From Methanococcus voltae PS (GTDB taxonomy: Archaea > AGJL01 > Methanococci > Methanococcales > Methanococcaceae): 64,000 nucleotides of DNA. Every line of letters starts with the position of its first letter. Positions within the stretch are counted from its first letter, which is position 1. A program made the position numbers and the translations under genes. The stretch lies in NCBI RefSeq assembly GCF_024807035.1, contig NZ_JANUCQ010000002.1, forward strand, positions 62,001 to 126,000, in the 5' to 3' direction. Under the pieces are notes generated by a model, which worked only from the letters and a program-made list of their open reading frames with translations, did no database searches and was not told where the DNA came from. Below are positions 1-64,000 of this stretch, piece by piece.

Positions 1-1
1 G

Positions 2-157
2 ATTATCGGAATTATTGCAATATCTGTTTTAAGTTCAGGTTCTGACCCGACTGCGATTGCATCACAAGTAATGCAACAGATGAACGGTGTAAATACTCAA
101 AATGTAGCTAATGCAACTCAAACAGTTGTACAAAATACTACAATTTTAAAACCATAA
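2..157 (+). CDS. C-terminal 51 residues of a truncated protein with a hydrophobic segment
   Basis: An open frame enters from the left edge and stops with TAA at 155-157. It begins with a hydrophobic stretch (IIGIIAISVLSSG) and continues into a polar tail rich in Gln, Asn and Thr. The start lies outside the window, so the family cannot be judged. A small membrane-anchored virion protein is possible from the context, since the next genes resemble those behind the large 1,224-residue gene, but this is a guess. Confidence 0.6.
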   Translation: MIGIIAISVLSSGSDPTAIASQVMQQMNGVNTQNVANATQTVVQNTTILKP

Positions 158-195
158 TCTTTTTTCTTTTTAATTTATTATCAAACGGTGATTAC

Positions 196-1044
196 TTGGC
201 ACGAACTAAAAAAGGTAAATCTAATGAAGAATATATTCCAGATAAAGAAGATAAAAAGAAACTATTAAGGATATTTCACAGTATGTCTGTAGATAATCAA
301 CACAAGGATTTGCTAACCACTAAAAGGGTTATTAAAAAAGGAAATAGAAAACAGCTTGATGAATGGAAAAATAATCCGAAAGCGTATGATATTAGGGGGG
401 TCGATACACAACCGCCCGAACTAATGAATAAAAGATTATTTTATACGCATGAATATGTTGGTAAACCAAAACTTAAAGCAATGCCTGAGCCTGAAAAAGA
501 TAAACTTGGAGCGTTTAGGGCCAAACGAGGAATTCGTAATCCTGGTATTGTATATATTAACAAAGATATTAATAATAAGGTAGAATTTGAAAAAACTTTT
601 GCTCATGAATTAGGGCATGCGTATGATAGGAATGTAAAATCAGATTATGAAGAAGACGGGAATTACAAGTTTGGAGAAATAGGGTATAAACACCTAAAAA
701 AAAGAAAAAAGTTAAGAAACGAAGTAATTAATATAACTAAAAAAATATCTCCATATACTCAACAAAATAATCCGAAAGCGGAAATTAGGGTAAAAGAAAA
801 ACTGTATAGAACTAAAAATAAAGAAATGTTTGCAGATTGGTTCAGTGCATTATTAATTGATAAAAATAAAGTTAAAAAAGGTAAATCTTTTTATAATATG
901 TTTAAAAATCAAGAAAAAGATTTTATTAAAGGATTAAAGGAAGTGGATAAAGAAGTTACGAGTAAATATATTAAAACCCCCTCAAAAGTTAAATCAAAAG
1001 GTAAAAATAGTAAAAATAAGAGAAATAAAACTAAGAAAAAATGA
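196..1044 (+). CDS. HExxH zincin-type metallopeptidase, copy A
   Basis: Translation starts at TTG 196 behind GGTGAT (187-192); the paralog at 9745 has the same start context. The protein has 282 residues. HELGH at residues 137-141 gives two zinc ligands and the catalytic Glu, and Glu210 in KEMFADWF is the likely third ligand. The first 70 residues are nearly identical in both copies, the middle differs, and the C-terminus is a Lys-rich tail (about residues 264-282). There is no signal peptide or membrane segment. Three related small genes follow directly, and the whole module recurs at 9745-11852. A toxin, a virion-maturation protease or a host-modifying protease are all possible; the substrate is unknown. 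Confidence 0.8.
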   Translation: MARTKKGKSNEEYIPDKEDKKKLLRIFHSMSVDNQHKDLLTTKRVIKKGNRKQLDEWKNNPKAYDIRGVDTQPPELMNKRLFYTHEYVGKPKLKAMPEPEKDKLGAFRAKRGIRNPGIVYINKDINNKVEFEKTFAHELGHAYDRNVKSDYEEDGNYKFGEIGYKHLKKRKKLRNEVINITKKISPYTQQNNPKAEIRVKEKLYRTKNKEMFADWFSALLIDKNKVKKGKSFYNMFKNQEKDFIKGLKEVDKEVTSKYIKTPSKVKSKGKNSKNKRNKTKKK

Positions 1045-1052
1045 GGGATATT

Positions 1053-1424
1053 ATGGATGAGGAAAAAGGAAAGTATCTAAAAAAACTTAAAGACTTATTT
1101 GTTGAAGAATCTATTGAAGAGTTTGAAAAAGCTTTCCAAGATGAAAATGTACGCACTTCCCTAGACCCAACCTGTACTATTGAATATGATATAGATACGG
1201 GAGTTAAAGAAGATGATATTCTTGAAGAAGATGGAAAGATATACAAAGTTTATTATGCGTTGGGTAAAATAGATAAAGTACTTAAAAAAGGCTTTAAATT
1301 AAATGAATACGGGAGTGAAATATCGTATAACCCAATTACTAAAAAATACATTGTTTGTTGTAAGGAAGATAATGAGTGCATAGAGTACGATCGTATATCT
1401 GGATTACTAAGACCTGGTCGTTAA
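1053..1424 (+). CDS. Small acidic paralog-family protein 1
   Basis: I start it at ATG 1053 (MDEEKGKYL), preceded by GAGGGA in the conserved leader ATGAGGGATATT; the upstream ATG at 1041 lies in that leader. The product has 123 residues. The family core is an IEYDIDTGVKE segment, then GKIYKVY, then KVLKKGFKLN, then a YG.EISY strand. The protein looks soluble, mixed alpha/beta and acidic at the N-terminus. It is the first of three tandem paralogs behind a metallopeptidase, an arrangement seen for immunity or inhibitor arrays. I recognise no family. Start choice is moderately sure. Confidence 0.75.
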   Translation: MDEEKGKYLKKLKDLFVEESIEEFEKAFQDENVRTSLDPTCTIEYDIDTGVKEDDILEEDGKIYKVYYALGKIDKVLKKGFKLNEYGSEISYNPITKKYIVCCKEDNECIEYDRISGLLRPGR

Positions 1425-1457
1425 TATTATTTTAGTATCAAAAATGAGGGATATTTT

Positions 1458-1856
1458 ATGAATGAGGAAGAAAAAATATTTAGAGAAGAACTTAGGAAAC
1501 ATATGGGGGAGAAAATATCTATTGAAGACTATGAAGAAATTTTTCAAGATGAAAATCTTCGTACCACGGATGATCCAATCTGTACTATCGAATATGATGT
1601 AGATACGGGAGTTAAAGAAGATAATATTCTTGAAGAAGATGGAAAGAAATACAAAGTTTACCGTGCATTGGGTAAAGTAGATAAAGTACTTAAAAAAGGT
1701 TTTAAATTAAATGGGTATGGGGGAGAAATATCCTACGACCAAAATACAAAAAAATACATTGTTTATTGGGAAGAAGATAATGAATGGATAGAATGTGACC
1801 GTATATCTGGACTATTAAGACCCTGTCCATCCGGAATACTAAGAACTGGTCGTTAA
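1458..1856 (+). CDS. Small acidic paralog-family protein 2
   Basis: ATG 1458 follows the repeated leader AAAATGAGGGATATTTT. The 132 residues share almost the whole core with paralog 1, including IEYDVDTGVKE, GKKYKVY and KVLKKGFKLN. The N-terminal 40 residues differ, and the C-terminus carries an extra duplicated segment (LLRPCPSG then ILRTGR) compared with LLRPGR in paralog 1. Divergent ends on a conserved core suggest gene conversion or diversifying recombination within the array. Function unknown; immunity-like or inhibitor role is inferred only from position. Confidence 0.75.
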   Translation: MNEEEKIFREELRKHMGEKISIEDYEEIFQDENLRTTDDPICTIEYDVDTGVKEDNILEEDGKKYKVYRALGKVDKVLKKGFKLNGYGGEISYDQNTKKYIVYWEEDNEWIECDRISGLLRPCPSGILRTGR

Positions 1857-1889
1857 TATTATTTTAGTCTCAAAAATGAGGGATATTTT

Positions 1890-2276
1890 ATGAATGAGGA
1901 AGAAAAAATATTTAGAGAAGAACTTAGGAAACGTATGGTAACCAAGGAAGAACTTGAAAAAGAGATTGGTATGACCCTGGAAGAACTTGAAAGTTTGGAA
2001 GGTACTCGTACTTCTAAAGACCCAACCTGTACTATCGAATATGATATAGATACGGGAGTTAAAGAAGATGATATTCTTGAAGAAGATGGAAAAATATACA
2101 AAGTTTATTATGCGTTGGGTAAAATAGATAAAGTACTTAAAAAAGGCTTTAAATTAAATGAATACGGGAGTGAAATATCCTACGACCAAAATACAAAAAA
2201 ATACATTGTTTGTTATAAGGAAGATAATGAGTGCATAGAATATGACCGTATATCTGATTTATTAGTACCTTATTAG
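1890..2276 (+). CDS. Small acidic paralog-family protein 3
   Basis: ATG 1890 follows the same leader as paralog 2, and the first 14 residues match that gene. The rest of the N-terminus (EELEKEIGMTLEELESLEG) instead resembles the truncated gene at 11715. From IEYDIDTGVKE onward it is nearly identical to paralog 1. It ends with DLLVPY, and just past its stop a relic of the usual family 3' end survives (2286-2306). The gene therefore looks like a mosaic of its neighbours. 128 residues, no membrane segment, function unknown. Confidence 0.75.
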   Translation: MNEEEKIFREELRKRMVTKEELEKEIGMTLEELESLEGTRTSKDPTCTIEYDIDTGVKEDDILEEDGKIYKVYYALGKIDKVLKKGFKLNEYGSEISYDQNTKKYIVCYKEDNECIEYDRISDLLVPY

Positions 2277-2359
2277 TATTATAAACTGGTCGTTAATATT
2301 ATTTTTAAATAATTTACTATTTTATTTTAAATACATTTATTATCTTTTTAGGTGTAAAT

Positions 2360-2761
2360 ATGATTAATTTCATTTTATACATTTTATTATTTTTTAATAT
2401 TATTTTAATGTCTTATTGTGATTTAAAAAATAATTATGTATATCTTATTCAATTATTAATTAATTTTATATTATCTATTGCAATATCTTGGAATTCTAAT
2501 TTTATAGAATTGGGTTTGATTACTTTTTTACATTCATTGATATTATGCTTTGTTTTATCTCAATTCATGGGAAAAGGCGACTATTTTTATTTTATATCTA
2601 TTTCTTTTATATTTAATCCATTAGCGTTTTATATAATATTAATTACTTCCTTGGTTTCTACTTTATTTGTATTTCTAATTGAAGAGCGTAAAGGCTTCCC
2701 TTTTATCCCTATTGTATGTATTTACACGATAATGCTATTACCTGTAGCCACAATGTTTTAA
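2360..2761 (+). CDS. Prepilin peptidase-like aspartic protease (A24 family)
   Basis: ATG 2360 follows AGGTGT. The 133-residue integral membrane protein has about four hydrophobic segments. Asp21 in YCDLKNNYV and Asp74 in GKGD match the two catalytic aspartates of type IV prepilin peptidases (the DxxxxxIP-like and GxGD motifs), as in archaeal FlaK/EppA/PibD. It is shorter than cellular FlaK and resembles a minimal catalytic core. In the cell such enzymes remove class III signal peptides from pilins and archaellins at the membrane. It sits in an operon with small membrane proteins and the surface protein, so it may process element-encoded virion or pilus subunits. No obvious substrate is visible. 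Confidence 0.78.
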   Translation: MINFILYILLFFNIILMSYCDLKNNYVYLIQLLINFILSIAISWNSNFIELGLITFLHSLILCFVLSQFMGKGDYFYFISISFIFNPLAFYIILITSLVSTLFVFLIEERKGFPFIPIVCIYTIMLLPVATMF

Positions 2762-2773
2762 AATGGTGAAAAA

Positions 2774-3046
2774 ATGAGTGACGGAAAATATATAGTTATT
2801 GCAAAGGGTTTGATAACCTATGCAGTAATGCTTATAGCGTGGGGTTATATGACTTATATCGTTGGAATGGTCGATAATATCATAACTCCTATGACTGCAA
2901 ACGTTCCGCAGATGATGACCTGGCACGGAACGTATATTATGATGTGGAACGCTTTCCCTATCGAATTAGCAGTAATTATTTTAATTTATATGTATAAAAA
3001 AGGAAATTCAAACGAATATGAGAATAATTATCCAAGAGGATGGTAA
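2774..3046 (+). CDS. Small membrane protein, two transmembrane helices
   Basis: ATG 2774 follows GGTGAAAAA 12 bases after the preceding stop, indicating one operon. The 90 residues contain two hydrophobic helices (about 8-32 and 58-73) with a Met- and Thr-rich loop between them. The end overlaps the leader of the exported PKD protein gene. I recognise no family. A virion membrane protein or an assembly factor is plausible from the neighbours. Confidence 0.65.
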   Translation: MSDGKYIVIAKGLITYAVMLIAWGYMTYIVGMVDNIITPMTANVPQMMTWHGTYIMMWNAFPIELAVIILIYMYKKGNSNEYENNYPRGW

Positions 3047-3047
3047 T

Positions 3048-5222
3048 ATGAAACTAAAAATTTTACTATTTTTAACGATAATTTTATTTTCAATTTCGTT
3101 CTGTAATGCAGAACAGTGTTATTATCATTATGATTCAGATAATCAACTTTTAACTTTTAAAGTTCCAGAAATTCCTGCAAATGGTGAAGTTACTTATTAT
3201 GTTAATGAAGATGTAAATTCGGCTAACTATAGTAATCCAAATGAGGTTTATGACTTCTACTGCGATGCTTCTACTTATAACCCAAACGATTGGACAATTG
3301 TAGGAGCTACTGTTTCTGTTGTGAACGATAGGGTACAATTAGCGGTGACCGATTCGGCAGATACATACGATGACGGATATATGTATTATAACAGGGATAT
3401 TAACAGTCTTAGCACCGTGAAAATGTACGGACAACTTAGAAATGGGGGTCAATTTGCATTAGGAAACTATCTTATGGGAGGTACTGACGTTGCTTCTAAT
3501 TCACGTTTCCAATCGGGTGTAGCTACGTATTTTTACACTTATAATGATGCACCAGACGCATATAATATAATAGCAGATGATAATGACCATTACCATGAAA
3601 TTACGATGACTCCTAGCTATAGTATATATACATTAGATTCTGAAAAGAAAACAAGAGAAAAAACATCTACAATGACTGATGAAAAATTATTCTATCGTAA
3701 TTTCCGAACTGGAACTCAATCGTTCAAATGGATGGGCTTACAAAAATACAATGAAAATATTGTAATCTCAAAAAGTTTAGAAAATGGAAAATTAAAAGTT
3801 ACTATTAAAAATAATAACAATTACAACGTTGCAAACTATCAAATAGATTGTAAAATTACAGAATTAAATCCAACAATAAATAGTTTTAATATACCTAATC
3901 AGTATATTGAAACGGATGAAGGATTACAAATTCAAAAAGATAAAGAAGTTATTAATTTAGGGGATTCAGTACAATTTTCGGTAATTTCCAATTATGATAT
4001 AGATAGTTATACTTGGGATTTTGGAGATGGAACGACCGAATCAACCACTACTAACATTATAGCACATACGTATGCTAAATCGGGTGATTATACCGTAGTA
4101 TGTAAAGCTATTTTAACCAACGGTGATGTAAAATATAATAAAATAGATTTTATAGTAGGTACAAAAATATCAAATGCCGAAATTAAATTTTTAGATGAAT
4201 TAACAGGGGGAACTCCAAGTAATTTATCGATAAACGGTGTTTTATTTACTAACAATAATTATTTAGTAAATATATCAAACAATACAAATTATAATGTAAC
4301 TTACCCAGAATATTCAACAATAACTTTTACATCTTCAGATGGATTAATACGGCAAGTTGAAACAACCAATTTATCAAGTTATGAAATATTATTACCGCCT
4401 GCAAATACTTATGTTGTACAATATAATATTATATCATATTCTGATGATAAAATAGAAGTTAAAACAACTGATTTAAAAACAATAAATGTAGGTAATAAAG
4501 ATGTTGTAGCTCACTTAATAAAAGGTAAGACATATAATATTTTTGTAAATGGTAATTTTTATAAACAAATAATTGCAAAAGACCCTGATACAATATATAT
4601 TAATCAAAATGCAAACCAAGAAATTGGAAGTATTTTTGATAATAAATTATCTGAAAGAATTGAGTACAATATTCAACCAAACGGGCAGTACGGGCAGTAT
4701 TTAGTTGTTTTATCAAATAAAGATAAAGCAATAGGTAAAGTTATTGTAGTTACTGAAAAAAATACTGATACATACATTACATATAATGAAATAAACAGCA
4801 CTTTCGCATTAACTCGGGGATATAACGAATTAGATGCTTCAATATATCGTTGTGAAGAAAATTCTGAAATTTTATATGATATATTTGTAAATCAAAATTA
4901 TCAAAATTATGATGTAACAAACTATACTAAATTTCAAATATTAACTAAAAAAATCTATTTTGAATCTTATGAACCGCCTTATTTTACATTTACTTTTTAT
5001 TTAGTTCTATGCTTTTTGATATCTGCAATATTATTTGTAATTTTATCAGCTTCAAGTGGTAATTTGCATTTATCTTTATTGGTATCATCGGTTATATTTG
5101 CAGTAGTTCAGGATATATTTCATATTGGAGCTATTGGTAAAATATCGAGCGGTTTATTCTTATCTATTGCTATATTAGCGTGGGTATGGACAGTTTTTAA
5201 AAGGGGTGCAGAAAATGGCTAA
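3048..5222 (+). CDS. Exported surface protein: DUF2341/LamG-like N-terminus, PKD domain, C-terminal membrane segments
   Basis: I start at ATG 3048 behind GAGGATGGT; it opens a signal peptide (MKLKILLFLTIILF then CNA). The 724-residue protein begins with a segment like the end of DUF2341 domains (FKVPEIPANGEVTYYV, then SNPNEVYDF), followed by a LamG-like beta region. A PKD domain lies at about 307-367 (SYTWDFGDGTTES). Three hydrophobic segments follow from about 646 to 718. This is the layout of a membrane-anchored adhesin or virion spike. Large LamG-like proteins are known in spindle-shaped viruses such as PAV1. The partial gene at 63536 shares the N-terminal module. Role in attachment is inference. 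Confidence 0.78.
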   Translation: MKLKILLFLTIILFSISFCNAEQCYYHYDSDNQLLTFKVPEIPANGEVTYYVNEDVNSANYSNPNEVYDFYCDASTYNPNDWTIVGATVSVVNDRVQLAVTDSADTYDDGYMYYNRDINSLSTVKMYGQLRNGGQFALGNYLMGGTDVASNSRFQSGVATYFYTYNDAPDAYNIIADDNDHYHEITMTPSYSIYTLDSEKKTREKTSTMTDEKLFYRNFRTGTQSFKWMGLQKYNENIVISKSLENGKLKVTIKNNNNYNVANYQIDCKITELNPTINSFNIPNQYIETDEGLQIQKDKEVINLGDSVQFSVISNYDIDSYTWDFGDGTTESTTTNIIAHTYAKSGDYTVVCKAILTNGDVKYNKIDFIVGTKISNAEIKFLDELTGGTPSNLSINGVLFTNNNYLVNISNNTNYNVTYPEYSTITFTSSDGLIRQVETTNLSSYEILLPPANTYVVQYNIISYSDDKIEVKTTDLKTINVGNKDVVAHLIKGKTYNIFVNGNFYKQIIAKDPDTIYINQNANQEIGSIFDNKLSERIEYNIQPNGQYGQYLVVLSNKDKAIGKVIVVTEKNTDTYITYNEINSTFALTRGYNELDASIYRCEENSEILYDIFVNQNYQNYDVTNYTKFQILTKKIYFESYEPPYFTFTFYLVLCFLISAILFVILSASSGNLHLSLLVSSVIFAVVQDIFHIGAIGKISSGLFLSIAILAWVWTVFKRGAENG

Positions 5223-5589
5223 AACACAAGTTTGGAACATTATGGTTTTTATTTTATCTTTGAATATTGCTATTGCATTACTCCCTTCAGTATGTGATTA
5301 CTTCGAAATTCCCATAATTTCTTCAAATATTCCAACTGGAACGGGTGTAATGAGCTTAGGAGCTCTTTCAACGCCTTCCACTATTGGAGATATGGGTTTT
5401 GGTAATTGGTTCTTTGGTGCAACCATCTTGTCATCTTTATTCAATATAATATCTGGAAATTATATGGTTTGGAAATCTTTCGGAATACCATATCCATTTT
5501 CAGAATTATTTTCATTAGTTTGTGGAACTGTAACGTGGAGTACGATGTTCTATGTAATCACTGGTAAAGATATTTTTGGAGGGAGATAA
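5215..5589 (+). CDS. Small polytopic membrane protein
   Basis: ATG 5215 has GGGGTG at 5203-5208 and overlaps the end of the surface-protein gene by 8 bases, so the two are probably translationally coupled. The 124 residues hold about three to four hydrophobic segments separated by short loops. No family is recognised. Tight coupling to a membrane-anchored spike candidate suggests a partner subunit in the virion or cell envelope. Confidence 0.65.
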   Translation: MAKTQVWNIMVFILSLNIAIALLPSVCDYFEIPIISSNIPTGTGVMSLGALSTPSTIGDMGFGNWFFGATILSSLFNIISGNYMVWKSFGIPYPFSELFSLVCGTVTWSTMFYVITGKDIFGGR

Positions 5590-5912
5590 TGGTAAATACA
5601 AGTGTAGTATCATTGGATTTTGAAATATTATCAAATCCAAATATTTTTGAAACTTTAAAATATTTATTAGCTCTTTATCCTGAAACGGTTTCTATTATTT
5701 TATTGGGTGCAAATATTGCGATTTATTTATCTTCAAATAAAAATACGATGATTGTATTTGTCTCCGAATTAATTATGATAACTTTTATAAGTTTTTTTAT
5801 AGGTCTTGATGTCATATTCTCAAAATCAATTTCTACAACGGTTTTCATCGTTAATGGTGTTTTTACACTGATGATGTTAACTGAAACAATAAAAGAGATG
5901 CAAAAACCATAA
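5589..5912 (+). CDS. Small membrane protein, three transmembrane helices
   Basis: ATG 5589 overlaps the previous stop by one base (TAATG), with GGAGGGAG as ribosome binding site. The 107 residues contain three hydrophobic helices (about 36-48, 53-76 and 82-99) and a charged C-terminus. It belongs to the same operon as the surface protein. I recognise no family. Confidence 0.65.
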   Translation: MVNTSVVSLDFEILSNPNIFETLKYLLALYPETVSIILLGANIAIYLSSNKNTMIVFVSELIMITFISFFIGLDVIFSKSISTTVFIVNGVFTLMMLTETIKEMQKP

Positions 5913-5925
5913 ATGAGGTGAAATT

Positions 5926-8900
5926 ATGGCAATATCTTCACGTTCAAATCGTCCTAAAGTAAGAAGAGTAACAAGCAGTAAATCAAGCAGTAAATCAAGC
6001 GGTGGAAGTAGTAAAAAGAGTTCAAGTTCAAAATCTTCAAATAATAAAAGTAAATCAAGTTCCCCAAGTGCAATAAAAAGTGGGGAAACTCATTACGATG
6101 ATAAGGGAAACGCTTATCGTAAAGAAAAAGGTGGAGGGTTTAAAAAAGAAGGGGATAGTTCAGGAAATAGGTACCATAACGTGCCAAATTCCGCAAATGA
6201 TAAAAAGACTAACACAAATAGCAATAATAAACTCAATACACAAAATAAACAAGAGATAGCTAAACCTGATAATTATTATTCAAAAGGTTATGATAAGTAC
6301 ATTGGTAAAGATAAGAGTAAATTAAGCCCCTACATTAAAAATCATTGTGGTTATAAGTATGACGAATCGGGTCGAGTAACTGCAATATACGACCATTCAG
6401 GCAATCAATTAAGTAAACGAAGTATTGCAACTAAAAGCGATAGTTCAGTATATAATAAAGTAGGAAATGTAAATAATTATTCAAGAAGTGAATTAAATGA
6501 CGGGAAAGTAACCATTATCGATAGAAACACAAATTCAAGAATAACATATAATAAAAACGATATAGTTGTTAAAGATGGAAATATATTAGTTAGAAAAAGT
6601 GCAGTTCAACAAAAAGATCCTGATGAAATTCATTATGGGCGAGTGTATTATAACGATGGACATGGTAGTTATAACGCAAAACCTCCAAAGAAAACCAATA
6701 AACAAGCTGAAAGAAATACATATGATATTAATAAAGTTGAAATTCATTCTGGTTCTGATTATGAAGTAGTTTATGATAAAAAAGGGAATTTGATAGGAGT
6801 TTACAATAAAGATAGTATTAAAAGATATAAAACTAATGGGGGAACTACTCGGATAATTTTAGATAAAAATGAAGTTTATTTAAAAGAAAATAAAATTAAT
6901 TTCATTGATAAAAATGGAAATCAACAAGTTGTTAATATTACTAAAAATACAGATAATTCATTTAATATTAATCAAGTTCAAAAGAATGTAATTTCAATAA
7001 CTGAGTTAGGAGTATCTAAAAAGAAATTAGATAATGGTAAAACTGTTTTATACAGTATTAATAACGACGGAGAAATTGATTTTTTAAAAACTGTTGATAC
7101 AACTAAAATAAAAAATGGAAATATAAATATTAATGATTTAAAAGATTTAACTTCAAATGAAAAAGTTATTTTAAAAAATAAAGGGATAACGTATAATATA
7201 CAAGGTAGCGATACACCCGACACTTTTCAAATATCTTGTGACGTTGCAAAGTATGCTAATCCACCTAAGTTTTTACAAACTGAAGAATATAAACCTGAAG
7301 TTGATACTTTAGATTATTATAAAGAGAATATTGGTGTCAATTGGGCCGTAAATGAAATATCTAAGTTGGGCGATAAAGCAGGAGCTAAAGCAACAATATA
7401 TACAACATTACCAATGATTATAGGGGATAACCCAGTAATTACTCAGGCCACCACAGCTATGGGACATTTTGACAACGATATTACAAAAAATCCATTATAT
7501 GAAACTGAACCTATAATATTTGGAAGAAAAGTAACAAGTAATGTAATGGGTGGTATTTCTGATTTCTTCGGGTCAGGATGTACTGTAGTAGGGGTAGAAG
7601 CTACAAAGGGTTTAGTTGGCGATAAAACTTTTGGAAAAGTATCAAATGAATTTGCAACATATACCGTTGATGGGTTATATCACGGCACGGTTACGCCCTA
7701 TGGTAATGCTATGCAAGGGGACTTTTCAACCAAAAATGTTGCAGATATGATGAATTTACCTTTAATGGTTGTTGGTGCAAGAGGTGGTATAAAATCGGGT
7801 GCATCCTTAGGTAAAACAGTGGCTAAAAAGGGAAGCAAAGCATTGAAGAATCCAAAAGCTACTTTAAAAACGGGTAAAAATTATATTAAAAATGAATATA
7901 ATGGTATTATTGATTTTAAAAATACTATAAAAAGTGACTCGTTTAATATAAAAACTAATAATTTTGAGATAACTAAAACTACTTATCCAAAGATACAAAA
8001 CTGGGAAGTTAACGTAAATATTGGAAAAGCAGATGCTTTTTTTGATTTCACTAAAACAGATATTGCTAAAAACATTAATACAAAATTATCTTATGGAGAT
8101 AAGTCCATATCTAACAGATATTTAAATAATCCAAGATACGGTAAAGTTTCAGAAACTACTACTAAAAAGGGTAGCAATTCAAAAAGAACTTCAACACACA
8201 ATATGGTTGACGGTGGAACACTTGATATATTGGAAAAAAATACTAAAAATAGCAAATATGGAAAATATAAATTAGATAATGATATGAATACAGTACACAA
8301 TGAATATTTCAACATATTTGATAACGAAAATAGTTTTAGTGCTACAAGGAATTCATATTATAATAAATATACTAAAAAATGGCACGATGTTAAAAAAATC
8401 GATGGTAGCACAGACTATGGAAGAACTAACTTTTTTGGAGAATATGGTATAGGGAGTAAAGGAACGAAATATAAAAAAGGAGTTACTGCTAAAGATTTAA
8501 ACAATCGAGAATATTCTAACATCTATACTGCAGAATCTCAAAATTTAATGGGTTTAAATGAAATAAAGAATATTGAACCGCTTTCTGAAATTAAAAGCTA
8601 TAAAGATAATTTTATAGTTAGTGATAAACCGCTTTCTGAAATCAAAATAAATGAAATGTCCGACAATACATTTTTTAAGAGTAATACTCTTACTGAAAGA
8701 GAAACTGGTACTGGTCATCGTTCTATATCATTACAAAAGACTAAAAACTTAAAAGAAAATGGTAAATTTAGCAGGTCGACACATGAAATAAAAGTAAATG
8801 ATAATTATATGATAGATTATGTCGGTGGTGAAGCCATCAATATTATGGAATTTCAGGAAAGATTTGGTTTAAAAGGAAAAGGTCCAAAAGTACCGAGTAA

Positions 8901-9600
8901 ATATAAAACAAATCCCTCCAAAAGCAAAAGAAAAAATTTGAGAGATAAAACAGATTTTTCTATCTTTGATGATATAGAAGCTTCTAAAAAAGGAAATAGT
9001 AAAGTAGTTAGTAAAAATAGTAGAAAAACGACTAAAAAAGGAAATAATAAGAAAAAATCAAGTACAAAAACTTCAAAGCAAGATGTAACTACGAATAAAG
9101 CAGGAACTAAAAATCAGAATAATAATAATAATAAGAATCAGAATAATAATAAGAATCAGAATAATAATAAGAATCAGAATAATAATAAGAATCAGAATAA
9201 TAATAAGAATCAGAATAAAGTTGGAATATTTACAGAAAATAATTTAAAAACTAATTCAGAAACTGGCACTCTCACAAATAATCCATTTAAGCAAGATATT
9301 ACAAATAATTTAAAAGTAGGGGAAATTCTAGGTACAAAAACCATATCATTGCAAAAAACAAAAAGTAAACAAAAGAGTTTATTATTTTCAGGTTTTGGAG
9401 CTACTGAGTTGACAGCACCTTACCCCACAATCCCAGAACCTGAACCACCTAAACCAATCCCCCCAAGACCTAAGCCAAAAAAAGTTAAAAAAGGGAAGAA
9501 AAGAAAAGGAAGCGATTCACCAATGGGAAATAATTTATTTTGGGGAAATACAAAGAAAAACTCTAAAAAATGGGAGTTTGATTTAAAAGACATATTATAA
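5926..9600 (+). CDS. Giant low-complexity protein, 1,224 residues, probable virion or effector protein
   Basis: ATG 5926 follows GAGGTGAAATT. The first 60 residues are almost only Ser, Lys, Arg and Asn. A region rich in Lys, Asn, Tyr and Asp repeats runs to about residue 470 (repeated YDKKGN/IYNKD-like units). A more hydrophobic, Gly/Ala-rich segment follows at about 480-640. A long hydrophilic region comes next, then an Asn/Gln/Lys minisatellite (about 1063-1097), a Pro-rich stretch (PEPEPPKPIPPRPKPKK) and a basic C-terminus. No catalytic motif was found. The position between membrane/spike genes and the second metallopeptidase module suggests a structural protein or a polymorphic effector; neither can be proven here. 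Confidence 0.7.
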   Translation: MAISSRSNRPKVRRVTSSKSSSKSSGGSSKKSSSSKSSNNKSKSSSPSAIKSGETHYDDKGNAYRKEKGGGFKKEGDSSGNRYHNVPNSANDKKTNTNSNNKLNTQNKQEIAKPDNYYSKGYDKYIGKDKSKLSPYIKNHCGYKYDESGRVTAIYDHSGNQLSKRSIATKSDSSVYNKVGNVNNYSRSELNDGKVTIIDRNTNSRITYNKNDIVVKDGNILVRKSAVQQKDPDEIHYGRVYYNDGHGSYNAKPPKKTNKQAERNTYDINKVEIHSGSDYEVVYDKKGNLIGVYNKDSIKRYKTNGGTTRIILDKNEVYLKENKINFIDKNGNQQVVNITKNTDNSFNINQVQKNVISITELGVSKKKLDNGKTVLYSINNDGEIDFLKTVDTTKIKNGNININDLKDLTSNEKVILKNKGITYNIQGSDTPDTFQISCDVAKYANPPKFLQTEEYKPEVDTLDYYKENIGVNWAVNEISKLGDKAGAKATIYTTLPMIIGDNPVITQATTAMGHFDNDITKNPLYETEPIIFGRKVTSNVMGGISDFFGSGCTVVGVEATKGLVGDKTFGKVSNEFATYTVDGLYHGTVTPYGNAMQGDFSTKNVADMMNLPLMVVGARGGIKSGASLGKTVAKKGSKALKNPKATLKTGKNYIKNEYNGIIDFKNTIKSDSFNIKTNNFEITKTTYPKIQNWEVNVNIGKADAFFDFTKTDIAKNINTKLSYGDKSISNRYLNNPRYGKVSETTTKKGSNSKRTSTHNMVDGGTLDILEKNTKNSKYGKYKLDNDMNTVHNEYFNIFDNENSFSATRNSYYNKYTKKWHDVKKIDGSTDYGRTNFFGEYGIGSKGTKYKKGVTAKDLNNREYSNIYTAESQNLMGLNEIKNIEPLSEIKSYKDNFIVSDKPLSEIKINEMSDNTFFKSNTLTERETGTGHRSISLQKTKNLKENGKFSRSTHEIKVNDNYMIDYVGGEAINIMEFQERFGLKGKGPKVPSKYKTNPSKSKRKNLRDKTDFSIFDDIEASKKGNSKVVSKNSRKTTKKGNNKKKSSTKTSKQDVTTNKAGTKNQNNNNNKNQNNNKNQNNNKNQNNNKNQNNNKNQNKVGIFTENNLKTNSETGTLTNNPFKQDITNNLKVGEILGTKTISLQKTKSKQKSLLFSGFGATELTAPYPTIPEPEPPKPIPPRPKPKKVKKGKKRKGSDSPMGNNLFWGNTKKNSKKWEFDLKDIL
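9112..9216 (+). repeat. In-frame 18-base minisatellite
   Basis: About five tandem copies of an 18-base unit encode Asn-Gln-Asn-Asn-Asn-Lys inside the 1,224-residue protein. Copies are almost perfect, so the number of units is likely to vary between strains by slippage without breaking the frame. Confidence 0.9.
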
Positions 9601-9650
9601 TTAATTAACTTTTTTTAATATCTTATTTTAAAACAGTTTAAGGTGAAACT

Positions 9651-9722
9651 ATGGAAATAGTTCAGATTATAACTTTTATTGTAATTGGAAGCATTACAAG
9701 CACTTTATTTTTATTTTATTAA
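9651..9722 (+). CDS. Possible 23-residue membrane micropeptide
   Basis: ATG 9651 follows AGGTGA at 9641-9646 with normal spacing. The product MEIVQIITFIVIGSITSTLF plus three residues is one hydrophobic helix. Its stop lies just upstream of the point where the second metallopeptidase module begins to match the first. The open frame is short, so it may be chance, but the ribosome binding site is as good as those of neighbouring genes. Confidence 0.4.
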   Translation: MEIVQIITFIVIGSITSTLFLFY

Positions 9723-9744
9723 TTTATTATCAAACGGTGATTAC

Positions 9745-10560
9745 TTGGCACGAACTAAAAAAACTAAATCTAATGAAGAATATACTCCGAATAAAGAAGA
9801 TAAAAAGAAATTATTAAGGATATTTCACAGTATGCCCCGAGATGTACAACATAAAGATTTACTAACCACTAAAAGAGTTATTAAAAAAGGAAATAAAAAA
9901 CAGCTTGATGAATGGAAAAATAATCCGAAAGCATATGATATTAGGGGAATAGATACACAACCTGAGGAGTTATTAAAAAGAAGATTAGATTATGTTACAA
10001 ACTATGCAGGTAATCCAAAAATAGATATACAGGAACATAAAGGGATAGAAGGTGAATATGAATATTACCCCGGCGGTGGTAAAAGTAAAAAAGTACCAAA
10101 ACAAGGTATAATTAGAATAAATAATAAAGGAAGGAGTGAAAAAGAAGTTGACATACTGCTTAGCCATGAATTGGGTCATGCGTTCCATAGAAACGTTAAA
10201 GGTAATTTAGATGAAGATTACTATAATTTTAAAAAGATGCAACCCAACCCGCATAATAAAAAACAATTATATAATGAAATATTAGCAATAGATAATAGAA
10301 TAGTACCATATAATAAGAAAAAAGATAAAGATTTTACACAATATCGTAACCAAGATAAAGAATTATTTGCAAACTTTTTTAGAGGGTTACTAACAAATAA
10401 AAATACTATAAAGAAAGGAAAGTCTTTTTACAATATATTTAAAAATGAAAATAAAGATTTTATGAATGGTTTAAAAGGTGTGGATAAAGAAGTTTTAAAG
10501 AAATATACTAAGGAGCCACTCAAAAAGAAGAGAAAAACTAAATCAAAAAAGAAAAAGTGA
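9745..10560 (+). CDS. HExxH zincin-type metallopeptidase, copy B
   Basis: TTG 9745 is chosen because the sequence from the GGTGAT ribosome binding site through the first 70 residues matches copy A at 196; an upstream TTG at 9685 would only read through the micropeptide region. The protein has 271 residues, HELGH at 141-145 and a likely third ligand Glu207 in KELFANFF. Between about residues 80 and 140 it differs strongly from copy A, including a Gly- and Tyr-rich insertion. The Lys-rich tail is kept. Three paralogs and one truncated gene follow, as in module A. Conserved ends with a variable middle suggest diversification of specificity. Confidence 0.8.
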   Translation: MARTKKTKSNEEYTPNKEDKKKLLRIFHSMPRDVQHKDLLTTKRVIKKGNKKQLDEWKNNPKAYDIRGIDTQPEELLKRRLDYVTNYAGNPKIDIQEHKGIEGEYEYYPGGGKSKKVPKQGIIRINNKGRSEKEVDILLSHELGHAFHRNVKGNLDEDYYNFKKMQPNPHNKKQLYNEILAIDNRIVPYNKKKDKDFTQYRNQDKELFANFFRGLLTNKNTIKKGKSFYNIFKNENKDFMNGLKGVDKEVLKKYTKEPLKKKRKTKSKKKK

Positions 10561-10564
10561 TATT

Positions 10565-10867
10565 ATGAAGAAAAAACCAGTTAGTAGCTCTAATTATAGA
10601 CACGAATTTAGTATTGATTATAAAATACAAACTAACGTAAAAGAAGATAGGATTAAAATATCTAATGGAAAAAAGTACAGGGTATATTCCAGGGTGAGTA
10701 AAATAGAGAAGGTACTTAAAAAAGGTTTTAAATTATATATTGGAGTATTTAGAGTATCTTATAATAAAGAAAGTGGAAAATACGAATTATACGATACGGA
10801 AGAGAAAAATATATACAAGGAATTAGATGATATCGAAGAGTATTGGAGAATGTTCCAAATAATGTAA
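10565..10867 (+). CDS. Small paralog-family protein 4
   Basis: ATG 10565 is 4 bases after the metallopeptidase stop, with GTGATATT as binding site, so the two are coupled. The 100 residues carry the family core: FSIDYKIQTNVKED, GKKYRVY, KVLKKGFKL and a VSYNKESGKYEL strand. The N-terminal extension of paralogs 1-3 is absent. It is about 85% identical to paralog 6 over the first 60 residues. Function unknown. Confidence 0.72.
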   Translation: MKKKPVSSSNYRHEFSIDYKIQTNVKEDRIKISNGKKYRVYSRVSKIEKVLKKGFKLYIGVFRVSYNKESGKYELYDTEEKNIYKELDDIEEYWRMFQIM

Positions 10868-10901
10868 TAATAGGGGAAATATAAAAAATGAGGGATATTT
10901 T

Positions 10902-11345
10902 ATGGATGAGGAAAAAGTAGAATATGACACGAGAAAGTTTTTAGAAGAACTTAAAAAGGATCCTGGTGAAGATGTAGTGAAAGACGTAAAAGAAAAAGAA
11001 AGTTGCGAAGTCACATGGAAATTTGGACAAAAGTATGTTGAAATAAGTTACAAAGACCCTCTGGACCACTATAAAGATATACCCTATCCTCCAAAATGTT
11101 ATATTGAATATGAAGTAAAAACTGGCGTAAAAGAAAATTATACTATGATAGAAAGCGGAAAAAAGTATAAAGTATATAGTTCATTGCCAAAGATAAGACG
11201 AGTATTGAAAAAGGGTTTTATATTAAAGATGCCCGTGGGAAAAATAAAATATAACTCAAATAGTGAAGAATATGAGGTAGGAAATAGTAAAGATGAGATA
11301 TATATGAGACAAGACAGTATTTATAAAATTTGGCATTTGGATTAA
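10902..11345 (+). CDS. Small paralog-family protein 5, longer N-terminus
   Basis: ATG 10902 follows the array leader AAAATGAGGGATATTTT. The 147 residues start like paralog 1 (MDEEKVEYD), then carry an extra segment of about 50 residues containing several Lys, Glu and aromatic residues. The core follows (CYIEYEVKTGVKEN, GKKYKVY, RVLKKGFIL). The longer N-terminus makes this the most divergent member. Function unknown. Confidence 0.72.
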   Translation: MDEEKVEYDTRKFLEELKKDPGEDVVKDVKEKESCEVTWKFGQKYVEISYKDPLDHYKDIPYPPKCYIEYEVKTGVKENYTMIESGKKYKVYSSLPKIRRVLKKGFILKMPVGKIKYNSNSEEYEVGNSKDEIYMRQDSIYKIWHLD

Positions 11346-11375
11346 AAATAGATATACTGGAAAATAAGGGATTTT

Positions 11376-11678
11376 ATGAAGAAAAAACCATTTAGTAGCT
11401 CCAATTATAGGCACGAATTTAGTATTGATTATAAAATACAAACTAACGTAAAAGAAGACAGGATTGAAATATCTGATGGAAAAAAGTACCGAGTATATTC
11501 CAGGGTGAGTAAAATAGAGAAGGTACTTAAAAAAGGTTTTAAATTAGAAGCAGAACCTTTGATATTATCATACAATAAAGAAACTGGAAAATATGAATTA
11601 TATAATACCGAATACAAAGAAGTAGTTGAACAGATGGATAGATTAATAGAATACTGGGAAAATCGACCAATAATGTAA
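11376..11678 (+). CDS. Small paralog-family protein 6
   Basis: ATG 11376 follows AAGGGATTTT. The 100 residues repeat paralog 4 almost exactly to the KVLKKGFKL motif and then diverge (LEAEPLILSYNKETGKYELY). A conserved first half with a variable second half is the pattern seen across the array. Function unknown. Confidence 0.72.
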   Translation: MKKKPFSSSNYRHEFSIDYKIQTNVKEDRIEISDGKKYRVYSRVSKIEKVLKKGFKLEAEPLILSYNKETGKYELYNTEYKEVVEQMDRLIEYWENRPIM

Positions 11679-11714
11679 TGGGAGAAATACTACTAAGAAA
11701 AAATGAGGGATTTT

Positions 11715-11852
11715 ATGGATGAGGAAAAAAGAAAATGTATAAAAAAACTTAAAGATTTATTTATTGAAGAATCAGATGCAGAATTTAAAAAAAAATATGG
11801 GATGACTCGTGATGAGTTTGAAAAGTTGGAAAGTACTGAAATACGTTATTGA
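11715..11852 (+). pseudogene. Truncated paralog-family gene, N-terminal part only
   Basis: ATG 11715 has the array leader ATGAGGGATTTT. The 45 codons match the N-terminus of paralog 1 (MDEEKRKCIKKLKDLFIEES) and then that of paralog 3 (GMTRDEFEKLE), but the frame stops with TGA before the conserved core. The following DNA does not continue the family. It is the eroded last member of the array, ending where the recombinase control region begins. Confidence 0.75.
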
Positions 11853-11910
11853 ATAAAATATTTTATACATTTATTTTTCAATTATATTAAAATTTATTAT
11901 AATTTTTTTA

Positions 11911-12045
11911 GTACCAATAACGACCGTTATTGGGAATATTTTTATTTTATAAATTATTGTTATTTTTTGTTAAAATATTGGTTCCAAAACTCGTACCAAA
12001 ATCAAAGTATTTTTAGTAAATAATTTTATGAGTTTTGGGAATCTT
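11911..12045. promoter_or_regulatory. Inverted and direct repeats upstream of serine recombinase (possible res or crossover site)
   Basis: CCAATAAC (11914-11921) and GTTATTGG (11926-11933) form a perfect 8-base inverted repeat. TTCCAAAACTC (11982-11992) pairs with GAGTTTTGGGAA (12030-12041) apart from one extra base. The right arms of both share the context TTGGGAAT followed by a T-rich run. Arrays of imperfect dyads before a resolvase-type gene are typical for res sites and autoregulatory operators. Which of the two applies cannot be told from sequence. Confidence 0.5.
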
Positions 12046-12086
12046 TTTTATTTTATTATTTTTATTATAATATTATTGGTGATATT

Positions 12087-12635
12087 ATGATTATTGGTTA
12101 TGCAAGAGTATCAACCAAGGAACAGAATATTGAAAAGTATATTGAGGAACTTAAAAAAGCAGGTTGTGAAAAAATCTACTTTGAAAAGATTTCAGGGGCT
12201 AAATCACAACGTCCAGAGTTTCAAAAGATGATGGAAACTATTCGGAAGAATGATATTGTTGTAGTTTCAGATTTAACTCGTTTATCTCGCAGTATGAAAG
12301 ATTTAATAAATACTATGGAATTATTTAAATCTAAGGGCGTTCAATTAAAAAGTATAAAAGAAAGCTGGATTAATACAACAACTGCACAGGGTGAGTTAAT
12401 GTTTAATATTTTTTCCGCTTTGGCAGAATTTGAACGTAAATTAATAAAAGAAAGAACTAAAAACGGTTTAGATATTGCACGTTCACGGGGTCGAGTTGGT
12501 GGTCGTCCCAAAGTTGATAATAATAAGTTAGAAATGGCTATTAAATTATATAATTCTGGTGAATGTACATTAAAAGAAATAAAAGAGATTACTGGAATTA
12601 GTAAGACTACTTTGTATAGATATTTGGAAAAATAA
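12087..12635 (+). CDS. Serine recombinase, resolvase/invertase family
   Basis: ATG 12087 follows GGTGATATT. The 182 residues show the complete small serine recombinase fold: catalytic Ser9 in YARVSTKEQN, the DLTRLSRS arginine motif, the AEFERKLIKERTKNG helix leading to DNA, and a C-terminal helix-turn-helix (LKEIKEITGISKTTLYRYLE). Its length is normal for resolvases and invertases. It would resolve element dimers at a res-like site or invert a segment. Its position right behind the paralog array allows a role in array variation. Substrate sites are inferred, not proven. Confidence 0.92.
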   Translation: MIIGYARVSTKEQNIEKYIEELKKAGCEKIYFEKISGAKSQRPEFQKMMETIRKNDIVVVSDLTRLSRSMKDLINTMELFKSKGVQLKSIKESWINTTTAQGELMFNIFSALAEFERKLIKERTKNGLDIARSRGRVGGRPKVDNNKLEMAIKLYNSGECTLKEIKEITGISKTTLYRYLEK

Positions 12636-12657
12636 TAAAAAGAAAGATACATTTTAG

Positions 12658-12912
12658 TTATATAAAGGGTCCTACAATAGACCTTAAAATGATGACAATT
12701 ATAGCCAATAACCAAAAAATATAAACTACCAATGAAATTGCAAATATAATAATACCTTCAATAGAAAATAGTATTAAAAATATATAAATCAAATATTTAA
12801 CAATTGTATGTCTTTTTGATGCAAAATTGTAAAGACCTTCTATGTTAGATGTATAACGCTTAATAACGCCATAAGTAAACCCTTTATCAAATTTATTAGG
12901 TTCTTCAGTCAT
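12658..12912 (-). CDS. Small membrane protein, two transmembrane helices
   Basis: The start is ATG at 12912 behind AGAGGTTTTAAT; upstream in-frame codons have no binding site. The 84 residues have a polar N-terminal 35 residues (MTEEPNKFDKGFTYGVIKRY) and two long hydrophobic helices joined by a tight turn. It converges with the serine recombinase gene (23 bases apart). No family is recognised. Confidence 0.6.
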   Translation of the reverse strand: MTEEPNKFDKGFTYGVIKRYTSNIEGLYNFASKRHTIVKYLIYIFLILFSIEGIIIFAISLVVYIFWLLAIIVIILRSIVGPFI

Positions 12913-13065
12913 ATTAAAACCTCTTTTTAAACTTATAATAATTAATTTTAATATCCTAAATATATAATATTTTGTATATAATTGTGTTAAAAAGATGTAA
13001 TTATATATAGTCATATACCGTATTAATAGATAACTATATATACTATAAGTTACATAGTATATATT

Positions 13066-13095
13066 GCAAGAGATAGAATGCTCTTGCAGTGAGGC
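13066..13095 (+). promoter_or_regulatory. Hairpin leader with CTCTTGCAGTGAGG motif, copy 1
   Basis: GCAAGAG (13066-13072) and CTCTTGC (13081-13087) form a perfect 7-base stem, and the 3' arm runs into AGTGAGG, which serves as the binding site of the 28-codon gene at 13102. The same motif with its own hairpin is found at 13706-13735. A stem that overlaps the region before the start could modulate translation. Confidence 0.5.
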
Positions 13096-13101
13096 AATAA
13101 A

Positions 13102-13188
13102 ATGAATGAAGATGAATTATTAAAAAAACTAACAATCATTTTTATAATGGTTGAAATAATTGAAAAGATTTTAAATATTTTAAAATAA
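13102..13188 (+). CDS. 28-residue micropeptide
   Basis: ATG 13102 follows GTGAGG at 13090-13095. The peptide starts MNEDELLKKLTIIFIMVEII and continues as one amphipathic to hydrophobic helix. It lies between a hairpin leader and a small membrane protein gene. Too short for any family assignment; support is the good ribosome binding site only. Confidence 0.4.
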   Translation: MNEDELLKKLTIIFIMVEIIEKILNILK

Positions 13189-13236
13189 ATCTTTTCTTTT
13201 ATTTTTTGAGTAATTTATCTATAAATGAGGTATACT

Positions 13237-13413
13237 ATGGAAAATAAAAAAAGTAACAGTACACCACTTACTAATAAAGTACTGTTAGTATTAATCGGAT
13301 TATATGGGCTTTATGTATTATATGAAACCCATATAAATAACAGCCCTGCGTTTTATAGCTATGCTACATTAACTTTATTCGCAATAGCGACCCAGGTGCT
13401 TTATAAAAAATAA
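13237..13413 (+). CDS. Small membrane protein, two transmembrane helices
   Basis: ATG 13237 is preferred over 13225 because GAGGT (13227-13231) then lies at normal spacing. The 58 residues contain hydrophobic helices at about 15-31 and 40-55 with a short loop. It forms a unit with the winged-helix gene that starts 23 bases later. Function unknown. Confidence 0.55.
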   Translation: MENKKSNSTPLTNKVLLVLIGLYGLYVLYETHINNSPAFYSYATLTLFAIATQVLYKK

Positions 13414-13436
13414 TTCTTTAACTTTTTAGGGATAAA

Positions 13437-13688
13437 ATGGAAAAAAAGAAGAGTATGAAAGGGATAACTAATTTAGATAAAATTAGAATGAAAGAAGAGA
13501 AAAAAGAGGCAATATATAACCTTATTAAACTATATAATACAAAACATAAAATTCCATTAACAATTTATCAAATTACATTAATCACTGAAATCCCTTTTAA
13601 TACTGTAAAAAGTTATCTTAGGGAACTGGTTCAGGAAAATAAATTAACTATTGAAAAGAAAAGTTACTATTTCATTGTAAAAGAATAA
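13437..13688 (+). CDS. Small winged-helix DNA-binding protein
   Basis: ATG 13437 follows AGGGATAAA. The 83 residues hold a basic N-terminus and a winged-helix core: YQITLITEIPFNTVKSYLRE reads as helix-turn-recognition helix, and LTIEKKSYYFIV as the wing. Such proteins regulate early genes of archaeal viruses and plasmids. Its target may include the hairpin motifs on either side, which is a guess. Confidence 0.65.
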   Translation: MEKKKSMKGITNLDKIRMKEEKKEAIYNLIKLYNTKHKIPLTIYQITLITEIPFNTVKSYLRELVQENKLTIEKKSYYFIVKE

Positions 13689-13705
13689 AAATAAAAAATA
13701 TATTT

Positions 13706-13735
13706 AAGAGATAAAAATCTCTTGCAGTGAGGTAG
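13706..13735 (+). promoter_or_regulatory. Hairpin with CTCTTGCAGTGAGG motif, copy 2
   Basis: AAGAGA (13706-13711) pairs with TCTCTT (13718-13723), followed by GCAGTGAGGTAG exactly as in copy 1. No start codon follows at a useful distance, so here the motif is not simply a ribosome binding site. The stem sequence co-varies in part between the copies (GCAAGAG/CTCTTGC against AAGAGA/TCTCTT) while the 3' tail is kept. Confidence 0.5.
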
Positions 13736-13786
13736 TATATTCTATATTCCTTTTTTTATAAATAATTAATCATATAATTTAGTTAT

Positions 13787-14602
13787 TTATTTTTTAATAT
13801 TCTTAGATATGTTGTCCAAATGTTGATTTGTTATTTTCAAGTTGTCGTTAATTTTACCCATTTGATTTTTCGTAGATTTGGAACTAGAAATATCAATATA
13901 AGACTTTAATTCACATAAATCTAATTCCATATATTTAAGAATTTCCTCCCCAAAACTATTTTTATAATTTATATTAAATTTAAAAAGTATATCATAAATA
14001 ATATCCTGATAATCCTTTGTATTTATGATAAATAATAATTTCCGTTGATTAGGTGCTAAAAAATTAATTTTTTTAGAAAATATGGGGAGTTCAGAAATAA
14101 TATTTCCAATACTATCTTCCAGGGTATTATTTTCATCGTCTGCAAATGTAATTTCAACATCTTTTGCAATACCCTGACCAATATTTTCAAGGTAAAAACT
14201 TACAAAATTAAACGTTTCACCATGTGCTAAATATATTATTAATTCTGGTTTTTGTAGTTCTTTTCTTTGCAATTCTAATTCTTCACGCTGTTTTTTAGCC
14301 TCATTAAGCATATCTATTTCTATTTGTTGTTGTTTTGACATTTCGTTAATTACAGCCCCTGCAAAAAACATTGCGCCGAAAGTTCCAAATGCAGCAATTG
14401 TTGTTGTAAGGTTTGAATAATATATTGATTCACTATATGATTTAGTAAAAAATACGCTATAATACGCATATAAAACTGCAAGAACTATCATAACATTTAC
14501 AAATATAATAAGGTCGTTTTTATATAGTTCTTTGAAATTAAAACGGCGTGCATACATATATAAGCCCAAAAAAACGGTTAAAATAATTATTTCTACTATC
14601 AT
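13787..14602 (-). CDS. Membrane protein with coiled coil and C-terminal beta-rich domain
   Basis: ATG at 14602 follows GGTGAGTAATAT. The 271 residues carry hydrophobic segments at about 2-18, 31-50 and 66-86. A charged coiled coil follows (about 87-118, with repeated Glu, Gln and Lys), then a domain with PELIIYLAHGETF and AKDVEITFADDENN that resembles an immunoglobulin-like beta fold. Proteins with this layout occur in many prokaryotes without known role. It could act in the host membrane, for instance in superinfection control, but nothing in the sequence proves that. Confidence 0.65.
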   Translation of the reverse strand: MIVEIIILTVFLGLYMYARRFNFKELYKNDLIIFVNVMIVLAVLYAYYSVFFTKSYSESIYYSNLTTTIAAFGTFGAMFFAGAVINEMSKQQQIEIDMLNEAKKQREELELQRKELQKPELIIYLAHGETFNFVSFYLENIGQGIAKDVEITFADDENNTLEDSIGNIISELPIFSKKINFLAPNQRKLLFIINTKDYQDIIYDILFKFNINYKNSFGEEILKYMELDLCELKSYIDISSSKSTKNQMGKINDNLKITNQHLDNISKNIKK

Positions 14603-14646
14603 ATATTACTCACCATTGATATTTGAAAAAATAAAAAATTAAAATA

Positions 14647-15162
14647 TTAAATCCAACCGGTAAATGATGAACCAAAACCATTACTTTGTTTAGGTTGAGA
14701 ATTCTGTTTTTTTGGATTATTTATAACAGTGATAATATCTACATATTTAGAACCATTTTTTAAAGGTCTTAAAGCATATTTTAAATCATCTACTTTTGAT
14801 TCGTTTGTTTCGCCTACAAGTACGATAATAACGCCTTCTCGATAATCCCCTAAGTATCTACTAACTTGACCGATTAACCTATCGTTTTTAGCCTTCGTGT
14901 TTAAATCCTTTTTTAATTCGATACCGACGTGTTGCTCAACTGCAATGTCACATAAGTTCCTACCTGCTTCCATTCTTACTGACATGTTGCGAGTTTCAGA
15001 GTAAAACATTCCACCCCTGGATGAATTTAAATTTCTTTTTAGATATTTATATAAATCTTCTTGATATCCCTTTTCAGACCTGTATTTCTTAGCGGGGGTC
15101 CATCGTTTTATTTCATTGAAAACGTCATTATAATATCCGTTATTACTGCCAAAACTAAACAT
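14647..15162 (-). CDS. PD-(D/E)XK nuclease-like protein
   Basis: ATG at 15162 follows GGTAAT. Of 171 residues the first 130 resemble a restriction-endonuclease-like fold: YQEDLYKYLKR helix, then CDIAVEQHVGIELKKDL, where Asp and the ELKK pair give the metal site. KNDRLIGQVSRYLGDYREGV then fits the next helix with the conserved Gln. The C-terminal 25 residues are Asn/Gln/Gly-rich. Such enzymes act as junction resolvases, recombination or packaging nucleases in viruses. Exact role unknown. Confidence 0.65.
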   Translation of the reverse strand: MFSFGSNNGYYNDVFNEIKRWTPAKKYRSEKGYQEDLYKYLKRNLNSSRGGMFYSETRNMSVRMEAGRNLCDIAVEQHVGIELKKDLNTKAKNDRLIGQVSRYLGDYREGVIIVLVGETNESKVDDLKYALRPLKNGSKYVDIITVINNPKKQNSQPKQSNGFGSSFTGWI

Positions 15163-15170
15163 ATTACCAC

Positions 15171-15347
15171 TTATAAAAATCCTTTTGGTTTTTTCCGTCC
15201 ATCACCAGTTATCATTTTATTCATCATCCCATTAATCGTTTTAGGACCTTTAGAAGGTTTACCTGTTATAAACTCCGATAGAGTTTCAGGTCTTTTAGTG
15301 GTTTTCTTTGTAGTCTTTTTAGCCGTAGTTTTCTTAGCTTTTGCCAT
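15171..15347 (-). CDS. 58-residue Lys/Thr-rich basic protein
   Basis: ATG at 15347 follows GAGGGGATAAA. The N-terminus MAKAKKTTAKKTTKKTTKRP is a repetitive Lys/Thr/Ala tail like those of linker-histone or virion DNA-condensing proteins. The rest ends with TGDGRKKPKGF. The same C-terminal motif is in the 40-residue protein at 15528-15650. Binding to DNA is likely from charge; packaging or chromatin role is inference. Confidence 0.65.
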   Translation of the reverse strand: MAKAKKTTAKKTTKKTTKRPETLSEFITGKPSKGPKTINGMMNKMITGDGRKKPKGFL

Positions 15348-15386
15348 TTTATCCCCTCTTTTAATTTTAATTATTTTTAAGATATA

Positions 15387-15485
15387 TTAATGGAAAAATA
15401 AGGTAGTTGCTACGTGATATACCACATATACTCCAACTAATATGGATATTGTAGTTACTATGATATTATTAATTTTATTTTGCAT
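15387..15485 (-). CDS. 32-residue membrane micropeptide
   Basis: ATG at 15485 follows GGGGGATAAT. The peptide MQNKINNIIVTTISILVGVY continues hydrophobic to its end, forming one transmembrane helix. It is placed between two related basic proteins in the same direction, so it is probably co-transcribed. No family. Confidence 0.5.
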   Translation of the reverse strand: MQNKINNIIVTTISILVGVYVVYHVATTLFFH

Positions 15486-15527
15486 ATTATCCCCCAATAA
15501 TAAAAAAATATTTTTAATAAAAAATAA

Positions 15528-15650
15528 CTATAATTTAGGTTTTTTTCTTCCGTCACCAGTTAATAATTTGTTTCTATATCCTTTCGCTGTTTTAGGCCCA
15601 TCTAATGGACTTTTAGGTTTTTTTATAGTAGGTCTTTTAGGTTCTTTCAT
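15528..15650 (-). CDS. 40-residue Lys/Pro-rich basic protein
   Basis: ATG at 15650 follows GAGGGGATAAA, identical to the leader of the basic protein at 15347. The sequence MKEPKRPTIKKPKSPLDGPK leads into a C-terminal TGDGRKKPK motif shared with that gene (also the preceding GPKT). The two are short paralogs with different N-terminal tails. A DNA-binding or virion protein is likely. Confidence 0.6.
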   Translation of the reverse strand: MKEPKRPTIKKPKSPLDGPKTAKGYRNKLLTGDGRKKPKL

Positions 15651-15839
15651 TTTATCCCCTCTTTTAATCCATAAATAATAAAAAAGTGTTGTAACATATA
15701 TTAATTAATTTCGAAATAATCCCAATAGAAAGAGTTTTATATAATAAGTTAGAATTAAAAATATAATGAGGATAGGAACCCAACAATTAGCAATAAAAAA
15801 TATTTAAAATTTAAATTAAGATTTATAAAAAAGATGAAA

Positions 15840-16256
15840 TTATTTTTTTACATTTATGTTTTTAGAGTTTGTAACAATTATACTTTCAGTTCCTACGTTA
15901 TTATATGAATTTGAAATAGAACTATTTTTATTATCTGATAAATCGTCATCATCAGCGTTTGAAACGGCTATTTTTATATCTTGATTATCATCCAATAGCT
16001 CGCCAATTTCATAAAGTTTAAGTGCAGTTTTACCTTTTTTAGTTAATTTAAAATATGAATAGGGCATACTATCGCCTTTTAATATTCTTCTTTTAGATAG
16101 TATGCCATCTTTAACCAATAATGAAAGTACTTTACTTAGATTACTTCCATCTACCCCCAATAATTCCTGAATTTGCCCCCAATACATTTCTTCATTATCA
16201 TTTATTAAATATAAAATTTCTTTGACACTTTTTTTAGTCAATATTTTTAATAACAA
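15840..16256 (-). CDS. Winged-helix transcriptional regulator
   Basis: Translation starts at TTG 16256 behind GAGGGATTGAT. Residues 8-75 form a MarR/ArsR-like winged helix: MYWGQIQELLGVDGSNLSKV is the helix-turn-helix and GILSKRRILKGDSMPYSYFK the wing. The C-terminal 60 residues are Asp/Ser/Asn-rich and probably disordered. It is transcribed divergently from the early gene operon at 16466, with paired dyads in the spacer. It is therefore a good candidate for the regulator of that operon and of itself. Confidence 0.75.
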   Translation of the reverse strand: MLLKILTKKSVKEILYLINDNEEMYWGQIQELLGVDGSNLSKVLSLLVKDGILSKRRILKGDSMPYSYFKLTKKGKTALKLYEIGELLDDNQDIKIAVSNADDDDLSDNKNSSISNSYNNVGTESIIVTNSKNINVKK

Positions 16257-16346
16257 ATCAATCCCTCAAATAATCCTTAATACTATATTTTTCGTACTAA
16301 TAATATTTAACAAATTATTGTTATTTTAATCAATTCATTTGATTAT

Positions 16347-16437
16347 TTAACAATTAATGGTATTTTTTAGAAAGTTATATATAGGACGTATAATTAAACA
16401 TATAATTAGTGGTAAAATATAACCATTAATTTGTTAA
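16347..16437. promoter_or_regulatory. Divergent promoter with paired operator-like inverted repeat
   Basis: TTAACAATTAATGGTAT (16347-16363) and ATAACCATTAATTTGTTAA (16419-16437) are reverse complements apart from small differences. Between them lies AGTTATATATAGG (16373-16385), an archaeal TATA-box-like element placed for rightward transcription toward 16466. Two distant half-sites flanking a promoter suit a looping or cooperative repressor, probably the winged-helix protein encoded at 15840-16256. Confidence 0.5.
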
Positions 16438-16465
16438 AAATAACAAATATATAAAAGGTGAAAAA

Positions 16466-16657
16466 ATGGCAAGTACATCAAAAATTGATGCTAACGTTTA
16501 CTGGGGAGTAATTGCTCAACACGGTAATTCTGCAAGATTTTCAATGCCAAAATCTGAAATTGATAAAGAAGCGATTTTAATCGTATTACCTGATAATCAA
16601 TACCTTAAAGATAGAATTATCGAGTCTTTAGTTGAAAAAGAACCCGAAGAGGCTTAA
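16466..16657 (+). CDS. DUF2080-like small protein
   Basis: ATG 16466 follows AGGTGAAAAA. The 63 residues contain HGNSARFSMPKSEIDKEAIL, which resembles the GNSA..-PKEWIGK pattern of DUF2080 proteins, short archaeal AbrB-like DNA-binding proteins often found in mobile elements. It is the first gene of a seven-gene operon of small proteins. The next gene is a distant relative. DNA binding is inferred from resemblance only. Confidence 0.6.
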   Translation: MASTSKIDANVYWGVIAQHGNSARFSMPKSEIDKEAILIVLPDNQYLKDRIIESLVEKEPEEA

Positions 16658-16658
16658 A

Positions 16659-16832
16659 ATGGTAATAATAACAAAAGAGAGACTTATAAAACCAAGGGGC
16701 AACGGGGCAGAAATTGCAGTATCTCGTAAGCATTTGGGTAAATTAGGTATCGGAATCATATTAGAAGATGAAAACGAACTTAAAAAGTTAAAAAATGACT
16801 TAATAAACTTAGGTTATGAATTGGAGGTTTAA
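16659..16832 (+). CDS. DUF2080-like small protein, second copy
   Basis: ATG 16659 is preferred to 16632 since GAGGCTT then sits at normal spacing and overlap with the previous gene disappears. The 57 residues include RGNGAEIAVSRKHLGKLGIG, the same pattern as in the preceding protein, followed by an acidic helix. Two adjacent AbrB-like proteins may form a heteromer. Function unknown. Confidence 0.58.
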   Translation: MVIITKERLIKPRGNGAEIAVSRKHLGKLGIGIILEDENELKKLKNDLINLGYELEV

Positions 16833-16833
16833 A

Positions 16834-17298
16834 ATGATAAAACGATATAAAGTAATAGAAGGTTCGGAATCTCAAAAATTGCTAACTGAGTATATAGCTA
16901 AAAAGTTACAAATTAGGCAAGAAGTTGAAGATTTTATACGGAAATATTTGCCCAATATTGATTTAAAAAATGTCGATATGATGGTAAATGATTTTACGAA
17001 TACTTTTTCAGTATATGCATTATATATCAATCCTCACGGTGCAAAACCAGACGGTTGGGCAAGATATGAAAATACTTACTGCATAAGACCTTCAAAATTC
17101 AACACTAAAATGTATGACGAATGGTGCAAAATACCGAGAATTACTCAGAAAGATATTAATGAATTAACCGAAAAATTAGGAATTCATTTAGAGATGACCA
17201 GTAACTTTGGTTATAAATCTAACTCAAAAAATGAAGTCGTTGAGATTATTGTATCAACAAACGATGTAAATAATAGCGATTTTATTTTAGAGGCTTAA
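16834..17298 (+). CDS. Uncharacterised early-operon protein, 154 residues
   Basis: ATG 16834 follows GGAGGTTT and lies 1 base after the preceding stop. A charged N-terminal helix leads to YALYINPHGAKPDGWARYEN and a CKIPRITQKDI segment. The protein at 18140-18574 shares this plan (KLEKGS or VIEGSE start, Trp/Tyr-rich middle, EIPSIS or RIPRIT segment before a helix) and looks like a distant paralog. No membrane segment, no catalytic motif recognised. Confidence 0.6.
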   Translation: MIKRYKVIEGSESQKLLTEYIAKKLQIRQEVEDFIRKYLPNIDLKNVDMMVNDFTNTFSVYALYINPHGAKPDGWARYENTYCIRPSKFNTKMYDEWCKIPRITQKDINELTEKLGIHLEMTSNFGYKSNSKNEVVEIIVSTNDVNNSDFILEA

Positions 17299-17299
17299 T

Positions 17300-17509
17300 A
17301 TGATTTACACAACTAAATTACCTGATGGAACTTATCGAATTGAAGGATTTATGTTTGATTGTGGAATCGTTGCAGATGTTGAAGCTACAATTGAAGATGA
17401 AGAAATTACCAAAATGGACGTTTTAGACATTATTGGTTGGGACGAGTGGGACGAACCAAGAAATATAAGAGCTATTGATTTAGAAGGGTATGACCTTCTT
17501 GAATTATAA
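17300..17509 (+). CDS. Small acidic protein, 69 residues
   Basis: ATG 17300 is 1 base after the previous stop, with TTAGAGGC as binding site, so translation is coupled. The sequence begins as beta strands (YTTKLPDGTYRIEGFMFD) and ends with an acidic Trp-containing stretch (IIGWDEWDEPRN). Strong negative charge would suit a DNA-mimic or an inhibitor, but no family is recognised. Confidence 0.55.
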   Translation: MIYTTKLPDGTYRIEGFMFDCGIVADVEATIEDEEITKMDVLDIIGWDEWDEPRNIRAIDLEGYDLLEL

Positions 17510-17522
17510 AAAGGGTGGGAAA

Positions 17523-17765
17523 ATGATTATAGATACTGAAATAGAGTATACAGAATCGGAACAGGATTTTATAGATTATTTAGATTTAGAAGATGATGAA
17601 GATTACAAAGAATTTCAAGAAAGCGTTAAAGAAACGATAAAAAGGGAAATATTTACCCAATATTCAAAAGAAGAACTTAAAATATTTGATATTATTGTTT
17701 CAAAACGTGATATACTCATTAAAGCAGATAAAAAGTTACAATTAGCTAATAGAGTAACGAAATAA
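17523..17765 (+). CDS. Small acidic protein, 80 residues
   Basis: ATG 17523 follows GGGTGGGAAA; an in-frame codon upstream at 17490 lacks a binding site and overlaps the previous gene. The N-terminal half is very acidic (YLDLEDDEDYKEFQE) and helical; the C-terminal half is more basic. No family recognised. Confidence 0.55.
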   Translation: MIIDTEIEYTESEQDFIDYLDLEDDEDYKEFQESVKETIKREIFTQYSKEELKIFDIIVSKRDILIKADKKLQLANRVTK

Positions 17766-17780
17766 TCGAGGGAATATAAT

Positions 17781-18119
17781 ATGGACGAAAACGGGATGTA
17801 TTATAAGATTATCTATGCAATAATAATCATAATAATAGGAGGAGCTTTTGGAGCAGCTATTATAAAAGTTGGAGGATGCTTATTAGAGATGTCAACTGAG
17901 ATGTCAAATCCTGAAGTAAGAGAAAATATATCTAAAAATTTAGAAGCACAACAATTAGAATATGAAAAGCAATATGATTTCGAAGATTATTATGAAAAAT
18001 CACAATATCGGACAAGAGACGGTTGTCAATACTACGTTTTACATTATAAACCCACTAATCAATCATATGTCGTGATAAATGGGATGAGAAGCTTAGCAAT
18101 GGCAGAGATAAATAATTGA
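17781..18119 (+). CDS. Single-pass membrane protein, 112 residues
   Basis: ATG 17781 follows GAGGGAATATA. A hydrophobic helix at about 8-32 (IIYAIIIIIIGGAFGAAIIK) is followed by a charged helix and a Tyr-rich C-terminal domain (YYEKSQYRTRDGCQYYVLHY). The topology with a short N-terminus suggests anchoring of the C-terminal domain at the membrane. No family recognised. Confidence 0.55.
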   Translation: MDENGMYYKIIYAIIIIIIGGAFGAAIIKVGGCLLEMSTEMSNPEVRENISKNLEAQQLEYEKQYDFEDYYEKSQYRTRDGCQYYVLHYKPTNQSYVVINGMRSLAMAEINN

Positions 18120-18139
18120 ATTATAAAAAGGTGAGAAAA

Positions 18140-18574
18140 ATGAGTAATTGGTTTAAATTAGAAAAAGGTAGTACACAATACGCTACAGCAAAGGAATATT
18201 TACAGATTAAAGGAAACATTGAAGAAAAAGCGTGTGAATATACTGAAAAATATATTGAAACTGATGGAGCTTGGTATTATAAAACTTGGGGATTAGCATT
18301 GTGGATTACTGGAGTTTGTGCTGAGGAAACACCTGCTAATCACATCCTTGTTGACGGTGAATATAGACCAGTAGAAGGTACAGATTGCTACAACGAATTT
18401 GAAGAAATACCATCTATATCTATAGAAAAAATGCATGAAATACAAGACGGTTTAAATATCTCTAAACATGTTGTTTATAAACCAGGATTTAAGCAAAAGG
18501 AAGATGAAATTTACATTAAAATAGACCCTCAGTATTTGGCATCAAAAGATGGATACGAGAATATAACTGAATAA
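18140..18574 (+). CDS. Uncharacterised early-operon protein, 144 residues
   Basis: ATG 18140 follows AGGTGAGAAAA. It is Trp/Tyr-rich in the middle (ETDGAWYYKTWGLALWI) and has an EEIPSISIEKMHEIQDGL segment like the protein at 16834. It closes the early operon, 62 bases before the integrase. No family recognised; the relation to 16834 is weak but positional and motif order agree. Confidence 0.6.
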   Translation: MSNWFKLEKGSTQYATAKEYLQIKGNIEEKACEYTEKYIETDGAWYYKTWGLALWITGVCAEETPANHILVDGEYRPVEGTDCYNEFEEIPSISIEKMHEIQDGLNISKHVVYKPGFKQKEDEIYIKIDPQYLASKDGYENITE

Positions 18575-18636
18575 TTAATTAAAATTTACAAAAATTAACA
18601 ATTTATTAATATATTTTTTTAATCTTGGGAGATAGT

Positions 18637-19590
18637 ATGAAAGAGGTAAAACGATTAATTGCATTCAATAGAAACGAACAGTATAATATCGAGGAATACG
18701 TGGAAAGATACAAATATGAACGTGAACTTGATGGAATTGCTAAAAGCACACTTCAAATCGATGTAACTAAACTAAAAGTATTCCTTAGGTATTGTAACTT
18801 AACATTAAAACGAAAACCTGAAAATCTAACAAAATTAGATTTTGGAAAGTTCTTTATGTATTTATCAAATGAACGAAAGATTGCTAAAAATACAGAAATA
18901 AGGTATTATAACCTTTTAGTGATGTTTTACAAAGTTATGAAGTTTGATAACTTTGAAGAATTTGAAACAGAGTGTAAAGAACGTAAACGGTTTAAAAAGT
19001 TCGATAAGAAGCATTACGATTATGTAACTACTCAAGATATGGACTTAATATTCCAAAAACTCTATAATAAAAATAATTACACCCAGGATAGGGATGCAGT
19101 TCTTCTAAGAACTTTATGGGATACTGGATGCAGAGTTTCAGAAATTCTCAATAGTAGACTGAAAGATTACGATAGTAAAAATGGAGTAATTGTAATAACT
19201 AAATCCAAGAACTACACCGAAAGAAGGGTAATATTAGCAAATGATACCAAAGAAGCTTTAAACTATATTATTACAAAGAATAGAAATAAAAATGATAATG
19301 ATTACTTATTTCAGAAGCTTAACGGTGAGCAAATAAATAGAAATGCAATATATCGAGTTTTTAACGCTTGTGTTAAAGAATTAAAAGCAGAAGGTAAACT
19401 TGCTAAAAATAGAAGAATTGTTTTACATTCCATAAGACATGGTTGTTGTGTAAATCTACTAACGAAAGGGGTTAATTTAGATGAAGTAAGTAGGTATATG
19501 GGTCATAATAGGGTAGAAACGACTATGATTTACGCACACAATCGAGAAAGGACAAATGAAAGCTTAAATAATATAAAAAATATTCTATAG
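18637..19590 (+). CDS. Tyrosine recombinase (integrase), XerC/D-like
   Basis: ATG 18637 follows GGGAGA; an upstream TTG at 18625 has no binding site. The 317 residues have an N-terminal SAM-like core-binding domain (about 15-105) and a catalytic domain with Arg in DTGCRVSEI, Lys in ITKSKN, HSIRH, MGHNRVETT and the nucleophile in MIYAH. It would catalyse recombination between the element and the 3' end of the tRNA-Ser gene at 23391. Because the gene is intact in the integrated state, it stays expressible for excision. It is followed after 7 bases by the replication gene. Confidence 0.93.
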   Translation: MKEVKRLIAFNRNEQYNIEEYVERYKYERELDGIAKSTLQIDVTKLKVFLRYCNLTLKRKPENLTKLDFGKFFMYLSNERKIAKNTEIRYYNLLVMFYKVMKFDNFEEFETECKERKRFKKFDKKHYDYVTTQDMDLIFQKLYNKNNYTQDRDAVLLRTLWDTGCRVSEILNSRLKDYDSKNGVIVITKSKNYTERRVILANDTKEALNYIITKNRNKNDNDYLFQKLNGEQINRNAIYRVFNACVKELKAEGKLAKNRRIVLHSIRHGCCVNLLTKGVNLDEVSRYMGHNRVETTMIYAHNRERTNESLNNIKNIL

Positions 19591-19597
19591 GGGTAAT

Positions 19598-22597
19598 ATG
19601 GGTAAAAAAGAAAGAAAAATAGAATTAAGCAGTACAGTTAATGTATTCTTCAGGTCTGTGTTTGATGTAGCATCTAAAAATATAGATGAAGATAAGTTTA
19701 TAGAACTTAGAGCGTTTAATAGCAATGGTAAACCAGTTCAAAAATATTTTAAATATCCTAATGAATTACCAAAGTTTTTAGCGGAAAGTGTTACACTTAA
19801 TAATTTAATGAGTGTATATTATGGTATTGGATTGAGAAAAGAACATAAAGGTACTAAGGACGCTACATTTGATAATATATCCATAATACCTATTGATATA
19901 GATGTTTTAAAGGATGTTTTAGGCTACGGAGACCCTTCAAAAGATGAAAAGTTTTTAGAAAAAGATATAACTAAAATAACAGATTTAGAAGCTCACAAGT
20001 TAGTTGAAGATTATTATAAAAATTTAAATTTACCCCTGAAGCCAACTTTCTCATTCTTTACAGGTCACGGAATACAATTATATTATTTATTAGATTATCC
20101 AATAGGAGAAAAAGGATTATTAGAGTTTAAAAAACTCATTGAATTTGACAATAAAAATAATAAAGTTGTAAATGGAGATTCTAACATTTATGATTTAGCA
20201 AGAGTTTTAAGAATCCCATTTAGCGATAATAAGAAATTTATCACTAAAAAAGGACGAGTTTTAGAAATAAACGATGTTAAATATGATTATAATGCTGTTA
20301 TTAATCAGTTTAAGAATTATGTAAATTATAAAGATAAGATTTTAAAGGAAGACTACGAAGAAAAGGATTTTAAATCTATCGAGGAAATAAACTGGGATTA
20401 TGTACCACCTTGTGTTAAAAAAGCTTTGGAGCTTAGAAAAAAAGGAGAAGCTAACCGAGATATACAATTATTTTTAAGAGCTTTCTTTATGAAGGTCTTC
20501 AATCAAGATGAAGGAGAAGACGTTTCAAAGACTTTAAGCATATTTAAAGAGTACTCAAATAACTTTAATGAAGAATTGACCTTAAGAAGCTTAGAAGAGT
20601 GGTTCAATAGTAGACGAGCTCCAACAAATTGTATGAATTGTCCAATACAAGAATGTAGTTCTTGCTGGTTAGCAAATAAGAAAAAAGGTAATCCTCTTAA
20701 AGCATATTATATTAAAAAAATAAATACTGAAGAAAAGAGCGTCGATGAATTAGAAGCTTTAATGTTGGGAAACGTTGGTAAGTTAGAAATGGAATGCTTC
20801 AGAGGAATTTACAATATTAACAAAGAAACTGAGAGAAGAACCAATAGTGATGGTGAAGAAATAGTAAGAACAAGGTCATTAGCTTACTTTACAACACCGA
20901 AGTTAGTAAATAAACAATTCTTTGATTTACATGATGTACTGAAGGGAAAAGAGTTGGAAATAAATAAGGAATTTATAGACATTTTTGACGATTACGCATT
21001 TTATGATTTTGTTGAAGTTGCAAAAAGTGGAAATGGTGGACATCAAAAATATCTTTATGAGTACGATTTAATATATAAGTGGATTCTTAAAAAGTTTGAA
21101 GTTGACGAATGTAAGAAAGTAACTAAAGCATGGGGATATTATAATAAAGATACAATAATACTGCCACCAGAATGGGAACTACCAAGAGATACACCACAAG
21201 TATATTATAAAAAAGACTTCAAAGAGTTATTTAAAATTAAATACACAGATGATGACGTTAAAGACATAATAAAACATTTGAAATGTTATCTACAAGATGA
21301 TGTTTCAAAATGGATTTTAGAATACACTATGGCTTCAGTATTTAGATATTATTTCATATCCAACAAAAGGTTAGATATGTTCCCCAATCTAATTGTGACA
21401 GGTCTACACGCACAAGGTAAATCTGCAAGAGTTAGATTATTATTTAGTAAATTATTATTAAATTCAGAAAATCAATATGGGGAAACAGTTGTGCAAGGGT
21501 CACCGATAAGATTAGAAGGTGAACAGTGGATAAATGTACCAATGCTATACGACGAATTAAAAGAAATTCCTAAGAGATTGGAAGGAATACTGAAGAGAAT
21601 AGGGACGGGTGTATCAGACATTGGTCATCGATATAAAAGAGATGGGAGTTGGAACGGGACATCGATAATTAGACCAATTATGATAACGACAAATGACTTG
21701 TCAATAAAAGATATAGCATTGATATCAAGATGTATCATAATCGATATAGATAACATAAAAACAGTGAATACAGTTGATGAATATAGATATCTTGATGACA
21801 AAATACATATTTTAGGTAGATGGATTTATGATAATTTAGGAATGATTGGCGAGCAAATCGAGAATTTAGAATTTAGCGGAGATAGGGAAAAAGCTAAAGA
21901 AAATGTAATTAAAATAGGTAGGGCAATTTTAGGAGCAATATTTGCATACTTTGAAGAATCCTACGTACCAAGTTCAGACTATCCGGTTGAAGACTATTCA
22001 GCAGTTAACACCCCCGATAAAACTATTAGAAAATGTATTATAGAAAGTGTAAGAAGAACTGTAAGAATAACTTTAGAAGGAAGAACTTATGATATTTATG
22101 ATTTAATATATGAAGCAAATCCTGGAATTGAAGAAAGTTTATATAAAATGCTAAGGTCACATGGGTTAGATGTGAAAATTCAAGATGATATGGCTTATCT
22201 AATCGTGACAAAAGATGCTTATGATATTTTAGATATCGATAAATACAACGTTGCTGAAGTTGGTAAACTAAAAGCCTATTGGGAGTATAAAACTACTGCA
22301 ATAAGAGGACGGGGAAAAGTAAAAGCAATATGGATGCCCCTACAGAAAATAGAGAAGAAAAATGAATATACTGAAGATATTAAAATAAATTACAATGACA
22401 ATACTGCAGTAGTATATGAAACAATTTTAGAAAATGTAGATGAAAATGACAATGTGAAAATAGATATTATTATAGAAAAAGTAAAAGAATATATTCAGAT
22501 TGAAGATAATGAAGTATTACTTGCAATAAAGAACCTGAACTATAAAAGTTATATCTCACAACCAAGAGTTGGAGAAGTTCACGTGTGCATCAAATAA
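19598..22597 (+). CDS. Replication protein: archaeo-eukaryotic primase plus superfamily 3-like helicase
   Basis: ATG 19598 follows AGGGGTAAT. The first 220 residues show primase-polymerase motifs: IIPIDIDV (Asp100, Asp102 for metals), FFTGHGIQLYYLL at about 153-165 and DLARVLRIPFS at about 199-209. A Cys cluster (CMNCPIQECSSCW, about 345-357) may bind zinc or an Fe-S centre. The C-terminal half carries Walker A (GLHAQGKS, about 602-609), Walker B (MLYDELKE, about 648) and a sensor-like IMITTND. The last 150 residues look like a winged-helix end. Such fusions start replication of archaeal plasmids and viruses. The iteron cluster lies directly behind it. Confidence 0.88.
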   Translation: MGKKERKIELSSTVNVFFRSVFDVASKNIDEDKFIELRAFNSNGKPVQKYFKYPNELPKFLAESVTLNNLMSVYYGIGLRKEHKGTKDATFDNISIIPIDIDVLKDVLGYGDPSKDEKFLEKDITKITDLEAHKLVEDYYKNLNLPLKPTFSFFTGHGIQLYYLLDYPIGEKGLLEFKKLIEFDNKNNKVVNGDSNIYDLARVLRIPFSDNKKFITKKGRVLEINDVKYDYNAVINQFKNYVNYKDKILKEDYEEKDFKSIEEINWDYVPPCVKKALELRKKGEANRDIQLFLRAFFMKVFNQDEGEDVSKTLSIFKEYSNNFNEELTLRSLEEWFNSRRAPTNCMNCPIQECSSCWLANKKKGNPLKAYYIKKINTEEKSVDELEALMLGNVGKLEMECFRGIYNINKETERRTNSDGEEIVRTRSLAYFTTPKLVNKQFFDLHDVLKGKELEINKEFIDIFDDYAFYDFVEVAKSGNGGHQKYLYEYDLIYKWILKKFEVDECKKVTKAWGYYNKDTIILPPEWELPRDTPQVYYKKDFKELFKIKYTDDDVKDIIKHLKCYLQDDVSKWILEYTMASVFRYYFISNKRLDMFPNLIVTGLHAQGKSARVRLLFSKLLLNSENQYGETVVQGSPIRLEGEQWINVPMLYDELKEIPKRLEGILKRIGTGVSDIGHRYKRDGSWNGTSIIRPIMITTNDLSIKDIALISRCIIIDIDNIKTVNTVDEYRYLDDKIHILGRWIYDNLGMIGEQIENLEFSGDREKAKENVIKIGRAILGAIFAYFEESYVPSSDYPVEDYSAVNTPDKTIRKCIIESVRRTVRITLEGRTYDIYDLIYEANPGIEESLYKMLRSHGLDVKIQDDMAYLIVTKDAYDILDIDKYNVAEVGKLKAYWEYKTTAIRGRGKVKAIWMPLQKIEKKNEYTEDIKINYNDNTAVVYETILENVDENDNVKIDIIIEKVKEYIQIEDNEVLLAIKNLNYKSYISQPRVGEVHVCIK

Positions 22598-23390
22598 TTA
22601 TTTATTTTTTTTAAAAAAATAATATATCCATACATCTGAATGTGTTCGATATAATAGAGTACTTTTAGAGAATATACTGAAGTTCCAAGTTACCTCAAGT
22701 TACCATAAAATAGCTAAAAAAATATTTTTTTCAAAAAGTCAAAAATTCCAGGTTACCAGGTTACCATTTATACTATATTATTATATTATTAATATATTAA
22801 TTATATCTCTATTATATGTCCTTATTTTGGTAACCTGAAAGGTAACCTGAAAGGTAACTTACCAAGTTACCTTTTTACTTTTCGTCATACTAATCGTTAA
22901 TTATTAACATTTATTATTATTTCTGTTAATAATATTATTATAGGAGTATGCAAGAAAAGTGGTAACTTCGCCAAGTTACCTTTCAGGTTACCATTTTATT
23001 TTTTATTTTACGCTTATTTTTATGATTACTCTTCTATATGCCTTCCTTTTTGAGTATTACTTTTTTGGTAACTTGGTAACCTGAGATTTTATACACACAA
23101 ACATTTTGCAGATGCAAAAATTACACTTTTGAAGTAAATTCTCCAGCCAATATTACAATATATTATTTTTTCTTTTAAGACATAAAAGTGAGAACTTCGT
23201 CTTAATCCCGTTGCACTGTCGTGAACTTTTCCGAAAACGAAAATTATAAAATGCCTTTTAAATCCAATAATAACCTTAATAAATGCTTGATTCTTATAAG
23301 AAAAACGGAATAGTTGCAAAAATTATCCCGTTAATTTCTTAAAAATCGTAAAAATTTAAACTTCAAAAAATCCTTTAAAACAGAATATAC
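22598..23390. other. Long noncoding stretch between replication gene and tRNA
   Basis: No gene is supported here. The left and middle hold the iteron cluster; bases 23090-23390 hold no repeats or good start signals, and the open frames there are short and lack binding sites. The right end is the tRNA 3' end, the expected attachment site. Confidence 0.6.
22686..23082. repeat. Iteron cluster, probable replication origin
   Basis: The 8-base motif GGTAACYT or its complement occurs 13 times: 22686, 22696, 22750, 22758, 22829, 22841, 22853, 22864, 22961, 22973, 22985, 23067 and 23075. Copies come as direct pairs spaced 8, 10 or 12 bases apart and as inverted pairs around centres near 22862 and 22971. 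A very AT-rich stretch (22770-22820) lies between the groups. Iterons next to a Rep gene are a standard plasmid or virus origin design. The unit is absent elsewhere in the part of the element I scanned. Confidence 0.75.
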
Positions 23391-23474
23391 GCGGAGACCG
23401 CGATTTGAACGCGGGTTGAGCAGAGCTCAACGGGATTAGCAGTCCCGCGCCGTACCAGGCTGGGCCATCTCCGC
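23391..23474 (-). tRNA. tRNA-Ser (anticodon GCU), integration site of the left element
   Basis: The minus strand folds into a full class II tRNA. The acceptor stem is GCGGAGA with TCTCCGC, and the D arm contains GGCCCAGCCTGGTACGGC. The anticodon arm is CGGGA-CTGCTAA-TCCCG with anticodon GCT. A long variable arm TTGAGCTCTGCTCAA and a T arm CCGCG-TTCAAAT-CGCGG complete it. The 3' CCA is not encoded. The 3' end faces the element, which restores the gene after integration. It is also much richer in GC than its surroundings, as usual for RNA genes in AT-rich archaea. Confidence 0.97.
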
Positions 23475-23530
23475 ACAGTATAATTAATAGTTGACTCCAA
23501 TTAGTCACAAATATAGGATGGTGATTCTAC

Positions 23531-23544
23531 TATATAAACATTTC
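23531..23544 (-). promoter_or_regulatory. Archaeal box A (TATA) of the tRNA-Ser gene
   Basis: Read on the minus strand the bases are GAAATGTTTATATA, a near-perfect BRE plus TATA-box for methanogens. It lies 57 bases before the mature tRNA 5' end, leaving about 30 bases of leader for RNase P to remove. Confidence 0.6.
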
Positions 23545-23631
23545 GGTTAAATTTATAAATTTAGATTTTTAAAGATTCAATACACGATAGAATAAAAATT
23601 TAAAAGAAAAAGTTAAATTTAAAATTATTTA

Positions 23632-24165
23632 TTATTTATTTTTAAATCTGGATACAGAATATAGTATTAAAAATAAAATTACGCCTATTATAATTATATA
23701 AGATTGGTAATCTTGGAAATTATACATATTTATTAATAATTTAGGAAATCCTGTGACTATAAGCAAAAAATATATCAAATATTTCGATAATTTGTACATG
23801 TTGTTATTTTTGACATTTTTTACATCATTGTAGTCATTTTTATTACTTTTTTTATCATCACTAATATTATATTTATAATTTTCATGTAAAATACATAAAA
23901 TACTGAATAAAAATATAAATTGACCAAGTAGTGCTACAAAAAATCTTAAATCTAGCCCCAAAATTTCATATATTGATAAATATGAATAAAAATCATAATA
24001 CGCTATTAAACCCAATAAAAACCCTAGTGGTAATAATATATAGCTTTTATAGGTATATAATGGCTTTATATTGCGCTTAATATAATTTCCAGATATTGTA
24101 AAATAAAAATCTACAATTGCAAAAAGCAAAAGTCCAATAATCATAAAACTTGAAATATATTCCAT
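23632..24165 (-). CDS. Polytopic membrane protein, 177 residues
   Basis: ATG at 24165 follows GAGGGGAATT, much better than the longer open frame beginning at 24240. About six hydrophobic segments are visible, interrupted by a very charged Asn/Lys/Asp loop (about 112-140). No family is recognised. It is the first gene outside the element next to the tRNA, transcribed in the same direction as the tRNA. Confidence 0.65.
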   Translation of the reverse strand: MEYISSFMIIGLLLFAIVDFYFTISGNYIKRNIKPLYTYKSYILLPLGFLLGLIAYYDFYSYLSIYEILGLDLRFFVALLGQFIFLFSILCILHENYKYNISDDKKSNKNDYNDVKNVKNNNMYKLSKYLIYFLLIVTGFPKLLINMYNFQDYQSYIIIIGVILFLILYSVSRFKNK

Positions 24166-24280
24166 AATTCCCCTCAAAAAATTTTTATCAAAAAGATTAT
24201 TAATTACTAATATATTTTTCTTATTTTTTATTAGTATCATATTGCCCTATTGGTGGAGTGTAATATAGAATAATTTATAT

Positions 24281-24328
24281 AATATGTAAAATAATATGTA
24301 AAATAATATGTAAAATAATATGTAAAAT
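24281..24328. repeat. Four tandem copies of a 12-base AT-rich unit
   Basis: The unit AATATGTAAAAT is repeated four times without change in the spacer between two divergent genes. It is simple-sequence DNA with no visible coding role. Confidence 0.85.
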
Positions 24329-24402
24329 AATATTGAAATAATGAAAATACCTTTAATTTATAAAGTAATAATTCATGGAAATCAAAAACAATAAGTGATT
24401 AG

Positions 24403-24954
24403 ATGCCTGATAAAGAAGTAAAAACCGTTGAAGATATGATATATTACCAATACGCCAAAATAATGGCCAAAAGTGCCTCTAGAAATGGTAAAAAAATGGG
24501 TTATGGTTTTATAAAGACTAAATTTAGGAATTTGAAGAGTGGTAAAATTTCATGGTCTAGTATTATGAGGGAGGACTTACAATTTGTAGAATCTGAAAAG
24601 AAGTGTATTTATTGCGGTTGCACCGAAAATCTAACTAAAGACCATATTATTCCTAAATCGCTTAAGGTAAATGAGAGATGTAAAGATTGCGATAATATCC
24701 AAGGTATTCATAACATAATTTGGGCTTGTAAATCTTGCAATAGTAAAAAAGGTAAACGAGGACTTTATGAGGTATATAATCGAATTTATCCCGAAGATGA
24801 TAAATTTTTCGATAAAATTCCTTCTTTGGTAGAAAAAAAATATTTAAAACTAGTATATAGATGTTGTAGTTGTGCTAACAAGTTAGATTGCGAAATTGAC
24901 CCAAAAGAGGGTTCAGTATTAGATATAGATTGCTGTTTAAAAGAATTTAAATAA
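24403..24954 (+). CDS. HNH endonuclease domain protein
   Basis: ATG 24403 is preceded by AGTGATTAG. Of 183 residues, the middle carries a classic HNH module: CIYCG, then TKDHIIPKSL, then IIWACKSCNSKKG, that is two CxxC knuckles around the DH catalytic pair and a conserved Asn. A second CxxC set (CCSCANKLDCE) near the C-terminus may bind another zinc. The N-terminal 60 residues are basic and helical. Stand-alone HNH proteins act as homing or defence nucleases or have housekeeping roles. It lies near the element's edge but outside the tRNA, so it may be cellular. Confidence 0.82.
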   Translation: MPDKEVKTVEDMIYYQYAKIMAKSASRNGKKMGYGFIKTKFRNLKSGKISWSSIMREDLQFVESEKKCIYCGCTENLTKDHIIPKSLKVNERCKDCDNIQGIHNIIWACKSCNSKKGKRGLYEVYNRIYPEDDKFFDKIPSLVEKKYLKLVYRCCSCANKLDCEIDPKEGSVLDIDCCLKEFK

Positions 24955-25008
24955 AATAGGGTAAAAATTATAGTTATTAATATACATTAATACAAAATAA
25001 TGTTACAA

Positions 25009-25881
25009 TTATTGATAATAATCTAAAATTTCTTTATTTGATTCGAAAAGGAAATAATCTAAAATTTCTAAACCATTACCGTAATTCACTGCTTTTGGGT
25101 GAATTGATAAAGTAAATTGTTTATTTTCCTTCAAACTAGTTTTATAATCAATCAATGAAATATTCTTTACCTTTTCAGTACAATTTTCCGGAGTATACCA
25201 AGTATATTCTTTATTAGTAATTATAACTTTTTCAATGTCTTTATTTATTTTAGGTTTTAATATATAAGAATTCACAATTATTGTAAAGTTTCTTTTTAAA
25301 AAGTTATTTTCCGAATCCTTGGATAATATATATCTCGGAGTAATAACGTAATTTATCTTTTTTGTATTAAAACCACAGTTTTCTAAGATTTTAAGGGATT
25401 TATCAGTCTTTTCATTCGCTATAGCCTCACTACAATTGTATTCGCCACCAATATGGTCATAACCGTGATATTGGATGTGATATCCCCTATCATTTAATTC
25501 GTGTAGATATTCTACGAATTTGGGATAATCCGACAGATTATTATCGCCTGCGTGGTTAGTTATAACAAATAAATAAGTTCTAGTAGAATAATGATTATTA
25601 TCTAAAACTTCTATTATTTCTTCCATTTCTTCGAAATAGACTGGACTTACATCATGTACCAAAACTATGGGTGTTGAAGCGCTATAGATTTGCTTATCAT
25701 TGGATACATATTTTAAAGGGTCATATTTTGTATGAAATGTATTAAAAAACATTAAGGTGGTAATTAATACCAAAAATAACAATATTATACAATATTTAGA
25801 CGATAATTTAAATTTGGATTCGTTAGATTCGTTAGATTCAGTGGATTCTTTCGATTTTTTAGAGTTTTTTATTTCTTTCAT
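25009..25881 (-). CDS. Membrane-anchored polysaccharide deacetylase-like protein (DUF2334-like)
   Basis: ATG at 25881 follows GGTGTACT. A charged Ser/Glu/Lys-rich N-terminus (1-30) precedes one transmembrane helix (about 31-49), so the rest lies outside. VLVHDVSPVYFEEMEEI resembles the first motif of NodB-like deacetylases (metal-binding Asp), and YHIQYHGYDHIGGEYN the His pair motif. SIHPKAVNYGN near the end may complete the site. Such enzymes trim acyl groups from surface glycans, but substrates in methanogens are not known. The neighbouring genes give no further hint. Confidence 0.7.
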   Translation of the reverse strand: MKEIKNSKKSKESTESNESNESKFKLSSKYCIILLFLVLITTLMFFNTFHTKYDPLKYVSNDKQIYSASTPIVLVHDVSPVYFEEMEEIIEVLDNNHYSTRTYLFVITNHAGDNNLSDYPKFVEYLHELNDRGYHIQYHGYDHIGGEYNCSEAIANEKTDKSLKILENCGFNTKKINYVITPRYILSKDSENNFLKRNFTIIVNSYILKPKINKDIEKVIITNKEYTWYTPENCTEKVKNISLIDYKTSLKENKQFTLSIHPKAVNYGNGLEILDYFLFESNKEILDYYQ

Positions 25882-26020
25882 AGTACACCATTATTTTAAT
25901 ATAATATAAAGGACTATTATGTTAAAATTAGTATAAAAATATATACGCATTGAATTAATAAAAAGATAAAAAAGATGTAAATGTGTTATAAATGTTATTT
26001 AATGATTATTTAATGATTAT

Positions 26021-26224
26021 TTAATGTTTACTTTCGTTTTTTGGATGCTTAACACAGCATACTAAGCGGAATATGATATCAACAGTAAATACAATTAATA
26101 ACAAAATGGCAAACAATAGCGCAGATATTTCTGTTTCAAGGTATTTGGCAACCAACCAAGCTATTAAAAGCACAGAAAGAAGCCCAATTACTCTTGCGTA
26201 GTGTGATTTATCTATTTTGTTCAT
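26021..26224 (-). CDS. Small membrane protein, 67 residues
   Basis: ATG at 26224 follows GGGGGTATT. Two hydrophobic helices (about 10-27 and 33-54) are followed by a short tail with two Cys (RLVCCVKHPKNE). No family recognised; single transcription unit between leuS and the deacetylase-like gene. Confidence 0.6.
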   Translation of the reverse strand: MNKIDKSHYARVIGLLSVLLIAWLVAKYLETEISALLFAILLLIVFTVDIIFRLVCCVKHPKNESKH

Positions 26225-26391
26225 AATACCCCCTTTATTTCCTGTAATTAAATTATATTTATTATCATATATATAGTTAAATTATTAAATATATGGATAT
26301 ATAAAAACTAAAACGATAATAAATCTAAAAATAAAATATAAAATAAAATAAAATAAAATATAATAAAATATAATAAATATATGATGGAAAA

Positions 26392-29334
26392 TTATTCCAT
26401 ATAAATTGCTATTTTGTAAGGAATTGCAAATTTCTTTTTATTCATAACATCTTCACCATTTACGATAATTTCAGCGTCAAATTCTGAAGATAAGAATTCT
26501 TTTGCATTTTCAAGTATTTCTTCTTCATTAATTGTATTTTTAACACCGATTTTCATAAATTCATTAATGAGTTTTACAACTGCTTTTCCTTGTTGTTTAA
26601 ACTCTACATTTTGCATTACAAGTGGAATAATCTGTTTAACGTTTTTATCCTGGTTATCGTGCATAAATTCCATTAAATTATATTTCCAGTCATCCGCGGT
26701 ATATACATATATTTTAGATGGCTGAATTTTTGCAACTGATAATATACTTCTTGTATCTTCCATTGTAGACTTAATAAATTCTTCTCCACGTTCTAAATCA
26801 TTATTAAGGAATTCTTGTTTAATGATTGGGAATTTTTCGAGAGATACAAATCCTTCGTAGCCTAATTCTTGCCAAATTTCTTCGCATAAGTGAGGGGTTA
26901 CAGGCATTAAAAGTTTATTCCATACTACGATTACTTCTCTAAGTACGCTTTTATTTTCCCCACCTCTTCTCTTGTACCATCTTAAGTCGTTCATCAATTC
27001 ATAGAATAAAATGCTAATTTTTCTAAGTTGGAAATCGGTGTAGGCTTCATCTGCAATACTAACTGCATTGTAAAGTTTATGCAATAACCACATATCAATC
27101 CTTGATAATTTGGTTTCTTCAACTCTAGTATTTACTTCTTTTAAATCTAAAGCCATTTCGTAGAATTTTGTTAAATTATCTCTTGCTTTTTCCATTTCTT
27201 TAAATTTAATATCTGCGTCTTGTGGCAATTCTGCGCAAGTCGTTATGTAGAATCTACCAACGTCAGCACCATATTTCTCAGCAACTTCCATGACTGGTAA
27301 AACTGGCCCTTTTGACTTGGATAGTTTCTTACCCTCAATTGTAACGTAACCGTTTACCTCAATTCCTCTTGGCCATAAACCTTTATTCTGTTCTCCGAAT
27401 ATTGCAGCGTGGTTGAATATCATAAAGGTCAAATGGTTAGGGACAAGGTCTTTTGCGGAACATCTCCAATCTAACGGGTAGAAATAAAGGAATTCTCTTC
27501 TCATATCAATTATTGTTTCTTTTGATATGTTTGTAAGTTCTGAAACACTTTCAATGTCACCTTTTCCTAAAAATACGTAATCGAATAATTCAGGCTTTAA
27601 TTGCTCTGTTGAGATATTTTGAACGTTTATAAATCTTGCAATCGTATAGTAAGCCATGTAAATAGTACTATCGGATAAACTTTCAATCATCCATTCTTTA
27701 TCAAATGGTAATCTTGTACCTAAACCTTTTCTTCTTGCACAAGCCTTATCTTTCATCCAGTCAACTTTATTGTGGAATTCTTGCCTAAAACTTTCAGGTT
27801 TAAAGTTCATATCGTCAATACATTCGTGAGCTAGTCTCTTCCATTCATCGTCTGAGTAAGTAATGAACCATTGACCTTTAACGGTTTTTATGATACATTT
27901 TTGACCACATCTACATACAACATTTTGTTCTGAAAACTCGTACATCACTTCGGCGAGTCCATTTGCGATATGGTCTTTTGTTAATTTTTCCTTAATGTCT
28001 TTTACAGGAATTCCTTCGTAGATTCCACAGTTTTCGTTTAATTTTCCTTTGTGGAATTCATCTTTATAAATTTTACTCGTAGCTTGCTCTAATAATTCAT
28101 CGTCTTCTTGGTTTTTAATTCCTAATTTTTCAACGATTTCTTTTGCAGGGAATTTTCCATAACCATCGACACTAACAAGACCAATTAAACTTACTTTTCC
28201 GTTTTCTTCATCACCCGGAACTTCGGCAATTGCGTCTAAGTCTTTTAATGCGATGTAATCGTAAGGAGCGTGAGCAGGTACGCTCATAACGCAACCGGTA
28301 CCGATACCCATTTCTACAAAATCCGCAGGGAATAAAGGAACCATTTTTTGAGAAACTGGGTTTTTAAGCATTACTTTATTATCTATAAGCTCATTACCTT
28401 TCATTTCTTTAATTATATCAATTTTTTTATCTTGTTCTGATAATTTATAAGCACATTCTTTGCCCATTATCCAGTAGCCATTGAATTGTGTGTTTATTTC
28501 TTCGCTATCCATTTTTTGGATTTCGTCGTAAACTTCAGCGAGTACGTATGTTTCATTAGGGTTTACCCACGCGTTAGTAACTCCGAATACGGTTTCAGGC
28601 CTAAGGGTAGCCATTGGTACGATACATTCTTTGTCATCGTATTTGGTTGTAAATTTGATGAGCGTGTATTCTACGGTTGTAGCTTCCTCGCCGTGTAATA
28701 AATCATGGTCTTCAACCGGGTTATCACAGTTAGGGCAGTATCTAACAGGGTGAGAACCTTTTGAGATGTATCCTTTTTCTTTTAAGGTATAAAATTGCCA
28801 TTCGATGAATTTAGAAAATACTTTGTCATCAGTCTTGAAATTTCTTCTCCAATCTAAAGAGAAACCCATTTTCTTAAAAGCTTCGGTTGCTTTTTCTGAA
28901 AAACAATTTACGATATTTTGAGGCGTATTTAATTCTAAAAGCTCGTCCATAGGTATTTTGTGGAGATTGTTGTATGCCCAAACGGTGTGCTCGTTTCTGT
29001 TTTTGATTAATTCTGCAAGTCCTAATATTGGGGTTCCCGTAACGTGATATCCGAATGTCCAAAGTACGTTTTTACCCTTCATTCTGTTGTATCTTGCGAG
29101 TGTTTCCGGAATAGTAAATGTTCTTAAGTGTCCTGCGTGTAATACCCCATTTAAGTATGGAAATGCGGCGGTTATAAAGAATTTTTCTTTTGAAGGATTC
29201 CCATCTGTGTCTGCGTATTTATTGTATTCTGTTTCAAATATTTTATTATCTTCCCAGATTTTTTGCCATTTGTCAGCAATTTCTGTAAAATTTAACTCTT
29301 TTCTGTCTTTTGTATTGGTTTTTTCCGTATTCAA
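26392..29334 (-). CDS. leuS: Leucyl-tRNA synthetase, archaeal type
   Basis: Translation starts at TTG 29334 behind GGTGAAATT. The 980-residue class I synthetase has the HIGH motif as HAGHLRTF (about 65-72). A large editing domain follows, with TLRPETVFGVTNAWV and GTGCVMSVPAHAPYDY. The Cys knuckles CPNC and CRCGQKC come next, then the KMSKS motif as KLSKSKG (about residue 677) and an anticodon-binding domain with DMWLLHKL and WYKRRGG. It charges tRNA-Leu in the cytosol. It stands alone with an AT-rich spacer upstream. Length and motif order are normal for the archaeal/eukaryotic branch. Confidence 0.97.
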   Translation of the reverse strand: MNTEKTNTKDRKELNFTEIADKWQKIWEDNKIFETEYNKYADTDGNPSKEKFFITAAFPYLNGVLHAGHLRTFTIPETLARYNRMKGKNVLWTFGYHVTGTPILGLAELIKNRNEHTVWAYNNLHKIPMDELLELNTPQNIVNCFSEKATEAFKKMGFSLDWRRNFKTDDKVFSKFIEWQFYTLKEKGYISKGSHPVRYCPNCDNPVEDHDLLHGEEATTVEYTLIKFTTKYDDKECIVPMATLRPETVFGVTNAWVNPNETYVLAEVYDEIQKMDSEEINTQFNGYWIMGKECAYKLSEQDKKIDIIKEMKGNELIDNKVMLKNPVSQKMVPLFPADFVEMGIGTGCVMSVPAHAPYDYIALKDLDAIAEVPGDEENGKVSLIGLVSVDGYGKFPAKEIVEKLGIKNQEDDELLEQATSKIYKDEFHKGKLNENCGIYEGIPVKDIKEKLTKDHIANGLAEVMYEFSEQNVVCRCGQKCIIKTVKGQWFITYSDDEWKRLAHECIDDMNFKPESFRQEFHNKVDWMKDKACARRKGLGTRLPFDKEWMIESLSDSTIYMAYYTIARFINVQNISTEQLKPELFDYVFLGKGDIESVSELTNISKETIIDMRREFLYFYPLDWRCSAKDLVPNHLTFMIFNHAAIFGEQNKGLWPRGIEVNGYVTIEGKKLSKSKGPVLPVMEVAEKYGADVGRFYITTCAELPQDADIKFKEMEKARDNLTKFYEMALDLKEVNTRVEETKLSRIDMWLLHKLYNAVSIADEAYTDFQLRKISILFYELMNDLRWYKRRGGENKSVLREVIVVWNKLLMPVTPHLCEEIWQELGYEGFVSLEKFPIIKQEFLNNDLERGEEFIKSTMEDTRSILSVAKIQPSKIYVYTADDWKYNLMEFMHDNQDKNVKQIIPLVMQNVEFKQQGKAVVKLINEFMKIGVKNTINEEEILENAKEFLSSEFDAEIIVNGEDVMNKKKFAIPYKIAIYME

Positions 29335-29558
29335 AATTTCACCATAATAAACATTTGATAAAAATAATAAATGATATTTTAGTATAATGATATGAATAAT
29401 TCCGATAATACTGTTAATGGTATAAATTTTTGAGTATATTCGGTTAATCGTATAAATAGTATATAATTCATTAAAATATAAAAATATACCCTTTAAATTT
29501 ATTTCAATGAACGGAATTATAAAAGAATTATAAAATCATATTTAAATTAAGAATATCA

Positions 29559-30743
29559 TTATTTTAAATTCTTTTTCCTAAGTTTAAGATTTAATTTAGG
29601 CTTTTTTGTTATAAGGGGTGTTCTTTGCACCTCTAATTTATCAACGGTTGGATAATATTCGGATATGTACGCCCTAAACTCGCCAAATTCTTTTTCAGCT
29701 TCGATATTATTTTCTTTTATATATTCAATAATTTCTTCCAATAAAATTGGATTTAGGTAAATTTCAGACTTGCAAGTATTAATTTCATAATCAATACCTA
29801 ATTCTAACTCGTTATATTTTAAAAACTGTACAAAAGGGTTATTTTCCGGATTATTGCTATCTTCCGTACTTTTTTCAGCAACAATTAATTCATCATACTT
29901 TACAATACCCTTAATTAATAGTCCTTCATCGGTGATTAATTCGTACTCTTTTGCTACGTTTTTCGCCCGATTGATTAATCTATTTTTCATCTGAACGCTA
30001 TCTTTAAGTGTAGATGGGCAGTAGTGCATTTTAATGGCTAAATTATAACCCTCTTTATTATTAGCAATAATATGTTTTTTTGCTAGATTAATGGCATTTA
30101 AAGCCGTTTCTTGGCTTCCCTGCATACGTGAAGAATAATCATTCTTTTCATTAAATCCTTTTTCCAATAAATTAGTATAATTTGTTTCAGAATACTCCAA
30201 TTCATTTAAATTAATAAAATCTACAGGTATTTCATTAATTTTTTGGATTATAAGTGATATTTCATCGTCCATATTAGGGATAGCAGGAATTTCAACGCCC
30301 ACCTTTTTTATGTATTTTTTACATAGCGTTAGTTTTTCAACGAGTTTATTTAATTCTACTTCTTTTTTATCTTCTTTTTTATCTTGATTTTTTAAGTTTT
30401 CCATCCTTGGATGTAGTCTTATTTCGTCTAGTCCTGCTTCTTTTAACTTTTGAAGGTGTTCTTCCGTTATTTCTAATGTTGTGTATAAATGTGCGTGAAA
30501 ATCCTTTCCAAAATGGTCTTTTAAAGCTTTTAAGTATTCGCAAGTTCTATCTATCTTTAGAATTGGGTTCCCTCCAGTTATGCCAACTCCTTTGCTTCCA
30601 CATATTTTGGCTTCATCAATCGCTTCATCTATGCCACTAATTTTCCTCTCGTTTGCATAAATTACGTCCTTATTTTTACGATTTTCGGAAAGGGGGCAGT
30701 AATAGCACTTTCTATTGCAAAGTCCAGTTATGAAAAGTACCAT
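29559..30743 (-). CDS. Radical SAM protein
   Basis: The CxxxCxxC iron-sulfur motif is CNRKCYYCPLS, close to the ATG at 30743, followed by the GITGGNPIL motif for SAM binding and a TIM-barrel-like region with DEIRLHPRM. The C-terminal 110 residues form a separate, partly Lys-rich domain. Upstream of the ATG the frame stays open for 31 more codons with GCKFCILGEK directly before MVLFITG. That pattern looks like the genuine N-terminus of this family, but no ATG, GTG or TTG opens it; an ATT at 30836 behind GGTGAT is the candidate. Reaction unknown. Confidence 0.8.
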   Translation of the reverse strand: MVLFITGLCNRKCYYCPLSENRKNKDVIYANERKISGIDEAIDEAKICGSKGVGITGGNPILKIDRTCEYLKALKDHFGKDFHAHLYTTLEITEEHLQKLKEAGLDEIRLHPRMENLKNQDKKEDKKEVELNKLVEKLTLCKKYIKKVGVEIPAIPNMDDEISLIIQKINEIPVDFINLNELEYSETNYTNLLEKGFNEKNDYSSRMQGSQETALNAINLAKKHIIANNKEGYNLAIKMHYCPSTLKDSVQMKNRLINRAKNVAKEYELITDEGLLIKGIVKYDELIVAEKSTEDSNNPENNPFVQFLKYNELELGIDYEINTCKSEIYLNPILLEEIIEYIKENNIEAEKEFGEFRAYISEYYPTVDKLEVQRTPLITKKPKLNLKLRKKNLK

Positions 30744-30862
30744 TTTTTCGCCTAAAATGCAAAATTTGCAACCTTCGGTTAATTCATTGCATTTTAATTC
30801 GTAATCTTCGAATTTAATGTTTTCAATTTTACTAATATTATCACCAAATAATCATTAAACTG

Positions 30863-30930
30863 TAATTAATAAACTTTAATTAATAAACTTTAATTAATAA
30901 ACTTTAATTAATAAACTTTAATTAATATAT
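30863..30930. repeat. Four tandem copies of a 15-base AT-rich unit
   Basis: The unit TAATTAATAAACTTT repeats four times with a partial fifth. It lies in the divergent spacer between the radical SAM gene and nifB (about 30,840-31,070). Apart from a TATA-like run near 30,990 (ATGATATATATAC), I see nothing else there. Confidence 0.85.
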
Positions 30931-31070
30931 TGTAAATATAAAATAAATATAACTGTTCTAAATGTCCTATTCAATTTAAACCCATATGATATATATACTT
31001 TAAAATTAAAGTAAGAATTAATTGCAATTAAAAATTTCACAAAATAATAAATTGGTATTTAGGTGTTTTA

Positions 31071-31964
31071 ATGAATCAAAAAATGTCAAAATTTGCTCAT
31101 ATAACGAAAGTACATCCTTGTTATAACGAAAAATTGCACGATAAAATTGGTAGGGTGCACTTACCAGTGGCCCCAAAATGTAATATTGCGTGTAGATACT
31201 GTAAAAGATGCTTAGGTGCCGAATCACTCTGCGAAGAAAGACCAGGGGTGGCTCACCACATTATGAAACCTGCCGAAGTGGAAGACTACTTATCAGATTT
31301 GTTCAAAAAAATGCCTAACATTAAGGTTATTGGCATTGCAGGACCTGGAGACAGTTTATTCAACAAAGAAACCTTTGAAACTCTCGAAATATTACAAGAT
31401 AAATTTCCTGAAATGGTAAGATGTTTATCTACAAACGGTTTATTACTTCCAAAATACGCAAAAAAACTTGCAGACCTAGGAGTTAAGACAGTTACAGTTA
31501 CAGTAAATGCCGTAGACCCTAAAATACAAGCTCAAATGTGTGACTGGATATACTACGAAGGTAAGGTTTTAAAAGGAGAAGAAGGAGCAAAAGTTTTAAT
31601 CGAAAACCAACTCGAAGGAGTTAAAAAGGCGTACGATTACGATTTAGCAGTTAAAATAAATACTGTTTTAGTGCCTGAAATAAATATGAACCACATTGTA
31701 GACATTGCGAAAACATACGCTGATTACGCATTTGTTCAGAACATCATTCCACTTATACCAATGTACAAAATGGAAAACTTAAGAAGACCAGATTGTGGAG
31801 AAATTAGCGGAGTTAGAGATAGTGCTGAAGAATTTATGACACAATTCAGAGCTTGCCAACAGTGTAGAGCAGATGCTGCAGGATTATTGGGCGAAAAGAA
31901 ACATATGGAACAAACAAAAGGAAAAAATTTAGATATATATGATTTAAAGCATTTTTCACATTAA
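31071..31964 (+). CDS. nifB: NifB-type radical SAM enzyme (nitrogenase cofactor precursor synthesis)
   Basis: ATG 31071 follows AGGTGTTTT. The 297-residue protein has the NifB signature CNIACRYCKRC, then EERPGVAHH, GIAGPGDSLF and LSTNGLLLP. Further conserved Cys lie in RPDCGE and ACQQCRADAAG near the end for the additional Fe-S clusters. It lacks the C-terminal NifX-like domain, as do other archaeal NifB proteins. NifB builds the NifB-co iron-sulfur-carbide precursor of the nitrogenase cofactor. No nif structural genes are visible within 30 kb, so it may serve a distant nif cluster. Confidence 0.88.
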   Translation: MNQKMSKFAHITKVHPCYNEKLHDKIGRVHLPVAPKCNIACRYCKRCLGAESLCEERPGVAHHIMKPAEVEDYLSDLFKKMPNIKVIGIAGPGDSLFNKETFETLEILQDKFPEMVRCLSTNGLLLPKYAKKLADLGVKTVTVTVNAVDPKIQAQMCDWIYYEGKVLKGEEGAKVLIENQLEGVKKAYDYDLAVKINTVLVPEINMNHIVDIAKTYADYAFVQNIIPLIPMYKMENLRRPDCGEISGVRDSAEEFMTQFRACQQCRADAAGLLGEKKHMEQTKGKNLDIYDLKHFSH

Positions 31965-32010
31965 TATGTGATTTATATAATTTTAAATCTTATATTAGTT
32001 TTATATTTTA

Positions 32011-32058
32011 CTTTATTTTACTTTATTTTACTTTATTTTACTTTAGTTTACTTTATTT
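32011..32058. repeat. Tandem 10-base T-rich repeat
   Basis: CTTTATTTTA is repeated, with one altered copy, between the convergent ends of nifB and the small monooxygenase-like gene. A T-run of this kind behind nifB may also support transcription termination in archaea. Confidence 0.7.
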
Positions 32059-32072
32059 TTTAAATTTTTATT

Positions 32073-32366
32073 TTAAATTTCCCTGTAGAAATTTACTTCT
32101 GCTTTTTTCGAATAATATTTTGATAATGAATCAGAAATTTCTCTATACTCTTTTGAAGCTACATATTTTTCTAATTTATCCATATTTTCCCATTCTGCGC
32201 TCATTACTATTATATGTTCATCCATCACGTCTTGAAAATACCTTACAGATATATAACCGTCGCCTTTTTCAGCTTTCTTTCTTGCTTCCACACAACCATC
32301 AATATAATCGTCCAAATTTTCTTTTTTAATATAATGTTTTGCTATGATTTTTACAGGATTTATCAC
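32073..32366 (-). CDS. Antibiotic-biosynthesis-monooxygenase (ABM) domain protein
   Basis: GTG at 32366 is chosen because GGGTGA lies 4 bases upstream; the TTG at 32378 would start inside that binding site. The 97 residues form the ferredoxin-like ABM fold: VKIIAKHYIKKENLDDYI, then GYISVRYFQD, then HIIVMSAEWENMDKLEKYVA. Such small dimeric proteins are quinol or haem oxygenase-like or simply bind metabolites. Catalytic role here unknown. Confidence 0.8.
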   Translation of the reverse strand: MINPVKIIAKHYIKKENLDDYIDGCVEARKKAEKGDGYISVRYFQDVMDEHIIVMSAEWENMDKLEKYVASKEYREISDSLSKYYSKKAEVNFYREI

Positions 32367-32686
32367 TTGCTCACCCAAAAACTAGTAAATTTAAAATTCT
32401 AATAGCTAAATTATAATATCCATATATTTAATATATTACATATTTCAAATTAATTTATAAAATTCATTCTTTTTATGTATATTTATTGAAATTTAAATTA
32501 CGGATTTAAAACCATACAAAATCGTTAAATACATATATAAATATTATAATAACTATTATATTATCCATAAATTAATAGATAATTGACTAAACTATTGATT
32601 TACAAAATTATTATTAAAATTATTATTAAAATTATTATTAAAATTTACATAATAAACGCTAAAAAGCATTTACGCGAGGGATTAGT
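32367..32686. other. Noncoding spacer with short repeats
   Basis: AT-rich DNA between two divergent genes. AAAATTATTATT is repeated about three times near 32606-32643, and several TATA-like runs occur around 32530-32570. No gene or RNA is supported. Confidence 0.5.
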
Positions 32687-33697
32687 TTGAAATACGGTAA
32701 AATTTTACTAATTACCTTACTAAGTTTATTTGTGGTATTTGCAGGTTGTACGACCAAATCAGATTCCACCACTACTGGGGATTCAAATACGACGTTAAAC
32801 GATAGTATAGGTTTAAACAATACGGATAATTTAAATATAAACTTAAATGAAAGTAAAAACGGTACAAAAATTACCGATGTTGAAAATACGAATTTATTAA
32901 AAAATAGAACTATGAGTATAGTAACAACCAATTTACCTGTTGAAGTAGTCAAAAGGGAAGTTGTAAAGCAAATATTGGAAAGTAAAGGCTATAAAGTAAC
33001 CGTTTCCCAAAAATCAACTGACGAAATGTATAAGGCAGTATACTCCGGAAAAGCAGATATTATGCTTTCAGGGTCATTCCCTACAACAGACAGTTCATTT
33101 GTAAGTAAATACAGCAGTAATTTAAGTAGATTAAAAGAAAATGTGGAAGACTCCTGGAATGGTGTCGCAGTTACCAAATCTGCATACGATGAAGGCGTAA
33201 CATCCATTGAATCTTTGAAAAATCACTCTGAATTATTCAATAGCACCATAATATGTCTTGAAGAAGGCACCGGATTAGCAAAACATACCAAATCTGCAGT
33301 ATCAGAATACGGATTATCAAATTACACTATAAAATACGTAACTCCTAAGGAATTATACAAAATGTTGGACGAAGCTAACGCAGAAAATAAAGATTTAGTT
33401 TTCGTAGCTTGGGAACCTTCAGCTTTATTTGAAAAATACCCTGTTGAAAAATTAGCAGATAGTAAACACGTTTACGCAGGTAAATTCGATAAAATAACAA
33501 CTGTTTCAAGACCTGAAATGTATGTTTGGGATTATGAAGCATACAGATTCTTAAAAGAGTTCCAGGTTTCAAAAGAAGATGCCAACAGCTGGGCTGTTCA
33601 ATATGTTTATGAAGGTAAGTCCGCTAAAGAAATTGCATCAAAATGGATTGATTCTAATCAATATAAGGTTGATGAATGGAGAGAATTATTAAAATAA
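32687..33697 (+). CDS. ABC-transporter substrate-binding lipoprotein, glycine-betaine (OpuAC/ProX) type
   Basis: TTG 32687 follows GAGGGA. A lipoprotein signal peptide ends in the lipobox FAGCTT (Cys21), and a Ser/Thr/Asn-rich linker runs to about residue 75. The rest matches the type II periplasmic binding fold of quaternary-amine transporters: SIVTTNLPVEVVKREVVKQI, ADIMLSGSFPTTDSS, EEGTGLAKHTKSAV and FVAWEPSALFEKYP. It would capture betaine-like osmolytes outside the cell. No permease or ATPase gene is adjacent, so the transporter partners must be elsewhere. Confidence 0.85.
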   Translation: MKYGKILLITLLSLFVVFAGCTTKSDSTTTGDSNTTLNDSIGLNNTDNLNINLNESKNGTKITDVENTNLLKNRTMSIVTTNLPVEVVKREVVKQILESKGYKVTVSQKSTDEMYKAVYSGKADIMLSGSFPTTDSSFVSKYSSNLSRLKENVEDSWNGVAVTKSAYDEGVTSIESLKNHSELFNSTIICLEEGTGLAKHTKSAVSEYGLSNYTIKYVTPKELYKMLDEANAENKDLVFVAWEPSALFEKYPVEKLADSKHVYAGKFDKITTVSRPEMYVWDYEAYRFLKEFQVSKEDANSWAVQYVYEGKSAKEIASKWIDSNQYKVDEWRELLK

Positions 33698-33882
33698 ATA
33701 AGTTTAGAAATAAAATAATTGATTAAAAATATATCAAATTATTTATTCCTACATTTATTTTATTATTTTTATAGTATTATTTTATTTTTAGTTTATTTTT
33801 CATTTTTATTTTGTTATTATTTCTAATTTATTTTCTGAATAATTGTGGTCTTACCCAAACCTTCACATATGTAACTTTCAAA

Positions 33883-33894
33883 TTTTATATATAA
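33883..33894 (+). promoter_or_regulatory. TATA box of the MerR-type gene
   Basis: TTTTATATATAA lies about 25 bases upstream of the start codon at 33916, which predicts a very short leader. The flanks contain GTAACTTTC (33871) and GTAACGTAG (33900), possible half-sites of an autoregulator. Confidence 0.5.
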
Positions 33895-33915
33895 AACAGT
33901 AACGTAGGTATTACT

Positions 33916-34761
33916 ATGAGTCGACTCAAAATATCAATAGGGCAATTCTCACGTATGACAAATTTAACTAAGCGAGCACTTCGATATTATGATGAAAAAG
34001 GTCTTTTAGTACCTGAAAAAAACATCGTTACTAATTACCGGTACTATACAGTTGACGATTTTAAAAAGGGGATTAAAATCAACTCTCTTGTAAAAGTTGG
34101 CTTTAATGTGGAAGACGTTAAAAATATACTCGAAGCAGAAGCGCAAGGAAATATGGGTTACGTGAAAGCAAAATTAAAAGAAAGATGTAACGAAGTTACT
34201 GAAGAAATAACTAAATTAGAAAGTATTAAACGTATGCTTTTAAATTCAGACTCAATATTGGAGGTTGTTAAAATGACTAGCGAACCAGTGATTAAAACCA
34301 TTCCACAAATGCGGGTAATTTCCAAAAGAGAAATTGGTAGTTATGGCACCGTTTGCCAAAAATTAATTGCAGAGCTAATGCACACAATATATAGCGCCGA
34401 AAACCGTAAAAATGATATTAAAATAATGGGTCCGCCGATGATGTTGTGTTATGACGGAGAATATATGGAAGAAGGTGCAAACATTGAAATGGCGATTCCC
34501 GTATCTGGAAAAATCGAGATAAGTGACGAAGAAATGGAGTTAAAACAACTCCCTAAAGTTGAAGTTATTTCACTTATACATAAAGGACCATATGAAAACT
34601 CGTCATTTAGTTCTAGCTATGCGAAAATTTTTGAATATGCTGAAAAAAACGATTTGAAACTTGTAATACCGGATAGGGAAATATACCTTAATAATCCGAT
34701 GGATACATTACCAGAAAATCTTGAAACAGAAATTCAATACCCATTTATTAGAGAAAATTAA
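33916..34761 (+). CDS. MerR-family regulator with GyrI-like effector domain
   Basis: ATG 33916 opens a 281-residue protein. The first 70 residues are a MerR winged helix (IGQFSRMTNLTKRALRYYDEK, then NYRYYTVDDF). A dimerisation coiled coil at about 75-110 and a GyrI/BltR-like ligand domain (about 125-280, with GPPMMLCYDGEYMEEG and LIHKGPYENS) follow. This layout is that of multidrug-sensing activators such as BltR. No efflux gene is adjacent, the nearest being a MATE transporter at 45,859. Ligand unknown. Confidence 0.85.
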   Translation: MSRLKISIGQFSRMTNLTKRALRYYDEKGLLVPEKNIVTNYRYYTVDDFKKGIKINSLVKVGFNVEDVKNILEAEAQGNMGYVKAKLKERCNEVTEEITKLESIKRMLLNSDSILEVVKMTSEPVIKTIPQMRVISKREIGSYGTVCQKLIAELMHTIYSAENRKNDIKIMGPPMMLCYDGEYMEEGANIEMAIPVSGKIEISDEEMELKQLPKVEVISLIHKGPYENSSFSSSYAKIFEYAEKNDLKLVIPDREIYLNNPMDTLPENLETEIQYPFIREN

Positions 34762-34863
34762 ATTTAAATAGATAATAGCATATAAAAAATAATTTAAAAT
34801 AAACTAAAATATAAAAAAATTATTTTTAATTTTTAAATAATAATTCTTTTTTAAGTAATGTAA

Positions 34864-36585
34864 TTACTCGATTTTAACATTTACATTTAAAAATACTGGA
34901 CCCCTAACATCCACTACTTTCGAATTACTCATTATTTGCTTCATTGCTAAGTCGTCAACTTTTAAATTGATGTCGCTTAAGCTTCTAACGATTGGTATTT
35001 TAACGTTAAACTCTTTTGTATTGCTTATAAGCGCTTCTTCAATCTTTGAGGCTATTTTTAAGCTAATTGCTTCAATGTATGTAATGTTTGTAGCAATTCC
35101 TTTATCTTTACCATTTTGTAAAAATTCCTTAAATTCTTCCTTAACTCCTTCAAAACTTTCAGGAATTCCGATAATATTTCCATCGTAAACATAAATTTCG
35201 TTTAAAATTGAAGGACCCAATAATTTTTTCCCTTCTTCTTTTTCAAACACTTTTATGTTTATATTTTTGGATATTTCGCCGAATGTAATTTCCTTTTTAA
35301 TGTTAAATTCACAAGGTGAAATTTCGTCTTTATTTTCGATGCAAGTGTTTGCCAATTCTTTAGATAAATTATATATTTCATCAATAACTGGCATTTTATC
35401 GATATTTACCATTGTAGCCATATCTCTATCGCTTAATTTATACTCGTAGAATTGAGGGTAAACCATTTCCCTAACATCTGTAAATTTACCTTTAATCATT
35501 GCGAGCCTTTCGACACCTAAACCAAGGTTCATTACTGGAACGTCTATTCCATATTTACTTAATGCAATAGGTGAATAAATACCAAATGTCGCAACTTCTA
35601 TCCATTCTCCTAGCTCTTCGTGGTAAGCATAAACCTCTGTCTGGGTTTCTGGAGTATAGTATTTTGATTTTTTATCATCGGGTATGAATTTGAAGTTTGT
35701 AAATCCAAATTGTGATAAAAGACTTTCTGCAATTAATTTACCGTCATTAATATCTATATCTTCACCAACAATTGCACATGAAGCGGAATGGTAAGTCATA
35801 AGGTGACTTTTATCTTCTTTCTGCTCTCTCCTAAAGCATCTATCGATAGAAAACAATTTAAAAGGTGTATTTCTTTTTTTAACTAAATCAGATACTGTTA
35901 AAAACCATCCTGATGTCATGTGACTTCTCAAAGTTAAACTTGAAGCTACCGCTTTAAGTTCTTTAAACTCTGGGAAAACGTCATCCAAGATTTTTAAACC
36001 CATTTCGCTTGATATTTCGAGTGCGCTTGATATTTCGAGAACTAAATCATCCCCATCAAGTGTTCCTTTTTTATATCCGTGCAATATATTTTGTAATGCT
36101 TCCTTACCAGTTAACGTTTTATTTTTAGTACTTTTAGTATCTGCAGTTTTAACCGCTTTATCAAGGTCTATGCCTAAGTTTTTGATGGCTTTTATTTTTT
36201 CGTCACTTAAACCTACGTCAGGTCGTGGTAAACCCGCTAGATAAAAGCATCTATCTAAAACAGCCATTGCTTCAGGTCCGAACTGTTTGTAAATATCTTT
36301 TTCATCAACAATTACTGGGTTCATATACTCTTCAAAACCCATTCTTAAATAAGCCTGTCTTAAACTCTCTATAGTATCGTTAATAGGGTGAGTTTTTCCA
36401 TAAGTTGGTTTTAACCTAGGATATCTATTTGAAATCCTTTTAGGCTTTATCAAGTCTTTTGTTTCTTTCCAAGCTTTCTCAAAGTCTTGCTCTGCCATTT
36501 TTAAAACTTCTGCTTTATCAAATCGCCCATTACTAGGGGCATTTTTATTATTTTTATTATTTTTATTATTTCTTTCATTAGCCAT
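34864..36585 (-). CDS. sepS: O-phosphoseryl-tRNA(Cys) synthetase SepRS
   Basis: ATG at 36585 is preferred over an upstream TTG at 36594; AAAGGATTG is the binding site. The 573-residue class II synthetase shows LRQAYLRMGFEEYMNPVIVD, HMTSGWFLTVSDL, FSIDRCFRREQKEDKSHLMT (motif 2) and NLGLGVERLAMIKGKF (motif 3). The first 20 residues contain an Asn/Lys run that is probably disordered. SepRS attaches phosphoserine to tRNA-Cys, the first step of the indirect cysteine pathway of methanogens; SepCysS completes it. It marks the host as a methanogen with this pathway. Confidence 0.95.
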   Translation of the reverse strand: MANERNNKNNKNNKNAPSNGRFDKAEVLKMAEQDFEKAWKETKDLIKPKRISNRYPRLKPTYGKTHPINDTIESLRQAYLRMGFEEYMNPVIVDEKDIYKQFGPEAMAVLDRCFYLAGLPRPDVGLSDEKIKAIKNLGIDLDKAVKTADTKSTKNKTLTGKEALQNILHGYKKGTLDGDDLVLEISSALEISSEMGLKILDDVFPEFKELKAVASSLTLRSHMTSGWFLTVSDLVKKRNTPFKLFSIDRCFRREQKEDKSHLMTYHSASCAIVGEDIDINDGKLIAESLLSQFGFTNFKFIPDDKKSKYYTPETQTEVYAYHEELGEWIEVATFGIYSPIALSKYGIDVPVMNLGLGVERLAMIKGKFTDVREMVYPQFYEYKLSDRDMATMVNIDKMPVIDEIYNLSKELANTCIENKDEISPCEFNIKKEITFGEISKNINIKVFEKEEGKKLLGPSILNEIYVYDGNIIGIPESFEGVKEEFKEFLQNGKDKGIATNITYIEAISLKIASKIEEALISNTKEFNVKIPIVRSLSDINLKVDDLAMKQIMSNSKVVDVRGPVFLNVNVKIE

Positions 36586-36800
36586 TATAATCAATCCTTT
36601 TCTTTAAATTCTGATTAGTATTACCGCATAATTGATAGTACGATACCATTATTATATTATAAATAGTACTGAAAATTAGTATTTAAAGTTAATTAATCAA
36701 ATAATTAATCAAATAATTTATTATACAATAATGTATATTAAAGTTTATAGATAAAATAGTGTAAATATTAACTAGTATATATTAATCGGAAGCTAAAATT

Positions 36801-37595
36801 ATGACTGACATTAAAAAATTAAAATATCAAAAAATAGGAGACATATTAATTGTAAAAAATGATTTAAACGAATCAGAAATAAAAGAACTAGTAAAAAGAA
36901 CTAATTGTAAAACAATTTTAAAATATGAAACGCATATAACCGGTGATTTGAGAGTTCCTACAACCAAAATATTATATGGCACCGAAACAGAGACGATAAA
37001 CAAAGAACACGGCTGTTTATTTAGTATTGATGCTTCAAAAATTATGTGGAGTATGGGAAATCTCGAAGAAAGAAAAAGGATTGCAAATAAATCAAATAGC
37101 GATGAAATAATCGTTGATATGTTCGCAGGTATTGGTTACTTTACAATACCACTTGCAAAATATTCAAAACCCAAAAAAATTTATGCTTTGGAGTTAAATC
37201 CTAATTCATATCATTATTTGTGCAAAAATGTCAAATTAAACAAAGTTGAAGATATTGTCGTACCTATTAACCTCGATAATCGAAATTTTCATTTTCATAA
37301 AAATAACAATAACAATAATATAAAAGCAGACAGGATTTTAATGGGCTATGTTGTTAAAACAAATGAATTTTTGGAAAAAGCATTCCAATTATTAGGGAAT
37401 AATGGAACTATACACTATCACGACACAGTACCAGAAAAACTTATAGAAAGTCGCCCTATTGAACAGCTGAAATCTATTGGAAGCATTTACGGGTTTGAAC
37501 TTCAAAAATACGAAATTGTGCGCATAAAAAAATACTCGCCTGGAGTTTGGCATATTGTCGTCGATGCAAAATTCAAAAAAATTGATATAGTTTAA
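36801..37595 (+). CDS. taw2: tRNA wyosine-pathway aminocarboxypropyltransferase (Taw2/TYW2-like)
   Basis: ATG 36801 opens a 264-residue protein. A beta-rich N-terminus with THITGDLRVPTTKILYG is followed by a class I SAM fold: EIIVDMFAGIGYFTIPLAK (motif I), IYALELNPNSY (motif II) and ADRILMGYV, where Trm5 methyltransferases carry an NxP signature. These features place it with Tyw2/Taw2, which transfers the 3-amino-3-carboxypropyl group of SAM to the wyosine base at position 37 of tRNA-Phe. A low-complexity His/Asn loop lies near residues 163-172. Separation from Trm5 rests on the MGYV motif. Confidence 0.82.
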   Translation: MTDIKKLKYQKIGDILIVKNDLNESEIKELVKRTNCKTILKYETHITGDLRVPTTKILYGTETETINKEHGCLFSIDASKIMWSMGNLEERKRIANKSNSDEIIVDMFAGIGYFTIPLAKYSKPKKIYALELNPNSYHYLCKNVKLNKVEDIVVPINLDNRNFHFHKNNNNNNIKADRILMGYVVKTNEFLEKAFQLLGNNGTIHYHDTVPEKLIESRPIEQLKSIGSIYGFELQKYEIVRIKKYSPGVWHIVVDAKFKKIDIV

Positions 37596-37729
37596 GTTAA
37601 ATAAATTGATTAAATAACTTGATTGCAAGTAAAACAACCAAAAGCAAGCAACAAAAAATTAAATAAACTAGCTAATTAATAAACTAGCTAATTAAAATAT
37701 CAATATATATAGACAATAAGGGTGAATTT

Positions 37730-38959
37730 GTGGAATACGAAAGAGCTTACCACGAATGCGATTCAAAATGTGCTAAAAGAGAAGATTACAAGGAAAATTT
37801 TATCTCATTTTTAACAAAAAATATATTTCAAATCAGGGACGAAATTGGTCTTGAAATATTAAATTTTAGCATATTGGACTACGAATTTAAAAAAGTGGAT
37901 AATGTAAACAATAATGGGAAAATTATTTTATATTTGTACACATCTACTAGAACCGATAAATCGGGGATTATTGGACCTGGTGGTTGGGTAATCGGCAAGT
38001 TAAGGGAAAAAATAGTTAATAGTAATGAATTACTTAATTATCTAATTGATACGTACAATTATTCAATAAATGATAATAAAAATATTGATAAATTTAGAAA
38101 AAACTACAATAAAGAAATTATTATTAAAAAAATAAATAATTCTAGAAAATTAAGGAAATTAGACGAAATAAAAATTAGAAATATGGAATCTAAAATTATT
38201 AGTAAGGGTAAAAGTAAAAATAGGGCTAAAAATACTTTAAATTACGAATTATTTAAAAATTTAATAATTAGAGTTGAAGATATATCCGATATAGAAAAAT
38301 TACATAAAAAAACTAAAGAATCTATTATATTTTTGGAAAAAAGAGGTTTGGATTTTTCAAAATTTGAAAGTAAATTTTCGGATAAATCTTTATACATAAT
38401 TCAATGCGAATACGATTTAGCAGGTCTAAATAGCGTTTCAAAGTATTTTAATATCGATTGTGCTACCATAGATACTGGAAATACTGTAATATTACCACAT
38501 AAGAGTAAAAGTAAAATTAATGAGTATATTGAGACCTATAACTTATCAAATAATAAAAATTTAAATCATAATTACATACAAATGGAAAAAATAGAATCTG
38601 AGGAAATAATTAGCGCTATAAATGATAATCCTTGCATAAAATTATGTAATAGATATTTATTTACACTTTTAGACCATTGTAAAAGAGAAGGGTACAAAAA
38701 TTTAATATTTAATCATTTTATGACGGATTTCGATAAGATAAACAACGTAAATATAGTGAATTTTCTGAGTTTGTTCCCTATTAAAAAAAATACACTAATT
38801 AATAGTGCAGATTTCCTGGAATGTCCGATGGTTATTCAAGCCTGTAAAAACAATGAGACCTACAAATTTGAAAAAATCGACGAAATCGTTGAAAAAGTGT
38901 ACGGGGGAGTTGTGGAGCCTACCGAAGGTTCGGAAGAAATATTGAAATATTTGAAATAA
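37730..38959 (+). CDS. Uncharacterised KH-like/PP-loop-like protein, 409 residues
   Basis: GTG 37730 follows AAGGGTGAATTT. A Cys pair near the start (HECDSKCAKRE) precedes a KH-like element with GIIGPGGWVIGKLREKI (about 85-101). The C-terminal half resembles PP-loop ATP pyrophosphatases in outline (YDLAGLNSVSKYFNIDCATI then DTGNTVILPHK, and a later ECPMVIQACKNN), yet the SGGxDS phosphate loop is missing. The family would suggest tRNA thiolation or a related modification, and the neighbour is a tRNA-modifying enzyme. Function remains unassigned and the domain call is tentative. Confidence 0.6.
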   Translation: MEYERAYHECDSKCAKREDYKENFISFLTKNIFQIRDEIGLEILNFSILDYEFKKVDNVNNNGKIILYLYTSTRTDKSGIIGPGGWVIGKLREKIVNSNELLNYLIDTYNYSINDNKNIDKFRKNYNKEIIIKKINNSRKLRKLDEIKIRNMESKIISKGKSKNRAKNTLNYELFKNLIIRVEDISDIEKLHKKTKESIIFLEKRGLDFSKFESKFSDKSLYIIQCEYDLAGLNSVSKYFNIDCATIDTGNTVILPHKSKSKINEYIETYNLSNNKNLNHNYIQMEKIESEEIISAINDNPCIKLCNRYLFTLLDHCKREGYKNLIFNHFMTDFDKINNVNIVNFLSLFPIKKNTLINSADFLECPMVIQACKNNETYKFEKIDEIVEKVYGGVVEPTEGSEEILKYLK

Positions 38960-39123
38960 ATTTAGTAACCAAATAAATTAAAATAATAAGATAATACTAT
39001 AATATTATACTACCATACTAAGATAATAAAAATAAATTGATTAAATAACTTAGAATAATTTATTTAAATTATTTTTAAATAATCTAATTAACTAATTAGT
39101 AATTAAGGGATAATAGGGATTCT

Positions 39124-40005
39124 ATGCGAAATAAAACTACAAATAATGAAAATATGGATGGAAACAAAAGTAAAAGTAAGACTTATAAAGGATATAAGAA
39201 ATATTTATATTTTAAAAAATATAAAAATGATGAAAAATATAGTAAATACCATAGCTATTTTGAAGGATTTGAAGATGCAATACCAATATCCATTGGTTAC
39301 ATACCCATAGCAGTTGCTTTTGGAATATTGGCGAAATCTATAGGTATTCCAGACTATATATGTATATTAATGTCCGTTATTGTATTTGCAGGTGCAAGTC
39401 AATTTATAGGGGTAAATCTAATTGCTTTGGGTTCTTCATCTTTTGAAATAATAATCACGACTTTTATATTAAATTTAAGGCATTTATTGCTATCCTCATC
39501 ATTATCTCAACAGATGGATTATCGACACAAATCTAGAAAGTTTTTAAGTGCACTATCTTTTGGTATAACTGACGAATCTTTCGTAGTCGCTTCATTAAAA
39601 AACACTAAAAATAACAGAAATAATAACCATACAGATGATTTGGGTAATATAGTCCCTAAAAAGCTATGTCCTGAATACGTATTATCTTTAAATCTAATTG
39701 GATTTATGGCATGGGTTTTCGGAACATTTTTAGGGGTTTACGTGGCAGAAGGGTTGCCTTCCTCCGTCCAATCTTGTTTGGGTATTGCATTATATGCGAT
39801 GTTCATTGGTTTATTAATTCCCGCAATTAAAGACTCTCGAAAAGTATTAAAAATAGTTATAGTCGCTTTAATAGTTGGTTCTTCAATTAATTTGGTAAAT
39901 TCGATGATTTTATCGAATTATCTATCGGTTGGTTGGATAATTATCTTTTCTACGTTGATATCTGCACTAATTAGCGCATATGCCTTTCCAAAAAAAGATA
40001 AATAG
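39124..40005 (+). CDS. azlC: AzlC-family branched-chain amino acid exporter, large subunit
   Basis: ATG 39124 follows AAGGGATAATAGGG. A Lys/Asn-rich cytosolic N-terminus of about 40 residues precedes the conserved start of the family (FEDAIPISIGYIPIAVAFGI). FAGASQFIGVNLIALG and FILNLRHLLLSSSLS follow, with about seven membrane segments in total. AzlC works with the small subunit AzlD to export branched-chain amino acids. In this window azlD lies separately at 51271 on the other strand. Confidence 0.88.
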   Translation: MRNKTTNNENMDGNKSKSKTYKGYKKYLYFKKYKNDEKYSKYHSYFEGFEDAIPISIGYIPIAVAFGILAKSIGIPDYICILMSVIVFAGASQFIGVNLIALGSSSFEIIITTFILNLRHLLLSSSLSQQMDYRHKSRKFLSALSFGITDESFVVASLKNTKNNRNNNHTDDLGNIVPKKLCPEYVLSLNLIGFMAWVFGTFLGVYVAEGLPSSVQSCLGIALYAMFIGLLIPAIKDSRKVLKIVIVALIVGSSINLVNSMILSNYLSVGWIIIFSTLISALISAYAFPKKDK

Positions 40006-40098
40006 TCTTTTATAAAATGGGATAGTATTATTGATGGTATTATGATTATATGTAAAGGTTATATACTCCAAATGACAATATATTAGTGAGGTGAGTAT

Positions 40099-40506
40099 GT
40101 GAATTTTAAAAAACTTGTTACTATCCCCATAATATTATTTTATCTTTGTGTTACAGTATCGTTTTCAGGATGTATCGGCGGTGACGATGACGTCAATATA
40201 CCTCAAAAGAGTGGTAAACAGTTAAATTTAAAATATTTAGAAGCAAGGATAAATTCAGACGTTCAAGTATCTGTTGTAAGCTATAATAACGATAAAGAAG
40301 AGTTATATATTGCATACAGTACTAATAAAAATACAAATGAATCAATAACCGACGAATTAAATGTAGTTATTGAAGATGTAAGAAATCACATTGAAAGTAA
40401 CGGAATTGCATACCCCAAAACGCTTAAATTTGAAATTAATCTTAAAAATAAAAACGATGAAAAAATTATAGTCTCAAAAAATTATAGTGATTTCTTTAAA
40501 AAATAG
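40099..40506 (+). CDS. Small lipoprotein, 135 residues
   Basis: GTG 40099 follows GAGGTGAGTAT. The signal peptide ends in a lipobox (FSGCIGG, Cys24), so the protein is anchored outside the membrane. The mature part is about 110 residues of mixed alpha/beta with no recognised family. Confidence 0.65.
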   Translation: MNFKKLVTIPIILFYLCVTVSFSGCIGGDDDVNIPQKSGKQLNLKYLEARINSDVQVSVVSYNNDKEELYIAYSTNKNTNESITDELNVVIEDVRNHIESNGIAYPKTLKFEINLKNKNDEKIIVSKNYSDFFKK

Positions 40507-40510
40507 GTAA

Positions 40511-40570
40511 TAATCTATAATAATCTATAATAATCTATAATAATTTATAATAATCTATAATAATCTATAG
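40511..40570. repeat. Six tandem copies of a 10-base repeat
   Basis: TAATCTATAA is repeated six times (the fourth and last copies each have one change) behind the lipoprotein gene. The rest of the 40,507-40,827 spacer holds AT-rich DNA and, at its right end, the SECIS-like hairpin of selD. Confidence 0.85.
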
Positions 40571-40771
40571 ATTATGTAAGGACAATAAATCCCCTTGTAT
40601 TAAATTAGTCATTACTTAGAATAGTTGTAATTCCCCCAAAATATTATTTTTTAATAATTTTTAATAATTTTAACATATAATATGGAGTTAATAAATTTAG
40701 TAGATTTAATACATTGTTAAAAAAGTTAGACTCCTAAAAATATTATTTAAAATATTATTTAAAATCAGTAT

Positions 40772-40820
40772 TACAACCAGTTAAAAATCCTCCAAAAGGT
40801 TAGGATAAATAATGGTTGTA
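40772..40820 (-). promoter_or_regulatory. SECIS-like hairpin in the 3' untranslated region of selD
   Basis: On the minus strand, 7 bases past the selD stop, TACAACCA and TGGTTGTA form an 8-base stem. Inside it AUCC pairs with GGAU, enclosing an asymmetric UAA/A internal loop, a CC/GG two-pair stem and a UUUU loop. This is the architecture of archaeal SECIS elements: long stem, small purine-rich GAA/A-type internal loop, short GC stem, apical loop, in the 3' UTR. The first loop base is U rather than the usual G. It would recruit selenocysteine insertion at UGA codon 17 of selD. Confidence 0.72.
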
Positions 40821-40827
40821 TGTGCGA

Positions 40828-41922
40828 TTAAACGTTGATTACATTAAAATCATCGGATAGTTGAGCTTTTCCTTGTTTTATGTCATTTGATTGATTTGTT
40901 TTATTATCAGTATTGCTATTTTCGTCACTAATTCCTATTTCGACAACTTTACCTACTTTAAAAGCGTATGAATCGTTATCGTGGAGTTTTTTAATTAAAT
41001 CGTCTGCATATTTTGAATCTACTGAAATTAACAACCCGCCGGCTGTTTCAGCACCCTTACCAGTCATTAAAGCGTGTCCAAACATAGATGCCAATTCGTC
41101 AGTACCTTTAATGATAGGTAATGCGTCGATTATAATATTTACGCCACTTTGCTCCGCCATTTCTTGAGAATGTCCTAATATGCCAAAACCGGTTACATCA
41201 GTCATTGAATTAGCTATTTTTATACCCAATTCATCCTCAAGTTCTCTTAAGACTAAAAGTGCCTTTCTGTTGGATAAAGTCATTAATTCAACCGCAAAAT
41301 CAACAATTCTAGTAATTTCGGATTTATCCAAGTCTAACATATCCAAATATTCGTCAGTAACACGAGATAACGCCATAGCAGTTTGATTTCCAAGAGGTTT
41401 TGTTAAGATAAGAGTACTATTGGGTTTTGCACCAGATTTCATCAAAACGTCTTCTTCTTTACCTATGCCAGTTACAGAACCGCCAATTATGGGTACAGGG
41501 TTCAATATAGTGTGACCGCCTATAATAGATGTTTCATTGTCTCTGCAAAAGTCTTGGAAACCTCTTAACATTTCCCTTGCGGCTTCAATCGGGAGATTCA
41601 TAGGTATTCCCATTATTACTAGTACCCCAATTACGTCTAGTAGCCCCATTGCGTAAATGTCGCTCGTGGAGTTACAAGCTGCTATTTTTCCCTGCGTATA
41701 AGGGTCATCTACAATAGGCGTAAATACGTCAACTGTTTTGGCAATTGCCATTCCGTTTCTGATTATAACGGAAGAATCGTCACCTAAACCTACTTTAGCA
41801 TTCTTAATATCTTTTTCATCTACTATACCTTTAACAAGTACTTCAAGCTCAGTATTTGGTAATTTACAAGCTCAACCGTGTAATTCTACCATTTCTGTTA
41901 ACTTAACGTCTTTAAAGCTCAT
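40828..41922 (-). CDS. selD: Selenophosphate synthetase SelD, itself a selenoprotein (UGA codon 17 = Sec)
   Basis: The gene starts at ATG 41922 (MSFKDVKLTEM) and reads through TGA at 41874-41872, giving VELHG-Sec-ACKLPNTELE. This is the known SelD active-site context where Cys or Sec precedes a conserved Lys. After that come GLGDDSSVI and DVFTPIVDDPYTQGKIAACN (metal and ATP sites), SDIYAMG and GGHTILNP. The 364-residue product makes monoselenophosphate from selenide and ATP. A SECIS-like hairpin sits directly behind the stop. A gene caller without Sec logic would start only at 41751 and lose the active site. Confidence 0.93.
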
Positions 41923-42087
41923 TGTATCATACCCTCGATAATTAATAAATATAATTTTAAAATAAATATATGTAGTTTAAATATAATCTAATACAATTAT
42001 AAAAGATTCTAATTAATATATTGTAAAATTTACTATATAATCGTATTTATCCAAAATATTAGTAATTAAAGAAATATTTATAATACT

Positions 42088-42104
42088 AATACCTACTAGG
42101 TATT
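42088..42104. promoter_or_regulatory. Perfect 7-base inverted repeat upstream of selD
   Basis: AATACCT and AGGTATT flank ACT. It lies 166 bases before the selD start and 20 bases past the end of the gene at 42124, so it could be an operator or a terminator-like stem. No T-run follows on the minus strand. Confidence 0.35.
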
Positions 42105-42123
42105 CTAATATATTATAAATTAA

Positions 42124-42708
42124 TTATATAGTTTTCTTTTTATTTTTGGGCTTACAAATTATTTCTTTTAACGAAATTTCAAAAAAGTTATTCATATTTG
42201 CAGGTTTTATAATTATTGCACAGTCTGAACCCTTGCTTGAGCCACCCAATGCAATTATATCCTTTTTAGTTGATATGTAACCAGAATCAGCAGCCATAAC
42301 CGTTACTTCGTATGCTACTTTCAAACCTTGTCCAAAAGTCCTTAAAGTTTCTGCTATTATCTCCACAGGGCCATATCCACCAAATTTTTTGGAAATGCCC
42401 CTTTCAACACCACTCAAAGCGTGCGTAGCCCTTACTACTTTTGCACCATTACTTTTTAACTCGTTTTCTGTTTCTTCAGTCATTGGGTTAACATCTTCAT
42501 CAGAAAATCCCTGGTGATATGTTACTGCAACTACATTTATTTTTCTATTAATTCCTGAGTTATTTATCATATCTATTAACTTCAAAGCTGTCGTACCTGT
42601 TGTAGATGCCAATACAACGTCATTAAGGGACTCATCTTCTTTCAATCTATCTATTGTACATTTTAAAGTTTCTTCCGTGTTTTCTACACCGGGTTGTTCA
42701 AAATACAT
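42124..42708 (-). CDS. Pyruvate-kinase C-terminal-domain-like protein
   Basis: ATG at 42708 follows AGAGGTGTTTG. The 194 residues match the stand-alone PK alpha/beta domain family: VVLASTTGTTALKLIDM, VVAVTYHQGF and GPVEIIAETLRTFGQGLKVA, then ADSGYI and GSDCAIIIKPA. There is no catalytic PK barrel. The family occurs in many archaea, and its ligand is unknown; allosteric nucleotide or sugar-phosphate binding is likely from the fold. A Lys-rich tail ends the protein. Confidence 0.8.
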   Translation of the reverse strand: MYFEQPGVENTEETLKCTIDRLKEDESLNDVVLASTTGTTALKLIDMINNSGINRKINVVAVTYHQGFSDEDVNPMTEETENELKSNGAKVVRATHALSGVERGISKKFGGYGPVEIIAETLRTFGQGLKVAYEVTVMAADSGYISTKKDIIALGGSSKGSDCAIIIKPANMNNFFEISLKEIICKPKNKKKTI

Positions 42709-42783
42709 TTAACAAACACCTCTATTTTTTAAATAAGTTATAATAAGTTATAATATGCTATATTATTTTATATTAATTTATAA

Positions 42784-43782
42784 TTATTTATCAGAATTTA
42801 AAACTTTCAATTTTTTTAAGTCATATTCCATAAAATCTCTTGCAATTTCTATTTTAATGCTTTTGCCGTGCAAAGTAGATTTTTCCAAATAAGTATTAAT
42901 TTCGGTTTCATATGCCTTAACTGACCTATAACGAGCCGATATATGGGTTATAATCAACTGTTTAACTCCTGAAATTTCTGAAATCTTCAAAGCCTCCTCA
43001 AAAGTAGAGTGCATGGTTTCTAACGCATTTTCTAAAAGTGAACTATCAAAAGTTGCTTCATGGACTAAAACTTTACAATTTAAATCATTTAAAAATTTTG
43101 CAAAATTATAAACTGGTCTTGTATCTCCAGAATACGCAAAAGATACGCCCTCTGTATTTGATACTAGCACGTCTTCAGGCACTATGGTTTTTGTAATGAT
43201 TTGTCCGTTTTCAAAAACTTCTATTTCTACACTATTTCCATCTTTTAAATCTTTTAATTTAGAACCTATTTCAATTCCAAGTTCTCTAACTTTATTCATA
43301 TCCATTTTGGGAGCTTTTAATTCCTTAAATACATATGCAAGTGAAGGTACCGAATGATTAGTAGGATAACAATATATTTCATAGCCATTACCTGACTTAC
43401 TGGTTGAAATTATCTTATTTGGCTTTAATTCCAATTCGATAACTTCTATTTCATAACTAATTGAATGATAACCTATTTTTAAAATGTATTCAATCATTTC
43501 TGCCGTTTTTGGAGGTCCATATATTTTCAATGTTTTTTTTCTGTTCGATAACGCCATTGATTGCAATAAACCGCCTAATCCTAAAACATGGTCCCCATGT
43601 AAGTGAGATATGAATATATTATTTATTTTCATAGGCGATACATTCGTATTCATCATTTGACGTTGGATATTTTCTCCACAATCAAATAAGAAATATTCAC
43701 CATTGTATCTTAAAGCTAATCCAGTATGTGCTCTTTCTTTGGTCGGTACTGAAGCACTAGTTCCTAAAAAGGTCAATATCAT
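42784..43782 (-). CDS. rnz: Ribonuclease Z
   Basis: ATG at 43782 starts MILTFLGTSASVPTKERAHT, the typical RNase Z opening. The metallo-beta-lactamase zinc motif is HLHGDHVLGLGG, with further ligands in YPTNHSVPSLAY, FAYSGDTRP, HEATF and ITHISARY. The 332 residues are slightly longer than average owing to a segment with LGIEIGSKLKDLKDGN. The enzyme removes 3' trailers from tRNA precursors, which here lack an encoded CCA (see tRNA-Ser). Confidence 0.95.
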   Translation of the reverse strand: MILTFLGTSASVPTKERAHTGLALRYNGEYFLFDCGENIQRQMMNTNVSPMKINNIFISHLHGDHVLGLGGLLQSMALSNRKKTLKIYGPPKTAEMIEYILKIGYHSISYEIEVIELELKPNKIISTSKSGNGYEIYCYPTNHSVPSLAYVFKELKAPKMDMNKVRELGIEIGSKLKDLKDGNSVEIEVFENGQIITKTIVPEDVLVSNTEGVSFAYSGDTRPVYNFAKFLNDLNCKVLVHEATFDSSLLENALETMHSTFEEALKISEISGVKQLIITHISARYRSVKAYETEINTYLEKSTLHGKSIKIEIARDFMEYDLKKLKVLNSDK

Positions 43783-43916
43783 TATATCCCATCAATTAAT
43801 ACGATTATATCGTAGTATATTGTTTTAATTTAGTTTATTTTCTTTATTTTATTTATATTATTTATATTATTTATTTTATTTATTTTATTAGTAGTTATTA
43901 GCTATTATTTTTTTAT

Positions 43917-44480
43917 TTAATAATCAACGTAATCTTCAATATTCAATAAACCATCGTGTCCAGTTATGATATTCTTACGTAAATTTTTAATTTTATTTAA
44001 GGATTCTGTCGCTAATTCTTTATTGATATGTACCTTGGGAGGTAAATTTTTGAAAATATTGTTCTTTACAGGTATGGCGTCACCAGAAATTATATAATCA
44101 CCATATATCACTGCGATACTATCCATTGTATGCCCTAAAACTTCAATAATCTTTATTCCATATTTTAAGAGCTTCTCTTCAAAATCTTTGTAATTACTGT
44201 AGTTTATAATTTTCGCATTTTCAAATAAGTCGTTATTTTCAACATGGTCATGATGATGATGAGTATTGATTATATAATCAATATTTTCAAGTTTTACGCC
44301 CAAATTGTTAAATTTATTTATTAAAAACTCTTTTTTATCTTTTGTAGATGTATCGATAACTATCCTAATGTTTTTTTCAGTTGTTGTCATTTCTTCTATA
44401 TATGTTACAGAGGAAGACGCAGAAAGTGGTTTTAAACCAGAAGAATAAGTTATATCGCCAGTATAAATTAATTTAATCAT
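43917..44480 (-). CDS. Metallo-beta-lactamase-fold hydrolase
   Basis: ATG at 44480 follows TTGGTGAAAC. The 187 residues show THHHHDHVEN (zinc site 1 and 2), VLGHTMDSIAVIYGDYIISG (third His and bridging Asp) and ITGHDGLLN (last His). The compact size and motif spacing resemble glyoxalase-II-like or uncharacterised archaeal hydrolases. Substrate unknown. It stands next to rnz but is not related closely. Confidence 0.8.
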   Translation of the reverse strand: MIKLIYTGDITYSSGLKPLSASSSVTYIEEMTTTEKNIRIVIDTSTKDKKEFLINKFNNLGVKLENIDYIINTHHHHDHVENNDLFENAKIINYSNYKDFEEKLLKYGIKIIEVLGHTMDSIAVIYGDYIISGDAIPVKNNIFKNLPPKVHINKELATESLNKIKNLRKNIITGHDGLLNIEDYVDY

Positions 44481-44868
44481 GTTTCACCAAATAACTATGA
44501 AATTTAATTAAACACTATAACTTATATAATTTAATATTTAACCTAATATAGTTTAATATTTAATTTAATTTAATTTAACCTAGTTTAGTATAGTTTATTA
44601 TATATTTTTTATTTATATTTATATATAATAACAGCTAATGGTTAATGTACGATTAAAGCATACAATTTTGTTGATTTAATATTTATTTATAATTTAATAT
44701 GCGTTACTGTTTTAATTAACATACTTTAAATTATATTTTAAAAGATGGTGAAGAGTATTCCCGATATATTTCTATGAAGTATTAAGATATGCTCCAAACT
44801 CTATAAAAATTAATAATAAAAATTAAAAATAAGATTTAACTATAAAAATTAAAGATAAAGGTGTAATT
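44481..44868. other. Divergent spacer without genes
   Basis: The left part holds TTTAATATTTAACC-like repeats (about 44,525-44,600) and TATA-like runs. Bases 44,744-44,805 are less AT-rich (ATGGTGAAGAGTATTCCCGA and on), which in such a genome can mark a leader or a small RNA, but I find no box C/D pair or stable fold to support a call. Confidence 0.4.
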
Positions 44869-45744
44869 ATGGGAAAAAAGGATAAAAGATGGGTACTTCA
44901 AAGAAAAAGAGATTTCTACTACAATTTGGCTAAAAAAAATCAATATAGGTCAAGAGCCACCTACAAATTATTCCAACTGAATGAAAAATTTAATTTTATT
45001 AAGGAAGACAACGTAGTGATTGATTTAGGTTGTGCACCTGGCGGTTGGCTACAATCAGCTCGTGAAATAGTAGGTGAAGATGGCTTTGTCGTAGGTATCG
45101 ACCTTCAAAAAGTTAAACCTCTTAATTACGACAACGTAATCGCTATTAGGGGCGATATGACCAAAGAAGAGATACTTAAGGAAGCAATATCTCATTTACC
45201 AAGAAATCCTGACGTAATAATTTGCGATGCTTCACCAAACGTTAGTGGGGTTTGGGATGTTGACCACACCTGCTCATTGATATTAACCACAATGGCACTT
45301 ATGACGTCCACTAGGGTATTAAAAAAAGGTGGAAACTTTGTAGTTAAAGTATTCCAAGGTGATTTATTCAATAAATATACTGATTTAGTTAGTACATACT
45401 TTGATAAAGTTATCACCACAAAACCAAAAGCTTCCAGGGGCGAAAGTGCTGAAGTTTATGTTATCGGTAGAAGATTTAACGGAAAATTATTTGATTTAGA
45501 ATCAGAGCATCCTCTTGCTAAATTACTAAAAAATAGCCTCCAAGAATCAGGCGAAAAGATTACAGAAATCAAAAAAGAAAGAAAAATTAAAATAACTAGT
45601 TTAAAAGGTACTACCACTGTGGAAACAGCCTTAACTACCGAAAATAATCAGAATGACGAAAAAGAAAATTTAATAATTAAAAAAGATGAAAAAAATCCTG
45701 AATTATTAATAAAACACATCCGTGAGATGAGGAAAAATAAATAA
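44869..45744 (+). CDS. rlmE: FtsJ/RlmE-type 2'-O-ribose RNA methyltransferase
   Basis: ATG 44869 follows AAGGTGTAATT. The 291 residues have the RrmJ/FtsJ fold: [16 protein letters not shown] (catalytic Lys), [15 protein letters not shown] (SAM motif I), [19 protein letters not shown] (catalytic Asp), [11 protein letters not shown] (catalytic Lys) and [12 protein letters not shown] (catalytic Glu). The K-D-K-E tetrad is complete. The C-terminal 80 residues are a charged Lys/Glu/Asn-rich extension where many archaeal homologs carry a TRAM domain; I cannot see one here. Target is probably 23S rRNA. Confidence 0.92.
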
Positions 45745-45858
45745 TATTATACTGAAAAAATAAACTAAAAAAATAAATTAAAAAATATTTCTATTTTTAA
45801 TTTTATTCAATATATTCTTTGATTTTATAATATGCCACTTTCCATAATATTTTATGTA

Positions 45859-47313
45859 TTATTCGTCTACGTGTTTAATTTCCGATTTATCAAACTTCTT
45901 ACAATCAAAAAGATGATGTTTAACGAGTATCAATGAAACAATCAAAGCAATGTACTCTGCAATAGGCATAGCATACCAAATTCCTGTTATGCCATAGTAT
46001 TGCGGTAATATGAAGATTAAAGGTATTAAAAATATTGTAGAACGAGATAACATTAATAATACAGATGTTTTATACTTATAAACCGATTGGAAGTAAGTTA
46101 TACATACCAATGTAATCCCCACTACTATAAAGTACAGAGAATGTATTTTTAATCCAAATATTGACGTATTTATGAATAAAATATCCGAACTATTGAATAA
46201 ACGTACCAATGGCTCTGTAAAACTATACACTATTGCAAATATCATAAAACCTAGCCCTAAATTTATTAAAGAGGCTTTTTTGAAAATTTCTCTTACCCTC
46301 TCGATTTTATCAGCACCGTAGTTGTAACTTATAAGTGGTTGAACACCTATAGAAAGACCAAATATTACGAAAAATGCTAAACCGGATACGTAAGAAACTG
46401 TGGTAAATGCCGAAACGTCCAAAGAACTTCCGTAGGCTAAAAATTGCATATTGTGGATAAATACCAATAATGCAAACGCAAATTCGCCTAAAAATCCTGA
46501 AAAACCTGCAAATATTATTTTTTTAACGGCATGTGTATTTTTTAGATAACCCATTAATTCTTCTTTTTTATTTTTATAATTATCATTTACGGAATTAATT
46601 GTGTCATTTTTCTTTTTATCAAATTTATCAAATTTTTCAAGCAATTTTAATCTTAAATTTGACTTACCACAAAGGAAATGCTCAAGGTATATAATAAACA
46701 CCACACATTGAGATAATAATGTGGCAATTGCTGCGCCCATTATTCCATAATTTAAGATTGCTATGAATAAACCATCCAATATAATATTTAATATGGCGCC
46801 TGTAGCCATTGCATACATTGCTTTCTTAGGGAATCCGTCATTTCTAATTAAACTATCGAATGCTACTGCGCTTAAGGTTATTATGGCTCCGTATATAAAT
46901 ACACTGGAATAATTTAAAGCTTCTACGAAATATATACCTTCAGCCCCAATAAGTTTTAATAAAAATTCCGTTATGGGCATTCCTGTTAACATTATGATTG
47001 CTGAAACAATTATCATGTATAAAAATGTGGTTGAGAGAATTTTTTCGGCTTCATCTTTCTTTTTCATACCTAAATTGATTGAAATTAATGTTGAGCCCCC
47101 CAAACCAAACATAATCCCAATACCGTATATAGATATCAAAAATGGCCAAGCAAAAGATATGCTAGCTAATCCGTAAGAACCTACGTAATTCCCTACAAAA
47201 ATACCGTCTACTACAGTGTAAATTCCATTAACTAACATACCTACGGTGGCGGGAATTGCATATCTTAGGATTAATCGATTTATACTTTCATTTTCTAGTT
47301 TATTATGCTCCAT
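45859..47313 (-). CDS. MATE-family multidrug efflux transporter
   Basis: ATG at 47313 lies behind AGTGATTC; a GTG at 47322 is the alternative. The 484 residues show 12 hydrophobic segments in two halves. The N-terminal half opens with RYAIPATVGMLVNGIYTVVDGIFVG, a MATE hallmark, which continues as a conserved first helix, and the second half with FAGFSGFLGEFAFALLVF. A charged loop of about 40 residues (Asp/Lys/Asn) separates the halves. Such proteins extrude cationic compounds against Na+ or H+. Located away from the MerR-type gene at 33916, so a regulatory link is not shown. Confidence 0.9.
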   Translation of the reverse strand: MEHNKLENESINRLILRYAIPATVGMLVNGIYTVVDGIFVGNYVGSYGLASISFAWPFLISIYGIGIMFGLGGSTLISINLGMKKKDEAEKILSTTFLYMIIVSAIIMLTGMPITEFLLKLIGAEGIYFVEALNYSSVFIYGAIITLSAVAFDSLIRNDGFPKKAMYAMATGAILNIILDGLFIAILNYGIMGAAIATLLSQCVVFIIYLEHFLCGKSNLRLKLLEKFDKFDKKKNDTINSVNDNYKNKKEELMGYLKNTHAVKKIIFAGFSGFLGEFAFALLVFIHNMQFLAYGSSLDVSAFTTVSYVSGLAFFVIFGLSIGVQPLISYNYGADKIERVREIFKKASLINLGLGFMIFAIVYSFTEPLVRLFNSSDILFINTSIFGLKIHSLYFIVVGITLVCITYFQSVYKYKTSVLLMLSRSTIFLIPLIFILPQYYGITGIWYAMPIAEYIALIVSLILVKHHLFDCKKFDKSEIKHVDE

Positions 47314-47497
47314 ATGAATCACTATTTATAATCTAATAATGTAACGTAACTTAAATTTTTAATTTATTATGATATATACGTAAATTATGATATATATAAC
47401 TACATAAATATCGAAAAATTGAAATTGATTAGTTTAATATACTTATTTTAAAAAAGAATAAAAGATAAATAACCAAAAATAGTAAACAAAATGGACG

Positions 47498-48103
47498 TTA
47501 GTAAATTTCTCTGTTACATACTATTACCAATACATTATCTTGGAAATACTTAAATTTACTTTCGAGCTCGCTCTTAATTTCTTCGGAAATTTCTTCGTAT
47601 ATTGTATAACTAAAATTTTCGTTGTCCGAATCAATGACGTTATTCCAAATTTTAGAATTATTTTTTAGATTTTCAGTTTCGTTTGAATTCTCGAGATTAA
47701 TACTAAGAATACATTTTCCATGGGTTTCTCGGATTCCTTTTTTAATTTTAAAATTTAAAGTTCCCCCGTATTCTTTAATAGATTCATTCTGTTGAATATA
47801 GTTGATAACATCTTCCAAAATTGCACTTAAACTTGCATTACTAAATTTTTTAGGCGTTAATTTAAAGATATAGTTGTTTAAATGTAATCGATATAACCCC
47901 CACGATAAAACATAATAAAAATCGTATATTTTATAATCTAAGTACTTATAAAAAAAAGCAAGTAATACATAATGCAACCCGTGTGCATCTAATTTTTTAC
48001 AAACTTGTTTAGCTTGATAGTATATATAACGTCGATGTGTTTCTCTTATCATGTCTAAAAATATTAAGTACAAGATAATTATTTCAATAGCCAATATGTC
48101 CAT
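47498..48103 (-). CDS. Uncharacterised membrane-anchored protein, 201 residues
   Basis: ATG at 48103 follows GAGGGGTAATAA. An N-terminal hydrophobic helix (about 3-18) is followed by a basic helical region (RETHRRYIYYQAKQVCKKL) and an aromatic-rich segment (about 50-80). A beta-rich C-terminal domain contains a motif GTLNFKIKKGIRETHGKCIL. No family recognised. Confidence 0.6.
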   Translation of the reverse strand: MDILAIEIIILYLIFLDMIRETHRRYIYYQAKQVCKKLDAHGLHYVLLAFFYKYLDYKIYDFYYVLSWGLYRLHLNNYIFKLTPKKFSNASLSAILEDVINYIQQNESIKEYGGTLNFKIKKGIRETHGKCILSINLENSNETENLKNNSKIWNNVIDSDNENFSYTIYEEISEEIKSELESKFKYFQDNVLVIVCNREIY

Positions 48104-48368
48104 TTATTACCCCTCACAATCTTAGCGAGTAATGTATACGTTAGATGTATATGATTCCTTTAATTATTTAAATATAACATATGATTCATTGTTTCAGATA
48201 AGATTAAAACTAGATTAAAACTAGATTAAAACTAAATTAAAATTAAGAATCATAATTCAAAGTTATAAAAATTATAAAGTTATAAAGTTATAAAGTTATA
48301 AAAATATTATATGATGAGTATCAGTATTAATAAATTAATATTTAATAAATTAATATTTAATAAAAATA

Positions 48369-49232
48369 TTAAATTACTTCATTTATTAAAGTAGGGATTT
48401 CTGAAATTTTCTTAGCAACTAATGCACCAGCTTCCTCGAGTGCTTTCATTTTACTTTGTGCAGTTCCAGCTCCTTTTTCAATTATTGCACCAGCATGACC
48501 CATTCTTTTTCCTTCAGGTGCAGATTGTCCAGCAATGTATGAAATTACAGGTTTTTTCATCTTATGGATTAATTTTTCAGCTGTTTCTTCTTCAGCAGAG
48601 CCTCCAATTTCCCCTATCATAACAATTGCGTCTGTTTCGTTGTCTTTTTCAAATCTTTCCAATATTTCTATGTATCTTAAACCAATGATTGGGTCGCCAC
48701 CTATTCCAACACAAGTTGACTGTCCGTGCCCATTTTGAGTTAATTGGTTTGCAACCTCGTAGGTTAAAGTTCCACTTCTCGAAACCATCCCTATGTTACC
48801 TTCTTTTAAAACACTCATTGGTATGATACCCATTTTTCCAACTTTTGGAGATGCTAAACCTGGGGTATTAGGCCCTATGATATCAACACCGCATTTTTTA
48901 CCATAATTTACAATATCGATGGCATCTTGGACAGGTATGTGCTCTGTTATAATTGTAACTAACTTTAAACCTGCGTCAATAGCTTCAAAAGCTGCATCTT
49001 TTGCAAAAGGTGCTGGAATAAATATTACTGAAGCGTTAGCGTCATATTCTTCAACAGTTTCCAAAACCGAATCAAAAACTGGTACGCCCTGAACATTTTG
49101 ACCTTTTTTACCCGGTGTTACACCTGCAACGACATTTGTATTTGCTTCTAACATGTTTTTTGTATGGAATCTACCTTGATTTCCAGTAATCCCTTGAACA
49201 ATGACTCTGGTATCTTCGTTTAAAAGTATCAT
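48369..49232 (-). CDS. sucD: Succinyl-CoA synthetase (ADP-forming) alpha subunit
   Basis: ATG at 49232 follows GGGTGTGTCT; a GTG two codons upstream lies inside that site. The 287 residues show the CoA-binding Rossmann fold ([30 protein letters not shown]) and the ligase domain with [19 protein letters not shown] and the phosphohistidine loop [15 protein letters not shown]. It works with SucC, which is not in this window. In methanococci the enzyme serves the incomplete reductive branch of the citric acid cycle toward 2-oxoglutarate. Confidence 0.96.
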
Positions 49233-49330
49233 AGACACACCCTTATTATTTTGATTAGTATTTATTATTTTAATTTTTATTAATTTACTTTTATCTTACA
49301 TTATATTATTTTTATATTATTCTTTTAGAT

Positions 49331-50263
49331 TTACTGAATTTTTGAAACGCCCATAATTCTAACTTTTGCACTTCCGTCTAAAAGTACCAAATTATCGCCT
49401 GTTTCATAAACTACAGGTTTTAACAATTTTAATTTTAAATCATCGCCGTTTTTCTCTTCTACAGTACAACTTACTGATTGTAAACCAATTACAACTTGGT
49501 AACCTTCGCCTGCGTTTACTTCCTTATTCATATATGGGTTCCACTTCATTGAAACGTTTAATTCATCTGAAACGTTTAATTCATCTTTAGATAATATCAT
49601 ACCACGGTCTAAATCGTCTACAGAAACACCTTTCAATGCAAGCCCTACTCTTGAACCTTTAGGAGCATCTTTAACATCTTTGTCGTGAACTTGCATACTT
49701 TTAACCATTGCTTTCTTTGTTGTTGGGTACATGGTTAAATTATCGTGAACAGCTACTTCTCCTTTATCCACTTTACCTAATATCACAGTACCGACACTTT
49801 TAACAGAGAAGAAATGGTCTATCGGTATTTTTTGAATTTCTTCGCCTTCAGGTTTTACTTCAGGCAATGCCGCCATTTTTTCACGGATAACAATGTAATC
49901 TTTCTCAATTATTTCAAAGTCTTTCATTGAAGTAACACTAAGTATTGCTTTTAACTGCTCTAAATCGATGTATTCACCAGCTACAATGAATCCTCTTTTA
50001 ACTCCGCACATATCGAGTGCCAATAAGGTTTCTGCAATATCGGGGGTTAATTCATCGATAAATAAAAGTGCATATTCGGTCATATTTATTGTATAAATTA
50101 AAGGATGAATTCTTTCAGGATATCTTGTAGGCTCAATATAAACTACGGAATCGTCGTCTTTTTTGTAGTTATAAAGAGTTATATCTGTTGAAGTTCCCTT
50201 TTTTCCAATTTCTTTTCCTGCATCTTTGAAATTGCCGTATAAACCAATTGAAACGTTTTTCAT
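49331..50263 (-). CDS. EF-Tu/SelB-like protein with degenerate GTPase domain
   Basis: ATG at 50263 follows AGAGGTAAATT. The 310 residues follow an EF-Tu plan. The N-terminal domain starts as GLYGNFKDAGKEIGKKG, where a GTPase P-loop GxxxxGKS/T would stand but the key residues are absent, and there is no NKxD motif. The EF-Tu domain-2 barrel is clear (FFSVKSVGTVILGKVDKGEV, then GSRVGLALKGVSVDDLDRGM), as is a domain-3-like end. A tandem 18-base duplication (49551-49586) repeats DELNVS. Probably a non-GTPase elongation-factor paralog of methanogens; RNA or tRNA binding is inference. Confidence 0.75.
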   Translation of the reverse strand: MKNVSIGLYGNFKDAGKEIGKKGTSTDITLYNYKKDDDSVVYIEPTRYPERIHPLIYTINMTEYALLFIDELTPDIAETLLALDMCGVKRGFIVAGEYIDLEQLKAILSVTSMKDFEIIEKDYIVIREKMAALPEVKPEGEEIQKIPIDHFFSVKSVGTVILGKVDKGEVAVHDNLTMYPTTKKAMVKSMQVHDKDVKDAPKGSRVGLALKGVSVDDLDRGMILSKDELNVSDELNVSMKWNPYMNKEVNAGEGYQVVIGLQSVSCTVEEKNGDDLKLKLLKPVVYETGDNLVLLDGSAKVRIMGVSKIQ

Positions 50264-50521
50264 AATTTACCTCTTATAAAGTATTAAACTAAATTTAATA
50301 ACATAATATTGTAATACTTGTATCAATAGTGATTGTATTAGTGATTGTATTAATATTTGAAAAATGAATATTTAAATTTAATGTATCTAAGTATAAATAA
50401 CGAATTTAAGTATAATAAAGTTTTCATTATATATTTAACTTACATAATAACTCACATACTAAGTTATACTACAATATACTTCAAAAATGCAAAAGTATAA
50501 AAATAATAGTACAATATATTA

Positions 50522-50617
50522 TCAAGACGGGTTATCAAGAGAAAATCGGAAACACATATATGTAGAATAACGGCCAAGGTGAATTAGTTACATATTGCGG
50601 AAAAGGAGTAACTAATT
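50522..50617 (+). ncRNA. Possible structured leader or small RNA upstream of rps6e
   Basis: AATTAGTTAC (50582-50591) and GTAACTAATT (50608-50617) form a perfect 10-base stem around a 16-base loop containing GCGG and AAGGAG. The region from 50,522 is richer in G and C (GACGGG, AATCGG, CGGCCAAGG) than the flanks, which is the usual mark of structured RNA in AT-rich archaeal genomes. It could be a regulatory leader of the ribosomal protein gene 140 bases downstream or an independent RNA. Confidence 0.4.
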
Positions 50618-50670
50618 AAATTAAAATTATATGATTGAAATCATATGTAAATAAAAAACGTAAAAATAAA

Positions 50671-50726
50671 TAAAATATCTAATATAAAATATCTAATATA
50701 AAATATCTAAAATAAAATATCTAAAA
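50671..50726. repeat. Four tandem copies of a 14-base unit
   Basis: TAAAATATCTAATA occurs twice, followed by two copies ending in AAAA. It lies between the structured region and the ribosome binding site of rps6e, in the 50,264-50,758 spacer, which otherwise holds only AT-rich promoter-like DNA. Confidence 0.85.
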
Positions 50727-50758
50727 TTATAAAATTATAAAACTAAGAGAGTGAAAAC

Positions 50759-51133
50759 ATGGCATTTAAAGTTGTTATCGCAGACCCTAAAGAAGGTAAA
50801 ACATTCCAAAAAGAAATAGAAAGCAGAGCTTTAATCGGTAAAAAAATCGGTGACGAAATCGACGGTTCAATCGTAGAGTTAGAAGGATTCAAATTAGTAA
50901 TTACAGGCGGTAGTGACAAATGTGGTTTCGCAATGAGACACGATGTACACGGTAACGCAAAACAAAAAGTATTATTAAGACAAGGACCTGCTTACCACCC
51001 AAAAGACGATGGAATCAGAAGAAGAAAAAGCATCAGAGGAAACACAATCTCATTAGAAGTTGTTCAAATCAACATGAAAGTTGTTGAAGGTCCTAAACCA
51101 TTATCTGAAGTATTCGGTGCAGATGCTGAATAA
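50759..51133 (+). CDS. rps6e: Ribosomal protein S6e
   Basis: ATG 50759 follows AGAGAGTGAAAAC. The 124 residues match archaeal S6e: FKVVIADPKEGKTFQKEIES, GKKIGDEIDGS, ITGGSDKCGFAMRHDVHG and RRRKSIRGNTIS. The codon choice is unusually uniform, as in highly expressed genes. It is part of the small ribosomal subunit. It stands alone rather than in a ribosomal operon. Confidence 0.97.
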   Translation: MAFKVVIADPKEGKTFQKEIESRALIGKKIGDEIDGSIVELEGFKLVITGGSDKCGFAMRHDVHGNAKQKVLLRQGPAYHPKDDGIRRRKSIRGNTISLEVVQINMKVVEGPKPLSEVFGADAE

Positions 51134-51270
51134 TTAATTCTATAATTATTTTATAGAATTAAATAACTTTACAACATTATAACTTTATTTTTTTTAAGCT
51201 ATTTTAAACCATATTTAAAAAAGTATTCATTTTTAAAATTAAAAATTAAAATTGAAGTATATAATTTATT

Positions 51271-51609
51271 TTATAAACTTAATATCGAAGATAGGAAATT
51301 TTGGAAAATATAAACCCCCAATATTGCCCCAAATATAACAATTATAACATTTACACGCTTATATGCCAGTATGATGGCTATAATGGCACCAAATATTGCT
51401 GAAGTCATACTATCTGTGGAGTATAATACATTAGGGAATATTAATGCACTCAATGCACAGTAGGGCATATACTGAAAAAATGAATTCCAAAAAGGACTCA
51501 ATTTAACCTCTTTTAATAAAACAATAGGCAAAACTCTAGGAATATAAGTTACTAAGCCCATAAATATTATTATCATTATTAAAGTCGGTTCGTCAAATGT
51601 ATTTATCAT
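51271..51609 (-). CDS. azlD: AzlD-family branched-chain amino acid exporter, small subunit
   Basis: ATG at 51609 follows AAGGGATATTT. The 112 residues have four hydrophobic segments with the family pattern VTYIPRVLPIVLL, FWNSFFQYMPYCALSALIFP and the Gly/Ala-rich last helices. AzlD normally sits next to azlC; here the partner is 11 kb away at 39124 on the other strand. Confidence 0.85.
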   Translation of the reverse strand: MINTFDEPTLIMIIIFMGLVTYIPRVLPIVLLKEVKLSPFWNSFFQYMPYCALSALIFPNVLYSTDSMTSAIFGAIIAIILAYKRVNVIIVIFGAILGVYIFQNFLSSILSL

Positions 51610-51688
51610 AAATATCCCTTACTTAAAATCTAGCTGTCCTATTTGTATAACTTATTTTATATTTTTTTATTATTTTATTACATTGAAA

Positions 51689-52069
51689 TTATTCTTTTCC
51701 ATAAAATTGATTTATCTTTTGCATGGAGCGTGTAGCTTTTGATAAAACCGCAGAATTTGCAAGTGAACCTGCAACCATAACTGCTGTCATGATTTGCTCA
51801 TCTGTTATTCCCATTTTTTTACCTGCGTCAATGTGGAAATCTATGCAATGTTCACAACCTAAAGCAGATACTACGGCTATTGAAATTAATTCAACGGTTT
51901 TTGCATCAAGATGTTTGTAATCGTCTACTACAGCTTCGTCATAATTAACTTTTGAAACCAAAAGTTTTGGATTTTCAGCCATTCTTTCTATTATGTAAGG
52001 GACTCTACCATATCTCTTTTTAACGACTTCTTCGATTTTATCCATGTCTTTTTCAGTTAATAATTCCAT
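51689..52069 (-). CDS. AhpD-like/carboxymuconolactone decarboxylase family protein
   Basis: ATG at 52069 follows AAGGTGATTTA. The 126 residues form the all-helical CMD fold with the redox motif GCEHCIDFHIDAGKKMG (CxxC plus His) and the preceding acidic helix LDAKTVELISIAVVSALG. Such proteins act as peroxidase-type thiol enzymes or as hydrolases. An antioxidant role is plausible in an anaerobe but unproven. Confidence 0.85.
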   Translation of the reverse strand: MELLTEKDMDKIEEVVKKRYGRVPYIIERMAENPKLLVSKVNYDEAVVDDYKHLDAKTVELISIAVVSALGCEHCIDFHIDAGKKMGITDEQIMTAVMVAGSLANSAVLSKATRSMQKINQFYGKE

Positions 52070-52483
52070 TAAATCACCTTTTTAATATTATAAATTATTA
52101 TACTATACCCTATTTCTTATAAAGTTATACATTAATATCATATTCTAAAATTTACATTTTTAGATTTATTAAACGTAAATAGGATAAATATGTTAGTAGT
52201 TTAACAAATTATATAACAATATCGCTTTAAATTATTTTTAATACAAAATAGAGTTCAAAAATAACACATATACGGCATATATTGTTAATTAAATAGGTTA
52301 ATTAGATACCTTAAATAATAACATATATAAGTATATTAAATTTATAATAATTTATATATGCTATTGTTAACTTCGTTATCATCTTTATTATTCGGATACG
52401 GCAAATACGATAATGCTATAATACAATAAATTACGAGTTATTGTCATAACCTTAATGTACAATGGTTATCTACGGGTGGTATA
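52070..52483. other. Divergent spacer upstream of the aldo/keto reductase
   Basis: AT-rich with several TATA-like runs (52,268-52,365). ATAACC (52446-52451) and GGTTAT (52464-52469) form a small dyad just before the start codon region at 52484. No gene or RNA is supported. Confidence 0.45.
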
Positions 52484-53728
52484 TTGAATTTTAGAACATT
52501 AAACAAGACGGGAGAAGAATTATCAATTTTAGGCTTTGGAGCCATGCGATTTCCATTAAAAAACGGTAGAATTGATAAGGCAAAATCTGAAGAAATGTTA
52601 ACTTATGCAATAGATAACGGGGTTAATTTTATTGATACAGCTTTTCCATACCACTTTGGAGAAAGTGAGATATTTTTAGGGAATTTTTTATCAAAAAATC
52701 CAGAATATCGAGATAAAGTAAGTATATCTACTAAATTACCCCCTTGGGACGTAAAAAAGTCAGAAGACATGTACAAAATACTGAATACTCAATTAAACAA
52801 GTTGCAGACCGATTGTATTGATTATTACTTTATACATAGTTTAACTAAAGATGTTTGGGATAAGCTTTTAGATTTAGGAATATTAAAATTTTTAGACGAC
52901 ATAAAAAAATCAAAGAAAGTAAAATACGTTGGATTCTCATTTCATGATAATTTAAATGAATTCAAAAGAATAGTGGATTATTATGACTGGGATATGTGTA
53001 TGGTACAATATAACTATCTTGACGATGAATTACAGGCTGGTGAGGAAGGAATATTATATGCAGCCCGCAAAGGAATGGGTATATTTATAATGGAACCCCT
53101 AAGAGGCGGAAATTTAGCAAATAATGTCCCAAAAGAAATAACTGAAATTTTTGAAGAATACACTAAAAAACACAAATATTTCCAAAAACCTTCAGATTGG
53201 GCATTTAAATGGGTATGGAATAATCCAAATGTTACTTGTGTTTTATCAGGTATGGGCTCACTAGAACAGCTAAAAGAGAATATAAGGTTAGCCAATAGCA
53301 TTTCAAATCCTAATTTTTTGAATATAGACGAATTAGAAATTATTTCAAAAGCGAAAGAGATATTCAACAAAAGAATGAAAATAAAATGTACGAGTTGTAA
53401 TTATTGTATGCCTTGTCCCGTAGGCGTCGATATACCAAGATGTTTTGAACTTTACAATTCAAAATACTTATTTGACAGTAAAAGTGCTAAAATGGAAGCA
53501 GATTTTAAATATACTGCTCAATTAGGGGGCGTTCTTTCAGAACCTAAGGTTGCATCAAAATGTATCCATTGTGGAAAATGTTTAAAAGAATGTCCTCAAT
53601 CATTGCCGATACCAGATTTACTCGACGAAGTTTCTAAAGAATTTGAAAAAACAGGGTTTAAGTACAAAGTAAAATTATTTAAGACCGTTGCAGGCTTACA
53701 AAAATTCGTTGAAAAACTTTTTAGATGA
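52484..53728 (+). CDS. Aldo/keto reductase fused to a 2x[4Fe-4S] ferredoxin domain
   Basis: TTG 52484 follows GGGTGGT. Residues 1-300 are a TIM-barrel aldo/keto reductase: ILGFGAMRFP, NFIDTAFPYHFGESEIFLG (catalytic Asp/Tyr region), DYYFIHS (His) and VTCVLSGMGSLEQL. The C-terminal part carries two clusters, CTSCNYCMPCPVGVDIPRC and CIHCGKCLKECPQSLPIP. Such fusions are frequent in anaerobes and use ferredoxin-linked electrons. Substrate unknown. It is the last clearly cellular gene before the tailed-virus-like locus. Confidence 0.92.
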   Translation: MNFRTLNKTGEELSILGFGAMRFPLKNGRIDKAKSEEMLTYAIDNGVNFIDTAFPYHFGESEIFLGNFLSKNPEYRDKVSISTKLPPWDVKKSEDMYKILNTQLNKLQTDCIDYYFIHSLTKDVWDKLLDLGILKFLDDIKKSKKVKYVGFSFHDNLNEFKRIVDYYDWDMCMVQYNYLDDELQAGEEGILYAARKGMGIFIMEPLRGGNLANNVPKEITEIFEEYTKKHKYFQKPSDWAFKWVWNNPNVTCVLSGMGSLEQLKENIRLANSISNPNFLNIDELEIISKAKEIFNKRMKIKCTSCNYCMPCPVGVDIPRCFELYNSKYLFDSKSAKMEADFKYTAQLGGVLSEPKVASKCIHCGKCLKECPQSLPIPDLLDEVSKEFEKTGFKYKVKLFKTVAGLQKFVEKLFR

Positions 53729-53771
53729 AAATTTAGGGAAATTTGTAAAAATTTTATAAAGTTTATAAAGT

Positions 53772-54116
53772 TTATAAAAATAAATCTTCTAAATCATTAT
53801 TTTCATCATTTTTAGACTTGTAATTTATTATTTCATACTTTATTTTTAATAATTTAGATACTGAATTAGATATTAAATTGTAATCTTTTGAATTAACTTT
53901 ATTTTCCAATAACAATATTCCTTTATCGACCATATAATTTAATTTTATAATATCAGTGTTGTATTCTGATTCTAAATCAGTTTCATCAGATAACTCCTGT
54001 TTATCTTGCTTATCCTGTATCTTTTGATTATCAAAAGTATGATTAAAATTATTTTTAGATGAAAATGAAAAACAATCAAGCTTTAATTGTTTATATCTTT
54101 TATTTTCATCAATCAT
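53772..54116 (-). CDS. Uncharacterised protein at the end of the packaging operon, 114 residues
   Basis: ATG at 54116 follows TTTGGAGATTAAAT; the longer open frame overlaps the portal gene. The N-terminal 55 residues are Gln/Asp/Lys-rich and likely disordered; the C-terminal half is a helical bundle (MVDKGILLLENKVNSKDYNL then a Lys-rich helix). Size and position would suit a small terminase subunit or a scaffold-type helper, but no signature supports either. Confidence 0.55.
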   Translation of the reverse strand: MIDENKRYKQLKLDCFSFSSKNNFNHTFDNQKIQDKQDKQELSDETDLESEYNTDIIKLNYMVDKGILLLENKVNSKDYNLISNSVSKLLKIKYEIINYKSKNDENNDLEDLFL

Positions 54117-54118
54117 AT

Positions 54119-56080
54119 TTAATCTCCAAAGTATATTATACCACATTCACAATTTAAATCGTAAGGCGGTAATAATTCAGGATATTCAAAAGGTAAAAAG
54201 GATAAACCATTTAATTTAAAGTGTTCGTCTTTTGAAACTATCATTATTCGTTTTTTCCAGTACTTTTTTATCATTGCTATGTTATAAGCCCTTAAAATAT
54301 TCCGAAATATAATATTTTGCAAGATGGTTATTTCCGTATCTTTGCTCAATTCTTGGATATTTTTAATTTTTTTACCATTTGAGTCTTTTAAATAAATTTC
54401 CATTTCTTTTTTAAATGTTTTGTTGATTTTTTCCAACGTATAATAGTCTAAAGTTTCAAATAAATTCAAAGAATTTAATTTAGGAATCAAATATTCCAAA
54501 AATAAATTATCAAAAATTTGACCAAAATTATCCTGACCATATGATTTAGATAGATTTTGTGAAATAAGTTTAAATTCATCCACCAACTCAAAATATTTAT
54601 CTCTTTTAGTAACAGAATCGTTTAAATTTTGTTCCAAATCTATTTTTTTACAATTTGGGTAATTAACATCTTCTGATTTTTTACCTGCTTCGTTTTTAGT
54701 TTTTCCCTCATCCATTGCTCTTAAATCATTCAATATAGAATCTATTTCTTCAATGGTGTAATAATTGGAATTTGATTTCTCGTAGGATGCCATCATCTCT
54801 CCGTATTCATTACTTGGAAATATACGTTCTACAAGCGTAGAATAATCGTGACCCGTTTCTGATTCCGATTTTTTAAGCTCGGCTACTTCTTTGGCTTTTT
54901 CTATTATCTCAGATTCGAATTCGGGGTCAGGATTTGCAAATTTAATCCAGATATCAGGATAGCCCATTTTGGTCAACTGGTCGTTAATCCACCTTTCAAC
55001 GTCATCTTGATATCCTCGGATAATGCCCATTAAATTTTTATATATGGTTCTTGAAGTAGTTAATTCTTGACCTGAAGCTTTTATTATACTAATACTGGTT
55101 CCTAAACCCATAAAAATCCCTGATTCATAGTGGTCTAGCATTAAACTTAGTAAATCAACCGGTATATCTTTTCCTATCGAAATTGTTTCAGAATGGAATT
55201 TTTCAGGACTGCAAGGTATAATAATCCTTGTTCCATTCTGGTAATTAGATAAACCAAGTTTGGCGGTCTTCAAAGCGTTGACATCATCAGAAACTGCTAT
55301 AATTGTGGGCACTACTGATTTTTCAGCCATTTTTGGCATAATACTACAGCCTAATGAATATTTATGATTAGAAAGCTCTTGTATGGTATCATGAATTGGA
55401 ATTGGATTATTAAAAACAGATAAATAGATATCAGAATAATATTCATCAGCTTCTACTTGATTCCAAACGTATTTTGGAGCAATAACCACATTTACGTCAC
55501 TTAAATCACCGTCCCACCAATTGCCTTGTGCTTTTGTCGCAGAATATTTTATGAAGTATTCTTCCTGCTTATTAAGATATTTAAATTGATTAATAAGCTT
55601 AATTTTATCACTTTTATCGTAATTAGACGGGTTTATATCGTTATTTATCCTTAACTCAATTCCTTGTGGGTCAATACGATTAAGTCTATATAATATACAT
55701 TTTCCCCGTAGTAAGTAATCAGATAAAGCTTTTTTTAACTCGTCTTTTTTTGAATCGATTATATTGGATATATTGGATATCTCTTTATCAGACAATTTAA
55801 AACTTGATGTAACAGTATATGTTGTAAAAACTTGAGAATAAAGTTGTTTTAGTGCCATGTTAACCGCCACATCCTTTGATATATCTATAGTATGATTTCC
55901 ATTTAATATTATCGAATCTTTATCGTATTTTTCATTATTTTTAGATTTGATACTATTTTTAGTATTTTTAGTATTTTTATTACTAATATTAGTATTATTA
56001 TTATTATTATTAACAATAGTATCATTACTAGTTTTACTAGTACCTTTAATTTGAATGCCGTTTAATCTCATAACCACCAT
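54119..56080 (-). CDS. Portal protein fused to MuF-like head-morphogenesis domain
   Basis: ATG at 56080 is the likely start (ATG at 56071 is an alternative). The first 50 residues are an Asn-rich low-complexity run. Residues of about 75-440 resemble HK97/SPP1-type portals: WWDGDLSDVNVVIAP, the long helix and GTSISIIKASGQELTTSR then GYQDDVERWINDQLTKMGYP. The C-terminus ends in NGLSFLPFEYPELLPPYDLN followed by CECGI, the pattern of the MuF/minor head family (His, P, then CxC). The 653-residue fusion links the DNA entry portal with a head-maturation protein normally encoded separately. Confidence 0.8.
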   Translation of the reverse strand: MVVMRLNGIQIKGTSKTSNDTIVNNNNNNTNISNKNTKNTKNSIKSKNNEKYDKDSIILNGNHTIDISKDVAVNMALKQLYSQVFTTYTVTSSFKLSDKEISNISNIIDSKKDELKKALSDYLLRGKCILYRLNRIDPQGIELRINNDINPSNYDKSDKIKLINQFKYLNKQEEYFIKYSATKAQGNWWDGDLSDVNVVIAPKYVWNQVEADEYYSDIYLSVFNNPIPIHDTIQELSNHKYSLGCSIMPKMAEKSVVPTIIAVSDDVNALKTAKLGLSNYQNGTRIIIPCSPEKFHSETISIGKDIPVDLLSLMLDHYESGIFMGLGTSISIIKASGQELTTSRTIYKNLMGIIRGYQDDVERWINDQLTKMGYPDIWIKFANPDPEFESEIIEKAKEVAELKKSESETGHDYSTLVERIFPSNEYGEMMASYEKSNSNYYTIEEIDSILNDLRAMDEGKTKNEAGKKSEDVNYPNCKKIDLEQNLNDSVTKRDKYFELVDEFKLISQNLSKSYGQDNFGQIFDNLFLEYLIPKLNSLNLFETLDYYTLEKINKTFKKEMEIYLKDSNGKKIKNIQELSKDTEITILQNIIFRNILRAYNIAMIKKYWKKRIMIVSKDEHFKLNGLSFLPFEYPELLPPYDLNCECGIIYFGD

Positions 56081-56111
56081 CTCTTAGTGTAATGATAAAA
56101 TTTCTCTTTAT

Positions 56112-57788
56112 CTATAGTATTGTGATATCATAATTATTAGAATGCCTAACGTCCTCCAATAGCTCATTTAAAACATCTGAAGGTATAACTTTTGAATTAT
56201 TCAAATAACAATTATATACTGCAGGAACAACGCAATCTGCTAAGTCTGGGCTATTCTTACCGTAATAAATTACCTTATTTTCATTAATTTGGTGTTGTAG
56301 TATCTGTAAATACAATTTATCCCAAATTTCGGGCTTACAATTTATTAAAAGTTCGTTATTTTCAACCAATTGCTGAAAAATTTTCCAATTGTCTATTCTT
56401 TTTGATATTCTTTCGCCACCAAATTTTTGAATAAAAGCTTGACTATTAAATTGGTCAAAACTTAGTTTTAAGGAGAAATTACTTTTTAGATAACTTATAA
56501 ATTCTTCTAATGAATTATAATCCACTATATGATTATTTGTGGGCTTTAATTCAATCAAATTTGCCAAATTCACCGTATTATTATTTTTATCATAATAGGC
56601 TATTGCAATCCCCGTACTATCATGTTTAATCGATAAATCAAAATGAACGTACAAATCGATACTTTTTTGTAGATTACTATTTAAAAATTCGTTATTTTTT
56701 GTATTAGATAATAATTTAAAATTTAATTTAACTTTACCATCGTTATCGTCGTAAGTTGGAGACCAACTAAATAATGGTTCGCATTTGAACCTTGAGGTTG
56801 CATAATCTTTGTTAATGCTATTTATATAGCAATTTTTTAATTTTTCTGCATTAATGAAGTAATTACTTAATTCAGGGGGTTCACATTCATACATTTTCTT
56901 TGCAAGGCTGTTATTACGCGTATAATCGTCATCAAAATCCGATTTACTACGATAAGTATTTACATCCCATGTAGCACCCTTAAAACTATATACTTCGCCG
57001 ATACCTAGGTTTTCAGAGTAAATTTTGTAACCCACGTCATCTAATGGATTAGGGGTAGGAAAACGAGTCCAGCTAATCATTACAACCTTTCCTTCTTTCC
57101 CCCATCGCGTTTGAACGGAAGATTTAGCTTGATAAAATATTTTCTCTGCGTTTAAGAAATTTTCATCAGAAATCTCATCAATAACGATACATTTTGGGTT
57201 TGTACCTTCAAAGCTAGCGGAACGGCTATGTCCACTCGTAATTTTGACGATTTCACCTATCTTAATTGACGTACTATTGATTTTTATAGGGGATTTATCA
57301 CTCTTTTTAAATATTTTCCAAAGCTTACAACGGTTAAACCATTGTTTAAACTCCCTAAAAAATACATTATGTGCCAAATCGGCATTAGGTGCAATATTTA
57401 TAAAATCCACTCTTGTATAATTTACTTCTGACAATACCAAGTCAATAAGTTCGTCATTAAATAATAGTGAAGTCATGAAATCCTTACCTCCCCCTTTACC
57501 AACTAAAATGGTACTCAAATAATTTTTTTTCATGTTTTTTAGAATTTCAGCCTGTTTAGGGGTTATACTATCCAAATCCAACAAATACTTGCATCTTGCT
57601 ATAATTTCCATATTTTTAATTTTCTCTAGAAATTCCTCAAAAATATTCTTAAAATTTTTTTTAAGGTCTCTTTTTGTTTTAAAAAGTGTTTTAAAGTTAA
57701 TATCTAGTTCCGAACATAATTTAAAAAATTCTGACGCGTTGAAGGTTTTAGTAGCAATTGCATGATTCACCAAATTTTTTAAATACAT
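56112..57788 (-). CDS. terL: Terminase large subunit
   Basis: ATG at 57788 follows GTGGTGAATAG. The 558 residues have the packaging ATPase with an atypical Walker A (LVGKGGGKDF, about 97-106), Walker B CIVIDEISDENF (about 204-215) and a coupling motif region VVMISWTRFPTP. A nuclease domain follows with HFDLSIKHDSTGIAI, LKLSFDQFNS and NSPDLADCVV, three acidic patches as in RNase H-type terminases. It cuts and pumps DNA into procapsids at the portal. Its direct neighbour is the portal gene. Confidence 0.92.
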   Translation of the reverse strand: MYLKNLVNHAIATKTFNASEFFKLCSELDINFKTLFKTKRDLKKNFKNIFEEFLEKIKNMEIIARCKYLLDLDSITPKQAEILKNMKKNYLSTILVGKGGGKDFMTSLLFNDELIDLVLSEVNYTRVDFINIAPNADLAHNVFFREFKQWFNRCKLWKIFKKSDKSPIKINSTSIKIGEIVKITSGHSRSASFEGTNPKCIVIDEISDENFLNAEKIFYQAKSSVQTRWGKEGKVVMISWTRFPTPNPLDDVGYKIYSENLGIGEVYSFKGATWDVNTYRSKSDFDDDYTRNNSLAKKMYECEPPELSNYFINAEKLKNCYINSINKDYATSRFKCEPLFSWSPTYDDNDGKVKLNFKLLSNTKNNEFLNSNLQKSIDLYVHFDLSIKHDSTGIAIAYYDKNNNTVNLANLIELKPTNNHIVDYNSLEEFISYLKSNFSLKLSFDQFNSQAFIQKFGGERISKRIDNWKIFQQLVENNELLINCKPEIWDKLYLQILQHQINENKVIYYGKNSPDLADCVVPAVYNCYLNNSKVIPSDVLNELLEDVRHSNNYDITIL

Positions 57789-57865
57789 CTATTCACCACA
57801 TTTAAAAATTTAAAAATTTAAAAATTCATTTCAAATTACTTATTTAGCTTAATATCCTAACTTAT

Positions 57866-58330
57866 CTATAATTCTTTAATAATATTACATATTATCTGCA
57901 AATCAAGGTTTTTATCGAATAATACCACATTATAGGTGCAAAAACTTAAAATTTGAATCATATAGGTATATTCTACCTCAACTATTTGATTATTGCATAA
58001 TAAATCGTGAATAGAGTCCAATATACTTAAGTAATCCAACTCGCCATTGCTATTATGTGCACCAAATAAATCATCCAAAATCTTTATTAGCTTAATTTTA
58101 CGGTTTTTTTGAATAATATCTTTGGGGTAATCTAAATAAGGCAATAATCTATCCCTAAAAAGATTCATTGTAGCTTCAGGTGAATTTTCAGAATTTAAAT
58201 TATACAAAAACTGTAAAATCTTAGAATTTTGTTGATTTTTTATGCTTTCCCTACTTTCCATATTATTTATACTAGTCATGCTTTCCATATTTTGTTCGTT
58301 TAATTCACTTGCAGGTTTGAATAATGCCAT
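57866..58330 (-). CDS. Uncharacterised packaging-operon protein, 154 residues
   Basis: ATG at 58330 follows GAGGTGTTTT. A polar Ser/Asn/Glu-rich N-terminus (1-38) is followed by an all-helical region with FRDRLLPYLDYPKDIIQKNR. Its place directly before terL is the usual one for a small terminase subunit; no DNA-binding signature is recognisable, so this remains a positional guess. Confidence 0.6.
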   Translation of the reverse strand: MALFKPASELNEQNMESMTSINNMESRESIKNQQNSKILQFLYNLNSENSPEATMNLFRDRLLPYLDYPKDIIQKNRKIKLIKILDDLFGAHNSNGELDYLSILDSIHDLLCNNQIVEVEYTYMIQILSFCTYNVVLFDKNLDLQIICNIIKEL

Positions 58331-58477
58331 AAAACACCTCTGTTCGTATTATTATCGTATTATACAGTTTTTGTACTAGTTATGACCTTAAGAGTTTCAA
58401 AATACCGAATATCGGTAGTAATACCAATATTAATCATTTATTTAGCTTAAGTTAGCTTAATAATTTAGCTTAATAAG

Positions 58478-58612
58478 TTAGCTTAATAGTATATCGATAA
58501 GTAAATCTATGAAAAACTTCAATAATGGGGTTAAAAGTATGCTAATACCATAATATCGCATAATTTGAATTAAAAGGGCTTCAAAACTTTTTTTAACCAT
58601 ATTTTTTAACAT
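58478..58612 (-). CDS. Small hydrophobic protein, possible holin-like
   Basis: The open frame reaches back to 58780, but that part overlaps the preceding gene. ATG at 58612 with GGGGATT before it gives a 44-residue product (MLKNMVKKSFEALLIQIMRY, then a hydrophobic C-terminus). One to two membrane segments. The start is uncertain. A holin or minor membrane protein is possible by size only. Confidence 0.4.
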   Translation of the reverse strand: MLKNMVKKSFEALLIQIMRYYGISILLTPLLKFFIDLLIDILLS

Positions 58613-58658
58613 AATCCCCAATATAAACCCGCCAGACACTTTTAATATTCTTAGTATC

Positions 58659-59111
58659 CTAGATGTGTTGAAACGATTCGATGTCTGGACTACCCTTTTT
58701 AACGGCTTTGTTAGGTTGAATGTTTTGAATGTTTTGAATGGGTTTAATGCCTGTAATTTTAGAAGAATTTGGAAATTCAATATTCGAAAAGTTATTTACG
58801 CTATTAAATACATTATGGGAACATTTTGCATGAGTTTTATAAAAATTCAATACGTTTGAACCAGTTTTTACTACATAATAGAATATAAAATCTGCATAAA
58901 TAAAATTAAGTACCAATATGTTAACTATAAGAAAATTTAGAAATGATTTAAAGTCATTAGTGTAAATGGCATAAGAAATCATTGTCAAATTTATGAAAAT
59001 TTGATATATTAATCCCCTAAAGTTCTTAACCGTTTTATAATCCGTATGCTCATCATAAGTTGTATGCTCATTAGCCCTTATTTTACAGTTATTTTTTGAT
59101 TTAATTTTCAT
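58659..59111 (-). CDS. Membrane protein heading the leftward operon, 150 residues
   Basis: ATG at 59111 follows GTGGTGAAGTT. The basic N-terminus (MKIKSKNNCKIRANEHTTYD) leads to a pair of hydrophobic segments (about 33-45 and 55-80). A polar tail rich in Asn, Ile and Gln follows. It is the first gene of the packaging operon. No family is recognised. Confidence 0.6.
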   Translation of the reverse strand: MKIKSKNNCKIRANEHTTYDEHTDYKTVKNFRGLIYQIFINLTMISYAIYTNDFKSFLNFLIVNILVLNFIYADFIFYYVVKTGSNVLNFYKTHAKCSHNVFNSVNNFSNIEFPNSSKITGIKPIQNIQNIQPNKAVKKGSPDIESFQHI

Positions 59112-59435
59112 AACTTCACCACTTTAAATTAAACAATAATAAACTCCAACATGGTTTAATTTAGTACGACAATCGTAAGTATTCTATAAAAATAAATACG
59201 ATTTAATCTTTTTTTTTAATTTTAGTGTAATTATTTAATCTATATATTAATTAAATTAGTATATATGCTTTATTTCTTAATTAAGAAATATATAGGCCAG
59301 TATTCAAAGATAAAATAGTAAACTATAAAGAGTCTTAATGTACCTCTTGAATGTGTTACGTTGGTTAACTGTGATAGTATGGAAACCAATGTAACGGATT
59401 AAGTAGACAAATAAAAACGAAATCAAAGGGATAAT
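59112..59435. promoter_or_regulatory. Divergent control region between packaging and head operons
   Basis: No gene is supported. TATA-like runs occur at 59,236-59,249 (AATCTATATATTAA) and 59,258-59,268 (AGTATATATGC), usable in both directions. GTTACGTTGGTT (59355-59366) and AACCAATGTAAC (59384-59395) are an inverted repeat with one mismatch and a 17-base spacer, placed between the TATA runs and the first rightward gene, a good operator position. Confidence 0.55.
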
Positions 59436-59675
59436 ATGGCTTTATTTAGCAGAAAAGATGACGGAAGCGAAATAAAATCAAATGCGAGAGATGTTGTAAG
59501 GTCAATAGCCAGAGACGAGGCAGAAAATATGAAAAAAGACCTCAGGTTTGAAGCTGTTCAGAAAGAAGTTCTAGAACTTAAAATGAACAAAATTGCAACC
59601 GAAGTTGTCGAAAAAGATAATGTTTATGAAGAATTAAAAGACTTAAAAAGCAAAAATTCAAATGTTAGAGTCTAA
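59436..59675 (+). CDS. Small coiled-coil protein opening the head operon
   Basis: ATG 59436 follows AAAGGGATAAT. The 79 residues are highly charged and helical (DVVRSIARDEAENMKKDLRF, then KEVLELKMNKI), with heptad spacing over most of the length. A second frame that overlaps its end continues the heptads. Such proteins in phage operons include scaffold helpers and XhlA/SlyX-like proteins. Function unknown. Confidence 0.6.
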   Translation: MALFSRKDDGSEIKSNARDVVRSIARDEAENMKKDLRFEAVQKEVLELKMNKIATEVVEKDNVYEELKDLKSKNSNVRV

Positions 59676-59724
59676 AATATCAAAATTAGAGGGTAAAATA
59701 GATATAATCGTAAAAATCCTATGA
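59662..59724 (+). CDS. Overlapping 20-codon frame that continues the coiled coil
   Basis: ATG 59662 lies inside the 3' end of the preceding gene, in another frame. Its product MLESKISKLEGKIDIIVKIL keeps the same heptad pattern. Either a tiny separate gene, or a C-terminal extension reached by frameshift near the AAAAAT run at 59,652-59,657. Support is weak. Confidence 0.3.
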   Translation: MLESKISKLEGKIDIIVKIL

Positions 59725-59869
59725 ATATGGGTCAATACGACATTTAAAGAATAAAAAATTTAGAAACCCTCTTATAAATTTTCTTAAATAACTTTTTATC
59801 AAATACACTTATCTTACCTAAAATCTAACATTCAATACTAAAATCTATAAAATGAGTTAAGGTCATACA

Positions 59870-60643
59870 ATGCAAAAATTATTCTTGCCTGTTCTAAATA
59901 TAACCAATATAGACGGCTTTGAAATAACTGAAGAATGGCTATCTAAGAATTATGAAACATTAAGAGGCAAACCTGTTAATATAGACCATAATTACGATAA
60001 AAAAAGTAATTATGCAGTTGGGCATGTTTCCGAGATAATACTATCAAAAACAAACGAACTTTACGCAGTTGTTGAAGTTTTTGAAGAAATATACGGTTTA
60101 AAAAGTAATTTAAAAGGCTGTTCAATAGAATACAACGAAAATACCTCGGGAGAGGAAGGTATTATTCGAGCTTTAGCACTTTGTTTTGAAACGATACCCA
60201 AAGTTGAATTTGCCAAATCAACAGGAAATATCGATGTTGCAGAAATATTGGCATCATTAAATGATAAAAACAAAAAATCTGGCAAAAATAATAACGATAA
60301 TAACGATAATAACGATAATAAAGATAATAAAAATAATGAAGATAAAGACGAAAATAAAAGTTTAGAAGATTTTCAAGACTGTTCATCTAAAATAAATAGT
60401 ATATTATCAGAATTAGAAGTTTTAAGAGATTTTTGTAATAAAAATAATTCTTTATTAAAAACAATTATAAAAAAATCTGACGAAAAAACCGAAATTATGG
60501 CATCAATGTATTTTGATAAATTCAATAATTCGGGAGACGATTTAAATAATTACAAAATAAAATCATTTAAAAATAAAATTAAAGAAGATAATTTGCCAAA
60601 TCCAAATTCTAAAAGCTTAAAATCAATAAATATGGATTTTTAA
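59870..60643 (+). CDS. Prohead protease with C-terminal scaffold-like region
   Basis: ATG 59870 follows TTAAGGTC. The first 125 residues match the herpes/HK97-type prohead protease fold: KPVNIDHNYDKKSNYAVGHV (catalytic His) and LKGCSIEYNENTSGEEG (catalytic Ser in the CSIEY strand). An Asn/Asp/Lys linker (about 140-165) made of AAYGAT-type repeats leads to helical segments (INSILSELEVLRDFCNKNNS) that can act as scaffold. Protease-scaffold fusions direct procapsid assembly and are cleaved on maturation. The capsid gene lies two genes downstream. Confidence 0.75.
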   Translation: MQKLFLPVLNITNIDGFEITEEWLSKNYETLRGKPVNIDHNYDKKSNYAVGHVSEIILSKTNELYAVVEVFEEIYGLKSNLKGCSIEYNENTSGEEGIIRALALCFETIPKVEFAKSTGNIDVAEILASLNDKNKKSGKNNNDNNDNNDNKDNKNNEDKDENKSLEDFQDCSSKINSILSELEVLRDFCNKNNSLLKTIIKKSDEKTEIMASMYFDKFNNSGDDLNNYKIKSFKNKIKEDNLPNPNSKSLKSINMDF

Positions 60644-60729
60644 CATTATTATTACTTAATATTGTGGTACTGTCCATAATATTTACCAATTATTATAAAA
60701 AACCTAAAATTACACTTTAAGGTGATTAT

Positions 60730-61068
60730 ATGGATGTAATTTCTGTAAAATTAGCCGAAAGCATTGAACCAAACACTTTTGTTACAATTGGTCAAAATGG
60801 TGTTTTAAAAGCTAGTGGTACCAATATAATCGGTATATTATCCAATGAGGGTACTTATGATACAAAAACCAACAAAATGGAAGCTGAATCCATTGGAAAT
60901 GTTTACGTATTGGGTATTCAGCGCGTTAAAACTAACGAATCTTCACTATTGCACATGGGCGATTATGTAGTTTCCAATGTGGATGGTTACGCCATAAAAT
61001 CAGAAACAGGGTCAGGGTTTAAAGTTACACGTGTTTCCGGCAATTATATAGACGTTTTATTGAGATAA
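60730..61068 (+). CDS. Head decoration/capsid-cement-like protein
   Basis: ATG 60730 follows AAGGTGATTAT. The 112 residues are all-beta with ESIEPNTFVTIGQNGVLKAS and a later GDYVVSNVDGYAIKSETG, resembling the DUF2190/gpD-like small decoration proteins that sit between protease and major capsid genes. Position supports the call; sequence similarity is general. Confidence 0.6.
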   Translation: MDVISVKLAESIEPNTFVTIGQNGVLKASGTNIIGILSNEGTYDTKTNKMEAESIGNVYVLGIQRVKTNESSLLHMGDYVVSNVDGYAIKSETGSGFKVTRVSGNYIDVLLR

Positions 61069-61178
61069 TTAAATAATTAGATAATTAGATAATTGAGATA
61101 AATACGTTATAAAATGAACTAAAATACAATAAATGATAATAAATGATAATAACTGATTAAAATAACTTGGGTGATGGT

Positions 61179-61952
61179 ATGACCAATGGTTTAACACCTG
61201 AACAACAAAAAATAGTCAAACAAAGGTTTCAAAACATTAAAGACTCACAAGACGTGGTTAAAAAAGTAATGCCTGAATCAATAATCGATTCAGCAAGTAG
61301 AAAGTACATTACGGAAACCATTAACATAGATGATACTACAATATTGGATAAATCAGATATGGAAGTTATAAATATACCTTATGGAGTTTCCGACGATGTA
61401 AAACGTATATTTGACTTAAATGCTAAAATAGTGAGACCTACTAGAATGATGACAAACGAAGGAATATCTAAATTTTCAATAATTTTGGCTAAAATAATAA
61501 CCAAATCAATAAATTACCACGGTATAAATGAATTAGTGGCAAATGGTACTGAAAAAGTTACTGCAAATACCTGGGACACTTGTACAATCAATAAAATGGT
61601 TGAAGATGTAGAAGATGGAGTATTTGAGATAATGGAATACAGTTCCGCTCCCATTAACATGATAGTGCCTACAAGTAAGAGAAAATATCTTAATAAGCTA
61701 AATGACTATGGTTTAAAAGCAATTCGGGAATTGGATGGTACTATAGCTAATATATACACATCTAACTTTTTAAATTCAGATACAGCTATTTTAGTACCTT
61801 ATGATGCTAGTATTGTAACATTTAACAAGGCTACGCCCCTATCTGTGGATTTAGAAGTTTTCGAAAAAACTCAAACCAAATTGATTGCTACGCAGGCTAT
61901 TTGTCCATCTGTTGATGATAAAAACGGAGTTATGGTTTTAAAAGGTATTTAA
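61179..61952 (+). CDS. Probable HK97-fold major capsid protein
   Basis: ATG 61179 follows GGTGATGGT; a TTG at 61167 would start inside the binding site. The 257-residue protein sits after protease and decoration genes, where the major capsid protein is expected. Features in line with the fold are the N-terminal arm, the long helix with GISKFSIILAKIITKSINYH (spine helix) and TWDTCTINKMVEDVEDGVFE. SAPINMIVPTSKRKYLNKLN (A domain) and a beta end with ILVPYDASIVTF follow. It is rather short for the family. Called from order plus fold-like pattern. Confidence 0.68.
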   Translation: MTNGLTPEQQKIVKQRFQNIKDSQDVVKKVMPESIIDSASRKYITETINIDDTTILDKSDMEVINIPYGVSDDVKRIFDLNAKIVRPTRMMTNEGISKFSIILAKIITKSINYHGINELVANGTEKVTANTWDTCTINKMVEDVEDGVFEIMEYSSAPINMIVPTSKRKYLNKLNDYGLKAIRELDGTIANIYTSNFLNSDTAILVPYDASIVTFNKATPLSVDLEVFEKTQTKLIATQAICPSVDDKNGVMVLKGI

Positions 61953-62022
61953 GCATAAAAAGTTAAATATGGCTTAAGTTAGTAAGACTTAAATTTATTA
62001 AAAAGATTTATATTGGGATAAT

Positions 62023-62319
62023 ATGACAGAAATCCTATTAAATGACGTAATTTCCAAAATGAAGATATATTTAAATTTGGAACAGTTTTCTAATATGGAA
62101 TTCGCTCAAGAATGTGCAAAAACCGCTATAAATGTCTGTTCCGTTGAAAATTTAAATATAGTGACATTTTATGCCTGTTATTTGTATATGAGACCATATG
62201 ATGAGAATTCCAATGCCTATTTGGAAATATACAAAAATTCTGTAGAAGAAATAAAGAATGGAACCATAGATATTGACCGTGGATTTAAAGAACTTACGGG
62301 AGACTGTTATAATGATTAA
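62023..62319 (+). CDS. Head-tail connector candidate, 98 residues
   Basis: ATG 62023 follows TGGGATAAT. The protein is mostly helical with LEQFSNMEFAQECAKTAINV and YACYLYMRPYDENSNAYLEI, similar in pattern to gp6/DNA-packaging-type connectors that follow the capsid gene. Overlaps the next gene by 8 bases. Assignment from position and helical plan only. Confidence 0.5.
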   Translation: MTEILLNDVISKMKIYLNLEQFSNMEFAQECAKTAINVCSVENLNIVTFYACYLYMRPYDENSNAYLEIYKNSVEEIKNGTIDIDRGFKELTGDCYND

Positions 62320-62650
62320 ATATTCTGAATATTGCGATTTAATGGATAAGGTAAACAAAGAACTTGTTAATAACGATATTGAAATTAAATCACAGTTTAA
62401 TCCCAAAATTTCAGATTATTTATTTGAACTGTATGTATGTGCAAAACCAAATTTTCATAAAAACGTATGGAATATAGAATTGAAATTAAAAACTAAACAA
62501 TTTAACAGTTTAAAATTAAATGATTCTAAATTAGACGATATAAATTCTAAAATAGGTATTATAGAAAATATTTTGCAAAAATATGATATAATACTTGAAA
62601 ATATTGAATATGAAAATTCTGAATTAAATTTGATATTTAAGACAAAGTAA
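62312..62650 (+). CDS. Small head or tail-completion candidate, 112 residues
   Basis: ATG 62312 follows GGGAGACTG and overlaps the previous stop, so the two are coupled. N-terminal helices are followed by beta strands (NVWNIELKLKTKQFNSLKLN) and a helical-beta end. Nothing is recognised; the second small gene behind the capsid gene commonly encodes a tail-completion or head-closure protein. Confidence 0.5.
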   Translation: MIKYSEYCDLMDKVNKELVNNDIEIKSQFNPKISDYLFELYVCAKPNFHKNVWNIELKLKTKQFNSLKLNDSKLDDINSKIGIIENILQKYDIILENIEYENSELNLIFKTK

Positions 62651-62682
62651 TATACCAAATATATTTAAAAAAAGGTGAATGA

Positions 62683-63387
62683 ATGGTAATTGCAATTCAA
62701 AAACCTGACCAAAAGACAATATCTGCTAGTGGAAAGCTTGCTATCCTATTGGCAGACTCTAAAGAAGAGATAATTACTACAGACGGTACAAAAACAGAGT
62801 TTTCATTGTCGAATAACGAAGTTCTTTCAGGCTCTGAAATAGTAACTAAAAATGGCTTAAAGCTAAAAATAGGTACCGATTATAATATAAACGATATTTT
62901 AGGTATTTTTAATAAAATAACATTTAATATTGCTCCGAGCAGTACTGATATGATAGCTGTAGAATATAGCTACGCAATCAAAGGTTTGGGCGGTGCTAGT
63001 GAATTAGAAGTCAAAGAAGAGATAGAAACGGAAGAAAAAACAATAGATTTCAGTTATGCAAAAATACAGATTGAAAAAGGTAGTTCATTGAGTGCAAGCT
63101 TCAAAGACCTTATAACACTTGGTGATATCGATACAATGGTCGAATTTGGGGGTAATATTGAAGTTACACCCAAATATCGTAAGTATATAAATGGTAGCTC
63201 TAAAACTGCCACTATTGCTATTCAAGTTTATGAAGAGCAGGCTGACGTAGTATATGGTGCAACAGCTCCAAAACGGCTAATTATCTTAAAAAACGTTAAA
63301 AAGAAGAGTTCAGGTTTAAAATTCTCATCTGCAGAGCGTAATTTTGATTTATCAGTTCAAAAGCTGGAAATAATTGATTACATTTAA
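62683..63387 (+). CDS. Tail-type structural protein candidate, 234 residues
   Basis: ATG 62683 follows AAAGGTGAATGA. It is beta-rich: TDGTKTEFSLSNNEVLSGSE with a phage-tail-like beta unit, an acidic linker (ELEVKEEIETEEKTIDF), and ASFKDLITLGDIDTMVEFGG. Order fits a tail tube or a tail terminator; DGTKTxF-type repeats are frequent in virion proteins. Exact role unknown. Confidence 0.55.
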   Translation: MVIAIQKPDQKTISASGKLAILLADSKEEIITTDGTKTEFSLSNNEVLSGSEIVTKNGLKLKIGTDYNINDILGIFNKITFNIAPSSTDMIAVEYSYAIKGLGGASELEVKEEIETEEKTIDFSYAKIQIEKGSSLSASFKDLITLGDIDTMVEFGGNIEVTPKYRKYINGSSKTATIAIQVYEEQADVVYGATAPKRLIILKNVKKKSSGLKFSSAERNFDLSVQKLEIIDYI

Positions 63388-63535
63388 TCAAATATATAAG
63401 AGTTATTAAAATCATGCTAATTAATTCCAATAGAATTTATTTTAAAATTCCTTAAATTCTCTAAAACTCTTCTTTTTATGAAATTTAATCATATTTATAG
63501 AGTATTTTACATTATTAAATTTTAAATGTGGTAAA

Positions 63536-64000
63536 ATGACATTATATTATCATAAAGAAGCAAGTAGTAACAATATAACTGTTAAAATTCCCTTTGTTCC
63601 TGCAAACAGTACCAAATATATAACTATTGAAGAAAATTCTGAACATATTCTATATAATGACCCAAAAAATACTTATAAATACTTCTGGAAGTTTTCAGAT
63701 ATTACTTCACTTTCAGATTGGAGCGTAGAAAGTGGTTCAAAAGATAATGCAATATTTAGCAATGGAATTATGAGACTCGATGCGTCAAACATATATATTC
63801 GCTATGTTGAATTACCCGAGTCTTACAGACTTATAAGTAGATTTAGACCAGAGCATGTTTATTGTGGTATTTCACTATGGAAAGATTATGGAAGTTATGT
63901 CGATACTATTAGCTATGGGGACGGTACAAGTAGTTCTGATATTTACCAAGGGCAATATATTAAATTGAATAACTCAACTATAGCCAGTGTATATAATTTA
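63536..64000 (+). CDS. Adhesin-like protein with DUF2341-like N-terminus, 3' end outside window
   Basis: ATG 63536 follows GTGGTAAA. The 155 visible residues include TVKIPFVPANSTKYITIEEN, the conserved end of DUF2341 domains, then a DITSLSDWSVESGSKDN unit and beta strands of LamG type. The surface protein at 3048 of the left element has the same order (KVPEIPANGE, then NDWTIVG). Unlike that one it lacks a signal peptide, which fits a tail fibre assembled in the cytoplasm. Receptor binding is inference. Confidence 0.7.
   Translation, partial: MTLYYHKEASSNNITVKIPFVPANSTKYITIEENSEHILYNDPKNTYKYFWKFSDITSLSDWSVESGSKDNAIFSNGIMRLDASNIYIRYVELPESYRLISRFRPEHVYCGISLWKDYGSYVDTISYGDGTSSSDIYQGQYIKLNNSTIASVYNL

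Follow-up and report, generated by a model that had tools for sequence, protein, structure and literature searches.

Metallopeptidase modules with arrays of small paralogs in an element of Methanococcus voltae PS: possible polymorphic toxin-like cassettes

In bacterial polymorphic toxins (CDI, Rhs and similar systems), a constant N-terminus is followed by an exchangeable catalytic C-terminal part, and small linked genes lie downstream. When such a unit is exchanged, the old tail and a downstream orphan are left behind.

In the portions of the literature available here, toxins of archaeal viruses were described for a few Sulfolobus spindle-shaped viruses (SSV), for which no antitoxin has been found. 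According to the accessible text of the reports (PMC8628083, PMC13431529), variable alleles of the SSV toxin locus (SSV9 B310, SSV1 a291) occupy one genome position and are followed by small linked genes; the toxins have signal peptides, their predicted fold is hydrolase-like, and the small genes had no antitoxin effect when tested. The hypervariable VARTIG modules of the Thermococcales are also archaeal; in the accessible text, their authors compare them with polymorphic toxin systems, and one part of them recombines (PMC8416519). A3-VLP, a provirus of Methanococcus voltae A3, is described in a partly accessible source as having a primase (PMC5862659).

Zincins and small paralogs of the two modules

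The window analyzed here, a stretch of 64,000 nucleotides from M. voltae PS (contig NZ_JANUCQ010000002.1, positions 62,001 to 126,000), contained two modules of one plan, a zincin gene followed by small genes. They had been reported in the preliminary description, and the positions of the open reading frames confirmed them. Each held three small genes; the fourth that had been counted at locus B proved to be a 45-codon relict without the shared core. The main features were the following:

157..2349, + strand: locus A cassette; in genome G006 the same two flanking genes enclose a different cassette, of 1.5 kb
196..1044, + strand: zincin A, 282 aa, TTG start (from the ORF list, alignment and synonymous divergence, dS); constant N-terminus (1–73), variable catalytic part with HELGH (137–141) and conserved Glu210, Lys-rich tail
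1053..1424, + strand: small paralog a1, 123 aa (start at 1041 in the ORF list)
1458..1856, + strand: small paralog a2, 132 aa
1890..2276, + strand: small paralog a3, 128 aa
5926..9600, + strand: large Ser/Lys/Asn-rich protein, 1224 aa, structural-type
9745..10560, + strand: zincin B, 271 aa; constant N-terminus of zincin A, divergent catalytic part
10565..10867, + strand: small paralog b1, 100 aa
10902..11345, + strand: small paralog b2, 147 aa
11376..11678, + strand: small paralog b3, 100 aa
12087..12635, + strand: serine resolvase (Pfam E 4e-45)
Contig 33.2–34.5 kb, - strand: third module, C (zincin plus one paralog), 28 kb upstream and outside the window

Both zincin genes of the window were intact. 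The start of a1 is most likely 1053 and not 1041, judging from the alignment and the spacing.

In the alignment of all five zincins, the HELGH motif was invariant, as was a Glu further on (210 in zincin A), which may be a metal ligand. Peptidase_M78 was matched by three of the five at E<=1 (best E 0.0029) and Peptidase_M76 by one (E 0.0016), with the scores of zincins A and B below the curated Pfam cut-offs; neither a zincin nor a small protein exceeded a curated family cut-off in the family scans. Zincin A matched the phage metallo-protease family phrog_87 weakly around HELGH (E 2.5e-5; two of the five zincins at E 0.1), and PADLOC gave one weak match, of zincin B to Csx21 (E 0.009). A sequence profile search retrieved no solved relative at E 1, and the fold model, built from five sequences, reached a pLDDT of 42. 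No secretion or toxin-delivery domain was matched in the zincins in Pfam or NCBIfam. The zincins were strongly basic, and hydropathy scans of four zincins and seven paralogs found no hydrophobic segment (highest 19-residue mean among the four zincins 0.06; membrane-protein controls 2.7–2.8).

The eight intact small paralogs, spread over two genomes, were all located behind a zincin. The core that had been noticed in them was borne out: by BLASTP they were related well beyond chance (E 1e-11 or better in all 28 pairs of this eight-sequence comparison), with VKE, GK.Y.VY and VLKKGF invariant, and they were mosaic. When the paralog profile was searched against 36 genomes, the sole match beyond the zincin-linked copies was marginal (E 0.009); a single-query search of 22 genomes gave three other matches (E 0.03–0.06). 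Sequence comparison showed that the small genes are a diversifying family that occurs exclusively behind zincins.

DUF7793 (Pfam) was matched by two of the eight small proteins, the best at 22.1 bits against a curated cut-off of 26. The fold model of b3 had a mean pLDDT of 84, and of about 94 in its core. For the paralog model, no PDB or BFVD entry reached E 0.001 in Foldseek, and fold comparison with VIA gave mostly three-strand sheets, the best with Z 3.9 and 61 aligned residues at 2.8 A. Only three chains were retrieved when the paralog profile was searched against solved structures (E 0.08–0.27), none of them a solved relative. None of the fold matches was convincing. A resemblance of the small proteins to ADP-ribosyltransferases was weighed and dropped. 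Charge complementarity between zincins and paralogs was also rejected, since the signs were inconsistent: the a-type paralogs were acidic, and b1 and b3 basic.

Exchange at the zincin joint and at locus B

Conserved ends and a variable middle had been described for the zincins, and the alignment upheld this. Zincins A and B were 89% identical at residues 8–73 and 31% at residues 74–215; when the zincin of G006 was included, the ranges were 89–94% and 31–61%. The dS between zincin A and that of G006 was 0.19 in the N-terminal part, 0.70 in the middle and 0.25 in the C-terminal part, and between zincin B and that of G006 it was 0.20, 1.11 and 1.04, respectively (Fisher test on rounded counts, N-terminal part versus middle: p 0.002 for A, 4e-5 for B). 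For the alignment and dS comparison, an internal Met was taken as the start of the zincin of genome G005, which left it with a short N-terminus. The jump of synonymous divergence at the joint indicated recombination, with a boundary near codon 73. Positive selection alone was rejected as the source of this variability, since synonymous divergence rose in the middle part too. At the sequence level, the zincins were shown to combine a constant N-terminus of about 73 residues with an exchangeable metallopeptidase part.

At locus B, the comparison with G006 delimited three further features:

9963..11682, + strand: segment exchanged relative to G006, from about codon 73 of zincin B to the end of b3
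11683..11706, + strand: leftover 3' end from an older zincin gene of A type: its last 7 codons and stop, which match the end of the intact G006 zincin exactly
11715..11852, + strand: relict paralog, an ORF of 45 codons that keeps only the N-terminal part; G006 has the identical sequence

The relict ended before the shared paralog core. Together with the 24-nt tail it lay stranded behind the newer paralogs, with 377 of 385 positions identical to G006, where the same 24 bases still terminated an intact zincin. The presence of the old tail and the relict at locus B, and of the same tail in an intact gene of G006, showed at the sequence level that the effector half and the small genes were replaced together, as a unit and recently. 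This joint exchange was one event, at locus B, and three module types were available for comparison.

The carrying element and its relatives

The large structural-type gene directly preceded the zincin in four of the five modules, and its product aligned with relatives only in pieces. A resolvase gene was also found 3' of module C and of the zincins of G005 and G006. The element further encoded a PKD-domain protein, an AAA-type ATPase, integrases, an A24-type leader peptidase (matched below the Pfam cut-off) and a protein of 999 aa that weakly matched a primase family (phrog_4861, E 0.009). Its small hydrophobic proteins, compared with a view to the small two-helix capsid protein of spindle-shaped archaeal viruses, aligned among three element types, the C-type copies at only 23–27% identity, and did not match the His1 ORF21 protein. 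Inverted repeats were so frequent in this AT-rich DNA that no meaning could be assigned to the 29 pairs near the resolvase.

Zincin homologs were found in two of the six other genomes of the genus. Intact paralogs accompanied four of the five zincins; that of G006 was intact and had only the relict behind it, and the paralog searches found no other paralog in this assembly (20 contigs, 97% complete). At locus A, the cassette of G006 comprised a small TM protein, a ClpP-like protease (phrog_94, phage head maturation protease, E 2e-14; PF00574, E 2e-12), a Lys-rich 77-aa protein and a TM protein. A related element, in genome G001, contained no zincin. It matched five structural-type proteins, with homologous small membrane proteins, and a distant ATPase; its 1232-aa protein in a like place matched the large 1224-aa protein over 35 residues only (49–83).

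Among the viral contigs and genome contigs searched, from which records near the window may be absent, there were no relatives of the zincin or the paralogs. With the zincin as the only query, phages and plasmids yielded none either, under the same reservation, and phage records had no matches to the ATPase, capsid-like and 999-aa proteins.

Candidate explanations and comparison with described systems

The modules may be polymorphic-toxin-like effector/partner cassettes, carried as accessory genes of an archaeal provirus, a tentative reading that falls just short of an even chance. The likeness to effector/immunity arrays had already been suggested, and it gained from the unit exchange, the boundary at codon 73, the swap at locus A and the position of all eight intact paralogs behind zincins; it lost from the zincin of G006, one of five, which is intact with only a relict behind it. 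Also in its favor are the HELGH and Glu kept in all five zincins, the mosaic paralogs, the zincin-less G001 element and the SSV precedent; also against it are the lack of a matched delivery domain, the inconsistent charges, the family matches that stayed below curated cut-offs, the SSV small genes that showed no antitoxin effect and the single occurrence of the joint exchange. Toxin–immunity pairs normally show the reverse of an effector without an intact partner. Because G006 keeps its zincin and no intact paralog was found there, an immunity role of the small proteins is unproven and partly contradicted, and it is treated here as putative. Regular occurrence of the two families apart, named in the preliminary description as evidence against a link, was not seen; this was a single case, in one direction.

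On the effector/partner reading, the cassette would operate in the manner of polymorphic toxin-immunity systems and, like the SSV toxins, play a part where carriers compete with non-carriers. The zincin would act against cells or elements without the right partner. Its strongly basic character, the lack of a hydrophobic signal and its usual place after a large structural-type gene are the grounds for proposing carriage in or with the virus particle; its constant N-terminus could serve in delivery or packaging. The small proteins would bind and restrain their cognate zincins, sparing the carrier and its own proviruses, and tandem copies would widen the protection.

A virion maturation or entry protease was also considered. 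The zincin would open the host envelope or trim a structural protein, such as the large upstream one; until assembly, the small proteins would keep it inactive as inhibitors or chaperones. The gene order in four of the five modules and the matches to phrog_94, PF00574 and phrog_87 agree with this. Nevertheless, the G001 element, with its small membrane homologs, like-sized large protein and distant ATPase, has no zincin, which weakened this alternative of the preliminary description. Two different zincins in one element, catalytic parts more divergent than the flanking genes and swapped by recombination, and the missing intact inhibitor in G006 also speak against it, and it is considered rather unlikely. 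The ClpP-like cassette at locus A of G006 and the zincin-less G001 element favor accessory, conflict-type cargo over an essential maturation protease. Tolerance of small-protein loss in G006, and small proteins diversifying behind a conserved enzyme plan, would be accounted for if the zincin cleaved host defence proteins or receptors (counter-defence or superinfection exclusion) and the small proteins were adaptors that select its target and did not confer immunity. This does not by itself explain the joint exchange, PADLOC gave only the weak Csx21 match, and the proposal seems improbable. Still less probability is given to neutral turnover, in which fast-evolving accessory genes undergo ordinary homologous recombination among co-resident proviruses and enzyme and small genes are functionally unlinked. 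Three related modules in one genome offer ample substrate for recombination, and the large upstream protein, too, matches its relatives only piecewise; against this, reading frames are kept, all eight intact paralogs lie behind zincins, and at locus B the enzyme and small-gene families were exchanged jointly.

A fuller version of the effector/partner reading is clearly more doubtful and on balance unlikely: an archaeal provirus family with true polymorphic toxin-immunity cassettes, in which a metallopeptidase carried by the particle, with a constant domain for delivery, swappable killing domains and growing arrays of cognate inhibitors, serves cassette-by-cassette competition of co-resident and rival proviruses in methanogen populations.

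Apart from this version, the locus supplies a candidate class of enzyme with a mutable active site, a candidate partner set and natural swaps for specificity tests, and genetic tools exist for the genus Methanococcus. It would also provide methanogens with a competition system driven by viruses.

Compared with CDI/Rhs-type systems, the zincin cassettes share the constant N-terminus, the swappable C-terminal effector, the downstream small genes and a unit exchange leaving an old tail and an orphan. They differ in being virus-borne, in the 73-aa N-terminus without a known delivery domain, in the intact zincin of G006 without an intact partner, and in immunity that is here putative. With the SSV toxin locus, as described in the accessible text, they share an archaeal virus-type element, a variable position and downstream small linked genes; here, however, the effector is an HExxH metallopeptidase without a hydrophobic signal (by hydropathy only), followed by paralogous arrays. 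VARTIG differs in its large Ig-domain protein, and the accessible text mentions neither a zincin nor a virus (PMC8416519). Among phage proteases, the ClpP of G006 is phrog_94-like and zincin A matches phrog_87 around HELGH, but a related element has no zincin, and the zincin scores lie under the Pfam cut-offs of the similar peptidase families. A3-VLP and the present element, likened by description only, are both methanococcal proviruses, with a primase in the former and a weak primase-family match (phrog_4861) in the latter, and as far as the available description goes they may be elements of the same kind.

Zincin modules and their surroundings

A duplicated module, a zincin gene followed by three or four small paralogs, had been proposed in the preliminary description. 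Both modules (A and B) were found and, besides, a third one (C), with a zincin and one paralog, was located on the same contig (C2) outside the window, which covers its bases 62001-126000. A search with zincin A detected these three zincins in the whole 1.78-Mb genome to which the contig belongs. Three small proteins were present in each of modules A and B, while the fourth of B was a relict, a 45-codon ORF with only the N-terminal part of a small paralog.

Genes of the modules (window positions, except zincin C)
196-1044, zincin A, module A
1053-1424, small paralog a1, module A
1458-1856, small paralog a2, module A
1890-2276, small paralog a3, module A
9745-10560, zincin B, module B
10565-10867, small paralog b1, module B
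10902-11345, small paralog b2, module B
11376-11678, small paralog b3, module B
11715-11852, relict ORF after b3, module B
contig 33.6-34.4 kb, minus strand, zincin C, then one paralog

The contig between 28 and 76 kb (L004 and L005, the stretches beside the window, and window positions 1-14000) carries two related, divergent elements, C on the minus strand and A/B on the plus strand, one integrase gene lying between the two and a second beyond. A gene for an AAA ATPase with an OLD-like TOPRIM domain, possibly a defence gene, lies beside element C (L004 2521-4506). The ATPase upstream of module A matched phrog_22963 (E 2e-185) and thus already has a close relative in a virus protein library.

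Between modules A and B lies a row of structural-type genes. Their products are an A24 leader-peptidase-like protein (A24 match below the cut-off, E 7e-5), a protein with a PKD domain (Pfam E 2e-13), small proteins of membrane type and a large Ser/Lys/Asn-rich protein of 1224 residues. The A24-like protein is encoded by both elements (window 2360-2761 and L004 10167-10577, 31% identical), beside PKD and small membrane proteins, which suggests that proteins of the particle or of the entry apparatus are processed in a pilin-like way. Copies of the large protein were located at window 5926-9600, L004 6713-10174 and 11845-15282 of L027, the locus in G005, another genome of the genus. Compared by eye, the element C and G005 translations were near identical save for a replaced middle stretch, and this protein looks mosaic.

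Mosaic genes and exchange at locus B

Zincins A, B and C and those of G005 and G006, a further genome of the genus, matched in every pair with a BLASTP E of 3e-64 or better (these few sequences only), and HELGH and a later Glu were invariant in all five. Identity over residues 8-73 was 89% (A-B), 94% (A-G006) and 92% (B-G006), and over residues 74-215 it was 31, 61 and 41%, respectively. The rise in dS fell at the same joint as this drop: dS was 0.19, 0.70 and 0.25 for the N-terminal, middle and C-terminal parts of A-G006, and 0.20, 1.11 and 1.04 for B-G006. The N-terminal and middle parts differed in synonymous change (Fisher test on rounded counts) with p 0.002 for A-G006, 4e-5 for B-G006 and 5e-4 for A-B. 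Selection on the protein alone was discarded as the cause of the divergent middle, since it would not raise dS; recombination is the most likely source of the divergent catalytic parts. Zincins C and G005 were closely related, with little change along the whole length.

The common core proposed for the small proteins was borne out, VKE, GK.Y.VY and VLKKGF being invariant in the eight intact ones (seven from this genome, one from G005), whose 28 pairs all matched with a BLASTP E of 1e-11 or better (these few sequences only). The confident prediction for the core (pLDDT about 94) combines a compact sheet and a helix, and no convincing structural match to it was found; the nearest family, DUF7793, was below the cut-off. 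Between b1 and b3, 57 codons were near identical (dS 0.18) and the other 43 divergent (dS 1.58), and a1 and a3 differed mainly N-terminally. This uneven divergence indicates that the small proteins are mosaics too.

At locus B, G006 carries an A-type zincin, whose last 24 bases (seven codons and the stop) are followed directly by the relict paralog and then by the resolvase. Over these 24 bases, the relict and the following sequence, the window and G006 were identical at 377 of 385 positions. In the window the 24 bases start at 11683, stranded behind b3, where no gene ends now; on the upstream side, zincin B matches G006 over its first ~73 codons. Both matches point to the replacement of an A-type catalytic half by a catalytic half plus b1-b3, a single event seen once, and the stranded tail marks the window's state as the derived one. 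As judged from these sequences, the module is real and well delimited, with direct evidence of cassette exchange.

A perfect 8-bp inverted repeat (CCAATAAC/GTTATTGG, 4-bp spacer) was noticed by eye upstream of the resolvase (window 11914-11933). It is common to the window and G006 and is possibly a resolvase site; it was not among the 25 matches listed by an inverted-repeat scan, which is not informative in this AT-rich stretch.

Variation between elements and distribution

In G006, the two genes flanking locus A are the same, and a 1.5-kb cassette without a zincin lies between them, encoding two membrane proteins, the first of them small, and between these a ClpP-like protein and a Lys-rich protein of 77 residues. 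The ClpP gene was found in one of 22 genomes. In element C, the genes at the corresponding place, as matched by gene order, encode proteins of 351 and 90 residues and are separated by only about 20 bases; the 351-residue protein showed no similarity to the 417-residue protein, and the leader-peptidase gene lies elsewhere. In G005, the interval from module C to the resolvase holds additional cargo, including an antitoxin-domain gene.

Cargo genes in the related loci
L028 (G006 locus) 1467-1979, minus strand, ClpP-like protein at zincin A's place (PF00574 E 2e-12; phrog_94 head maturation protease E 2e-14)
L027 (G005 locus) 7889-8323, minus strand, SocA/Panacea antitoxin-domain gene (Pfam E 1.8e-18)

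The genome G001 has a related element, which encodes proteins homologous to the capsid-like one and to those of 90, 127 and 107 residues, as well as a distant ATPase. Its 1232-residue protein matches the large protein along a stretch of 35 residues. The zincin, the PKD protein and the A24 protein had no match in this element (tblastn E 0.01 over 34 kb, ORFs inspected), and single query and profile searches gave no paralog in G001. Given the different cassette of G006, element C, the G005 cargo and the zincin-less G001 element, the proteases look accessory and changeable.

A single query detected the zincin in 3 of the 22 family genomes, and a profile in 3 of the 36 from the phylum, all in one genus. 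Intact paralogs were present in two of the 36, the present genome (seven copies) and G005 (one), a marginal profile match in G024 (E 0.009) being counted as chance, as were three single-query matches in G007 and G019 (22 genomes, E 0.03-0.06). The viral and genome contigs searched held no homolog of either family, and the phage and plasmid collections, queried with the zincin only, none of the zincin. The two families had been expected to keep together. This held for the small proteins, all eight intact ones standing behind a zincin and none being found away from one, but not for one of the five zincins, that of G006 (a 20-contig assembly with a stated completeness of 97%), for which no intact paralog was found.

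Possible roles and known systems

Comparison at the sequence level demonstrated a modular zincin, linked small genes, their joint exchange and their absence from a related element. An effector/immunity-like competition module is our tentative reading, at somewhat less than an even chance: the zincin would be the effector, delivered with the virus particle, and the small proteins would inhibit it. The main contrary fact is the intact zincin of G006 without an intact partner. Possibly the zincin acts only in other cells, the 45-codon relict suffices as partner, or a partner lies in unassembled sequence; it is also possible that the partners are not inhibitors. That the zincin is instead a maturation protease gains some colour from the ClpP/phrog_94 cassette of G006, but is weakened by the zincin-less element of G001, and we consider it unlikely.

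Among the matches listed for literature on polymorphic toxins and immunity, archaeal and spindle-shaped viruses and methanogen virus metallopeptidases, no title named such a zincin/paralog cassette; the polymorphic toxins surveyed in archaea (Makarova 2019) could include relevant families. In Sulfolobus spindle-shaped viruses, toxins occupy one variable genome position with nine alleles, to which small genes are linked; the toxin B310 both inhibits uninfected cells and is by itself sufficient for protection, whereas the small gene C108 alone gave none (PMC8628083). For SSV1, another account describes a291 as needed for growth inhibition and dispensable for replication, the antitoxin being undetermined there (PMC13431529). 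The plan of VARTIG of Thermococcales was likened by its authors to polymorphic toxins (PMC8416519). In pilus-like loci of archaea, a large protein that combines a zincin with an Ig-like fold has been noted, unlike the zincin of the present modules (PMC4158269).

Follow-up and report, generated by a model that had tools for sequence, protein, structure and literature searches.

A probable minimal A24-type (prepilin) peptidase in a virus-like integrated element of Methanococcus voltae, and its candidate substrates

A virus-like element integrated at a tRNA-Ser gene

The stretch of DNA analysed here, referred to throughout as the window, comprises 64,000 nucleotides of the Methanococcus voltae PS genome (G000:C2:62001-126000) and begins inside an integrated element. 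The complete element is 28.8 kb long and is bounded by an exact 56-bp repeat of the end of a tRNA-Ser gene (Table 1). The original prediction had described an operon of virion-like genes belonging to an element that continues to the left of base 1, and both points agree with the completed sequence: about 5.4 kb more of the element was recovered, reaching G000:C2:56623, and its gene content is of the kind described. In its left part the element encodes a zinc-finger-like protein, two small proteins, a packaging-type ATPase, a capsid candidate, and two more small proteins. These are followed by a membrane protein of 416-417 aa, a variable cassette, the A24 protein, a 90-aa protein, and a surface protein with a PKD domain, then by proteins of 127, 107, and 1224 aa, with an integrase and a PolpTN2-like replication protein further to the right. 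The element thus has the integrase, the tRNA target with direct repeat, and the packaging-type ATPase by which a virus-like element is recognised, and it is well established that the A24 gene belongs to such an element, with a spindle-virus-like gene set.

Table 1 Features of the integrated element. Positions are those of the window unless a contig or locus prefix is given.
Feature	Position	Strand	Remarks
Left copy of the 56-bp direct repeat	L003:14623-14678		5,378 bases left of base 1
Two-helix major-capsid-protein candidate, 120 aa	L003:17619-17981 = C2:59619-59981		About 2 kb left of base 1
C-terminus of the 416-417-aa membrane protein	2..157	+	Start in L003:18904; kept in the G006 sister element; shorter homologue in the second element
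HELGH metallopeptidase-like protein	196..1044	+	Variable cassette 5' of the A24 gene
Three tandem paralogous ORFs, 127-132 aa	1041..2276	+	Variable cassette; absent from this place in G006
Minimal A24 (prepilin-type) aspartic peptidase gene, probable	2360..2761	+	133 aa, D21 and D74
90-aa two-helix membrane protein	2774..3046	+	12 bases 3' of the A24 gene; second candidate substrate
Surface protein	3018..5222	+	Sec-type signal, PKD domain, C-terminal helices
127-aa membrane protein	5206..5589	+	Conserved in five elements of the genus
107-aa membrane protein	5589..5912	+	Similar position and size in related elements
1224-aa large element protein	5926..9600	+	Counterparts in related elements
Tyrosine integrase	18625..19590	+	
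999-aa replication protein	19598..22597	+	Weak PriL-like match; presumably of PolpTN2/A3-VLP type
Right copy of the 56-bp direct repeat	23387..23442		End of tRNA-Ser
tRNA-Ser (gct)	23389..23475	-	Integration target

The packaging-type ATPase (430 aa) is related to those of the pTN2-type Thermococcus plasmids pTN2, pIRI48, and pP12-1 (31-34%). However, pTN2 showed no A24, and its annotated genes include no obvious capsid candidate, whereas the window element has both. A PolpTN2-like replication protein has been reported for M. voltae A3-VLP (PMC3973330), and it is by that description that we liken the window element to it. Thaumarchaeal integrative-conjugative elements also carry a prepilin peptidase on mobile DNA (PMC6563490), but there the enzyme travels with pilins, FlaI/PilT-type ATPases, and TadC; in the 28.8-kb element, where small ORFs were partly scanned against libraries, no pilin, FlaI-type ATPase, or TadC/FlaJ platform was recognised.

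The A24 protein resembles the core of EppA and FlaK

The A24 reading frame is intact, running for 133 codons from an ATG at 2360 to a TAA ending at 2761, with a ribosome-binding-like AGGTG a few bases upstream. Its product consists almost entirely of membrane helices. One aspartate, D21, lies in the motif CDLKNN and the other, D74, in GKGD (G71-K-G-D74); D21, G71, D74, and P114 are invariant among 28 aligned A24 proteins. P114 is part of a PF-P motif in the last helix, which in EppA and FlaK stands only behind long extra segments, so the window protein looks like a complete core without the insert.

The best sequence neighbour of the window protein is EppA (arCOG02300), which has the same catalytic motifs and C-terminal PF-P helix. 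However, EppA is host-encoded and about 340 aa long, with nine helices (some of them extra to the core), a cytosolic part, and a requirement for Gln at +1, whereas the window protein has 133 aa and is encoded by the element. FlaK/PibD (3S0X) is likewise built on a core with an aspartate in helix 1 and GxGD in helix 4, but is about 230 aa long, and the window protein lacks the soluble domain that FlaK has between helices 5 and 6.

Pfam PF01478 matches residues 9-103 of the window protein with E=7.4e-5 and 23.6 bits, which is below the curated cut-off of 26.5. Among the minimal A24 proteins of other elements described below (G001, G005, G006, and G015 denote the other genomes), that of G015 scores 19.2 bits (E 0.0017) and the second-element A24s are unmatched. 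To avoid circularity, an independent profile was made from 23 host FlaK/EppA sequences from related genomes only. This profile matches the window protein at E=1e-7 (database size 1) and the A24 proteins of G006, G005, and the second element at 6e-9 to 1e-7. The four take ranks 1-4 against 307 background ORFs, and 5,000 shuffles of minimal A24 proteins gave nothing better than E=1.6e-4. The profile did not recover the G015 protein, which came up instead through its similarity to the second-element A24 (41% across the aligned region, E=1.8e-6). In addition, hhalign gave the window and G006 pair a family probability of 94.6%. The window protein scores 14 bits against the NCBIfam EppA equivalog cut-off of 450, and in a tree of A24 cores, which has very long branches, the minimal forms are neither shown to be monophyletic nor rejected as such.

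An AlphaFold2 model based on the 28-sequence alignment (pLDDT 83, pTM 0.75) has six helices, at residues 2-20, 25-45, 49-66, 72-84, 87-108, and 115-132. It supersedes a shallow two-sequence model that was uninformative (pLDDT 50). For the structural side of the original prediction the outcome was divided: in the model D21 lies at the end of helix 1 or directly behind it and D74 close to where helix 4 begins, the positions expected of the A24 catalytic pair, but no solved A24 structure was among the 12 weak matches that Foldseek returned from the PDB, where neither of the two models gave a useful match. The alignment profile does reach FlaK 3S0X by sequence, a partly circular result because the profile includes FlaK sequences. 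With no solved A24 found by Foldseek, the claim of an A24 fold rests on sequence, topology, and this profile match.

We consider it highly probable that the gene product is an A24-type aspartic protease. The reading frame, both aspartates, and the profile scores bear out the earlier proposal of such an enzyme of 133 residues with Asp21 and Asp74. The enzyme family is a known one, found here in a new biological context, and the system is not categorically new. To our knowledge, a virus-encoded minimal prepilin peptidase would rank among the smallest natural A24 cores, and a minimal core of this kind would be useful for work on structure and mechanism.

A Foldseek search of BFVD with the A24 model returned two unnamed viral proteins of 138-141 aa, A5Y2D8 and A0A5Q2W8A6, which match it over the full length with TM scores of 0.65-0.71 and probabilities of 0.99-1.0 but weak E-values of 0.2-0.5. 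Judging from the modelled folds, these may be further viral A24-like proteins.

Minimal A24 proteins recur in diverged elements

Minimal A24 proteins of 128-133 aa were found in five elements that represent three divergent lineages and two genera. The lineages consist of the window protein and that of G006 (93% identity), those of a second element in the M. voltae genome and of G005 (95%), and that of G015. Between lineages, identity to the window protein falls to 19-33%, and both catalytic aspartates and the GxGD glycines are retained in all five.

In G006, the A24 gene occupies the same place as in the window, and the variable cassette is swapped for other genes. The second element of M. voltae is divergent and lies immediately to the left of the window element (L003:1-13000 and L057). 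Its packaging-type ATPase differs from that of the window element, and its own A24, of 128 aa, is encoded at another position, where the gene does not adjoin the partner genes seen in the window. This copy rules out a reading that we had considered, namely that A24 is an accessory gene missing from the second element. In G015, which belongs to another genus, the gene for a 132-aa A24 is followed by two genes of the kinds that stand downstream of it in the window; the order of A24, 80-90-aa gene, and surface-protein gene is therefore common to the window, G006, and G015, with an overlap of 4 bases between the A24 gene and the 80-aa gene in G015.

A search of the related element in G001 found no A24. 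Host A24 enzymes are present in all of these genomes, with two each, of FlaK and EppA size, in G000, G001, G005, and G006. Recurrence in three lineages beside these host enzymes indicates that A24 is a conserved gene of the elements, and its retention in elements so diverged suggests a dedicated role. None of four A24 queries found an A24 in 50,697 phage and archaeal-virus records, and a pattern search of viral and genome contigs confirmed no relatives.

Candidate substrates within the element

The original prediction supposed that a pilin-type substrate might lie to the left of base 1. It does not: the completed left end holds the packaging-type ATPase and the capsid candidate, and neither a classical pilin nor a strict class III motif (the motif as used in our scans was taken from general knowledge) was found in the completed window element. 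The likely substrate is therefore the capsid protein or a small membrane protein. Thus the idea of an element that uses its own prepilin peptidase on its own pilin-like subunits holds as far as ownership of the enzyme is concerned, but the target is likelier to be a capsid or small membrane protein than a pilin.

The two-helix capsid candidates are 104-145 aa long. The link between the capsid candidate and SSV VP1 is weak (hhalign probability 34%). A class-III-like site, VSRG↓EIS (VSKG↓ELA in G005), precedes the first helix of the second-element capsid candidate, which is alone among the 10 membrane proteins of that element that were checked in having the strict motif at this place. In the G001 element, which is without A24, the capsid candidate is again alone, among five proteins, in having the strict motif, here NKG↓QSV, a site of the EppA type. 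In these two related lineages, the capsid site is thus R/K-G↓E in elements that encode an A24 and K-G↓Q in the one that lacks it. In M. maripaludis, FlaK processes archaellins only and EppA pilins only, with Gln at +1 being essential for the latter (PMC4390842).

The site of the window capsid candidate, AKCDG↓WVQ, is non-canonical, and the G015 capsid candidate has no class III site match. Among shuffled sequences, about 9-14% had the strict motif close to helix 1, and 25% did for one short-leader VP1, so single matches, which shuffles produce about one time in ten, are weak. In the host background the motif was present in none of nine proteins, a small number. The pairing of site and enzyme, read from the sequences of few lineages, is suggestive.

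Proposed role and alternative explanations

We hypothesize, with confidence that falls a little short of even, that the A24 protein is a virus-encoded leader peptidase that acts on capsid or small membrane proteins of the same element. It would be a class III leader peptidase reduced to its six-helix catalytic core and located in the host membrane, with the predicted catalytic pair D21 and D74 on the cytoplasmic side. In this position it could cut the short, hydrophilic leader from the N-terminus of two-helix membrane proteins of the element, in the first place probably the capsid candidate and possibly also the adjoining 80-90-aa protein. The trimmed proteins would then assemble into a particle, which may be of the spindle type and contain lipid. 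The element would need an enzyme of its own because host FlaK takes only archaellins and EppA requires Gln at +1. Distant relatives of the element also keep a minimal A24, probably to trim small coat or membrane proteins of their own.

It is conceivable, if unlikely, that the enzyme processes mainly the 80-90-aa downstream protein, or another minor membrane protein, instead of the capsid protein. The A24 and 80-90-aa genes adjoin in the window, G006, and G015, overlapping in the last, and two divergent neighbours have K-[GA]↓L at an aligned position (AKG↓LITY in the window, LKA↓LAGT in G015) that is missing from homologues not adjoining an A24 gene. However, the KG of the window 90-aa protein is situated inside a hydrophobic stretch and not after a hydrophilic leader, so helix 1 of this protein is predicted to begin before it. 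Moreover, the second element has an A24, yet its 80-90-aa homologue is without the site, and only two lineages support this protein as the substrate.

We think it improbable that the A24-like protein is inactive or has been repurposed, for instance as a structural or chaperone component of the particle. Its score below the Pfam cut-off, its much reduced length, and the missing fold match to a solved A24 are what such a history might leave behind, but the aspartates and GxGD glycines have been kept in every one of the minimal proteins despite the low identity elsewhere.

More improbable still is an action on host pilins or archaellins that would alter appendages and thereby adsorption, superinfection, or motility. 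The nearest family of the window protein is indeed host EppA/FlaK, a host pilin with the site KKG↓QLSLEF is encoded near eppA, and Sulfolobus spindle viruses depend on host pilins (PMC7217056). However, the host has both peptidases already, so that an extra one adds no obvious function, and the A24 gene sits within a virion-type operon, the two having been conserved together in three lineages. Finally, that the A24 resemblance is a coincidence of hydrophobic composition is hardly credible, because although the protein is short and very hydrophobic and its Pfam E-value modest, composition-matched shuffles score three orders of magnitude worse, and the motifs are invariant, the PF-P last helix is present, and several independent diverged copies exist.

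Relation to VP1 of fuselloviruses

The preferred reading, a leader peptidase acting on the element's own coat or membrane proteins, can be set beside the maturation of fusellovirus VP1. The capsid protein of SSV1 (Fuselloviridae) has two helices and a [KR][GA]↓E leader site, and its processing has been published, but no A24 was found when we searched the SSV1 genome. The VP1 precursor is cut before E66 (KG↓E66) by an 'unknown protease', and infectivity is lost when the five residues preceding the site are deleted (PMC5748691). The SSV1 sequence at the cut is PKLTKG↓EATNIG, and [KR][GA]↓E stands directly before helix 1 in all 12 fusellovirus VP1 proteins examined (L058:12567-12998 for SSV1, and L100-L110), behind leaders that range from about 10 to 70 aa. 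We take [KR][GA]↓E of VP1 to be a form of the Sulfolobus class III (PibD) site.

Since SSV1 is without an A24, VP1 would have to be processed by an enzyme of the host, plausibly PibD. No SSV9.2 is obtained from a pibD mutant of S. islandicus, but infection requires pilins as well (PMC7217056), and the result therefore does not decide how VP1 is processed. In the literature searched, we found no paper linking prepilin peptidases with the processing of spindle-virus capsid proteins.

A wider and more speculative possibility, which we put forward tentatively, is that the capsid proteins of spindle viruses are class III preproteins, for which fuselloviruses would borrow PibD, a methanococcal relative EppA (KG↓Q), and other methanococcal elements would bring a minimal A24 with its own specificity. 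If true, this would identify the SSV1 VP1 protease, and spindle-virus assembly would generally include a prepilin-processing step. The matching VP1 sites make the old question of which protease matures SSV1 VP1 a testable one.

The capsid protein of His1 (L111:7341-7562) has a 7-residue acidic leader, MVEIDDG↓VEMAVGIF, before its first helix. This arrangement is similar to that of class III preproteins in sequence but unproven as such.

Variable modules and the surface protein

Genes for HELGH metallopeptidase-like proteins, each followed by one or more paralogous small ORFs (about 98-147 aa), occur at two places in the window element (196-2276 and 9685-11678) and at one in the second element (L057:3237-4498). 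A serine recombinase gene lies near such modules (window 12087-12635). The arrangement looks like a toxin/immunity-like or cassette module that spreads within the elements. At the cassette site 5' of A24 in G006, the metallopeptidase cassette is replaced by a gene for a ClpP-like protease (L021:9367-9879, minus strand, Pfam E=2e-12) together with genes for a 77-aa basic protein and a 157-aa membrane protein. Overall identity between the PKD surface protein and its G006 counterpart is 75%, but part of the N-terminal half has strongly diverged, the pattern expected of a receptor-binding protein or adhesin that is diversifying.
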